Below are positions 1 through 43,253 of a stretch of 43,253 nt of DNA, piece by piece. The first letter of the stretch is position 1. Each line of letters opens with the position of its first letter. The notes beneath the pieces are model-generated. The model did not search any database. It had not been told where the DNA came from and saw only the letters and a program-made list of their open reading frames with translations. The translations under genes and the position numbers were made by a program. This DNA comes from Planctomycetaceae bacterium (GTDB lineage: Bacteria; Planctomycetota; Planctomycetia; Planctomycetales; Planctomycetaceae), in contig JANSXP010000061.1 in assembly GCA_024742875.1 (NCBI GenBank), positions 1 through 43,253 of the forward strand, given 5' to 3'.

Positions 1-701
1 ATATGCGCCAGCTGCAGCAGGCAATTGTCAAAGGCGGCCCGCACATCCTGCTGCGATGTCAGCGGGTTGTAGTCCCCTTTGATCTGATCACGACGAAAGT
101 CGACCGCGCAGTCCCACGCAATCAGCGCGCGTCCCACCCGGCTGCCGATTTCCGCCAGTTGCCCGCGAACGTCGGTGGCACCATGGGGCAGCCCGGCAAA
201 AGCGGCCGCAAACCCGTTTGATGTGGGCGTCGCAAACGTTTCCAGGTCGCGTTCCTGACGAGCTTCGAGGTCTGCATGCTGCGTCACGGCCGCCTGGACA
301 TCCTTCATCACGGCCGAAGTCAGCAATCGCTGCGCCTTGAGTACCTGTCGGCGATACTTCCACTCCATCAGGCGGGCGATCATCCGACCGGAATCCACCA
401 CGTCATCCTGCAGTTTGACGCCCAGCAGCATCACGCCAAACGCGGCCGCGTATTCGGCCACCGGGGCATCCTGCTGCGGGTCAGTCCGTTTGAGACGACG
501 CAGTCGACAGCACTGCGGCGCTTCTTCGGGCAGCGGGGACACCACACCCAGATCCACGGCCACCTGATAGAGAAAGGCGGCTTCGTAGCTGAGAAACGGC
601 AAAGACGTGAGGCCAAAGTGACGCCGCTGATACTGGCAGACGCGGGCGTAACTGCGTCGCCAGGTCGGCAGACGAACGGCGGGGGCAAGAAAACCAAACA
701 T
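1..701 (-). CDS. DUF5685-like protein, 3' end missing at window edge
   Basis: An open frame runs from an ATG at 701 leftwards off the window, giving 233 residues and no stop. The protein begins MFGFLAPAVRLPTWRR, and its layout (MFG start, a Cys-rich stretch near residues 60-70, a KLQDDVVD segment near 100, then a second acidic segment DCAVDFRRD followed by YNPL) resembles what I recall of DUF5685 proteins, which have an all-helical fold with two Asp-rich segments like those of isoprenyl diphosphate synthases. No function is established for that family and I assign none. A possible ribosome site (AGGATCC) lies upstream of the ATG. The terminator at 728-761 separates it from the secreted protein gene on the same strand, so it is probably transcribed on its own. 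The frame is certain; the family call is from pattern memory. Confidence 0.6.
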   Translation of the reverse strand, partial: MFGFLAPAVRLPTWRRSYARVCQYQRRHFGLTSLPFLSYEAAFLYQVAVDLGVVSPLPEEAPQCCRLRRLKRTDPQQDAPVAEYAAAFGVMLLGVKLQDDVVDSGRMIARLMEWKYRRQVLKAQRLLTSAVMKDVQAAVTQHADLEARQERDLETFATPTSNGFAAAFAGLPHGATDVRGQLAEIGSRVGRALIAWDCAVDFRRDQIKGDYNPLTSQQDVRAAFDNCLLQLAH

Positions 702-727
702 GGGCGAATTCTGAGAGGATCCTGTGC

Positions 728-761
728 AAAAGAAAAGCCCGACTGAACCAGCCGGGCTTTT
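728..761 (-). terminator. Rho-independent terminator
   Basis: A perfect 9-bp stem (AAAAGCCCG at 733-741 pairing with CGGGCTTTT at 753-761) closes an 11-base loop. On the minus strand it is followed by TTTTCTTTT. It lies about 70 bases past the stop of the secreted 601-aa protein gene and just upstream of the left-edge gene, so it should end the former's transcript. Confidence 0.8.
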
Positions 762-833
762 CCTGCTTAACGTTGATCGCTCGGTGAGCCCACAACATGA
801 TCGATGACGTGGGCACACATTTTCAGGCGATGA

Positions 834-2639
834 TTATTGGTTGACGCCGGATCCGATCATCCGCCCAATACCGCCGATGAACCCTTCAGCAAATTCGATT
901 CGCATTCGCGTCCCGGTGTCCGTCGGACGGACGGAAAGTTCAACACGATCACCGCCGTCCGACAGCGCTTCGATAAACATCTCACGATTCTGCTCCCGAC
1001 GCTGTCGAAAACGCTCGCGTGCGTTGAATCGAGGGTCTTTTTCTTCCGCCTTCGGCTGTTCGTCTGCTTCGTCCGGCTCGCCAGCCTGCTGGGCAGAGCG
1101 GACCGTGTTCACCAATTCGCCGACATGCACCACCATCCGCATGGCAGATGCGGATGTGCGAATCTGGCTGGGGTCTTCGTACGCCGCCACCAGTTCATCC
1201 ATCGTGGATTTCAGCACGTCGAACGATTTTTCGCCGCCCACACAAAGCCAGGCGGTCCGAGCATCTGAACCAACACTCAGGCCCACTCCACTGCCAAACA
1301 CGTCCCGCCATCCAGCACCGGCATCGGCAGCCTCCAGGCGATGAAACGTCACGTCGCGATGCTCTCCGGCAGCCAGTTCGACTTCTCCAACGTCTGGAAT
1401 TTCGGGGAGTCGCTGCAGCAGATCTTCCAGGCCGCGAGCAATGGTCTCGCCGTCTTCCACACGCATCGCCATGACAACGGCCAGTTTTTCGTCGCTGTCA
1501 CGATAGAGCTGCCCAAAAATATCGACGTGTCCGTCGCTGATCGTTTCCTTCAGCGCCGTCAGGCTGTTGAACATCGGGCTGCCCTCTGTGGGCACAGGAC
1601 CAAACTCTCCATTCTCTTCAATAATCCGTGCCAGTTCCGGCTTCACGGCATCCAGAAAGCCCGAGTACTTGTCGATGTCTCGCTGTGCCATGATTCCGGA
1701 CCACGAAAGCGAAATGGGGGCTTCGTCGTCCAGGAGTGGACTGAAGTAACTGGTTTTGGAACTGGAAGCCAGAATCTCCTGCAGCAACTCTCCACCGTCT
1801 TTGACGTCAAAGACAAAATCCAGATTGGCAGTCTGGCTTTCACTGCTGACATTCAGGCCGACCGAGATCTTTTCACACTCGTCAAACAGCAGTTTGAGTG
1901 CATCGATGTCCCCCTGTGACAGAGCACGGCGTGCTTCATATCGGGAATCCGGCTCATCATCCCGCTGTTGCATCTGTGTCGACATCGTGGAGGTGATCAC
2001 GTTGAGAATCAAAGAGCGAGTGGCCTTGGGAATGGCCTCCACATCCAGCGTGATACCGAGATCGAACTGGTTGGCCAGGGCACCGACAAGAGCGGTCGGG
2101 GAAGGCAGTTCGCGATCGAACGTGGGATCTGGATCCGCCCAGGGCATCTGGATAAACGCGTAGCCGTTTTCGACACGCATCTGAATATTGCGGCGTGTGG
2201 TGATCAGTTCATATCGCCCTGGGTCATTGGGTTCTTCCTTCAGAATGGAATTTCCAATCTCCATCAGCCCCTGAAACTCTCCCATTTCCGCGACCGGCAA
2301 AAATGCCACCACTTCAATAGAGGGTGGAAAGACGCCGTTGAGGTACATCATCATGCCGGCGGGGCGATCCCAGTCGATTCCCTCCAGGCCGCGGAGATTG
2401 TCCTCGATGCCGCTCATGATGGCTTCCACCGACTCCGGCATGCCAGCCACATCAAACATGTAGGTGGCTTCTTCTTTAAGCCGATTGGCACTGGCCGCCA
2501 TGACATAAACAAACGGCTTGTTGCCGGTGTTCAGCATGGACAGCGGGCCATCGTCGTCGTCCTGAGCAACAGCCAGCGGGGAAACCAGGAACACGGCAGA
2601 CAGCACAGCGGCCGTCATACGGGAAAACATCTTGCGCAT
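834..2639 (-). CDS. Secreted protein of unknown function, 601 aa
   Basis: The protein starts with a clear Sec signal peptide (MRKMFSRMTAAVLSAVFLVSPLAVAQ, cleavage expected near residue 25 after AVA) and has no other obvious membrane segment, so it is probably periplasmic or exported. The mature part is acidic, with no motif that I recognise. A charged stretch rich in Glu, Arg and Gln around residues 515-555 looks like an unstructured or coiled linker before a final hydrophobic Gly-rich end (FIGGIGRMIGSGVNQ). Proteins of this size and style are common in planctomycete genomes with no assigned role. A second Met at residue 4 could also be the start. It is divergently oriented to the DUF1294 gene and ends at the terminator at 728-761. 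The gene is well supported; the function is unknown. Confidence 0.85.
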   Translation of the reverse strand: MRKMFSRMTAAVLSAVFLVSPLAVAQDDDDGPLSMLNTGNKPFVYVMAASANRLKEEATYMFDVAGMPESVEAIMSGIEDNLRGLEGIDWDRPAGMMMYLNGVFPPSIEVVAFLPVAEMGEFQGLMEIGNSILKEEPNDPGRYELITTRRNIQMRVENGYAFIQMPWADPDPTFDRELPSPTALVGALANQFDLGITLDVEAIPKATRSLILNVITSTMSTQMQQRDDEPDSRYEARRALSQGDIDALKLLFDECEKISVGLNVSSESQTANLDFVFDVKDGGELLQEILASSSKTSYFSPLLDDEAPISLSWSGIMAQRDIDKYSGFLDAVKPELARIIEENGEFGPVPTEGSPMFNSLTALKETISDGHVDIFGQLYRDSDEKLAVVMAMRVEDGETIARGLEDLLQRLPEIPDVGEVELAAGEHRDVTFHRLEAADAGAGWRDVFGSGVGLSVGSDARTAWLCVGGEKSFDVLKSTMDELVAAYEDPSQIRTSASAMRMVVHVGELVNTVRSAQQAGEPDEADEQPKAEEKDPRFNARERFRQRREQNREMFIEALSDGGDRVELSVRPTDTGTRMRIEFAEGFIGGIGRMIGSGVNQ

Positions 2640-2653
2640 GTTTTGTATCCAAA

Positions 2654-2666
2654 CGTTTCAGAAACG
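2654..2666. promoter_or_regulatory. Short perfect inverted repeat upstream of the secreted protein gene
   Basis: CGTTTC at 2654-2659 and GAAACG at 2661-2666 flank a single A, 14 bases upstream of the ATG at 2639 on the minus strand. It could be an operator half-site pair for a dimeric regulator, or could arise by chance at this length. No convincing -10/-35 pair was found around it. Confidence 0.3.
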
Positions 2667-2798
2667 GTGTGAGGGCGAGGCAGGATAATTCGGCAGGAAG
2701 CTTCTAATATCGGTACACGATTGTAGAAACTACGAAATAACGACCAGGGTTCGGCGGTCGTCGCTGATTTCCGGAAATCTCAACAAGTTTGGCCACCG

Positions 2799-3212
2799 AT
2801 GAACACGGGACTGACCACCAAATTCACAAAGGCCTGGACGGCTCTGGCCGTGATCTGGGCCGTTGGCTCGCTGGCTTTGCTGTTGTCGAGTCTGTTCAGC
2901 AGTTTCAATCCCGGTTTCCTGCCGGAAGTTTATTGGCTGGCCGTGTCGATTCTCACCCCCGTGACGTTCCTTATGTTCGGGTGGGACAAGTGGAAGGCAA
3001 AACGCGACAGCCAGCGGATCCCTGAGAAAACCCTGTATCTGTTGTCACTTCTGGGTGGCTGGCCGGGGGCCGTGATGGGACAGAAGACCTTTCGGCACAA
3101 GACCGTCAAGCGGTCTTTCCGCACCGTGCTGACGGTCATCGTTTTGCTGCATGTGGGCATTGGCCTGCTGCTCGTTTTGCAGCCGCTGTTCGCCACAGAA
3201 GTGAACACGTGA
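2799..3212 (+). CDS. DUF1294 small membrane protein
   Basis: A 137-aa protein with three to four hydrophobic segments (about residues 11-34, 43-60, 81-92 and 111-130). The central part carries the hallmark DUF1294 sequence: FGWDKWKAKRDSQRIPEK, then LYLLSLLGGWPGA and the basic cytoplasmic block QKTFRHKTVKRSFR. Family members are short inner-membrane proteins with no proven biochemical role, sometimes fused to a cold-shock domain; this one has no such fusion. The ATG at 2799 lacks an obvious ribosome site but gives the natural N-terminus. It is divergent from the secreted protein gene and followed by a 350-base non-coding stretch. Confidence 0.85.
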   Translation: MNTGLTTKFTKAWTALAVIWAVGSLALLLSSLFSSFNPGFLPEVYWLAVSILTPVTFLMFGWDKWKAKRDSQRIPEKTLYLLSLLGGWPGAVMGQKTFRHKTVKRSFRTVLTVIVLLHVGIGLLLVLQPLFATEVNT

Positions 3213-3283
3213 CCACTACCCATGCCGTTTTCTGCGACCAGATGTCCAGCTGACTCTGGCGAAAACTGCCGTCTCGAATCGCT

Positions 3284-3316
3284 CAGCCTCTCGTTTTCGC
3301 TGATCCGCGAAGGCTG
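3284..3316 (+). terminator. Possible terminator after the DUF1294 gene
   Basis: CAGCC (3284-3288) can pair with GGCTG (3312-3316) around an inner hairpin TTCGC (3296-3300) / GCGAA (3307-3311). A run of six T follows only after about 14 further bases, so termination is uncertain. Confidence 0.3.
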
Positions 3317-3335
3317 CTGAAAAATGCGGACTTTT

Positions 3336-3390
3336 TTGTAGGTCCGGACCCCGCAAGCCGTGTTGCTGCCAAATTTGGGCACGGCTACAA
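3336..3390 (+). promoter_or_regulatory. Nested inverted repeat in the leader of the autotransporter gene
   Basis: TTGTA (3336-3340) can pair with TACAA (3386-3390), stacked directly on GCCGTG (3357-3362) paired with CACGGC (3380-3385). The left-hand bulge contains the perfect palindrome GGTCCGGACC (3341-3350). It could be an RNA fold or a protein-binding site; no known riboswitch class is recognised. Confidence 0.3.
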
Positions 3391-3472
3391 ACGCCGCGTC
3401 TTTCTTCAGAAGGTCCGTCTGCCCCAGGTAAGCGCCCGCCGAAGTCAGGCGGAGATTTTTAGTCAAATCCGA

Positions 3473-3534
3473 TGCGAGAGCGTACCGGCCCGGCCGCACT
3501 GCTCCCCGTCATTCGGCCAGTGCGGTCTCTCGCA
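3473..3534 (+). promoter_or_regulatory. Long bulged hairpin directly upstream of the autotransporter start
   Basis: The outer stem TGCGAGAG (3473-3480) pairs with CTCTCGCA (3527-3534), and the inner stem CCGCACTG (3494-3501) pairs with CAGTGCGG (3518-3525). The left side has a 13-base bulge and the right side one base. It ends about 18 bases before the ribosome site, so it would sit in the mRNA leader and could affect message stability or translation. A role is inferred only from position and pairing. Confidence 0.4.
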
Positions 3535-3562
3535 CATTTAACTATCCGATTCGAGGAACGTC

Positions 3563-6500
3563 ATGACGAACGTTCGTGATCAGCGACTCTCATTGTCCAG
3601 GACGACCGGCCTTTGCCGCGTCGCGGATGAATCCGTCGTTGTGCGCCAGATCTCTTCTTTGCGCGCTGGACTTGTCAAAGCCGGGCTGGCTGTGCTGATG
3701 CTCACCGCCCCGCAGTACGCCAGTGCCCAGGGACAGACGCCGTTTGGCAATGCACCGATTGGGACCGCGCCATCCGGCTCTGCCAGTGGCAGCATCGTCA
3801 ACGTCAACCGACGGGGCCTGGGCGTGTCCGTGAGAGCCGGTCATGCGGCCGGCGATACGGTCGGTCGTAATGAGTCGGCTTCCTTCATGGGGCTGAGTCC
3901 CTTCGTTAATGTGGGCGACGGCCTGATCTTCGGTGACACCCGACTGACCTACGGCAACGAAGGTGGTCTGGCATGGAGCTTCGGTGGTGGCTACCGCCAG
4001 TACCTCACCGCCTACGACACGATCATCGGCGGCTATGGCTACTTCGACCGTGATCAACTCAGCGGTGCTCACTTCAGCCAGTGGAGTGTGGGTGGCGAAC
4101 TGATCTCGCGAAACTGGGAAACCCGTTTCAACTACTACCAGCCGTTCGGCAACACATCTGAGCAAACGGCCAGTCGAGTCGACCCCAACAGTGTGACGTT
4201 CGTTGGACAGAATATTCAGTTCACTCCCATCAACACGTTCTCCGAGGCACTGGAAGGCTACGACGCGGAATTCGGCTTCCTGTTCCCCAGTGAATTTGCC
4301 GAACGCTTTGACATTCGCGGCTTTGGTGGTGGCTACTCATACAAGGGCGAAGGTCAGGCGCGGTTCTCCGGATTCAGCGCCCGTCTGCAGGCCGATGTCA
4401 ACGACATGCTGGAACTGGGACTGAAACTCACGGATGACGAAGTCTTTCACACCAATGTCACCTTTCAGGCCGTCTTCCACATCGGCGGATTCGAAAGCCA
4501 GGATCACACACGACGCTCGGCCATTCAACGACTGGCCGAACCGGTTCGGCGTAATCTGAACATTGCCTCCAACATCTCCGACATCAGCGGCACACCACAG
4601 AACGCTCTGACCACCGGCGGTGTCCCCATTGTTGTGGCTCACGTCGACAGCAACGCCGCACCCGGCGGAACGGGCGATGTTCTGTCTCCGTTTAATCAGC
4701 TGCAGCTGGGCCTGGGCAGCGGGGCCGACATCGTCTTCGTGCATGCCGGCAGTACGTTTCCAGCCGCTCCCGACAACGTGATCACCCTGGCCAATGATCA
4801 GAGCGTCTTTGGTGAGGGTGTCATTGGGTTCCCATCCGGCGCCCGACAGGTGACCAGTACCATTACGCTGGCCGGCATCGGCGATCTGACGCTGCCCGAC
4901 TCACCCAACTTCGCGACCAATGTGGCAGCGCTCGGTCTGGATCCGACACAGGCCATTCTGCAGCGGCCCACCATCTCCAACAGCGTGGGTGACGTGGTCA
5001 CGATGGGCAACAACAGCAGCTTTGGCGGATTCGTCATTGATGGCGGTCTCGGAGCGACCAACGGCATCGTAATCAACGCCGTGGATGGAGCCAGTGTTTC
5101 TGACGTGCTGATTTCCGGCGTCGGTGGCAGCGGTATCCTGGTGCAGGATGTGGCCGCCAACTCATCCACAACCATCGTGGACACCATTATCGAAAACGCA
5201 ACCGGTCCGGCCTTCCACGTAAACCGCGGTGCTGGCGACATCGGCTTCAACTCCACAAGCACGGCGCTTGATCCCTCCTTTGCCTCCATCGTCAACAGCT
5301 CCAGCCAGGCCGTGCTGATCGAAGATCGCCTGGGCGGCAGCGTGAATATGTTTGGAGCCACCATTGATGATGTGGGCGGCGAAGGCATCGTAATCCGCGG
5401 CAATGTGCCGGGAGCTCCGTCGCTGGGTAATGTGACCATCGACAACGCCACGATTACCAACAGCACAGGCACCGGGATCAATGTGGACAACGTTGACGGC
5501 AGCGTGACGTTCCGCAGCACCATTCGACCGGCGACGACCATTGAAAGTGCCACGGGCACCTCAGTCAATATTGTGGATCTGGGCCCCAGCGGCAATGTGA
5601 CGTTTGAAGAATTGAACATCACCACGCCTCTGGCCGGCGGCATCAACATCGACAACCTGGCCGGCACATTCATCTTTGCTCAGGACCTGACCATCGGCGC
5701 TCCAGGCGTCGGCGCCATCGTGGCTCCCGCCATTCGCGTGGCCAACAGCCAGCCGACCGGAGCCGTGCAGTTCTCTCAGGATGTGACCATCAACGGTGCC
5801 ACCGGTGCCGGCCTCGAACTGGATTCCAACCAGACGCTCAGCAGTTTCCGTGTCAACGGTCTGCTGGCAGTCAACGGGGCAGCCGGTTCTTCTGTGAGCA
5901 TTCTCAACAACGGCGGCATCGCGGCATTCACAGGCGGCGTGCAGGTGACTCAGCGTGGAGCAGAAGGTATTTTCATCAACAACTCCACTGGTGCCATTTC
6001 CTTCCAGGGAACCACATCCATACTCAATGATGCGGCCGTCCCCTCTCTGTCGGATGGTGTGTCGATCCTGGGCTCCGAATCAAACATTCTGTTTGAAAAC
6101 CTGAGCGTGCAGAACGCAACGCTCGGCAATGGTGTCACCATGCTGAACAACCTCGCCGGTGCACTGGGCAACGGTATCACCACGTTCCAGAACATTGACA
6201 TCACGTCGACCGCCGGAACGGGCTTCTTCGCTGACAACAACACGGAGATTCGGATCGACGACGGTGTCATCACCACCAACCTGGAATCGGCCGTGGACAT
6301 CGCCAATTCGGGCATCAACATCCGGCTGATGGAAGTCAACAGTGCGGGCAGCCCGGACTACGGTATTCGACTGTTCGAAACCAATCAGACGCTGCGAAAG
6401 ACGTTCACCGTCACGGGCGATCAGAACCTGCTCACGCAGGGCACCGGCGGTTTCATCACCGGAGCCGCTTTCGCCGGTGCGGATCTGCGTAACGCCGGTC

Positions 6501-7636
6501 AGGTGACACTCGACGGCATGGACTTTGAAGACAACAACATCGGTATTCATGTCCGCAACAGCGGACTGGCCATCGACGACGACCAGTTCGTCTCAATGCA
6601 GTTCACCAGCATCACGGAGTCCAGCTTCCGTGGCATCGACGCGGAAAACCTGCTGGAACTGGACGTGCAGGACTCTGTGTTCACCGACAACGGCGACACA
6701 GCGGCCGTTGTGGACGGAGACGGTGTCGCCACCGGACTGCAGCGTGAGACAATCTTCCTGAACTACACCGAACGCCTGAACGTCGATACCACGACACTGT
6801 TTAACCAGTTCACCAATCCGTACATCGTGCGTATCCAGCGAAACGAATTCACGGCCATCTCAGATGACGTGATTTCGATTAATCGTCCGGCCACGCTGAC
6901 AGACGCTCATATCGACATCGACATCTCACAGAACAGCGGTGCCAACGGATTCTTCATCCTCAACGACACCAACGACTTTGATCCGGCGGACGTGAACGAA
7001 AACGCCATTGAAATTGACTGGGATGGGCCCGCTCTGATCAACATCGAAAACAACGCCTTCCTGCTCACGGGCGTGGACACGGCCGAGTCACAGGGAGCCA
7101 TCTTCCTTGACTTTGCCTCCACCACCGACCTGACGGAACTGACGGTTGTTGGCAACTTCATCAACGATGCCACCTCTCAGCCGAATGCCATCGGCCTGGA
7201 CATGACGACTGCCGGTCCGACCAACTCCATCATCTCCTTCAACGATTTCCGCTTTGGAGGAGAAGAGAGTCAGGGCATGGTGTTCAACCTGGGGACCGAC
7301 ACCATTATGTCAATCATCAACAACCAGCTGTTGTTTGGCGCTCAGGGCGGCTTCGGCATCGAGGTCGAACGGGTTCGCTCGCCCTCTGTGTTTGAAATCA
7401 GCGGAAACACAATCGGCCTGACAGACCAGGTGCTGGCGGGCAACATCATTCCTGATGACCCACCGATTGAGCAGGGTATTTTCTTCCGCAGCTCAGCAGG
7501 GCCTTACACGATCTTTGGCACGGCCAACAACAACATCGGCCTGCTGCCCGGATCCCTGGGTGACGTCGACCTGTTTGCCGTCTTCAACGGTGCAGTCAAC
7601 GGTTCGATCATCGTGAACGGAGCTCTGGTGCCGTAA
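3563..7636 (+). CDS. Inverse autotransporter with right-handed beta-helix passenger, 1357 aa
   Basis: A giant surface protein. The signal peptide ends near residue 55 (LAVLMLTAPQYASA|Q) after an unusually long basic N-region; a GTG at residue 27 (3641) would give a normal-length signal, but the ATG has the good ribosome site GAGGAA. Residues about 86-310 read as a 12-strand outer-membrane barrel of intimin/invasin type: alternating Tyr/Gly-rich strands such as GGGYRQYL, IIGGYGYFDRD, WSVGGELIS and RFNYYQPFG. The linker that follows (RLAEPVRRNLNI) matches the intimin-family RxxxVxRNxNI element that threads through the barrel. From about residue 330 to the end the sequence is a long series of short Asn/Gly/Ile/Val-rich beta-helix turns, the presumed exposed passenger. 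No C-terminal barrel is present, which supports the N-barrel topology. The likely role is adhesion or cell-surface structure; the ligand is unknown. Confidence 0.85.
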   Translation: MTNVRDQRLSLSRTTGLCRVADESVVVRQISSLRAGLVKAGLAVLMLTAPQYASAQGQTPFGNAPIGTAPSGSASGSIVNVNRRGLGVSVRAGHAAGDTVGRNESASFMGLSPFVNVGDGLIFGDTRLTYGNEGGLAWSFGGGYRQYLTAYDTIIGGYGYFDRDQLSGAHFSQWSVGGELISRNWETRFNYYQPFGNTSEQTASRVDPNSVTFVGQNIQFTPINTFSEALEGYDAEFGFLFPSEFAERFDIRGFGGGYSYKGEGQARFSGFSARLQADVNDMLELGLKLTDDEVFHTNVTFQAVFHIGGFESQDHTRRSAIQRLAEPVRRNLNIASNISDISGTPQNALTTGGVPIVVAHVDSNAAPGGTGDVLSPFNQLQLGLGSGADIVFVHAGSTFPAAPDNVITLANDQSVFGEGVIGFPSGARQVTSTITLAGIGDLTLPDSPNFATNVAALGLDPTQAILQRPTISNSVGDVVTMGNNSSFGGFVIDGGLGATNGIVINAVDGASVSDVLISGVGGSGILVQDVAANSSTTIVDTIIENATGPAFHVNRGAGDIGFNSTSTALDPSFASIVNSSSQAVLIEDRLGGSVNMFGATIDDVGGEGIVIRGNVPGAPSLGNVTIDNATITNSTGTGINVDNVDGSVTFRSTIRPATTIESATGTSVNIVDLGPSGNVTFEELNITTPLAGGINIDNLAGTFIFAQDLTIGAPGVGAIVAPAIRVANSQPTGAVQFSQDVTINGATGAGLELDSNQTLSSFRVNGLLAVNGAAGSSVSILNNGGIAAFTGGVQVTQRGAEGIFINNSTGAISFQGTTSILNDAAVPSLSDGVSILGSESNILFENLSVQNATLGNGVTMLNNLAGALGNGITTFQNIDITSTAGTGFFADNNTEIRIDDGVITTNLESAVDIANSGINIRLMEVNSAGSPDYGIRLFETNQTLRKTFTVTGDQNLLTQGTGGFITGAAFAGADLRNAGQVTLDGMDFEDNNIGIHVRNSGLAIDDDQFVSMQFTSITESSFRGIDAENLLELDVQDSVFTDNGDTAAVVDGDGVATGLQRETIFLNYTERLNVDTTTLFNQFTNPYIVRIQRNEFTAISDDVISINRPATLTDAHIDIDISQNSGANGFFILNDTNDFDPADVNENAIEIDWDGPALINIENNAFLLTGVDTAESQGAIFLDFASTTDLTELTVVGNFINDATSQPNAIGLDMTTAGPTNSIISFNDFRFGGEESQGMVFNLGTDTIMSIINNQLLFGAQGGFGIEVERVRSPSVFEISGNTIGLTDQVLAGNIIPDDPPIEQGIFFRSSAGPYTIFGTANNNIGLLPGSLGDVDLFAVFNGAVNGSIIVNGALVP

Positions 7637-7664
7637 CACGAACGATTCAGCGATTCACAGAAAC

Positions 7665-7703
7665 ACAGGGCCGAAATTTGTTAACAGATTTCGGCCCTGT
7701 TTC
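7665..7703 (+). terminator. Strong terminator hairpin after the autotransporter gene
   Basis: A perfect 13-bp stem (ACAGGGCCGAAAT at 7665-7677 with ATTTCGGCCCTGT at 7688-7700) has a 10-base loop and is followed by a short, interrupted T tract. It begins 28 bases after the stop codon. The loop and 3' arm overlap the mfd promoter. Confidence 0.85.
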
Positions 7704-7709
7704 TATACT
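7681..7709 (+). promoter_or_regulatory. Sigma70-like promoter of mfd, inside the preceding terminator
   Basis: TTAACA (7681-7686) and TATACT (7704-7709) are separated by exactly 17 bases; each differs from the sigma70 consensus at one position. The -35 box lies in the loop of the terminator hairpin and the spacer is its 3' arm. The -10 box ends only 9 bases before the mfd ATG, so transcription should start within a few bases of the start codon. Confidence 0.65.
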
Positions 7710-7718
7710 CCGCCCACT

Positions 7719-10700
7719 ATGACCAGCGCCTCGCAGCAGGTTCCCGAAACCCTTGCTGAACTGACTGCGTTGATTGGCTCAGCGCCCGGATTTGATGCCG
7801 TTCTTAAGGAACTGCACAGCGGACAAAGTGCGGCCATCGACGGAGCCTGGGGCTCAGCCAGCGCGCTGACAGCCGCGGCGCTCTGCCATCGCAGTCCCGA
7901 GCACACTTTGCTGATTGTCGTTCCCGGCATCCGCGACGTGGATGATCTGGCGGATCAGCTGCTGGAGTTTCAACCTGCGCAGCCGGCCCGCACGTTTCCT
8001 GCCTGGGAAACGCTGCCGGACGAGCACGACATCACAGACAGTGTCTTCGCCGCACGCCTGGCGGCCGTCCGCACGCTGGACGACGCGCAGCAGGCGGCCG
8101 CGGCGGCAGAAGCTCCGGTTGTCAGCGAGACGGCAGATCCGTGGAGCTTCTCGGTTGACGCCTTCACACCGGCGGCGGACAGCGAGCCGGAGGCTGCCCC
8201 GCAGCCGCAGCTGATCGTCACCTGTCTGCCCGCGCTGCTGCAGCCGGTTCCCGCCCGCTCCGACATCGCTGAGGCCACCCGCCGCATCGAAGTGGGCGAG
8301 GAGCTTGATCTGGAACCACTGCTGGACTGGCTGATTGAACGCAGTTTCGACCGCGTCACGGCCGTGGAGCTGCCAGGAGAATTCTGCGTCCACGGAGGCA
8401 TTCTGGACATCTATCCGCCCACCGAGGCCGATCCCATCCGGATCGAGCTGTTCGGAGACGAAGTGGAGTCGATCCGCACGTTCGATGTGGAATCTCAGCG
8501 GCGTCTGGCAGAACTGGACAGCGTGGCCATCACGGCCACACGTCCCGTCAAGCCGGCCGAAAAGCCGGCTCCCGGTGACAGCCTGAAACCGCACACCGCC
8601 CTCACCGCAGCCACCGAATCGCTCATTGATTCGCTGCCGAAAAACACGATCGTCGTGTTCAGCGATCTGGCGCAGACTGTCAGCGAAGGCAAACTCTACC
8701 TGCAGCGACTGTCCAATCCCATCGGGATGTTTGGTGTGGAGGCCACGCTTGCACGACTCACCGACTTTCCCTCTGTCACCATCGATGCGCTGGCAGCAGA
8801 CAGCTTTGAGACATCGTGTCACCTGAAAATCGAATCGGTCGAACGCTTCTCCGGTACCGGACAGGACGCGCTGTACGAGCTGGCCGAGTCTCTGGGACCG
8901 GACGAACGCGTGCTGCTGACGTGTCACAATGAAGCCGAACAGCAGCGACTGGACGAGCTGATTCGTGAGACGGATGCGGCCGAGAATCTTGACCTGGCCC
9001 CTCGAGTGCAAACGTGCACTGGTCGCATCAACAAGGGGTTCCGGCTGCTGGAACGCGGCCTTTTGGTCATCAGCGACAACGAGCTGTTCTCCCGCTCGCA
9101 GGCACGGCGTGTCAAAACCCGACGCCGATCGGCCGATTCGCGGGCCATCGACAATTTCCTCGACCTGAAGGATGGCGATCTGGTCGTGCATGTGTCGCAG
9201 GGCATTGCCAAATACCGCGGCATGGCCCTGATGGACAGCGAAGGGGAACAGGAAGAACATCTGCTGCTGGAATTTCGCGACTCGGTCATCGTTTATGTTC
9301 CGGCCTCGCTGATCCATCTGGTGCAAAAATACATCGGCCCGGCCAAGTCGGTGCCGGAGCTGTCCAAATTCGGAGGCACTTCCTGGGAGAAAAAGAAAGA
9401 CAAGGTCTCTGCGGCAGTCGTCGATATGGCGGCCGATATGCTCAAGCTGCAGGCGGAACGCAATTCTCGTCCGGGACTGGATTGCCAGCCGGACTCCGAA
9501 CTGCAGGAAGAATTTGAGCACGCGTTCCCCTACACCGAAACGGTCGATCAGGCGTCCGCGATTAACGAGCTGAAAGAGGACATGGAACGCCAGCGTCCCA
9601 TGGATCGGCTGATCTGCGGAGACGTGGGCTTTGGCAAAACGGAGGTCGCCATGCGGGCCGCCTTCAAAGCCATCGATAACGGTCGACAGGTGGCCGTCCT
9701 TGTGCCCACCACAGTTCTGGCCGAGCAGCACTACCGCACCTTCAGCGAACGCATGGCCGAATTCCCCGTGCAGGTGGAAATGCTGTCACGATTTCGCTCA
9801 GCCGGAGAGCAGAAAAAGATCATTGAGAAACTGGGGAAAGGGGACGTCGATCTGATCGTCGGCACACACCGGCTGGTCTCCAAAGACGTGAGCTTTAAAG
9901 ACCTGGGCCTGCTGATTATCGACGAAGAACAGAAGTTCGGCGTGAAGGTGAAGGACCGGCTCAAGCACCTGCGGATGGAAGTCGACATTCTGACGCTGAC
10001 CGCCACCCCCATCCCCCGCACCCTGCACATGTCTCTGCTGGGGATTCGGGACATCAGCAGCCTGACCACGCCGCCACGTGATCGCATGCCGATCGAAACC
10101 CGCGTCGGACGATTCGACGAGTCTTTGGTACGCAGCGCCATCATTCGTGAGATGAACCGTGGCGGGCAGACATACTTTGTGCACAACCGGGTGCACGACA
10201 TCCATCTGATTGCCGACAGGATCCGCCAGATCGTGCCGGAAGCAACCGTCACCATCGCCCACGGTCAGATGACGCCCGACGAACTGGAAATCGCGATGCT
10301 CGATTTTGTGACTGGCAGAGCCGACATCCTGCTGGCCACCACGATCATCGAGAGCGGTTTGGACATTCCCAATGCCAACACGATGATCATCCACCAGGCC
10401 GACATTTATGGTCTGGCCGATCTGCACCAGCTGCGGGGGCGTGTAGGCCGCGATCGTCATCGCGCGTACTGCTACCTGATGCTGGAAGAGGGCAAGGTGG
10501 TCACCACCAAGGCCACCCGACGACTGAAAGCCATCGAAGAATACAGCGAACTGGGGGCCGGCTTTCGCATCGCGATGCGGGATCTGGAGATTCGTGGCGC
10601 GGGCAATATTCTGGGAACCGAACAAAGCGGCAACATCGCTGCCGTGGGTTACGAGCTGTACTGCCAGCTTTTGGAGAACGCTGTCCGCACTCTGAAGAAA

Positions 10701-11165
10701 GAGCCGCTGCGTTATCAGTCACATGTCAAAATCGAACTGCCGGTTTCCGTCTATATTCCGGACAAGTACATCTCAGAGCAGAAGCTGAAGATCGAAGTGT
10801 ATCGGCGGCTGTCACAGGCCAATTCGCTGCCGAAGCTGGCGGCTCTGGAAGAGGAACTGCGGGACCGTTTTGGCCCGGTCCCCACTCCCGCACGGCGGAT
10901 GCTGAGACTGCGAGAGCTGAATCTCCGCGCCCTGTCCTGGAAGATCGAAAATATCCACCTGGAAGACGGCTACGCGGTCCTGCGATACCGTGACACCAAA
11001 CTGATCAAAATGCTCAGTCTGCTGCACCGCGGGCACCTGCGGATTGTGGATCAGCACGATGCCTACTGGCCGCTGGACGCTCGGGAAGAAGACGGCACGG
11101 CCGTGATGGAAGAGCTCATTGCCGCTTTGTCAGAGGCAGAACCTCCCGTACCCGAAACCGAATAG
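7719..11165 (+). CDS. mfd: Transcription-repair coupling factor Mfd
   Basis: Mfd binds stalled RNA polymerase, pushes it off DNA and recruits UvrA to start nucleotide excision repair. At 1148 aa it is the usual length. Domains in order: UvrB-like N-terminal region (residues about 20-330), CarD-like RNA-polymerase-interacting domain (about 482-550, DGDLVVHVSQGIAKYRG), RecG-like translocase with Walker A GFGKTEVA (about 637-644), the DEEQ box at 735-738, TATPIPRTLHMSLLGIR, and motif VI (QLRGRVGRDRHRAYCY), then the C-terminal TRCF domain. An Ala/Glu/Pro-rich insertion of about 40 residues (about 128-168) splits the N-terminal domain and looks like a disordered linker. There is no ribosome site and a promoter sits right at the ATG, so a leaderless message is likely. 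It overlaps no other gene and is followed by the FKBP gene 139 bases on. Confidence 0.97.
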   Translation: MTSASQQVPETLAELTALIGSAPGFDAVLKELHSGQSAAIDGAWGSASALTAAALCHRSPEHTLLIVVPGIRDVDDLADQLLEFQPAQPARTFPAWETLPDEHDITDSVFAARLAAVRTLDDAQQAAAAAEAPVVSETADPWSFSVDAFTPAADSEPEAAPQPQLIVTCLPALLQPVPARSDIAEATRRIEVGEELDLEPLLDWLIERSFDRVTAVELPGEFCVHGGILDIYPPTEADPIRIELFGDEVESIRTFDVESQRRLAELDSVAITATRPVKPAEKPAPGDSLKPHTALTAATESLIDSLPKNTIVVFSDLAQTVSEGKLYLQRLSNPIGMFGVEATLARLTDFPSVTIDALAADSFETSCHLKIESVERFSGTGQDALYELAESLGPDERVLLTCHNEAEQQRLDELIRETDAAENLDLAPRVQTCTGRINKGFRLLERGLLVISDNELFSRSQARRVKTRRRSADSRAIDNFLDLKDGDLVVHVSQGIAKYRGMALMDSEGEQEEHLLLEFRDSVIVYVPASLIHLVQKYIGPAKSVPELSKFGGTSWEKKKDKVSAAVVDMAADMLKLQAERNSRPGLDCQPDSELQEEFEHAFPYTETVDQASAINELKEDMERQRPMDRLICGDVGFGKTEVAMRAAFKAIDNGRQVAVLVPTTVLAEQHYRTFSERMAEFPVQVEMLSRFRSAGEQKKIIEKLGKGDVDLIVGTHRLVSKDVSFKDLGLLIIDEEQKFGVKVKDRLKHLRMEVDILTLTATPIPRTLHMSLLGIRDISSLTTPPRDRMPIETRVGRFDESLVRSAIIREMNRGGQTYFVHNRVHDIHLIADRIRQIVPEATVTIAHGQMTPDELEIAMLDFVTGRADILLATTIIESGLDIPNANTMIIHQADIYGLADLHQLRGRVGRDRHRAYCYLMLEEGKVVTTKATRRLKAIEEYSELGAGFRIAMRDLEIRGAGNILGTEQSGNIAAVGYELYCQLLENAVRTLKKEPLRYQSHVKIELPVSVYIPDKYISEQKLKIEVYRRLSQANSLPKLAALEEELRDRFGPVPTPARRMLRLRELNLRALSWKIENIHLEDGYAVLRYRDTKLIKMLSLLHRGHLRIVDQHDAYWPLDAREEDGTAVMEELIAALSEAEPPVPETE

Positions 11166-11304
11166 CGTTAGAATCCCGGACGAAGACGATTTCCCCGGGA
11201 AAAAATGGCCAAAACCAGACCTGGGGCGTCCTGAGTTCCTATGGTGGTCGGCCGTAAAACCCCATAGACTTCGCGCTCACCACTCGCCGACACAGGGAAG
11301 AGTC

Positions 11305-11877
11305 ATGAGGCGCACCACGGTTTTCTTTTTGCTCACACTGCCCACCACCGTCGCTGTCGTCTTCACAGCCGGCTGCAGGAACCCGATGACCTCTTCGGCC
11401 GAAAGTCGTGTCACGGCACTGCGTGACGACGAAGCAGATTCAGACATCAGTCTGATATCCTCATCCGACACCAAACCGGTGATCTTCACCGATCTGCCTT
11501 CGCTGCGTTATGGCACAGGCAAAATGGACGCCAATGTACCGACGACTTTCCGGCAGACGCCGTCCGGGCTGCGGTATCGCATCCTGCGGCAGTCTGACGG
11601 CCGCAAACCGACCGCCGCTGACACCGTCAAAGTCAATTACCGAGGCTGGCTGGACAGCGGCAAAGAGTTTGACAGTTCCTACGACTCCCGCCCGGCCACG
11701 TTTCCGCTGTCCGGCGTCGTCAAAGGCTGGACCGAAGGCATGCAGCTGGTGGGCAAAGGTGGCATGATTGAATTGTGGGTCCCCGCCAGCCTGGGCTACG
11801 GTCAGCAGGGCTCTCCTGGTGGAGTCCCGCCAAACGCCACGCTGCACTTCGTCGTCGAGCTGCTCGAAGTGCTCTAA
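11305..11877 (+). CDS. FKBP-type peptidyl-prolyl isomerase lipoprotein
   Basis: The frame opens upstream at 11119 inside mfd, but the ATG at 11305 is the right start: AGGGAAG (11294-11300) sits 4 bases before it, and the protein then begins with a lipoprotein signal (MRRTTVFFLLTLPTTVAVVF-TAGC, acylated Cys24). The product is 190 aa. A spacer of about 60 residues leads to one FKBP domain (about 80-190): TPSGLRYRIL, VKVNYRGWLDSGKEFDSSYD, GVVKGWTEGMQLVGKGG and PASLGYGQ, which carry the family's active-site Tyr, Phe, Asp and Trp positions. It should speed proline isomerisation during folding of envelope or exported proteins, anchored by lipid on the periplasmic side of a membrane. It converges with the minus-strand halogenase-like gene, with only 19 bases between the stops. 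Confidence 0.93.
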   Translation: MRRTTVFFLLTLPTTVAVVFTAGCRNPMTSSAESRVTALRDDEADSDISLISSSDTKPVIFTDLPSLRYGTGKMDANVPTTFRQTPSGLRYRILRQSDGRKPTAADTVKVNYRGWLDSGKEFDSSYDSRPATFPLSGVVKGWTEGMQLVGKGGMIELWVPASLGYGQQGSPGGVPPNATLHFVVELLEVL

Positions 11878-11896
11878 GTAGACAGGCCGATTGCGA

Positions 11897-13540
11897 TTAT
11901 CCGGCGGGCGCCATCTGTGCCTGTCGGTCTCTGCCGGTCACGGAAGCAAAGACGGACTCAAACGAATTGGCCCGCACCATGGATGATGTGGTTCGGCCAA
12001 ACGGGACGCTGACATTCAGCCCGGACTGCTCCACGATTTCACAGCCCAGGGTTTCCAGTTGCTGCAGGTTGGCGGCGAATCGCTGGTGGTAAGTGCGATC
12101 GTTCATGTCATCCAGCAGCCGCTGGTTGGACTCCCGCACCAGGGGAATCTGTGAGATGTCCACGTTCCCCTGCACGGGCACGCCGTCAGTCGCCGCATGC
12201 CACTGCCGAAAGAACGCCTGCATAAAGTGATTCACTTTGCCCAGCTGAGACAGTCGGCTCAGATTCCGCAGATACATGGTCTGCTGACACATGCGGTCCT
12301 GCATGAAGATGAAGCCCGTAATGGACCAGTAGACCATGTAGTCCCAGAGAATTTTGACCGGCATCACGGTGGGATTGCCGAACATCCGGTACTGATCCTG
12401 ATAGGCCGTCTTGGTGCCGTAATAAAAGCGTTTGAAGATGCGATCGTACGAAAACGCGCGGATGCGAAACCCCCTGCCGGTCAGATCACGGCGGATCAAA
12501 TCCGTCAGAAACGTATTGGAAAACGCGATGAAATCGCTGCCCGGCGAATAGAACGGGTCGTGGAAGAATCCGGCTTCGCCCGTGATGCCCCAGCGGTGCC
12601 GGGAAAACACCTGCCTGCATTCGGTGGCGTAGTGCTTGATCGCCCGGAAATCCTGCACGTTGTCGAGGTTGGCTTTGACCTGCTCGGCGCACTGAGGCTC
12701 GTGTTTTTCCAGCCAGCGAACGGCCTTCTCCATGGAATTGAAGTCTGACAGCGAGTGGAATTCTTCGGCCGCCACGATGCCCATGCTGGTCGAGCCGGAG
12801 GCCAGTGGAATCATCCACACCCAGTAGCCCTTACCCATCAGGTGGTTGGTGCTGTACCAGCGGGCCGTTTTGTCCGCGTGTCCCTGCTGCCAGTCGCCGT
12901 CCTGCGACCATTCGTCAATCTTGATGTGCCGGCTGAATCGAAACCACGCCGCGTTGGCGATGTGCGACGATGGCATCTGCATGTTGAGCTGACGTTTCAA
13001 AAACGCGCGGCGGCCACTGGCATCCACCACCCAGCGGGAATTGACCGTCTGCCGTTCCCCGTCGGCCTCAAACTGCACGCGGTGCGTGCCGCGTTTTCGG
13101 ATGTCAATCTCCTGCACCGTGGCCTGATCGCGGAATGTGATCCCGCGCTCCAGGCAGGTGTCGGCCAGAAAGTTTTCAAACCGACCACGGTCCAGTTGAT
13201 AGCTGGGACACGGCGCGTAGCGTTTCCCGCCCAGTTCGAGGCGATCTTCAATACGACTGTTGTCTCCGGAAGGAAAGAAAAATCGCAGCCCCAGTTTGGG
13301 CAGCTGGTCATCCAGAATGTGCTGCCGGAACCCAAGCACTTTGCCAAAATAGTGAGCCGCGACTTCCACCGTGGACTCGCCCACTTTGAAGGCCGCTTCG
13401 GGCACAGGATGCTGGCGTTTTTCCAGCACGGTGATGGACGCCTGCGGCAGCTGCTGTCGGCACTGCAGCGCCAGTGACAGGCCCGCCAGGCCGCCACCAA
13501 GAATCGTCAGATCAGATTGCGCATTCATAGTTCGTCTCAT
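11897..13540 (-). CDS. Flavin-dependent halogenase-like oxidoreductase A
   Basis: A 547-aa FAD enzyme of the flavin-dependent halogenase family (often auto-named tryptophan 7-halogenase). It shows the FAD fold GGGLAG (15-20), the KVGEST segment (52-57), VVDASGR (171-177), the halogenase signature as WVWMIP (240-245), and [17 protein letters not shown]. Lys82 in QLPKLGLRF aligns with the catalytic lysine position of characterised halogenases (ATFKxGIxF). The WxWxIP motif plus Lys favours halogenation over hydroxylation, but the Gly that normally precedes the motif is Tyr, and many relatives are uncharacterised. It is the last gene of the minus-strand block, 30 bases after its paralogue. Likely substrate: the PKS-bound or released aryl chain (inference). 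A Met at residue 5 is an alternative start. Confidence 0.8.
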
Positions 13541-13570
13541 CGCAGAAAGGCATCGCCGTGCCCGCTTACA

Positions 13571-15193
13571 TCAGATTTCCAGAGCCTCAAACACGCCGCA
13601 CAGCCGATTGGTCGACGCCGACTGACTGGGAATGTCGCTTTCCACGGTCGGCTGCAGTCGGCGGACGCGTTCGGTGATTTCAAACATCAGATCCCGAATC
13701 AGTTCCACATTGGCAGCGAACCGCTTTTTCAGCGTCTCGTCGTCCACTTTGTCACGCAGTTCGGCATTCAGCCGCGTCATCAGCTCAATTTCGCTTTGAT
13801 CCACAAACGCGGCACCCGCATCCACGTGCGGATCCGCCTCGTACCAGCTGCGGAAGAACGTCTGCATTTTGAGATTCATATCGCGAATCTCTTCGATGCC
13901 GCGCGACAGGGACTGAATGAAGCCGACCTCCGTCAGTTTGCCGTTGAAGTACAGTAACGCCGGGAACCCCCAGTAGACTGCATAATCCCACACGAACTTC
14001 AACGCCATGATGCGCGGGTTGCCGAACAGCGGGTACTGATCCCGGTAAGTGATGAGGTTGTTCTGAAAGAGCGTCAAAAAGACGCTTTGCAGTGTAGGAG
14101 CCAGATGCTCGATGGGGCGTCCTGCCAGATCCTCTTCAATCAGCCGGCCCACCATCGTGTTGCCAATGGCAATGAAGTCGCTGCCGGGCGAATAGAAGGG
14201 ATCCAGAAACGCGGCCGCTTCTCCCACCAGCCCCCAGCGATCAGCAGAGAACACCTGTCGGGAACCGCGGGACATCTTTTTGATCGCCAGAAAGTCCTGC
14301 ATCTTATCCACATTGGGCTGGAGGCATTCCCAGCACTCCGGCTCATGAATTTCCAGCCAGGCCATCGCCTTTTCAAACGTGTTGATGGTGGGCAGCGGGT
14401 GGATTCGGGGGTCGGCCACGATGCCCACACTCGTTGACCCGGTCGCCAGCGGAATCAGCCACACCCAGTAGCCTTCGCCCATCAGATGGTTGGTACTCAG
14501 CCAGCGGCGGGGCACTTTACCGGTCAGCTGCTGCCAGTCCTGATCATCACACCAGCCGTCGATCTGCAGATTGGCGTCAATCCGAAACCAAACGGCATTA
14601 ATGTCGTGTCCCAGATCCTCCTCCAGCTTCAACTTGCGTTTGATGAAACTGGCCCGACCGCTGGCATCAACAATCCAGCGACTTTCAATGGTCCGCGGCA
14701 CACCATCGCGTTCGAAGGTAATCTGGTGATTCGTATCTTTGGTTCCACCTTCGGAGGAATCGATCACGACCTGCCGGACGCGGGCCTGATCGATGATTTC
14801 TGCACCGAGGTCTGTGTTGGTCAACTGCAGATAGTTTTCCAGACGGCCCCGATCGACCTGATAGCTGGGTGCCGAAAAGAACTCGCTGCCGCCCACCTCG
14901 GTGCCTTCGGCCAGTGTCTGCCAGGCATCCTTAAAAAAGAACCGCAGACCGAATTTGGGCAGCTGATCATCGGTCAGATGCTTTTTCAGCTGCAGTTCTT
15001 CGCCAAAATAGTGCGCCCCAATCTCCACCGTGGATTCACCCACTTTATGAGTCGTTTCCGAAACAGGAAAGGCACGTTTTTCCACAACGGCCACACGCAT
15101 GTCAGGCTGCTTTTGCAGCAACTGTCGGGCGAGCGTCAGGCCCGCCAAACCGCCACCAAGAATTGCCACATCATATTTGCTGTCGGTGATCAT
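13571..15193 (-). CDS. Flavin-dependent halogenase-like oxidoreductase B
   Basis: A 540-aa paralogue of the next gene, alignable end to end with similar motifs in the same order: [12 protein letters not shown] (11-22), [15 protein letters not shown] (49-63), QLPKFGLRF with the presumed catalytic Lys80, WIVDASGRASFIKR (173-186), WVWLIP (243-248), and [19 protein letters not shown]. The pair clearly arose by duplication and has diverged substantially, so the two may act on different positions or at different steps. It lies 95 bases downstream of the PKS stop in the same direction, placing it in the same transcription unit. Reduced flavin would have to come from a flavin reductase encoded elsewhere, since none is in this window. 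Halogenase, or a related flavin oxidase or dehydrogenase, cannot be separated by sequence reading. Confidence 0.8.
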   Translation of the reverse strand: MITDSKYDVAILGGGLAGLTLARQLLQKQPDMRVAVVEKRAFPVSETTHKVGESTVEIGAHYFGEELQLKKHLTDDQLPKFGLRFFFKDAWQTLAEGTEVGGSEFFSAPSYQVDRGRLENYLQLTNTDLGAEIIDQARVRQVVIDSSEGGTKDTNHQITFERDGVPRTIESRWIVDASGRASFIKRKLKLEEDLGHDINAVWFRIDANLQIDGWCDDQDWQQLTGKVPRRWLSTNHLMGEGYWVWLIPLATGSTSVGIVADPRIHPLPTINTFEKAMAWLEIHEPECWECLQPNVDKMQDFLAIKKMSRGSRQVFSADRWGLVGEAAAFLDPFYSPGSDFIAIGNTMVGRLIEEDLAGRPIEHLAPTLQSVFLTLFQNNLITYRDQYPLFGNPRIMALKFVWDYAVYWGFPALLYFNGKLTEVGFIQSLSRGIEEIRDMNLKMQTFFRSWYEADPHVDAGAAFVDQSEIELMTRLNAELRDKVDDETLKKRFAANVELIRDLMFEITERVRRLQPTVESDIPSQSASTNRLCGVFEALEI

Positions 15194-15270
15194 TGCCGGG
15201 GGTGTTGCCTCTTAGGGTGATCTGTCCTGTTGCCAGGTCGTGAGTGTTTGACGGGATGACTTGCGATGCC

Positions 15271-15290
15271 AGCGATTGTCAGCGATTGTC
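15271..15290. repeat. Perfect 10-bp tandem duplication at the end of the PKS gene
   Basis: AGCGATTGTC occurs twice in direct succession (15271-15280 and 15281-15290), overlapping the PKS stop codon at 15289-15291. It looks like a small slippage duplication and has no evident role. Confidence 0.6.
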
Positions 15291-17778
15291 AGGAGCTGAC
15301 AGATTCTACCGACTCCACGAAACGGTCAACTTCGGTGATCCAGTACCGTTTTCTCTCAAAAGGATACAGTGGCAACGCCACCTTGCGGCGTGCCCACGGC
15401 CGGTGCAGGGCCTGAAAATCGATCGTCAGACCGTATTCATATAATCGACCAAGTGTCTTTACGGTGGTAGACGAAGCCGCTTCGCTGTCCGCCGCACAAT
15501 GCAAATGGATGAACGATTCGTGCGAAATCTGACCGGCAACGGTCAGCCCCACGGGCGAATTCCGGCAGAACTCTATCAACACCGTGATATCCTGCGCGAT
15601 GAGACGTTCCACCAGCGACTGCTCTGCCACCGCGGCACTCAGATGATCTTTCCAGTAGGCGCCCGCCAGTGAACGATGGACGGGCACCAGATCTCCGCTG
15701 ACAGAACACAGCAGTGGCATGTTCGGGGGGTAGTAGTTGAACGAATCAGCGAACGTCTCAAAGTCCGCAATGACGGCCGCCTGCTCTGCGTCCGACGCCC
15801 CGTCAGCATGGGCGAGCTGGCACGTCTGCCGACGAATCACCAGCAGCAGGGCATCACGAAAACAAACACCGCCCGCGACGGCAGACGCGACAAACTGTCC
15901 CACACCAACGCCTGCCACTACGTCCGGCTCAATGCCCCAGCCACGATACAGTTGCGCCAAACCTGCCTGCAGGACGTAAGCGGCCACCTCATCCGCAGGA
16001 CTGTCAGCGGCCTCCGACATCAGCCACTGCCGCAGCGACGCCCCCTTCCAGTCGTCGGCTTCTCCCAAACGTTCGTCCAGGTCATCAATAATGTCGCGGA
16101 ACGCGGGCTCGGCGGCGAACAGATCTCGGCCAAACTCTACCCCGGGATGTGTGTCGCCAAACAGCCAGGCCACTTTGCCAGAGGCGTTGCTCCCAGTCGC
16201 GACGGACTCAGAGGTCACCGTGTCGTCTTCCAGCCAGGCAGTCAACCGGTCGGCCGCCTGACTGCCAGTGGTTGCGCAGATCGCCAGCCGATGTTCAAAG
16301 TGACGTCGCCCGGCACTAGCCGTGAAGCAAACGTCTGACAGGTCATCTGCGCCCGAAAGGCGATCACGATAGCCGGCGGCCAGCTGACGCAGTGCCGCAC
16401 CGCTGCGGGCGCTGAGCGTAAGCAGCCGCCACACATCGGAGGACGACTGGTCGCTGTCAGTGCTCAATGGCATGACGTTCTCCGCTGCAGGCGTTGGAAC
16501 GGGAGGTGAACCGAGAATCACGTGTGCGTTGGTGCCCACCAGCCCCAGGGCGGTCACGCCGGCGAGGCGTTCCTCGGCCTCGGGCCAGGGCGTCTGCTCG
16601 GTCACCATCTTCACGGGGAGGCGTCGCCACGGGATATGCGGACTGGGTTCCTCGAAGTGCGCCTGTGGTGGCAGCACTCCGCGGTGGATGGACAGCACCG
16701 TCTTGATCAGGCCCGAGATCCCTCCCGCTGCTTCCAGGTGACTGATATTGGCTTTGACAGTGCCAACCAGCAGAGGATTGTCGCGTTTGCGGCCCTTGCC
16801 GTACACGGCCGCTGCGGCCCCCAGTTCCATGGGGTCACCAAACTCGGTTCCCGTGCCATGAGCTTCCAGATACTGCACCTGCGACGGCGCCACCTGGGCG
16901 TCCCTGAGTGCTTCCGTAATCACTCGCGATTGAGACTTTCCACTGGGCGAGGTGATACCACTGCTGGTTCCGTTGTGAACCACGGCACCACCTTTGACTA
17001 CGGCCAGCACGCGATCTCCAGCGGCCACCGCATCACTGAGGCGCTTGAGCACCACAACCCCACAGCCTTCGCCGCGGCCAAAGCCGTCCGCCTGCGCTGA
17101 GAACGACTTACAGCGACCATCGGGCGACAGCAGTCCGGCTTTGGACATCAGCAGCGAGTTCACGGGCGCTAGAATGGCGTTCACACCACCAGCGAGCGCC
17201 ATATTGCAGTGCCCGTCCTGCAGACTTCGCATCGCCTGATGCAGGGCCACCAGAGAACTGCTGCTGGCCGTATCAACGGCGATGGACGGCCCTTCAAATC
17301 CGAACACATAACTGATACGTCCCACGCCCGCGCTGTGCGACAGCCCGGCCCCCTGAAACGCCTCCACCACATGCCGATCATCCAGTGTGGGCAGGAAGGC
17401 ATAGTCCTGCCCCATGATCCCCATGAACACACCCACGTTGCTGTCGGTCAGTGGCGCGGTGGCAAGTCCTGCGTCTTCCAGCGCCCGATAGCTGTTCTCC
17501 AGCAGCATGCGGTGCTGGGGATCAATCCAGCAGGCTTCCTGATCACTGATGTTGAAAAAGGAGGCATCAAAATCTGCGATGTCCTCCAGAAAACCGCCTT
17601 CCCGGGTGTACATGAAGCCGGGCTGTCGGTCCTCGCGATAGAACCGGTCAATGTCCCAGCGGTCCTCGGGAATCTGCCGCACAGAGTCAACACCATTCAT
17701 CAGGTTGTCCCAGAACTCGTCCGCGTTCTGAGCGCCGGGGAACCGACAGCTCAGCCCGATGATCGCGATCGGCTCCTT
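15289..17778 (-). other. Degenerate terminal KS-AT half of the PKS
   Basis: This part of the PKS gene (residues 1831-2659) encodes a full-length KS fold whose catalytic Cys is Ser2002 (DTASSSS; codon AGC at 17263-17265), while both catalytic His (2137 and 2177) remain. The NIGHLE motif reads NISHLE. The AT that follows has GVGVG at 2453-2457 in place of GHSxG, and is about 203 residues against 277 for the first AT. The missing part is the small subdomain that would hold the HAFHS segment. The post-AT linker (ALPLYPFERKRYW) is intact and the protein ends 15 residues later. The frame is open throughout, so this is a maintained protein region and not a decayed remnant with stops. Confidence 0.85.
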
Positions 17779-20700
17779 GGGGCGCCGGCCGTCCTCCTCT
17801 GGCTGGTTCGGCGTGACCACCGCCGCCGCAGCTTCGGACTCGCCATCATCCGTAATGAGACTGAGCACATGATCGGAAATGGCATCGATGGTCGGATGGT
17901 CGAACAGCATCGTGGGACCAACGGCAAACTGATCGCCCAGCATCTGCTGCAGCTCGGTGCCAAACTCGACCGCCATCAGCGAATCAAGTCCCATCTCAAT
18001 CAGCGGACGATCCAGTTCCGGGGGTTCAGGCGTCGAGAGAATCCGCTGCAGCGAGGCCTGGACGGTATCAACGAGCAGTTGTCGTCGGGCGGCGCCGCGA
18101 AGTTTCCGCAGCCGCGCAACCAGTTCGGAATCACCCGCCTGCGACTTTTGCCGCGCGGGGGCGAGTTCTTCGAGCAGTGTGGAGGCGTCTCCGCCAGGTC
18201 CACTGCGCATTCGCCGCCAGTCGACATCCATGACGGTCGCCTGCGTTTGCTGCAGCGAAAGCATCAGCCCTATCACTTCGTGGGCTTCATCAGCCTCCAG
18301 CGGCGCAATGCCCTGCAGCGCCATCCGTTTCAGAATTCGCTCATCATCCGCCATGCCAGCCGACCATGGCCCCCAGTTAATGCTGGTGGCCGGCAGCCCC
18401 GCGTGTCGTCGCCGCCACGCCAGACCATCCAGGAACGCATTCCCGGTGGCGTAGTTGCTTTGCCCCGGCGAACCCAGCACCGAAGCCGCCGAGGAATACA
18501 GCACGAAAAAGTCCAGTGCCTGATCACGCGTCAGCTCATCCAGCAGTGAGGCGCCAACAATCTTGGGAGCCAGAACGTTCTCGAACCGCTCCCACGTCTG
18601 CGTGCCAATCAGCGCGTCATCCAGGACGCCGGCTGCGTGTATCACGCCTTTGAGAGGCTTCCACTGGCTGCCAAATCCGGCAATCAAAGACTGCACATTC
18701 TCCCGGCTGCCCAGATCGGCCGCATGTACGACCACATCACAGCCCGCGTGTCGGATCACATTCAGAAACGCACGCGTGTCTTCGTCCGGTTCGCGGCGAG
18801 ACACCAGCACCACCTGCCCGGCTCCGTGGTCGGCCAGCCATTTGGCAGCCTGCCGCCCCAGCATCCCCAGGCCTCCGGTGATGAGATAGCTGCCATCCAC
18901 GTGGACATTCGGCACAGACGACCGGCCGGTTGTGCCACCAACACGTCGCAGGCGGGGAACCAGAAAACCGCCCTCACGAATCAACAGCTGATTCTCACGC
19001 GTTTCGGTCATCAGCACATCACACACACAGTGAATGTCGTCGCCCTGGGCATCTGCAGGCAGATCGATAAGACGGCAGCGAAACTCGGGCTGTTCGGCCC
19101 CTACGACCCGGCCAAGCCCCCAGTACTTTGTCTGGTGCGGCTGACACACCTCAATCGCAGTCGTGGCGATGGCCGACTGCGTCACCAACTGCAGGCCGCA
19201 CCGGAGTGATCGCTGTCCGCGTTCCAGCAGCACCTGAGAGAGCGCAATCAGCCCGCCGCAGTTCTGTTCGGCCGCACCAAAGATAGAATGCTCCGTGTGA
19301 CTGTCACCATCGAACAGCCAGACAACTCCGTCCGGCTGCCACGCCGCCGTGGTCGACGTTTCGTCTGTGGCGTCCGGCGGACCGGGCGTATCCTGAGCCA
19401 TGGACGCATCCTGCTGGGCAAACAGCTGCTGCCACTGCGCCGACTGGCGGACATCCAGCACGCCCTGCCCGTCTGTCACGGACAGCTGGGCGTCGTTCTG
19501 AGCTGTCAGACACAGAACTTCGTGACCGGCCTCCTGCAGCACCCGCAGTAAACCGGCGGCGTGCGGCGAAGTGGCCGCTCCGTCCACCAGCAGCCAGCGG
19601 CGGGGCTGCGGATCAGCGGCCGGCAGGCGGAATTGTCTCCACTGAGTTTCGTGCAGCAGTCGTTCTGCGCCAACTCCGCTCATCTGTCGCAGCACGTCGC
19701 GACTGACGTGCTGCACCGTGAGCTCCTCAATGGTCAGCAGCACGCGATTGTTGTCATCAAACAGTGTCAGGTCAGCTGTGCGCGTGCGACCTTCCGGCTG
19801 TGTCCACACGGCATGGCACCAGACTTCGCCATCCACCGGCTGGTAAAGGCAGACACGCTTCATGCCGACGGGCAGAAACAGATTTCCATCGTCTTCCTGC
19901 AGCAGGCCCACAGCCAGCGCATGCAGGGCCCCGTCCAGGACTGGTGGCGGCACCTGAAAACCACGCACATCACCGGCTGTTGACAGCCGCGCCAAGATAC
20001 GGTTCTCCGCCGTTGCCAGTGACTGCACAGTCTGAAAGGCGGGACCATAGCTGAGCCCGATGTCCTGCAGCTTTGCGTAGAACTCGCCCACGTCCACCGC
20101 CTGGCGGGTGGACTCCTGCAGGGCGGCCGCGTCGATGATTTCCGGTTCCGGGGCGTTCTCTCCCAGAGCCCCGGTGACGTGCCGCTGCCATTCGCCCGTT
20201 TCTGTGCCACTGGACCAGGTCTCGAGGGTGGTGCGATCGCCTTCAGTGGGCTTAAGCACGGTCTGCAGAGCCGTTCTGCCGGCAGGGCGCAGCGGCTGCT
20301 CAAAGACAAGATCTTCGACAACCGCGCCCGCGGAGGCGGCCAATGCGATCTCCACCCAGGCGGCGCCCGGCATCACGACATTGCCCATCACTTCATGATC
20401 GGGCAGCCACGGTGGGCTGTCAGGCTCCACAAAGGATTCAAAACGTTTTTCCTGTCCAGCCCCGGCCAGTCGCACTTCACTGCCGAGCAGCGGATGTGCT
20501 GTGTGGAACGCGGCATGCGCAGCGCGGGGTTTGTCCGGCCCCCAAAACCGACGCCTCTGAAAGGGATAGGTGGGCAGCACCACATGCCGCCCAGCAGGAT
20601 TTACCGATGCGAAATCGGGCTGGTGGCCGCAGGCATACAGCCGGCCGATCGCCTGCAGAAAGTGCGACTGATCCTGCCCGTCTTTTTGCAGGCAGCTGAT

Positions 20701-23268
20701 CAGCCGCCCGACGTCGTGTTGCCAGTCGGCCGCCGCCATGCGCGTCAGGACACCGCTCGGCCCCAGTTCCAGCAGGACATCACAGCCCTGCTGCTGCACA
20801 GTCTGCACGCTATCAGAAAACCGAACAGCCGCTCGGATGTGCTGCGCCCAGTAGGAGCCGTCCGGTATGGAATCCGCCGGCAGCACCTGTCCGCTCATAT
20901 TACAAATCAGCGGAATCTTTGCTGGGCGGAACTTCATGCTGCTGGCGAAAGCGGCGAACGGCTCCAGCACAGGATCCATCAGCTGAGAATGAAACGCGTG
21001 TGAAGTCGTCAGCGGCACACATCGCCGACCATCGGCTGTGAGCGTCTGTGCCACAGCTTCCACCCGTTCGGCCACTCCACTGATCACCGCGTGCGTGCCA
21101 TTGGAGGCGGCCAGCGAAACATCAGGCAGACCATCAATGGCGGTGGACACAACATCAACGGGTGCAAAGACGGCCACCATTTTTCCGCCCGATGGGAGTT
21201 CGCCAATCACGCGGCCACGTTCGGCGATCAGTTTCAGACCGTCCTCCCACGACATCACTCCCGCCACGCAGGCGGCCGCGTACTGTCCCACACTGTGTCC
21301 CAGCACAACGTCCGGCTGCAGGCCACAGTGCTGCAGCAGCTTCGCCAGTCCCATCTGAATGGCAAACAGGGCCGGCTGCGTCCAGCTGGTGTGATTCACG
21401 CGCTCCGGATGATCAAACAGCACCGACGTCAGAGACTCGTCGCGCAGCGATGACAGTTGTGCGTCGCACCAGTCGACCGCTTCGCGAAACACGGGCTGCG
21501 TGTCATAAAGCTCGCGGGCCATCCCCACATACTGCGCCCCCTGGCCGGTAAACTGCCAGGCGGTTCTGGGAGCCCGTCGGCCGTGACCGGTGGCCACTGA
21601 CGTCGACGCTCCGCCGCGAGCGATGCCGGTCAGCCCCGCGATGGCGTCCTCGATGCTGCCGGCAACGACGGCACCACGGTGGTCAAAATGGGTGCGACGA
21701 CATCCCAGCGACCAGGCGACGTCGGACAGTGAAGCCGCAGCGGTGTGCCGCAGCCAGTGTTCAATCTGCTCCGCCTGCTGCTGCAGCGCTTCTTCCGTGC
21801 GACCACTGACCGTCAGCAGATACGATTGTTCTGGCGGCTGCTGCGTCCTCCCATCCTGCGTGGCGGCGGCCTGCGGACTGACCGTCGCAGTGACTTCGGC
21901 TGCCCCCACGACCACATGGGCATTGGTGCCACTCATGCCGAACGCGCTGACGCCCGCCACTCGATCAGTGCCCGACCAGCCGACTGGCTCGGTGAGTACC
22001 TTAACGGGAATGGCCTGCCAGTCGATGTGGGGATTGGGAGTTTCGAAGTTGAGCTGCCCGGGAATCTGATTGTGCTGCAGCGACAGCAGCACTTTGATCA
22101 GTCCCGCCATGCCGGCCGCCGCTTCCAGATGGCCGATGTTGGTCTTCACCGATCCGACCAGCAGCGGCGACTCGCTGGTACGGTTCCCCGTGAGCGCAGC
22201 GGCGGCTGCCTGCATTTCAATCGGATCGCCCAGTTCTGTGCCGGTCCCGTGCGCTTCCAGGTAAGCCACTTCGTCGGGCGTTACGCCGGCCCGCTCCAGA
22301 GCCTGGCGAATCACTTTTTCCTGAGCCTTCGGATTGGGGGCCGTCAATCCGCTGCTGAACCCGTTGTGCCCCACGGCAGAGCCACGAATCACGCCCAGAA
22401 CGGGATCCCCATCACGCTGTGCGTCGGCCAGTCGCCGAATTGCCACCACGCCGCAACCTTCCCCGCGAAGGTAACCATCGGCAGCCGCATCAAAAGCGCG
22501 GGAATGGCCCTTGGGAGAAAGCGCCTTCAGTTTGCAGGTCAGAATGTTGGTGGTGGGCGAACAAATGACATTCACTCCCCCCACCAGCGCACGATCACAG
22601 TCGCGGCGCTGCAGACTCTGAATCGCCAGATGCAGTGCCACCAGCGACGAGGAGCAGGCGGTGTCCACCGCCAGACTCGGGCCCTGCAGACCCAGATAGT
22701 AAGCCAGCCGACCGCACAGAAAGCTGCCGGCCGCGCCCGTGGCAATATACGGGTTCAAATTGAGGAACGAATCACTCGCCTCGTTCTGGTAGTCATTGTG
22801 CATCCAGCCGACAAACACGCCCGTCTGCTCGCCAATGTCGGCCGGTACCCAGCCGGCTCTTTCCAGTGCCTCCCAGCCAACTTCCATGAGCAGCCGCTGC
22901 TGCGGATCGACCCACGTGGCTTCGCGCGGAGAGATTCCGAAGAACTCCGGATCCATTTGATCGACCTGATCGAGAAACACGCCGCGTCGCGCGTACATCC
23001 GACCAGGGATCTCCGGGTCCTCGTCAAAGAAGGCGTCCAGATCCCAGCGATCGCCAGGAACTTCTCCCGTCTCGTCCGACTGTTCCATCAGACTCTGCCA
23101 AAAGCGTTCGGGAGAACTGGCGTGTCGGGGAAAGCGACATGCCATGGACACAATGGCGACCGGCTCATAGTCGCCCGTTTCCTGCGCCTGAGCCAGCTGC
23201 TGCTTGAGTTCTCGAATCTTCAGCAGCGCCTGCTTGTTGGCTGAAAGGCTCGAATCAGATTCCGCCAT
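15289..23268 (-). CDS. Type I polyketide synthase: KS-AT-DH-KR-ACP followed by an inactive-looking KS-AT
   Basis: A 2659-aa synthase. Residues 1-35 form a coiled-coil docking start (LLKIRELKQQLAQAQ). Module 1 is complete: KS 35-455 (Cys205, His340, His380); AT about 570-850 (GHSVG with Ser659, HAFH 757-760, the malonyl-CoA signature); DH about 925-1190 (HxxxGxxxxP from His958, Asp1112); a structural non-catalytic half-domain about 1200-1440; KR about 1458-1640 (TGGLGMLG, LDD at 1549-1551 suggesting B-type stereochemistry, Tyr1606, Asn1610); ACP about 1730-1805 (Ser1763). There is no ER and no methyltransferase. A second KS-AT pair (1831-2659) follows but lacks key residues, and there is no second ACP and no thioesterase. 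One use of module 1 adds a trans-alkene unit; iterative use would give a polyene. It lies between the AMP-ligase and the flavoenzymes in one direction, so it should extend the acid loaded by the ligase. Confidence 0.95.
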   Translation of the reverse strand: MAESDSSLSANKQALLKIRELKQQLAQAQETGDYEPVAIVSMACRFPRHASSPERFWQSLMEQSDETGEVPGDRWDLDAFFDEDPEIPGRMYARRGVFLDQVDQMDPEFFGISPREATWVDPQQRLLMEVGWEALERAGWVPADIGEQTGVFVGWMHNDYQNEASDSFLNLNPYIATGAAGSFLCGRLAYYLGLQGPSLAVDTACSSSLVALHLAIQSLQRRDCDRALVGGVNVICSPTTNILTCKLKALSPKGHSRAFDAAADGYLRGEGCGVVAIRRLADAQRDGDPVLGVIRGSAVGHNGFSSGLTAPNPKAQEKVIRQALERAGVTPDEVAYLEAHGTGTELGDPIEMQAAAAALTGNRTSESPLLVGSVKTNIGHLEAAAGMAGLIKVLLSLQHNQIPGQLNFETPNPHIDWQAIPVKVLTEPVGWSGTDRVAGVSAFGMSGTNAHVVVGAAEVTATVSPQAAATQDGRTQQPPEQSYLLTVSGRTEEALQQQAEQIEHWLRHTAAASLSDVAWSLGCRRTHFDHRGAVVAGSIEDAIAGLTGIARGGASTSVATGHGRRAPRTAWQFTGQGAQYVGMARELYDTQPVFREAVDWCDAQLSSLRDESLTSVLFDHPERVNHTSWTQPALFAIQMGLAKLLQHCGLQPDVVLGHSVGQYAAACVAGVMSWEDGLKLIAERGRVIGELPSGGKMVAVFAPVDVVSTAIDGLPDVSLAASNGTHAVISGVAERVEAVAQTLTADGRRCVPLTTSHAFHSQLMDPVLEPFAAFASSMKFRPAKIPLICNMSGQVLPADSIPDGSYWAQHIRAAVRFSDSVQTVQQQGCDVLLELGPSGVLTRMAAADWQHDVGRLISCLQKDGQDQSHFLQAIGRLYACGHQPDFASVNPAGRHVVLPTYPFQRRRFWGPDKPRAAHAAFHTAHPLLGSEVRLAGAGQEKRFESFVEPDSPPWLPDHEVMGNVVMPGAAWVEIALAASAGAVVEDLVFEQPLRPAGRTALQTVLKPTEGDRTTLETWSSGTETGEWQRHVTGALGENAPEPEIIDAAALQESTRQAVDVGEFYAKLQDIGLSYGPAFQTVQSLATAENRILARLSTAGDVRGFQVPPPVLDGALHALAVGLLQEDDGNLFLPVGMKRVCLYQPVDGEVWCHAVWTQPEGRTRTADLTLFDDNNRVLLTIEELTVQHVSRDVLRQMSGVGAERLLHETQWRQFRLPAADPQPRRWLLVDGAATSPHAAGLLRVLQEAGHEVLCLTAQNDAQLSVTDGQGVLDVRQSAQWQQLFAQQDASMAQDTPGPPDATDETSTTAAWQPDGVVWLFDGDSHTEHSIFGAAEQNCGGLIALSQVLLERGQRSLRCGLQLVTQSAIATTAIEVCQPHQTKYWGLGRVVGAEQPEFRCRLIDLPADAQGDDIHCVCDVLMTETRENQLLIREGGFLVPRLRRVGGTTGRSSVPNVHVDGSYLITGGLGMLGRQAAKWLADHGAGQVVLVSRREPDEDTRAFLNVIRHAGCDVVVHAADLGSRENVQSLIAGFGSQWKPLKGVIHAAGVLDDALIGTQTWERFENVLAPKIVGASLLDELTRDQALDFFVLYSSAASVLGSPGQSNYATGNAFLDGLAWRRRHAGLPATSINWGPWSAGMADDERILKRMALQGIAPLEADEAHEVIGLMLSLQQTQATVMDVDWRRMRSGPGGDASTLLEELAPARQKSQAGDSELVARLRKLRGAARRQLLVDTVQASLQRILSTPEPPELDRPLIEMGLDSLMAVEFGTELQQMLGDQFAVGPTMLFDHPTIDAISDHVLSLITDDGESEAAAAVVTPNQPEEDGRRPKEPIAIIGLSCRFPGAQNADEFWDNLMNGVDSVRQIPEDRWDIDRFYREDRQPGFMYTREGGFLEDIADFDASFFNISDQEACWIDPQHRMLLENSYRALEDAGLATAPLTDSNVGVFMGIMGQDYAFLPTLDDRHVVEAFQGAGLSHSAGVGRISYVFGFEGPSIAVDTASSSSLVALHQAMRSLQDGHCNMALAGGVNAILAPVNSLLMSKAGLLSPDGRCKSFSAQADGFGRGEGCGVVVLKRLSDAVAAGDRVLAVVKGGAVVHNGTSSGITSPSGKSQSRVITEALRDAQVAPSQVQYLEAHGTGTEFGDPMELGAAAAVYGKGRKRDNPLLVGTVKANISHLEAAGGISGLIKTVLSIHRGVLPPQAHFEEPSPHIPWRRLPVKMVTEQTPWPEAEERLAGVTALGLVGTNAHVILGSPPVPTPAAENVMPLSTDSDQSSSDVWRLLTLSARSGAALRQLAAGYRDRLSGADDLSDVCFTASAGRRHFEHRLAICATTGSQAADRLTAWLEDDTVTSESVATGSNASGKVAWLFGDTHPGVEFGRDLFAAEPAFRDIIDDLDERLGEADDWKGASLRQWLMSEAADSPADEVAAYVLQAGLAQLYRGWGIEPDVVAGVGVGQFVASAVAGGVCFRDALLLVIRRQTCQLAHADGASDAEQAAVIADFETFADSFNYYPPNMPLLCSVSGDLVPVHRSLAGAYWKDHLSAAVAEQSLVERLIAQDITVLIEFCRNSPVGLTVAGQISHESFIHLHCAADSEAASSTTVKTLGRLYEYGLTIDFQALHRPWARRKVALPLYPFERKRYWITEVDRFVESVESVSS

Positions 23269-23383
23269 GATCGCGTCACTTTTCCGTGTGTGTTTAGGCT
23301 AGAGATCAAGGCGACGGACATTCGAAATTTCGGTCGCCTGGGCGAGTGCTCAAGGGTGCGGGTGGACACTCCCACAACGCACG

Positions 23384-25375
23384 TCAGGAGTCACTCAGCT
23401 CTTTCATCAGTTCCGCCAGCGCTTCTTCCTCAGACAGTTCTGCCACCTGCCGCTGCAGTGTCTCAGTGTCTGCCACACGCCGGTCCCCGCTGGCGTTCTG
23501 CGGACCACCGGAGGAGCGATTTTCGGCTGCGGAGTCTTCCGGCAGAATGGTGGCCAGCAGATATTCGCCCAGATCACTGATGCGAGGCTGATCGAAAACA
23601 AGGGTGGCGGCCACCGTAACATCCGGCCCCACTTCCACCTGAATCTGATTACTGATTTCCACCAGCATCAGCGAGTCCAGACCCGCATCCAGCAGCCGCG
23701 TGTCAGGGTCCAGCAGCGATTCCGTGTCCGCCACGTGCTGCACGAGATGCTGTACGAAGTCGATGCACGCGGCCTGACGAGTGGCAGCGTGTGTCGCCAG
23801 CAGCGTTTTGCGAAGTGTGGGTTCCCGCAGCTGACTTTGAGCCGCCACATCGGCCTGCCCCTCGGACTCCAAACGGACGGCGTCCTCCAGTGAATACGTC
23901 CGCAGCTGTGTCTTGAGCACCTTGCCCGAAGGGTTTCGCGGCAGTTCCTCCAGTTTGACCACCACTCGCGGGACTTTGTAGTTGGCCAGGTTCTGCCGAG
24001 CGTACTGCTGAATGTCACGCAGGTCGTCCTCTGTCAGATCTGCCTGTTCCGGAACGACGAAGGCCACCACCTGCTCGCCAAACACAGCGTCCGGAATGCC
24101 CACCACGGCCACCTGCCCCACAGCCCGATGATCGCGCAACACGCGTTCCACTTCAGCCGGATAAACCTTGAGTCCGCCAACGGCGATCATATCTTTGACG
24201 CGATCCACGATAGAGAAGTAGCCGCGTTCGTCCTGTCGGCCAATATCACCGGAAAAAAACCAGCCATCGCGAATGGCCGCCTGGGTTTCTTCCGGCCTTC
24301 CCCAATAGCCAAGCATGACATTGGGGCCCCGCACGGCAATCTCTCCCAGCTCCCCCGCCGGGCAGTCCGCGCCCGTCTGCGTATCGACAATTTTCATTTC
24401 CACATTGTCGATGGGCACACCAATGGATCCGGGCACAAACGCATAACGGTGGTTGTAACTGGCAAACGGACTGGTCTCCGTCAGTCCGTAACCCTCATAG
24501 ATGGGCTGACCAAATTTTTCCTGCCAGCGTTCGCTCGTTTGAATGGGCAGCGGGGCGGCGGCGGAAAAGCAATACCGCACGCCCTGCAATTCGGCCGCTT
24601 CGCAGCTGTCAGCAAACAGCTGAAACATCATGGGTACGCCGTACAGCTGTGTCACACCATGGGCGGCGATCAGACGGCGGGCTTCGTTCAGATCGAACCG
24701 CCGCTGCAGTACCAGTGTTCCACCGACATTGAGCACGGAATTCAGCAGGGCATTTTGACCGAAGCAGTGAAACAGCGGCACAGACAGCAGAACACGATCG
24801 GTCGGCCGCATGTCGCAAAGGTGGTTAAACGCACACACATTGGAACGCACGTTACCGTGAGACAATGTGGCTCCTTTGGGAAACCCGGTGGTGCCCGACG
24901 TATACAGAATCAGGGCCGGGTCGTCGGGCGCAGCATCGTACCAGCCGTCAAACGCCTGACCGTCCAGGGAACGGCCGGCAACCTGCCTTCCGCAGTCAGA
25001 CGCGACGATGGTCTGCACGCGATCAGTCAGCTCCCCGGTAACCATCTGCTGTGTGGCCTGATCGCTCACAAGAACCCGGGCCCCACTGTCGTCAATGACA
25101 AACGCGACCTCTGTCGCTGCCGATCGTGTGCTCACGGAGACGGCAATGGCTCCCAGTCGCAGTGCGGCGTAATACCAGACGGGAAACGCGGGCACATTCG
25201 CCAGCATCAAAGCCACACGATCGCCGGGCCTGACTCCCGCCTCGTGCAGCACCTGGGCCGAACGGCGGGACAGCTCTTCCAGATGTCCATAGCTCCAGAC
25301 ATCCGACTCGAACTGCAGTGCTACGGCATCCGGCACGACACCGGCAGTGGTCGACAAGTGTTCGCAGATGTTCAT
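23384..25375 (-). CDS. AMP-dependent acid ligase fused to an acyl carrier protein
   Basis: A 663-aa loading protein. The ATG at 25375 is chosen over one at 25405 because AGGGAGAG (25381-25388) lies 5 bases upstream and family proteins start near MNICEHL. Residues about 1-500 are an acyl-adenylate ligase: YTSGTTGFPKG (158-168), YGLTET (296-301), SGDIGRQDERGYFSIVDRVKDMI and the catalytic Lys485 in NPSGKVLK. Residues about 535-610 are a carrier protein with the phosphopantetheine Ser568 in LLDAGLDSLM. The tail (last 30 residues, QVAELSEEEALAELMKEL) is an acidic helix resembling C-terminal docking elements. It probably activates an aryl or acyl acid with ATP and passes it to its own carrier domain for the PKS. 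It is 39 bases after the ammonia-lyase stop, which suggests cinnamate as substrate; a fatty acid cannot be excluded. Confidence 0.92.
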   Translation of the reverse strand: MNICEHLSTTAGVVPDAVALQFESDVWSYGHLEELSRRSAQVLHEAGVRPGDRVALMLANVPAFPVWYYAALRLGAIAVSVSTRSAATEVAFVIDDSGARVLVSDQATQQMVTGELTDRVQTIVASDCGRQVAGRSLDGQAFDGWYDAAPDDPALILYTSGTTGFPKGATLSHGNVRSNVCAFNHLCDMRPTDRVLLSVPLFHCFGQNALLNSVLNVGGTLVLQRRFDLNEARRLIAAHGVTQLYGVPMMFQLFADSCEAAELQGVRYCFSAAAPLPIQTSERWQEKFGQPIYEGYGLTETSPFASYNHRYAFVPGSIGVPIDNVEMKIVDTQTGADCPAGELGEIAVRGPNVMLGYWGRPEETQAAIRDGWFFSGDIGRQDERGYFSIVDRVKDMIAVGGLKVYPAEVERVLRDHRAVGQVAVVGIPDAVFGEQVVAFVVPEQADLTEDDLRDIQQYARQNLANYKVPRVVVKLEELPRNPSGKVLKTQLRTYSLEDAVRLESEGQADVAAQSQLREPTLRKTLLATHAATRQAACIDFVQHLVQHVADTESLLDPDTRLLDAGLDSLMLVEISNQIQVEVGPDVTVAATLVFDQPRISDLGEYLLATILPEDSAAENRSSGGPQNASGDRRVADTETLQRQVAELSEEEALAELMKELSDS

Positions 25376-25414
25376 TCGGGCTCTCCCTGTCACGGAACCG
25401 CTCATCCTGAGCGT

Positions 25415-27100
25415 TTAACGACGGTCCCCGGCACCGCCCCGGCCCGTTGTGCGGCCGACAAACTCGTCATCAAACGACTGCAGAACAGTCGCCACGGACC
25501 GCACCAGGGACTGGCCGTCCGACAAATCACCATGCAGTGCCTGTTGATACTCTTCCAGCCACTGGTCTGCATCATGTTTGACCAGCGGACGCTGTGGTCC
25601 GGTCGTCGATCCCACCAGCTGGCAGACGGCCTCGTACAGCGGCGTGGTGAGGGTGCCCAGCAGCGCCCGACCGTCGTAATGGCCGGCCACCGCGTGCGCC
25701 CGCAAATCCAGCGCCTGGACGGCAAACAGCAGCGAGACACTCAGATAATGACGGAATAGATCCACAGATCTCCAGCACAGGCTGGCGCTGCCCCAGCTCA
25801 GCCCATTGATGTTCTGATTGAACTGTTCGGCATGCGTCGGGAAGTGTTCCACCAGCGGATTTGCGGCCCACGTCAGCAGCGGCATAATGGAATTACCGGT
25901 GATCTGCAGCCCCTTGAGCCCCATGTTGTAGGCTGGCTCCGCACAGCCCTGCAAAGACGCGGGCAGACCGTTGTTGAATTCCGGCGCCACCAGCGTGGCG
26001 ATCTGTACGTCCAGATGTTTGGCCAGCAGACCGAGGTATCGCCGCAGGTCATCCATGGCCATGCCCACGTACTGCCCCAGAAAATTTCCACTTTGGTAAA
26101 ACTGACCGCCCTCAGCGTCAATCAGAGGATTGTCCGAGACAGAATTCATTTCCGTCTCAACAACGTCACGGACTCGCGCCACCCCTTCCACGATCGCACC
26201 CAGATACTGCGGCAGACACCGCAGGGAATACCGATCCTGAACGTGCGGAGAGGTGGACGGAGTGTGCGTTCGGCCTTCTCGCAGCAGACGTCGCAGCATG
26301 GCCGCACTCCACACCTGTCCAGGATGCGGTTTGTGACGATGCACGAATTCTTCAAACGGCTCTTCGTGCACCTGCAGCGCCTGCAGCATCATCGTCTGCA
26401 CGCCCAGCGCGACGGCGAGCAGGCGCCGCGTCTGCTCGCTGCAGTTGGCCGCTATGGCGGACGAGAACGACGTGCCGTTAACGATTGCCAGGCCTTCTTT
26501 GGGCTGCAGGGCGATTGGCTCCAGCCCGAGTCGCTCCAGGCACTCTGTGCCCGTCCACACCTGACCCCCGTGCTGCACCCGCACGAAACCGGTCTGCCCC
26601 GTCATGGCCCGCGCCACCACCGAGAGCGGCACCAGATCACCGCTGGCACCAATTGACCCCAGTTCCCGCACAATGGGCGTGGCGTCTTCGTTGAGAAACC
26701 GCACCAGCCGTTCCACAATTTCCGGTCGCACACCGCTGCAGCCTCTTGCCAAAACGTTGGCCCGCAGCAGCATGGCCGCCCGTACATGCTGCGGATCGAT
26801 GGGGGCTCCCGCTCCAGTCGCCAGAAATGACAGCAGATTATTCTGCGAAGCGGCCGCCTGTTCGCCGTCGACGGTCACCTGGGCCATGCCGCCGAATCCC
26901 GTCGTCACACCATAGATGCTGCGGTCCTGCGTGACCGCTTCCGCCACCAGATCGACGGAGGCCTGCAGTCGCTCGCGAACGTCGCCCTCAATGGTGACGC
27001 GAACCCGCGGCTTCCCGGCCGCGACACGGCAAACCTCAGAAAGCGTTAGAGGCTCACCACTGACAGACAGTGACATGGGTTCCAGCAGAGTTTTCGACAC
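25415..27100 (-). CDS. MIO-type aromatic amino acid ammonia-lyase, probably phenylalanine-specific
   Basis: A 561-aa member of the histidine/phenylalanine/tyrosine ammonia-lyase family. It has the catalytic Tyr63 (IYGVTTGFGG), the Ala152-Ser153-Gly154 triad that cyclises to the MIO cofactor (GSIGASGDLVPLS), and EFNNGLPAS/NQNINGL active-site segments. At the selectivity pair it has Phe92-Leu93 (NNLLSFLATG), where tyrosine lyases have His-Leu and histidine lyases typically Ser-His; Phe-Leu is the phenylalanine pattern. The expected reaction is L-Phe to trans-cinnamate and ammonia, though an aminomutase is possible. No histidine-degradation genes are nearby, while an acid ligase and a PKS follow directly, so this is a starter-supply enzyme. 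The start is GTG at 27100; an ATG at 27076 is an alternative. Confidence 0.9.
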   Translation of the reverse strand: MSKTLLEPMSLSVSGEPLTLSEVCRVAAGKPRVRVTIEGDVRERLQASVDLVAEAVTQDRSIYGVTTGFGGMAQVTVDGEQAAASQNNLLSFLATGAGAPIDPQHVRAAMLLRANVLARGCSGVRPEIVERLVRFLNEDATPIVRELGSIGASGDLVPLSVVARAMTGQTGFVRVQHGGQVWTGTECLERLGLEPIALQPKEGLAIVNGTSFSSAIAANCSEQTRRLLAVALGVQTMMLQALQVHEEPFEEFVHRHKPHPGQVWSAAMLRRLLREGRTHTPSTSPHVQDRYSLRCLPQYLGAIVEGVARVRDVVETEMNSVSDNPLIDAEGGQFYQSGNFLGQYVGMAMDDLRRYLGLLAKHLDVQIATLVAPEFNNGLPASLQGCAEPAYNMGLKGLQITGNSIMPLLTWAANPLVEHFPTHAEQFNQNINGLSWGSASLCWRSVDLFRHYLSVSLLFAVQALDLRAHAVAGHYDGRALLGTLTTPLYEAVCQLVGSTTGPQRPLVKHDADQWLEEYQQALHGDLSDGQSLVRSVATVLQSFDDEFVGRTTGRGGAGDRR

Positions 27101-27230
27101 AGACCTGGCCAGCGATGTGAAATGGGACAGGTGGTAAGTTTAGCGAGCTGACACAACAGTCGCACCCCTGGCCGATTGATTGGCCGATTTGAACGATTGC
27201 CCGTCCACCACGAACGACGTTGAACGGACG

Positions 27231-30200
27231 TCAAAACGGGCTTCCGGATGGTGCCTGACCAACACCGAGCGGCTTCTGTGAAGAACCAAACATCAGCGCA
27301 TGCACGGCCGGCACAAACAGCAAAGCGAGCAGCGTAGCGCCTCCCACGCCACCAGCGATGGTGACGGCCAGTGGGGGCCAGAAGCGTCCCCCGGAAAGCA
27401 CGAGTGGCAAAAATCCGACGATGGTTGTGAGTGTCGTCGCCAGCACATGTCGCGTCGCCGCCAGCACCACGCGTGTTTCGGGCTCCCGGCGTTCTGGCGG
27501 CTGTTTTCGATTGGCCCGCAGCGCGGCCAGCACAACGATGGAGTCATTGATGGCGACGCCCACCAGGCCCATGGTGCCGACGATCGCCATGAAGCCAAAG
27601 GGGAATCGACAAGCGGTCAGGGCCAGCGGCCCCAGGCCAGTCGCCAGCCCTCCCACGCTGGCCACGATGGCGGCGCAGCGAAACGACTGAAATGAGGCGA
27701 CCAGCGTCAACAGCATGATTGAAAACAAGACCACAGCATTGGCAATCAGCTGGTTGACTGCCTGAGTCCGTTGCTCCTTTTCACCGCCCAGCTTCAGTTC
27801 GTATCCCTGCGGCAGGGTGAAATCAGACGCCGCCAGCCGCCGCTGAAAATCGTCCAGCACCACGGATGGCAGAACCCCGGCAACAGCGTAAGCTTTCACT
27901 TCGCTCGCCCGTCGGCCGTTGATTCGCAACATCGCTCCCGCCCGAGATTCCAGTTCTGCGGCTGTCGCGGTGCCCAGCGTGGCAGCGTTCAGTCGGACGG
28001 CGGAAGTGTCCGGCACGGGCCCACTGGCGGCCACCGTCCGTCGCTGCTGCGGCAAAGGCATGGCCGTCAGTCGCCGGCTTTTCAAAGGACCATCCAGTTG
28101 CAGGCGGACCCGCACGGGAAGTTCTTCGCCCGCCACAAAGCGGCGGCCCGCCTGTGCCCCTTCGAGCATCGTATAGATCAGTCCCGCTGTGCGACGCGTA
28201 TTGAGTCCGGCCGCCGTAATGACGTCCTCATCCGGCGTCAGCCGCACTCCGGTCACCACATCGCTCAGATCGCTGCGAGTGTGAATGACGTAATCCGTCT
28301 CCTGCAGAATGCTGCGGATCTGCCGGCCCAGAATCTGCAGCGTCTGTTGCTCAGGGCCCAGCAGCCGCACTTCGACAGGCGCATCAAATGGAGGCCCCTG
28401 CTCCAGCAGCCGGACCAGCGCCCGTCCCTGCGGGAGGGCCTGATCAATTTTCAACTGCAGGCGTCGAACCAGCGAGACCAGATCGGCCGTACTGCTCAGA
28501 TCCACAAATCCCTGAGCATAAAACGGGGTGCCCCGGCGACGCGGCACCACGTTGTAGTAAAAGGTCGGCGCACTGCCGCCCACAAACCAATGCTGACCTG
28601 CGACAACCGGCTCAGTCGACACGACGGACCGGACAATCTCAACCGCCTGTTCGGTCCTGGCAATGGACTCACGAGAGGCCAGCTCAATTTCAATCTGCAG
28701 CTGAGGGCGATCCGATGAGGGAAAGAACTGCTCTGGCAGCTGACGAGCCACCACAAAACCGACGGCTGGCAGCACGATGCCCGCCAATACGCCGACCATC
28801 GGAAATCGCAGCACCAGCCGCAGCCCCCACTCAAACAACCGACTCAGCGGCCGAACGACAAGACCACGATCCAGCCAGCCGTTTCGGGTGCCGGCCGGCA
28901 GCAGGGCGGCCAGCGCGGGAATAACGGTCATGGCCAGAAGAAAAGACGAGGCCACAGCCAGAATCACGCTCACGGCGATGGTCCCCACAAACTCTCCGGC
29001 GGGACCTGGCAGCATGGCGATCGGGAGAAAGGCGAGAACTGTGGTCAGCGTCGAACCGAACAGCGGCATCGCCAGCTGTTGCAGCGACAAAGAGATCGCA
29101 GACAACGGTGACGGTTCAGTACGGCGACGGTGCCGCACCTCATCCACAATGACGATCGCATTGTCAATCAGCAGCCCCAGTGCCACGATCAGACCGGTCA
29201 CTGACATCTGATGAAGAGGAATCTGCAGCAACCTCATCGCTGCCAGTACCATCAGCGCCGACAGCGGCAGCGCGGCGGTGACAATCAGCATGCTCCGCCA
29301 GCCCATCATCAGCAGCACCACGGCCATCACCGCCAGCGTCCCATAGCCAAGGTTCTGCAGCAGAGTCGACATTCGCTCAGAGATGTAGTCAGACTGAGAA
29401 AACAGAATCTCCACGGCCGTGCGACCACGCACGCGTTCGCGGAAGCTCTGCAGTTGCTCTTGCAGCCGGCCGTCCCAGTCGCTCACGCGTTCGTCGTCCT
29501 GCACCATGACGCCCAGCACAATGCCGGCGCCATTTCGTCCGGGAGCCACTGTCGCCGGAGGCGACACCACATGTCGTGAGACGGTCGCAATATCCGCGAG
29601 CCGCACCTGATCTCCAGCCGGCCCCCAGGTTATGCGTGCCTGCGCAAGGCGATCTTCCACGGCACCTGCGGATCCCACCTGCAGCGCCACATCGCCCGTG
29701 CCTTCACGAATACGCCCAGCCGGAAAATTGTCCTGCTGACCAATCAGCTGCTCGGCAATGGCGCCAGGCGGCAGCCCAAGTCGGGCCAGCTGCGCCAATG
29801 CGACATTCACCACAATTTCTTCACCCGGGTCCCCAAAAACGGACACGGATTCGGTCCCGGCAATCGACGTGATCAGGGACTTCAATGATCGCACGTCCGA
29901 TCGAACAGCGGAAAAGTCGTTCGATGACGCCGGCGAAAGCCGAATGATGGTCGCAAAGGCCTTGAGCGGAACCACGTCCAGCTGCGGCGGCTGGCTGCCG
30001 TCTGGCAGTTCACTCCGGATCTGCTCCAGACGATCTCGCACGGTCGCCCACACGGCATTCACATCGGTGATCTCATCTTCCAGCTCGATAACAACATTGG
30101 AAATGTCGGTCTGGCTGTTGGATCGCACCTGGCGAATGCCGGTCACGGACTGCAGCTGCTCCTCAATGGGAATCGTCACCAGCGATTCCACGCGCTGCGC

Positions 30201-30362
30201 GTTCGCTCCCGGAAACACGGTCCCCACAATCCCCACGCGCCGACCCAGTACCGGATCTTCCAGCCGCGGCAGCACCCAGAACGCCGAAAGCCCGGCGACC
30301 AGCACCACAATAATGGACAGCAGCAGGATGCGTGGGCGCTGCAGCAGGAAGCTGGCCATCAT
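27231..30362 (-). CDS. RND-family efflux pump permease
   Basis: A 1043-aa inner-membrane transporter of the AcrB/MexB-like superfamily. It has one N-terminal transmembrane helix (about 10-32), a periplasmic pore and docking region, the block of helices with GLLIDNAIVIVDEV in helix 4 (Asp400), a second periplasmic region, and a final block containing VGVAINDSIVVLAALR and the last helices. The usual Asp-Asp proton-relay pair of helix 4 is Asp400-Asn401 here, so proton coupling uses one aspartate, as in some divergent RND clades. It would trim or export a hydrophobic product by proton exchange with the adaptor encoded by the overlapping upstream gene. No TolC-type outer-membrane channel is in the window. 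It lies 130 bases ahead of the ammonia-lyase in the same direction, consistent with exporting the PKS product. Confidence 0.92.
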   Translation of the reverse strand: MMASFLLQRPRILLLSIIVVLVAGLSAFWVLPRLEDPVLGRRVGIVGTVFPGANAQRVESLVTIPIEEQLQSVTGIRQVRSNSQTDISNVVIELEDEITDVNAVWATVRDRLEQIRSELPDGSQPPQLDVVPLKAFATIIRLSPASSNDFSAVRSDVRSLKSLITSIAGTESVSVFGDPGEEIVVNVALAQLARLGLPPGAIAEQLIGQQDNFPAGRIREGTGDVALQVGSAGAVEDRLAQARITWGPAGDQVRLADIATVSRHVVSPPATVAPGRNGAGIVLGVMVQDDERVSDWDGRLQEQLQSFRERVRGRTAVEILFSQSDYISERMSTLLQNLGYGTLAVMAVVLLMMGWRSMLIVTAALPLSALMVLAAMRLLQIPLHQMSVTGLIVALGLLIDNAIVIVDEVRHRRRTEPSPLSAISLSLQQLAMPLFGSTLTTVLAFLPIAMLPGPAGEFVGTIAVSVILAVASSFLLAMTVIPALAALLPAGTRNGWLDRGLVVRPLSRLFEWGLRLVLRFPMVGVLAGIVLPAVGFVVARQLPEQFFPSSDRPQLQIEIELASRESIARTEQAVEIVRSVVSTEPVVAGQHWFVGGSAPTFYYNVVPRRRGTPFYAQGFVDLSSTADLVSLVRRLQLKIDQALPQGRALVRLLEQGPPFDAPVEVRLLGPEQQTLQILGRQIRSILQETDYVIHTRSDLSDVVTGVRLTPDEDVITAAGLNTRRTAGLIYTMLEGAQAGRRFVAGEELPVRVRLQLDGPLKSRRLTAMPLPQQRRTVAASGPVPDTSAVRLNAATLGTATAAELESRAGAMLRINGRRASEVKAYAVAGVLPSVVLDDFQRRLAASDFTLPQGYELKLGGEKEQRTQAVNQLIANAVVLFSIMLLTLVASFQSFRCAAIVASVGGLATGLGPLALTACRFPFGFMAIVGTMGLVGVAINDSIVVLAALRANRKQPPERREPETRVVLAATRHVLATTLTTIVGFLPLVLSGGRFWPPLAVTIAGGVGGATLLALLFVPAVHALMFGSSQKPLGVGQAPSGSPF

Positions 30363-31447
30363 TCCCCAGCCCCCTGCGCGAACGGAACTCGATAATCGGC
30401 CGTCACATCCACGGCTGTGACGGGCTGCCCAGCGGCCACCCGATGGCCACCATCAGCAATCACGGCCACCGCCGACAGATCCGATTCCACAAAAACAAAC
30501 TCTTCGATGTGTGCCAGCACGGTCACATCGATCTGCTGGACGCGACCGTCTTCCACGATGCAGACAGCCCACTGCGCTGCCGACTGGCGAACAGCCCCCA
30601 GCGGTATCCAGCTGCCGGTACGATCCTGCTCGGTGAAGAATCTCATCTCAGCCACAGTGCCAATCTGTCCATAGCGATCTTCATCGCCATCTGGAAAAAC
30701 GACGACCAGTTCCCGCCCCACGCTGGCAAAGTCACCTCGCGACCTGGTAACCGACTCGACCGAACAGACGATCGTTTCCTCCCCCAACTGCACCCAGACC
30801 GGCTGACCCGGCTCGATGCGGTTCGCCAGCCCTGCGGGCACACTGCCCACAACAACCAGTGGCCCATCGATCGCCAGTTGCACGGCCGTCATGCCCGGGA
30901 CGGCAGCGTCTCCCTCCTGCAGACGGCTGCGGACCACCACACCATCAAATGGAGCAACAATGGAATAGGTCGCGGCCTGGCCACTCAGCTGAGTCAGCTG
31001 CTCCTGCAGCTGTCGTATACGACGGTCGGCCGCTGTGGCTTCCGCCGACTGGGGGGCGACCGTGCGAGCTCGCTGCCGAGCGTCCTGCAGTGCGGCTTCC
31101 AGCGTTTGCTGCTGCTGGTCCAGCTGTGACATGTCCAGTTCCGCAATCGCCTGGCCCCTCGTCACGCGACTTGCCGGCTCTGCCGAAATGCGTTTCACAA
31201 TTCCGCGGCGGGAAAACGTCAGCGGCACAGACTGACGGGCCATCAGCTTGCCAAAGCACACTTCCGTGGTCCGCAGACGATCAGTGCTGACCGGATAGAC
31301 AATGTGGACGGGCAAAGGCGGGCGCCGCACGTCTGCTGGCGGTACGGGAGGCGCGCAGCCGGAAATGCCCACTGCGGCCAGCACCAGCGGCAAACTCAGG
31401 CAGGCGGCGATGGATCGCGCGGCAATCTGAAATTCTGTCAAGCCCAT
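30359..31447 (-). CDS. RND efflux adaptor (membrane-fusion) lipoprotein
   Basis: A 362-aa periplasmic adaptor. The lipoprotein signal ends at the lipobox GISGC (Cys31). A lipoyl/barrel half (SRRGIVKRISAEPASRVTRGQAIAELD) leads into a coiled-coil hairpin (about 108-160, SQLDQQQQTLEAALQDARQRAR and RRIRQLQEQLTQL), then the second lipoyl half (YSIVAPFDGVVVRSRLQEGDAAVPG) and beta-barrel/membrane-proximal domains. Its stop overlaps the pump start by four bases (ATGA), so the two are translationally coupled. It probably links the pump to an outer-membrane channel encoded elsewhere. A promoter whose -10 box ends 6 bases before the ATG makes this the first gene of the block and its mRNA possibly leaderless. 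Confidence 0.92.
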   Translation of the reverse strand: MGLTEFQIAARSIAACLSLPLVLAAVGISGCAPPVPPADVRRPPLPVHIVYPVSTDRLRTTEVCFGKLMARQSVPLTFSRRGIVKRISAEPASRVTRGQAIAELDMSQLDQQQQTLEAALQDARQRARTVAPQSAEATAADRRIRQLQEQLTQLSGQAATYSIVAPFDGVVVRSRLQEGDAAVPGMTAVQLAIDGPLVVVGSVPAGLANRIEPGQPVWVQLGEETIVCSVESVTRSRGDFASVGRELVVVFPDGDEDRYGQIGTVAEMRFFTEQDRTGSWIPLGAVRQSAAQWAVCIVEDGRVQQIDVTVLAHIEEFVFVESDLSAVAVIADGGHRVAAGQPVTAVDVTADYRVPFAQGAGE

Positions 31448-31453
31448 GCAGGC

Positions 31454-31481
31454 TGTATAGCGACCTGCCCCGCCTTCTCAA
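31454..31481 (-). promoter_or_regulatory. Sigma70-like promoter for the pump/PKS transcription unit
   Basis: Read on the minus strand: TTGAGA (31481-31476), a 16-base spacer, TATACA (31459-31454). The -10 box ends 6 bases before the ATG at 31447, so the expected start of transcription is at or next to the A of the ATG. No ribosome site is seen. Confidence 0.55.
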
Positions 31482-31593
31482 GTGGCAAATACCAGTCGAG
31501 AGCCATCTCAGGCACACAGTGGCCTGCCAGCCTTCCCAGTTTCACCAGTCCCATCTCTGTCCGCAGCAGCACGGGCGCTCAGCGGGCCCCACG

Positions 31594-32856
31594 TTATCCA
31601 CTCAGAGTCGAGATGATTTTTTGCCACGCCAGGCCACCAAACAGCATCAGGCTGCCCACCATAATCACCCATCCCGCCAGCCCGTGACGATATCCCGCCG
31701 AGCGTCCGCGTTCTGAGCGGGGCAGCAGTAAGAGAGACAGCGCAAACAAAGGAATGAACAGGGCGCCCGTCACACCAGCGATTTTCTGCACGGTCGCCAG
31801 GGAGTAGCCCAGGATTGTGAATGGCAATACGCCGAGGATCAGCAGAACGATCAGATACTCGCGGCTGTCGGCATTGCGTTCGCGACCATCTGTGCGTGAT
31901 GGAAGCATATCACAGACCAGTTGCGGCACACTTTGCCAGACACCCAGCAGACTGCTGAACACGGCTCCCCAGGCACCAATGCGAAACACCCAGGCGGAAA
32001 ACCAACCCGCTCGTCCCAGCGTTTGTTCCATCGTGTCGCTGAGACTGGTGATCAGGTTAACGCCCTTGAGTCCCTCATCAACCGGCAGCTGACTGCCGAG
32101 GATCACCATCGCGATGCCGAACACAGCCGTCATGAGGTACCCCACCAGAAGATCCAGTCGACACAGCGACAGTTCTTTGGCATCCACTCGCCCCTTCTCA
32201 CGAATCCACGTGCCGTAGCACAGCATCGTAAGCGTGCCACCCACGCCAGCGAGCAGTGTGAGCGTCCAGGTAATGCCGTTGCCGCGGGCATCGGGAACAC
32301 TCGGAACCATGAGCCCCTGAAGCAACGCCATGGGTTCCGGCCCGCTGAGGATGGCCACAAACAGAACAGTGCAGAACATCAAACCGATGCACCAGGTCAT
32401 CAGCTTTTCAAACAGAGCAAAGCCTCCCAGTCGCACCAGGCCAATCGCCAGCAGGCTGTGCAGACATCCGTGCACATAACGCCCCTGCGCCGCGTCGCCA
32501 ATGGGAAGTATCGACTGAGCACACTCGCCACAGGCCGACATCAGCATGCCGCCAATGCACACAGACCACGCGGCCACGTAGACCAGAAACAACCACCGCA
32601 CAAACGCGGGACTCGCGTCAAACACTCCGCTGGTCACACTGCGGCCCGTTGTCAGCTGCCAGCGGGCGAGGCCCTCACACAGCACAAACTTCAGCGCGGC
32701 CCCCACCAGGACGACCCACAAACAGGCCAGCCCAAGGCGGGACCCCGCCAGCGCACCGCCCGCCAGATCTCCGGCTCCCACTCCCGTTGCGGCCACGAGA
32801 ATGCCGGGAGCCAGGCGGCTCAACAGTGATTCGCGTGGTTTTTCCTGCACAGTCAT
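31594..32856 (-). CDS. Nramp-superfamily transporter lacking the metal-binding motif
   Basis: A membrane protein of 420 aa (430 if the GTG at 32886 is used; ATG at 32856 preferred) with about 11 hydrophobic helices and an Nramp-like order: LAPGILVAATGVGAGDLAGGALAGSRLG in helix 1 and a helix-6 region near residues 201-220. True Nramp metal transporters carry Asp-Pro-Gly-Asn in helix 1 and Met-Pro-His in helix 6. Here helix 1 reads GAGD (27-30) and helix 6 reads LTMLCYG, so manganese or iron transport cannot be assumed. It ends about 150 bases upstream of the efflux block in the same direction and is probably a separate unit. The substrate is unknown. Confidence 0.8.
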   Translation of the reverse strand: MTVQEKPRESLLSRLAPGILVAATGVGAGDLAGGALAGSRLGLACLWVVLVGAALKFVLCEGLARWQLTTGRSVTSGVFDASPAFVRWLFLVYVAAWSVCIGGMLMSACGECAQSILPIGDAAQGRYVHGCLHSLLAIGLVRLGGFALFEKLMTWCIGLMFCTVLFVAILSGPEPMALLQGLMVPSVPDARGNGITWTLTLLAGVGGTLTMLCYGTWIREKGRVDAKELSLCRLDLLVGYLMTAVFGIAMVILGSQLPVDEGLKGVNLITSLSDTMEQTLGRAGWFSAWVFRIGAWGAVFSSLLGVWQSVPQLVCDMLPSRTDGRERNADSREYLIVLLILGVLPFTILGYSLATVQKIAGVTGALFIPLFALSLLLLPRSERGRSAGYRHGLAGWVIMVGSLMLFGGLAWQKIISTLSG

Positions 32857-32989
32857 ACCACAGGTATAACGTGCGGCGGCTGTCACGCCTATTCAACCGA
32901 GTCGTTTGAGGACAACGTGCTTCCCCACCACCTGTTTTCTGCCGTCGCCACCGCCTGACGGCCATGACGGACGAACGATTCGGGCGCGG

Positions 32990-33988
32990 CTAACGCCGAA
33001 TCACGCGGCGCGGAGTGCTTCCCGGATACCGGGGCGAGGAGGGGACGGAGCGAATGATGGTGCCAGGCGGATAACTGCCCGATGGAAACCGGCCCGATGG
33101 AGGCAGGACGCGACGACCGGGAAAGACCCGTCCCGAGGGATACGGCGAATATCCGCGTTTCATCAGCGAGACCACGCGATCATAATCCACTGGCCCGGCT
33201 TCGTAATTGAGAAGATTATCTGATCGACGCCAGGCGAGTGTCAGCGTAGGCGCATCCGCACGGACAAGCTTCCACGGGTACACCACACCGTGCACGTCAA
33301 GCATGATGTTGATACCGGGCGGCAGCGGCGGCAGCTGACGCCGCAGAAACTCGGCGAACACTTCTTCCTGCCCGATCTCCTGCAGCACACGCTCCAGCGT
33401 GATGATGGCTTTGGGATGTCGCGACCGAAAGTCCGTCTGATACAGGCGGCGGATGGGCCGCTCGTACCAGTCACCGGATCGCAGATACGTCAGCACCGTA
33501 AACACGCCGTCAGTCACCTGCGTCAGCCGAAAATCCTGATCACGCGCATCACGACGCCACAATCGCAGCAGGTCCGTGACAGTGGAGCGTTCACACTGTT
33601 CGTAAAAGCCGCCCAGGCAGATCGCATGCCGTACATTTGTCACGTCGATGTCGATGTGACCAATATCTGATCGCAGATAAGCCGTGGGATGCCAGTCGCT
33701 GTACAGGTACGTCCATGCCGGGTTGCTGGGGTTGTACCGATCGTGGAGATACACAACCGCATGCCCGCCGGCCTTCAAATCGGACACCGCTCGCCCCACG
33801 GCCGGCGCGGTGTCTCGCAGGGGGTCAAACTTCAACGAGCAGTGTGTGAAAAATCCGACGGTGGGTGACGTCAGCTGCAACTGGCTGGACAGTGTCCAGG
33901 TGGGCTGCCAGTCCATCGTCCGCCAGCTGGCCAGCGATGGGCAGCGAATCGGAAAACACATCAGAATCAGGAGCAGTTTGACGGCCAC
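32990..33988 (-). CDS. Unrecognised exported protein, 332 aa
   Basis: Starts at a GTG (33988) and opens with MAVKLLLILMCFPIRCPSLASW, a plausible short signal sequence. The body mixes aromatic and charged residues (DWHPTAYLRSDIGHIDIDVTNV, GGFYEQCERS) with no motif I recognise; the alternating Asp/Ile/Val segment suggests beta structure. The last 50 residues are rich in Pro, Ser, Arg, Gly and Tyr and look disordered, possibly surface- or wall-associated. It converges with nothing and lies between the Nramp-like gene and another unrecognised gene, all on the minus strand. Coding style and length support a real gene. Confidence 0.7.
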   Translation of the reverse strand: MAVKLLLILMCFPIRCPSLASWRTMDWQPTWTLSSQLQLTSPTVGFFTHCSLKFDPLRDTAPAVGRAVSDLKAGGHAVVYLHDRYNPSNPAWTYLYSDWHPTAYLRSDIGHIDIDVTNVRHAICLGGFYEQCERSTVTDLLRLWRRDARDQDFRLTQVTDGVFTVLTYLRSGDWYERPIRRLYQTDFRSRHPKAIITLERVLQEIGQEEVFAEFLRRQLPPLPPGINIMLDVHGVVYPWKLVRADAPTLTLAWRRSDNLLNYEAGPVDYDRVVSLMKRGYSPYPSGRVFPGRRVLPPSGRFPSGSYPPGTIIRSVPSSPRYPGSTPRRVIRR

Positions 33989-34165
33989 AGCAGCATCCCA
34001 GTTGGAGTCAGGCCCGACGATTGTACGTCTGAATCTGGCGCAGCCAAAGATCGGATCGGCAAATCGATGACAGAATCAGAAAGCCATCCGGCGGGGTCTG
34101 CCACAGCAGGCAGACATCCTGATCAGGCGGGTGTCGGCACGATGAACGGGCATCCCGCCAGTCGC

Positions 34166-35152
34166 CTAACTCTTGCGGCGGCAGGAACGGTCCATGTTGG
34201 TGCCGCCGACGGGCTCACGCATACGTCGACGGCGTTCGCGGATTTTCCTGCCGATGGAGCTGAGAACTCGCTGGGCACGCTGAGTACCGTTTTGTGATGC
34301 GGCCTGCACGGCCGAGGTCATCGCCCGCTGCAGGTTCACCATGTCTTTGCGGTACGTCTCGAACTCGCGGCGATACGTTTCCAGTTCACTGCACGGCTGA
34401 CGCGGCTCAATCACCTGCTCATAAAACGCCTGCATCGAATTCTTACGACCAGCCGCGCTCGTCAGCCCAATATCAAACTGCTTGATCTCCCGATGACACT
34501 TGGCGGCCAGATCACGCGACCACCTGCGTGCCTCTTCCCAGTTGTCTTTGTCTTCACGATCCGCCGACAGACGTTCTTCGGGTGTCAACTCGCGATCCAG
34601 TTTGTTGAGCGAGTTCAGCATGCCGGACAGCTTCTGCCGGACGCCGGCCAGCTGCCGCTCCATCTGGATGGCCGACTTCCAGGCCGTTTCAATTCGGTCA
34701 TACATCTGACCGCTTGTGGTCGGCGCTGACTCCATCGGATCCACAGCATCGGTCGTATCAAACCCAGCCATTGGTGGCGAAACAAAGCCGCCGGCCACGG
34801 GAGCCTGCTCAACGGCCAGCAGGCCAATTTCACTTCGTGCATTTCCCGCTGGCACGGGCACCGGTTGATTCAGATAGACGGCAAATGCGGCAGCCGGCTG
34901 CCATGCTCCACCAAACAAAGACACCGCCTGAAACTGCGGCATGGCAATGCCGGCAGACAACAGCAGGTCTGCCATCGTGAACGGCAGCCCCGCCGGATAC
35001 CGCTGACAGACTTCCGGCGGAATCCCAATCCTGACGCCAGACGGCATCTGGTGCGGGCGAAACCACGCCCACAACGTCAGGCCCGGAACGCGCGGGATCA
35101 TCAAAGGCTCCCACTGGGCGGAAGCCGGGCGTTGTGAGAACAGAATCTGCAA
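34166..35152 (-). CDS. Unrecognised exported coiled-coil protein, start uncertain
   Basis: The frame gives up to 328 aa from a TTG at 35152. An ATG at 35101 with GGGAG upstream gives 311 aa, but the residues before it read like a signal peptide end (LALQILFSQRPASAQ|W), and the same frame continues upstream through LIAIWG to a stop near 35195 without an ATG, GTG or TTG. The true start may therefore be a rare codon such as CTG or hidden by a frameshift. The second half (about 150-300) is charged and helical, with heptad-like Leu spacing (RQKLSGMLNSLNKLDRELTPEERL, ETYRREFETYRKDMVNLQRAM), and the C-terminus is strongly basic (RKIRERRRRMREP). No family is recognised. It is divergent from the ECF sigma gene. 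Confidence 0.65.
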   Translation of the reverse strand: MQILFSQRPASAQWEPLMIPRVPGLTLWAWFRPHQMPSGVRIGIPPEVCQRYPAGLPFTMADLLLSAGIAMPQFQAVSLFGGAWQPAAAFAVYLNQPVPVPAGNARSEIGLLAVEQAPVAGGFVSPPMAGFDTTDAVDPMESAPTTSGQMYDRIETAWKSAIQMERQLAGVRQKLSGMLNSLNKLDRELTPEERLSADREDKDNWEEARRWSRDLAAKCHREIKQFDIGLTSAAGRKNSMQAFYEQVIEPRQPCSELETYRREFETYRKDMVNLQRAMTSAVQAASQNGTQRAQRVLSSIGRKIRERRRRMREPVGGTNMDRSCRRKS

Positions 35153-35470
35153 GGCGAGTCCCCAAATGGCAATCAGGCACCGGGATGATACTCACAGGAC
35201 CTCGTGCAGGACGGAGTTTGTCTCAAAAATTCTCAATCCCATGCCAGCAACTACCAGGGCAGCCAGTTCCCGACGACTGTCTCCAGGCACTGCGCCAAGC
35301 GGCGATCGCGCCGACGCGGCCGGCCGATTTTCGCCGCTCAAAGGTGGCATATCCGTCAGAAACCGGGCAACTGTTCCGCACAACCGGTCAGATGTTGCCA
35401 ATTGCCAACATCATGGCGGGCAGCGGCGACCTAGAGTTTTCCTGCACTGCATTCCCCGGAAAGGCCGACC
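35153..35470. other. 318-base intergenic region between divergent genes
   Basis: Holds the unresolved 5' end of the minus-strand gene (35153-35195), the 22-bp near-palindrome at 35392-35413, and the ribosome site GGAAAGG before the GTG of the ECF sigma gene. Nothing else is recognised in it, and no well-spaced sigma70 promoter was found. Confidence 0.55.
35392..35413. promoter_or_regulatory. 22-bp near-palindrome, candidate operator
   Basis: Arms GATGTTG (35392-35398) and CAACATC (35407-35413) flank a centre made of the palindrome CAATTG bordered by C on each side, so 20 of 22 positions are symmetric. It also contains TTGCCAA twice in tandem. It lies 57-79 bases before the ECF sigma start codon. 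Confidence 0.45.
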
Positions 35471-36097
35471 GTGTTATCGCACAACGACGTGGAAACCGCT
35501 GACAATTCTGACCTGAACGCCCTGCGCGCCGGAGGTCGGGATGCGCTGGCGGAAATCTTCCAGCAAATGCAGCCCTCACTGCACCGGATGCTGCGACTGC
35601 GGCTCGGCCGCATGAGCAAACGGGAAGACGAATCCGACGTCCTGCAGAACACATGGCTGGAAGCCGCCAGACGACTGGACGAATATCTGGCCGATCCGCG
35701 TGTGAGTGTCACGGTCTGGCTGCGACGCATCACACGGCAGGTGTTCACACGCATGTGGCGCACGCACATGACCACAGAAATGCGGTCCATGGACCGCGAA
35801 CAGCCACTGCAGAAAATTGCGTTTGACGACAGTGGCGATGCGCTGGCCACCGAGCTTTCTGCATCGATGCCCAGTCCCGCTTCCGTCATCATTCAGCAGG
35901 AAATGAAAGAGCGGCTGCGTGAATTGATTGCCGACATGCCAGACGGCGACCGGGAAATTCTCGCGCTGCGTCATCTGGAGTCGCTCTCCATTCGGGACAC
36001 GGCCGACGAACTGAACATCGGTCTGGAAGCAGCCAGCAAACGCTACCAGCGGGCCATTTTGAAACTCAGCCGGGCGTTTGGCTCCCCCGATCGCTAG
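35471..36097 (+). CDS. ECF-subfamily RNA polymerase sigma factor
   Basis: A 208-aa sigma factor starting at GTG (35471) with GGAAAGG 6-7 bases upstream. Region 2 spans about residues 20-95 (QPSLHRMLRLRLGRMSKREDESDVLQNTWLEAARRL, VTVWLRRITRQVFTRMWR) and region 4 about 140-205 (LRELIADMPDGDREILALRHLESLSIRDTADELNIGLEAASKRYQRAILKL), a helix-turn-helix for -35 recognition. No anti-sigma gene is next to it; instead a membrane Ser/Thr kinase follows 33 bases later in the same direction. Pairing of ECF sigma factors with Ser/Thr kinases is a recurrent planctomycete arrangement, which suggests control by phosphorylation. The regulon is unknown. Confidence 0.93.
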   Translation: MLSHNDVETADNSDLNALRAGGRDALAEIFQQMQPSLHRMLRLRLGRMSKREDESDVLQNTWLEAARRLDEYLADPRVSVTVWLRRITRQVFTRMWRTHMTTEMRSMDREQPLQKIAFDDSGDALATELSASMPSPASVIIQQEMKERLRELIADMPDGDREILALRHLESLSIRDTADELNIGLEAASKRYQRAILKLSRAFGSPDR

Positions 36098-36129
36098 TCG
36101 TTTTGTAGATCCTCCGCACAGGCGCTGTC

Positions 36130-38274
36130 GTGGCCGAAGACATCCCATCGTCATTCGACTTCAATCGTTTCAGTGACGACATAGCGCGTCGCCAGGCGGC
36201 CGGCCGGCCGCTCAATGTGGAAGAATATGTTGCGCAGCACCCTGACCATGAGGCAGAGATTCGGGGCGCTTTTCCCGTCCTGTGTATGCTGAGCCAGCAG
36301 ACTGCCGATGCGTCTGCAGCAGACAATACGCCCGATCAGATTAACGGCTATCGTATCGTGCGGGAGATCGGCCGCGGCGGCATGGGGATCGTCTACGAAG
36401 CCACGCATCCGAAACTGACTCGACGGATGGCCATCAAAGTGCTGACTCCCGCGCAGGCGGGAAAGTCGAGCCTGCAGGAACGATTCGCCCGGGAAGCGGA
36501 AACAGCCTCCCGTCTGTCGCACCCTCACATCGTGCCACTGTTTGATTTCGGAGAAGCAGACGGACAGTCGTTTCTGGTGATGCCGTTCATTAAGGGGCGG
36601 GGACTGGATGAAACACTGAATGAATACTGGTCTGCCAGGGCAGACAGCCGGCAGACCGGCCCTGCCGTAGGGACTGGCCCTGCCATAGCGCCGGTCGCGA
36701 TGATCGCCGACGATTTTCGTCGCATCGCCGCACTGGGAGCGAGTGTCGCCTCAGCACTGGCACACGCCCACGAACAGCAGACCATTCACCGAGACATCAA
36801 GCCGGCCAATCTGCTGCTGGACGACAACCGCAAAGTGTGGGTCACCGATTTTGGTCTGGCCAAACTGCGGGATGAAAACAGTGACCTGTCGCTCACGGGA
36901 GACATTATCGGCACACCGCGTTATATGGCGCCTGAGCAGATCCGCGGACAGGCAGACGAACGCAGCGACATTTACAGTCTGGGAGTGACACTCTGGGAAC
37001 TGGCCAGCGGTGCACGCGCCTGGGACGCGGTCAACAAGGGCGACATGCTGTCCGTCAAATCGGCCTTTGAGCTGCCACCGGTCAGAGAGATCAACAGCAG
37101 TGTGCCGGCTGGCCTGGCCGCCATCATTGGCAAGTGCTGCGCATTTCAGCCGCGCGATCGGTACCAGACGGCCGATCAGGTCCAGCAGACACTCAATCGT
37201 TTCGCACATGAGGGAGTCACAACGGATCGGCGATTTACGGCCGCGTCCATGGCCCGTGCCGCCTCGAGCCGACATTTTCTCTGCACCATGCTGGTCTGTC
37301 TGCTCGCACTGTCGGCCGTGCTGATCTATTCGCGAAGGACACGACCTGACGTCGCTGCATCACCGACCCCCAGCGCATCTGTGAAAAATCGATCTCCCGT
37401 CATCAGCGGACCGAATCGACTCTCTCTGCAGGTCGTTCCCGGACAGACCTCGTTTCCCAACCTTCATCTCACGGCCGCCGATCCGGATCAGGATTCGTTT
37501 TGCTGGGCCGCTCGACCAGACGACAGCGCCCATCTGTTTGTGGTGCAGAAACTCAGTGGGCACCTCTGCCTGCAGGCGCCATTTCGGAAATCGGCCCACC
37601 AACGGCCGGATTACTCGCTGACTGTGCTGGCCACGGACGCCGCGCAGCCGCACGTGTCCGTGTTCGCTGCTGACAGCACTCATCAGATTCTGTGGCTGGG
37701 AGAATCGGGCCAGGCATGGAGGCCCACCACATTGCCCCATGGTCTGCAGGCCATCTGGAGTGAGAATGGAGTCGACTTTCAGCATTTGCACACCTCCAAT
37801 GACGGCACTGTGGCGCTGTACAAATCCGGATTTCACGGCAGTCAGTGGGACACCAAACTTGTGCAGCCCAATACGCGGTTGATGCCCACAGTGCGAGGTC
37901 TGACAAAGCATGGCAACGAATACCTGAGTCTGCGAGAAACTCGCGACGGTGTTGTACTGGAGTGGCTTTCCCGAACGGCCGACCATCGGTTCGAGCGTGT
38001 CGGCGCAGCCATTCCGCTGCCGCACAACTGGTCCCCCGTCGGTATCAGTTGCCTGGGGCTGTTCGACTTTCAGATTGTCGACCGTTCCGGGGACCAGATC
38101 CGACTTGCGGAAATCGCCGTCAACCATCAGCAGGTGCTGGGGTTAAGGGAAGTGCCGGCGGGCTGGACGGCAGGCGAACGTCAGGTTGTGGGAATGGCCG
38201 CGTGGATCACGGAACGTGACATCAACGATGCCGCCAGCACGCCTGTTGACATCACCCTGACCACCGACGACTGA
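36130..38274 (+). CDS. Transmembrane Ser/Thr protein kinase with periplasmic sensor-like region
   Basis: A 714-aa kinase starting at GTG (36130). An N-terminal lead (1-70) precedes a PknB-like kinase domain (74-360): GRGGMG (81-86), Lys103 in AIKVL, HRDIKPANLLL (220-230), DFGLAK (240-245), GTPRYMAPEQ. All catalytic residues are present, so it should be active on Ser/Thr. One transmembrane helix follows (about 382-400). The outside region (about 410-714) starts with a cadherin-like stretch (NLHLTAADPDQDSFCW) and continues as a beta-rich domain. An insert in the kinase domain at about 168-190 is Gly/Ala/Pro-rich. It probably senses an envelope signal and phosphorylates the adjacent sigma factor or other targets. 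It is co-directional with and 33 bases behind the sigma gene. Confidence 0.93.
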   Translation: MAEDIPSSFDFNRFSDDIARRQAAGRPLNVEEYVAQHPDHEAEIRGAFPVLCMLSQQTADASAADNTPDQINGYRIVREIGRGGMGIVYEATHPKLTRRMAIKVLTPAQAGKSSLQERFAREAETASRLSHPHIVPLFDFGEADGQSFLVMPFIKGRGLDETLNEYWSARADSRQTGPAVGTGPAIAPVAMIADDFRRIAALGASVASALAHAHEQQTIHRDIKPANLLLDDNRKVWVTDFGLAKLRDENSDLSLTGDIIGTPRYMAPEQIRGQADERSDIYSLGVTLWELASGARAWDAVNKGDMLSVKSAFELPPVREINSSVPAGLAAIIGKCCAFQPRDRYQTADQVQQTLNRFAHEGVTTDRRFTAASMARAASSRHFLCTMLVCLLALSAVLIYSRRTRPDVAASPTPSASVKNRSPVISGPNRLSLQVVPGQTSFPNLHLTAADPDQDSFCWAARPDDSAHLFVVQKLSGHLCLQAPFRKSAHQRPDYSLTVLATDAAQPHVSVFAADSTHQILWLGESGQAWRPTTLPHGLQAIWSENGVDFQHLHTSNDGTVALYKSGFHGSQWDTKLVQPNTRLMPTVRGLTKHGNEYLSLRETRDGVVLEWLSRTADHRFERVGAAIPLPHNWSPVGISCLGLFDFQIVDRSGDQIRLAEIAVNHQQVLGLREVPAGWTAGERQVVGMAAWITERDINDAASTPVDITLTTDD

Positions 38275-38340
38275 CCGAATCCCGTCCCCACGCGTCAGCC
38301 GTTCGGCGAGTCGATCGTTCGGCGGTCCCCGAGTGGCCCG

Positions 38341-41300
38341 TTAGGCGAAGTAATAGCCGGCGTCAATCTGTACGACTGACTGAGAGCTGCCAATGCTCAC
38401 GACCGACGATTCGCCCGTCTGCTGATCGAAATCACTGTCGACGGCATTCAGAAAGTCACTGTTCACGTCCTGCCAGGTGAGTTGTGCCTGCTGACCGGAA
38501 ACAGATGGCAGTGAACTTTGATTGATGCGAATTGAGTAGCGGCCGTCGGCCAGATCGTCAAATGTGAACTCGCCGTCAGCCCCCGTGTGCACACTTTGGG
38601 TGACCACCCCCTGGCCATTCAGCAGGCTCACAAAGACGCCGTCACCGCGGCCCTGCTCACTGTCTTCCCGCAGACCGTTCTGATTGACATCCTGCCAAAC
38701 GGTGCCGGAGATTGTGCCGGAAACGCTGGCCCCATTGGCTCCTGCGTCGGGCCCGTCCGCCTGCCCGACCCCGGCGGCAACCGGGCGAACCTGCAGCACG
38801 GCGATGGCCGTGTCCGTGCCCCCCTGTCCGTCTGAAATTGTGTACTGAACATAATCATTACCGACGAAATCCGTGTCGGGCGTATAGCGCAGCTGCCCGT
38901 CGTCGGTCACCACCACTTCTCCGTGAATCGCCCGGGTATGTGAAACAACTCGCAAAGTGCCGCCGTCAACATCCCGATCGTTGGTCAGCACCTGAGCCAC
39001 GACGTCTGTGTTGGCGTTGACGGAAATGAGGTCCGGATTCGCGTCCGGGTCCTGATTGTCCGGATTGTCTGTGGTCGGTGCCCCCTCAGGCTCCGCGTCC
39101 TGCTCGGCAAACCAGACGTCTTCAATCAGGATCTCGGCATCATTGCCCACAAAGGCCACCGACTGCATCAGGCCATCAGCGGTCAACTCCATACGGGTAT
39201 CGATGGCAAACACATCGTGCCGCTGCAGTGTTTCCAGTTCTCCCGCCTGCAGCACACCGTCGCCGTTATCAACCCACAACCGCAGTCGCCCGAATTCCTG
39301 CACTTCGATCAGACCGTTGCCGTCGCGATCAAACAGTTCCAGTTTTTCAAAACCATTCGCGTAGCGGCCACCTTCATCGCCAAACAGCGCCCGGCCATCA
39401 ATGTCGGTGCCGCGAATCTGTGACGAATCCACCAGGAACCCGTCTCCACGGCCATCAATCCACTCAATGGATTCGGCACGGCCATCGGCATCCAGGTCAA
39501 ACTCCACCGTGCGGCCGATGCTGGTGATACCCGACTTGTCACGGGCCGTGGTTTCCCCTGTGACACCAATCAAACCGTCTTCATTCAGGTCAAAGACGAT
39601 TGGGGACAGGACCATCTCCGCGGCGACAACATCACTGACACCTTCCGGCAGCTCTCCGGTGGCATCGACATGAATGATGATGGTGGCCTGATCTGTCTGA
39701 TCGCCGTCAGACACCGAGTAATAGAGAAAGTCAATCCCCGTGAAACCACTGTCCGCAGAATACGTCAGCGTACCGTCTTCGGACACCGTGACCGTGCCGT
39801 GTTCCGTCTGAGTATGACTGACAACCACCAGTTCATCCCCGTCGGGATCACTGTCGTTTTGCAGCACGTTAACCACCAGTGGCTCGTCGGCTGCCGCCGC
39901 AATGACGTCCGCATCGGCATCAGGCGGAAGACCCACAGGCACCGCCATCGGCGGCGGCTCTGGTGGGGCGGGCTCCGGAGGCAATGGAGCGGGCAGTTCA
40001 GCAACGGGAGGTGCCGGATCCACGCGTTCGACGGCGGCCGGCGGCTCAGCCACCTGGGGCACAGGACCTGGTCTGCCGGATGGAATCAGTTCCACCCGGG
40101 CGACGGAGACACCACCGGTCGAATCGATGATCCGATAACGAAAGGTCGCGACCGTCGGCGGCTCGCTGGCAACGTAGTCAAAGGAACCGTCTGCGTAGAA
40201 ATCCAGCTTCCCGGAATCCACATCGTCAATCAGTTCGTACCGAAGTTCACTGATCGGCCCCGCCACACCGCTGTCATTGCCGCTGACACTGGCCGAAAGC
40301 ATGACATCGGCTTCAAACCGAAAGCTGTCGTCGACCGCAACCGGAGCAGCTGACAGCGGACGCTCGGCCGGCTGCACGTCAATCGCGACAGCACCGACCG
40401 TCAGGCCTCCACGCCCGTCAGACAGCTGATAGCGAAATGTATCTGTGCCGGTAAATCCCTGCTGCGGAATGTAGCTGAAATCCCCATCGCGATTCAGCAC
40501 GACAGACCCGTGCTGTGGCCGTGTTGCAAGGCTGACCTGCAGCTGATCGGGATCCGGGTCGGCGTCGTTGAGCAGTACGTTGCCAACCAGTGACTGATCG
40601 GCGGCCACTCGATACTCATCGCGTCTGGCAATTGGCGACAGATTGGCAGACTCCACCGTGACGCTGGGGAGTGTGGCGTCTTTTGATTTCTGTGATGGTT
40701 TCGTTTGCTGTGACGTCGCCGACTGCACGGAGGCGGACTGCGGTGACTGATTGGACACCTGAGACTTCGCTGATTTTCCGGAACTCGACTTCTCTGATGC
40801 TGACTTCTCTGATGCTGACTTCTCTGATGCTGACTTCTCTGATGCTGACTTCTCTGATGCTGACTTCTCTGATGCTGACTTCTCTGATGCTGACTTCCCG
40901 GAACTCGACTTGTCAGACGTTGAATGGCGGGACGCTGATTTGTCAGACACGGACTTTGCCGAGGCCGATTTCGCTGAGCCAGACCTCGCCGAAGTCGATT
41001 TGGCAGAACCCGACCTTTCCGAGCCCTCATCCTCCGACTCCGGCAAGTCAGAGTCCTGGTCGTTCGCGTGATCATTCCCCACGTCACCAGAATCACCCGC
41101 AGCGCTGACAACATCAGGCTGGTCGTTCAGCGTCTGATCAGAGACGATCAGATCTTTCGTCAGCACCATCTCATCGTTGAACGCAATCCGCTCCACGCTT
41201 TGCAGTTCATTGATCACCGACTGACCATTGAGCCCCGGGCCTTCCACCAGGACTCGCCCGTCAGAAAATCTCTGCACGTGAAAATCGGCACGAAAACCTT

Positions 41301-41526
41301 CGTACACCACCAGTGTGTCAGTGCCACTGCCGCCATCGATCAGATTGTGGCCCATGCTGGAGTGAATCTCGTCATCACCGGCTCCCGCCTGAATAGCATC
41401 ATCCAGAGAGGTCCCGGAAATCCACTCCCCCGCATCCGTCCCTTCGATGCTGCTGGCAGACATCAGAATGAGCGACTCGAGGATTTCAATCGAAGCAGGA
41501 AGCGTCTGATTACGACGATCCATCAT
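38341..41526 (-). CDS. Large multidomain surface protein with Ser/Lys repeats, cadherin-like, EF-hand-like and SdrD B-like domains
   Basis: The frame extends to 41799, but the start is set at the ATG pair at 41526/41523, giving 1061 aa: the following IEILESLILMSAS resembles the 'LEPRxLLSA' N-terminus typical of planctomycete surface proteins. Then come an RTX-like Gly/Asp stretch (about 34-75, AIQAGAGDDEIHSS, DGGSGTDTL), an acidic patch, and a Ser/Lys region (about 165-260) with SASEK seven times in succession. Cadherin/VCBS-like modules follow (NDADPDPDQLQV, GDFSYIPQQGFTGTDTFRYQLSDG, and two more), a Pro-rich hinge, calcium-loop-like segments (DLNEDGLIG, DLDADGRAE, DRDGNGLIEVQEF, DNGDGVLQAGEL), another cadherin-like module, and a C-terminal SdrD B-like domain (SGTVWQDVNQNGLREDSEQG). 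The likely role is calcium-dependent surface structure or adhesion. It converges with the kinase gene, 66 bases away. Confidence 0.85.
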   Translation of the reverse strand: MMDRRNQTLPASIEILESLILMSASSIEGTDAGEWISGTSLDDAIQAGAGDDEIHSSMGHNLIDGGSGTDTLVVYEGFRADFHVQRFSDGRVLVEGPGLNGQSVINELQSVERIAFNDEMVLTKDLIVSDQTLNDQPDVVSAAGDSGDVGNDHANDQDSDLPESEDEGSERSGSAKSTSARSGSAKSASAKSVSDKSASRHSTSDKSSSGKSASEKSASEKSASEKSASEKSASEKSASEKSASEKSSSGKSAKSQVSNQSPQSASVQSATSQQTKPSQKSKDATLPSVTVESANLSPIARRDEYRVAADQSLVGNVLLNDADPDPDQLQVSLATRPQHGSVVLNRDGDFSYIPQQGFTGTDTFRYQLSDGRGGLTVGAVAIDVQPAERPLSAAPVAVDDSFRFEADVMLSASVSGNDSGVAGPISELRYELIDDVDSGKLDFYADGSFDYVASEPPTVATFRYRIIDSTGGVSVARVELIPSGRPGPVPQVAEPPAAVERVDPAPPVAELPAPLPPEPAPPEPPPMAVPVGLPPDADADVIAAAADEPLVVNVLQNDSDPDGDELVVVSHTQTEHGTVTVSEDGTLTYSADSGFTGIDFLYYSVSDGDQTDQATIIIHVDATGELPEGVSDVVAAEMVLSPIVFDLNEDGLIGVTGETTARDKSGITSIGRTVEFDLDADGRAESIEWIDGRGDGFLVDSSQIRGTDIDGRALFGDEGGRYANGFEKLELFDRDGNGLIEVQEFGRLRLWVDNGDGVLQAGELETLQRHDVFAIDTRMELTADGLMQSVAFVGNDAEILIEDVWFAEQDAEPEGAPTTDNPDNQDPDANPDLISVNANTDVVAQVLTNDRDVDGGTLRVVSHTRAIHGEVVVTDDGQLRYTPDTDFVGNDYVQYTISDGQGGTDTAIAVLQVRPVAAGVGQADGPDAGANGASVSGTISGTVWQDVNQNGLREDSEQGRGDGVFVSLLNGQGVVTQSVHTGADGEFTFDDLADGRYSIRINQSSLPSVSGQQAQLTWQDVNSDFLNAVDSDFDQQTGESSVVSIGSSQSVVQIDAGYYFA
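40787..40891. repeat. Seven identical 15-bp tandem repeats
   Basis: The unit GACTTCTCTGATGCT (plus strand) is repeated seven times without a single change over 105 bases, encoding SASEK on the minus strand inside the large surface protein. The 15-bp unit keeps frame, so copy number can change without breaking the gene. Flanking, less regular copies encode the same Ser/Lys style. Confidence 0.95.
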
Positions 41527-41749
41527 AAGGCGGCCCTGTGTGTCGGTGAGATGGTCTGGAAACTCGACCGTCTGAAGTGTTCCTGACAGATCGCAGCCCG
41601 CTGGCGGCAAGGCGAGAGGAAGCCACTGCGAGAGAAAAAATCGACACGAAGATGACGTCTGGAAGCACGTGTTGTTTTCCGGCAACACGCGCCTGTGGGC
41701 TGTCTGGAGGCCAGTCACTCGCGAAACGCCGGCTGACGGTCGCTGTGGT

Positions 41750-42760
41750 TCAGCTGCCAAACCAACTGCCGTCCAGCGCGTAGGGTGCCGTCGGGGCACC
41801 CAGCTGACTCAGGCGACACGACTCGTAAGCCCCCGTGGCGTCCATCAGCTTCCGCAGTCCCGAGTTCTGCCTTTCCTGCAGGAGCGTGAAGTGCTCCAGC
41901 ATTGCCTGGGCCGACTGATGTCGCTCAGCGGGGTCATCGGCGCACGCTTTGTCAATACAGTCAGCCAGTTCCTGAGGCACGTCGCTGCGCATGGAACGAA
42001 TCAACGGCATCTCGTATTCCGGCCGGCACTCGCGAATCGTCTCATGGTCCACGTCACCCCAGACTTTCCGCCCCGTGGTCAGTTCGTGAATTGTCAGCCC
42101 CAGTGAATAGACGTCACTGCGTTCGTCACGTCGCCCATCAAAGACCTCCGGAGGCAGATAGCGGGCGGTGCCGTCCCTCGTCTCCAGCTCCAGCCCGACG
42201 GGGCCTCGCCTCATCCAGGCCAGACCGAAATCCATCAGATAGACCTGCCCGGAGCGGTCCATAATGAGATTGCCCGGCTTGATGTCGCGGTGAATGATGC
42301 CAGCCGAGTGACAAGCCACCAATGCACCGGACAGCTGCACACCAATATCAATGATGCGATCCCACTGTCCGTCCAGCAAAGGCACAATCCAGGCATCATT
42401 GTAGGCGCTGGACCGGCTGGACGAGGGCTTGCGTGAGTGGTCGCGCAGACGCGTCGAATTGGAGAGTGTGGCGCCGTCCACAATGGGCATGGCCAGAAAA
42501 ATGTGGCCGTCCACACAGCCGTGGTCCAGGGGGCTGATGATGTTGGGATGGTTCAGTTTCCGCCCCATCATCACTTCCCGCTGGTAGTCACTGATTTCCA
42601 CATCGATCGAGTTGTCGACGGGAGTAACCTTCAGAGCCACGTGCTCGTCGGCGCCTTGGGCGACCGCGCGATAGACGGTGCTCATACCACCGGAACCCAG
42701 TTCTCCCAGAATCCGATAGCGACCGAGCTGCTGGAGTTTCTTGCGCGAAGATCGACCCAC
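41750..42760 (-). CDS. Soluble Ser/Thr protein kinase
   Basis: A 336-aa kinase starting at GTG (42760) with AGGGGAAAC just upstream. Kinase domain 14-300: GSGGMSTVYRA (22-32), Lys44 in VALKV, HRDIKPGNLIM (157-167), DFGLAW (177-182), GTARYLPPEVFDG, DERSDVYSLGLT. All catalytic residues are present. A Ser/Arg-rich insert (about 103-121, RDHSRKPSSSRSSAY) interrupts the N-lobe/hinge region and could itself be phosphorylated. There is no transmembrane helix and no recognisable accessory domain, unlike the membrane kinase 3.5 kb away. It is followed on the same strand by the surface protein gene 223 bases on, and preceded by the repeat-protein terminator. Partner and signal are unknown. Confidence 0.92.
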   Translation of the reverse strand: MGRSSRKKLQQLGRYRILGELGSGGMSTVYRAVAQGADEHVALKVTPVDNSIDVEISDYQREVMMGRKLNHPNIISPLDHGCVDGHIFLAMPIVDGATLSNSTRLRDHSRKPSSSRSSAYNDAWIVPLLDGQWDRIIDIGVQLSGALVACHSAGIIHRDIKPGNLIMDRSGQVYLMDFGLAWMRRGPVGLELETRDGTARYLPPEVFDGRRDERSDVYSLGLTIHELTTGRKVWGDVDHETIRECRPEYEMPLIRSMRSDVPQELADCIDKACADDPAERHQSAQAMLEHFTLLQERQNSGLRKLMDATGAYESCRLSQLGAPTAPYALDGSWFGS

Positions 42761-42858
42761 GTGTTTCCCCTGATTTCTATCTCAAATACTGGCGAAATCC
42801 CTCCACCTAAAGATGGGATCTGCTGAACACAGCGGCGTGACGCAGCCGAACGTCAACG

Positions 42859-42923
42859 AAAAAAGCGAGCGGGTTCTTCCGGCTGACTGGGGGAATCAGT
42901 ACAGCCGGAAGAACCCAACTCGC
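42859..42923 (-). terminator. Strong rho-independent terminator of the repeat-protein gene
   Basis: A perfect 15-bp stem (GGGTTCTTCCGGCTG at 42871-42885 with CAGCCGGAAGAACCC at 42902-42916) is extended by GCGAG (42865-42869) / CTCGC (42919-42923). On the minus strand six T follow (42864-42859). It lies about 30 bases past the stop at 42955-42957. Confidence 0.9.
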
Positions 42924-42954
42924 AGATCAATCAATGCATGGCACGTAACATTGA

Positions 42955-43253
42955 TTAGTGCTTCCCGGACCGACTGCTGCCCGACTTGCCGCTACCGGAT
43001 TTGCCACTGCCTGACTTACCGGACTTACCGCTACCCGATTTGCCACTGCCTGACTTTCCAGACTTGCCGCTACCCGATTTGCCACTGCCTGACTTTCCAG
43101 ACTTGCCGCTACCCGATTTGCCACTGCCTGACTTACCGGACTTGCCGCTACCCGATTTGCCACTGCCTGACTTACCAGACTTGCCACTACCCGATTTGCC
43201 ACTGCCCGACTTACCAGACTTGCCACTACCCGATTTGCCACTGCCCGACTTAC
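42955..43253 (-). CDS. C-terminal end of a Gly/Ser/Lys repeat protein, start beyond window
   Basis: The minus-strand frame runs in from the right edge and stops at TAA (42957-42955), giving 98 C-terminal residues made almost wholly of GKS and GSGKS blocks, ending SGSSRSGKH. The repeat period is 13 residues (GKSGSGKSGSGKS). The region is uncharged except for Lys and would be highly basic and disordered. Other frames across this stretch are also open because of the repeat, but only this frame ends shortly before a strong terminator and has a composition like the Ser/Lys region of the nearby surface protein. Function unknown; a polycationic tail that binds nucleic acid, acidic polymer or cell surface is conceivable. 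Confidence 0.75.
   Translation of the reverse strand, partial: KSGSGKSGSGKSGKSGSGKSGSGKSGKSGSGKSGSGKSGKSGSGKSGSGKSGKSGSGKSGSGKSGKSGSGKSGSGKSGKSGSGKSGSGKSGSSRSGKH
42986..43253. repeat. 39-bp tandem repeats, six full units and a partial one
   Basis: Units start at 42986, 43025, 43064, 43103, 43142, 43181 and 43220 (cut by the window edge). They differ at only a few positions, mostly third codon positions, and encode 13-residue GKSGSGKSGSGKS units. The length keeps frame, so unit number can vary. The array continues beyond the window. Confidence 0.93.

Follow-up and report, generated by a model that had tools for sequence, protein, structure and literature searches.

The planctomycete DNA analysed here (referred to as the window, 43,253 nucleotides) encodes a type I PKS that ends in a KS-AT pair, KS2-AT2, whose ketosynthase has a serine in place of the condensing cysteine and whose AT is degenerate. 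KS2 has been kept with this serine in several planctomycete families and appears to be a working part of the enzyme. The best explanation, which the sequence comparisons described below lead us to put forward tentatively, is that KS2-AT2 is a built-in, serine-bearing half-module for chain release. The features of the PKS and of the genes around it are listed in Table 1.

Table 1. The PKS, its domains and active-site residues, and the neighbouring genes (nucleotide positions in the window; aa, residue numbers in the PKS)
Feature	Position	Strand	Basis
Type I PKS, KS1-AT1-DH-KR-ACP-KS2-AT2	15289..23268	minus	Pfam; 2659 aa, single open frame
KS1, condensing KS	21904..23166	minus	Pfam; DTACSSS and both His
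AT1	20599..21576	minus	Pfam; GHSVGQY and SHAFHS retained
DH domain	19639..20526	minus	Pfam
psiKR/KR region	18199..19638	minus	Pfam (KR, aa 1459-1636); psiKR label as usual for such modules
ACP, sole carrier in the PKS	17854..18096	minus	Pfam (aa 1735-1801); GLDSLM serine retained
KS2, Ser-bearing ketosynthase	16519..17775	minus	Pfam, alignment
Ser2002 codon AGC replacing the condensing Cys	17263..17265	minus	Coding-strand reading, DTASSSS
His2137 retained (EAHGTGT)	16858..16860	minus	Alignment
Ser2176-His2177 (KANISH), Gly to Ser adjoining the retained second His	16738..16743	minus	Alignment
Leu2241, gate Phe to Leu	16546..16548	minus	Alignment
AT2, degenerate, without small subdomain	15292..16236	minus	Alignment
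GVGVG replacing GHSxG, aa 2453-2457	15898..15912	minus	Alignment
FADox1, flavin halogenase-like	13571..15193	minus	GGGLAG and WVWLIP
FADox2, flavin halogenase-like	11897..13540	minus	GGGLAG and WVWMIP
AMP-dependent ligase carrying an ACP at its C-terminus, probably loads the starter	23384..25405	minus	Pfam, NCBIfam
Aromatic amino acid ammonia-lyase, PAL/HAL family	25415..27100	minus	ASG motif; Pfam, NCBIfam
RND exporter	27231..30362	minus	Pfam
HlyD-type membrane fusion protein	30359..31447	minus	Domain search

Pfam recognized two KS, two AT, one DH, one KR and one ACP domain in the PKS. The nucleophile, the first His and the second His are spaced by 135 and 40 residues in KS1 and in KS2 alike, and the ACP ends about 30 residues N-terminal of KS2. 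No carrier domain was detected by Pfam C-terminal to KS2, and nothing follows AT2 in the protein. The first-pass annotation had claimed that KS2 carries Ser2002 for Cys and keeps both catalytic His, that AT2 has GVGVG and lacks the small subdomain, and that no ACP follows KS2-AT2 in an intact frame. All of this was borne out: the codon of residue 2002 is AGC and both His2137 and His2177 are present, AT2 differs from the GHSVG of AT1 and has a gap opposite the SHAFHS stretch of AT1, and the whole protein is read in one open frame.

Orthologues were collected in several searches, those of the family, the phylum and the class scoring the best few candidates per genome. With KS2-AT2 as query, matches of more than 700 bits were obtained in 8 of 170 genomes of the family, and the order search, also covering 170 genomes, had an identical outcome. 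Four of 392 genomes were positive in the phylum sample and 8 of 397 in the class sample, two of the latter in two further families; the window's own genome is included in the family, phylum and class counts. A contig scan with short peptides, which detects close relatives only, yielded nine loci, five of them orthologues (L055 and L056 to L059). The distinct orthologous loci, the window included, number 14: ten are full-length, one (G123) consists of two pieces on two contigs, and three are cut at contig ends. The PKS with the serine-bearing KS2 is thus spread over at least three families, and two of the genomes bearing an orthologue, G069 and G070, are single-contig genomes. The orthologue from the same genus (G006) matched the KS2-AT2 query with 64% over residues 9-837. 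In all ten full-length members KS2-AT2 is terminal and carrier-less. The operon is absent from most genomes searched. Other long PKSs, among them those of G047 and G056, were rejected as orthologues; those examined have one KS each, with Cys.

The active site of KS2 is uniform among the orthologues. Serine, encoded by AGC or AGT, occupies the nucleophile position in all 14 loci, and so does His the first histidine position; all 13 sequences that extend far enough have the second His, a Lys at the position five residues N-terminal of it, the KANISH motif and the gate sequence ALGL containing Leu2241. Both Thr of HGTGT are retained in KS2, and KS1 has its Cys in all 12 orthologues whose contigs reach there. 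In a set of 54 KS domains from 34 loci and the window (57 KS matches less three, each of at most 300 aa), the 12 KS2 domains have Ser, and Cys together with the gate Phe is found in the other 42, 10 KS1 among them. For these counts, and for conservation, the correct ORF of locus L084 (3-2174) was used. A comparison was also made with 28 other KSs, leaving aside remote or long-branched ones (two of L053, one of L051, L052) as well as G595 and G660. Of 81 near-invariant positions KS2 retains 71 and KS1 73, and the changes fixed specifically in KS2 include Cys2002Ser, Gly2176Ser, Phe2241Leu, Asp2057Ser, Tyr2063Phe and Ile2147Met. Taken alone, Gly2176Ser would not mark a KS as non-condensing, since a KS with Ser in front of the second His (KSMISH) that keeps its Cys (DAACASS) was seen in L053 (3-4154, minus strand, KS from aa 343). 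Non-elongating KS0 domains of trans-AT PKSs keep the Cys and have lost the second His; KS2, having Ser and both His, does not belong to that type.

The partner domain has fared differently. In the alignment with AT1, AT2 has lost the catalytic Ser, the catalytic His and a subdomain, and Gly stands for the catalytic Ser in all 11 orthologues whose contigs reach it. Judged by sequence, loss of this shape is found more widely than in this operon, since the planctomycete PKSs L096 (aa 38-890 of ORF 1-9324, minus), L086 (ORF 3969-9512, minus) and L088 (ORF 1940-5101, minus) have an AT without small subdomain, with GVGVG, GHGVG or GHGLG. They share the degenerate AT with KS2-AT2, whereas their KS keeps Cys and their domain context is different. 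The KS of L088 reads ETQGTGT, with Gln for the first catalytic His, and retains Cys and the second His. In L044 (282-2468, minus) a Cys-bearing KS is soon followed by a post-AT linker (PTYPFQRERFW) and a stop, the AT being seemingly deleted and no ACP present; L098 (ORF 642-9533, minus) and L099 (ORF 7435-17709, plus) encode PKS modules with a short AT remnant between KS and DH, resembling trans-AT modules.

To compare selection on the domains, dN/dS was calculated by the Nei-Gojobori method for close pairs of orthologues, which are not independent of each other (G595 and G660 were left out). The following values were obtained for the pairs G069/G070, G079/G080, G070/G080 and L056/L057, in this order: 0.031, 0.039, 0.031 and 0.019 (KS2), 0.051, 0.050, 0.032 and 0.034 (KS1, the last from 95 codons), and 0.147, 0.089, 0.115 and 0.030 (AT1). 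For AT2, which three of the four pairs have, they were 0.242, 0.256 and 0.192. The remoter pair of the window and G006, for which dS is near saturation, gave 0.062 for KS2 and 0.098 for KS1. Among ten full sequences, 233 of 419 columns (56%) are invariant in KS2, 251 of 421 in KS1, 104 of 326 in AT1 and 23 of 281 in AT2. These values indicate that KS2 is under purifying selection as strong as that acting on the active KS1; AT2 is loosely constrained, with dN/dS yet below 1. Taking the dead partner AT2 as an inner control, which evolves several times faster, we conclude that KS2 is probably a working part and not a dead remnant. Intact orthologues, a sequencing error or recent decay, which the first-pass annotation had named as what would speak against it, were looked for: Ser was found in all 14 loci, Gly in AT2 in 11 of 11, and two of the genomes are on single contigs. 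For KS2, error and recent decay are ruled out by the constant Ser and the low dN/dS.

In a tree of 51 KSs (without two KSs of L053, one of L051, which are remote or long-branched, and without G595 and G660) the 10 KS1 and the 12 KS2 rows each formed one clade, both with support 100/100, and the two clades were sisters (98/92). Since KS1 and KS2 are sister clades, each of them single, the tree indicates that KS2 arose by an old duplication inside the PKS or its ancestor.

An AlphaFold2 model of KS2-AT2 built with 17 sequences had a pLDDT of 84.3 and a pTM of 0.84; it replaced an earlier one whose KS active site had been modelled too poorly (pLDDT 67.3). The segment ends for the models had been set from an alignment that included a wrong, autotransporter-like ORF of L084. 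Foldseek searches with the model returned the CurL KS-AT structure 4mz0 first (E 1.8e-83, TM 0.83), and the KSQ-AT of GfsA and CalA3 were at ranks 19 and 37 among the 50 matches listed. The predicted fold of KS2-AT2 is that of a KS-AT didomain.

The gene order lyase, ligase-ACP, PKS, FADox1, FADox2 is common to the window, G006, L056, G111, G079, G069, G070, G595 and G660, and the pieces of L059, G080 and G123 are consistent with it as far as their contigs extend (L057 and L058 were not part of this comparison). The exporter genes vary more: in 10 of the 11 operon genomes besides the window, HlyD- or RND-like genes are found nearby, either upstream or downstream. In G079 and G080 the HlyD matches are weak only, and no such gene was found in the stretch examined around the G111 operon. 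Inverse-autotransporter-like beta-helix proteins are encoded near the operon in the window (3563-7636) and in L084 (6634-9804). The best solved relatives of the lyase are histidine and phenylalanine ammonia-lyases; it scores below the NCBIfam cut-offs. FADox1 and FADox2 are likely to carry out halogenation, judging from the WxWxIP motif, present in 7 of 7 sequences of each, and from PDB relatives that include PltA, CmlS and 3e1t; the likeness to halogenases is distant. PltA and 3e1t, the latter presumably CndH, act on carrier-bound substrates. Completion of a split module by the next gene was ruled out for KS2-AT2, the next genes being those of the flavoproteins. No thioesterase family was recognized among the 21 proteins of the window (six matched no Pfam family) or among 19 flanking ORFs of L039, L056, L079, L080, L084, L102 and L103 (five matched no Pfam family).

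These observations are compatible with the following scheme. The ammonia-lyase would make an aromatic starter, the ligase-ACP would load it, and module 1 would extend and reduce it. The ACP would then hand the finished chain to KS2 as to a next module, the position right behind the ACP being the site where the next KS would receive the chain. KS2 would not condense; its remodelled Ser-His-His(-Lys) site would cleave the thioester and pass the chain to water or another acceptor, either via O-acyl-Ser2002 or directly, and AT2 would be a structural stay only. We regard as rather doubtful the more specific proposal that a KS with its Cys permanently swapped for serine, internally duplicated, fused to the PKS terminus and kept across planctomycete families, is an acyl-O-serine transferase or hydrolase replacing a thioesterase. 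A thioesterase encoded elsewhere in the genome could also release the product.

Chain release was absent from the options considered in the first-pass annotation, and it has a close published precedent in CalA3 of the calcimycin PKS, which is described as a carrier-less terminal module with Ser replaced by Gly in the AT, in which only the KS works and either amidates or hydrolyses (PMC10006239). The same source reports that the C197A, H332A, H372A, K367A and L437A variants lost amidation and gave 3.4-4.9 times more hydrolysis product. By a hand count, L437 of CalA3 lies 65 residues after H372, and so does the gate Phe after the second His in CurL, Lsd14 and DEBS modules 1 and 3; the corresponding distance in the window PKS family is 63 to 65. 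It thus seems, from residue counting without an alignment to CalA3, that CalA3 and KS2 share the change of the gate Phe to Leu. As far as CalA3 (7wvz, 8i4y) is characterized in that report, it resembles KS2-AT2 in being terminal and without ACP, in having a KS that does not condense but retains the Lys as well as both His, and in its dead AT with Gly for Ser. In contrast to KS2, it keeps its Cys (Cys197); it is a separate protein with a docking domain, whereas KS2-AT2 is fused in cis; and it has an inactive DH and KR behind an AT with small subdomain, neither of which is found with AT2. Release by CalA3 is proven, that by KS2 putative.

The explanation ranked second, which we consider improbable, is that KS2-AT2 is a docking platform recruiting the two flavoproteins to halogenate or oxidise the ACP-bound chain. 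The X-domain of glycopeptide NRPSs would be its model: it is a non-condensing relative of condensation domains adjoining a carrier, as KS2 is non-condensing and beside a carrier, but it has the condensation-domain fold, its partners are P450s and a thioesterase is present. FADox1 and FADox2 are indeed encoded downstream of the PKS, both in the window and in all ten other genomes whose contigs extend to them, and their motif and structural relatives (see above) would suit such a task. However, the lyase, the ligase-ACP and the PKS are equally syntenic, so that the pairing with the flavoproteins is not specific, and these score alike on the models of CmlS, a halogenase, and QhpG, a monooxygenase, far below the cut-offs and with identical scores in one case. 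Nor would a platform need invariant Ser, His, His and Lys in its active site, and AT2, which does evolve like a scaffold, changes far faster.

Unlikely, in our judgement, is that KS2 is a KSQ-like decarboxylase of malonyl-ACP that would generate acetyl-ACP or strip the ACP of malonyl units. It retains both His as well as the Thr pair of HGTGT; for such residues in animal FAS and in KSQ, binding of the carboxylate and of the oxygen of the thioester has been described (PMC12267109). The residue replacing Cys is, however, Ser and not Gln in all 14 loci, and KS2 lacks both a functional AT and an ACP of its own. KSQ domains such as those of GfsA (7vee) and the pikromycin PKS (7uwr) have the KS-AT fold and both His in common with KS2 but carry Gln and are N-terminal loading domains with a working AT and ACP. 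In animal FAS, Witkowski in 1999 reportedly found that Cys161Ser did not raise decarboxylation, whereas Cys161Gln did. A fungal KS with Cys is reported not to have decarboxylated malonyl-ACP (PMC12199272). Priming decarboxylation by KS2 is unlikely because the neighbouring ligase-ACP probably supplies the starter; as this would arrive on the ligase's own ACP, KS2 would not be needed for acetyl-ACP. The KSQ-like role suggested in the first-pass annotation is therefore a poor fit.

Less probable still is a role of KS2 as a chain-length or partner subunit within the same polypeptide, pairing with KS1 like a chain-length factor (CLF). The sister relationship of KS1 and KS2, with one origin each, and the missing condensing Cys would agree with it, and fused KS-CLF proteins are described for PUFA synthases (PMC13311796). 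These have a second non-condensing KS in a multidomain synthase in common with the window PKS, but as described there KS and CLF form a didomain, whereas AT-DH-KR-ACP lies between KS1 and KS2, and KS2 is followed by an AT. Furthermore, KS2 keeps both catalytic His, and among the 21 NCBIfam families that KS2-AT2 hit at E 0.001 no CLF appears by name. The idea, also raised earlier, retains a small probability.

An inert dimer scaffold, or a relic of a former second module in slow decay, would account for an AT2 without catalytic Ser, His and a subdomain, but it is very unlikely given KS2 dN/dS of 0.02-0.04, 56% invariant columns and a Ser preserved through synonymous AGC/AGT change, a plain scaffold being expected to evolve like AT2, several times faster than KS2.

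What stands of the earlier interpretation is the conserved, in-frame, carrier-less C-terminal KS-AT, whose KS2 is as tightly conserved as an active KS; the KSQ-like role and the plain scaffold are not supported. In searches of the open-licence literature on KSQ, Ser-bearing and inactive KSs we came across no description of a Ser-bearing KS at the end of a type I PKS, or of such an operon. A 2025 review of planctomycete metabolites lists a small number of compounds and still fewer gene clusters assigned to them, and its section 9 names no such cluster (PMC12078418). Cabrillospirals and other halogenated planctomycete compounds are covered there and in PMC11187115, but nothing found ties the operon to them.

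KS domains without Cys are easily dismissed as dead. If KS2 releases the chain, it would represent a second, different route to KS-based release besides that of CalA3, and it offers a ready test of KS chemistry with Ser.
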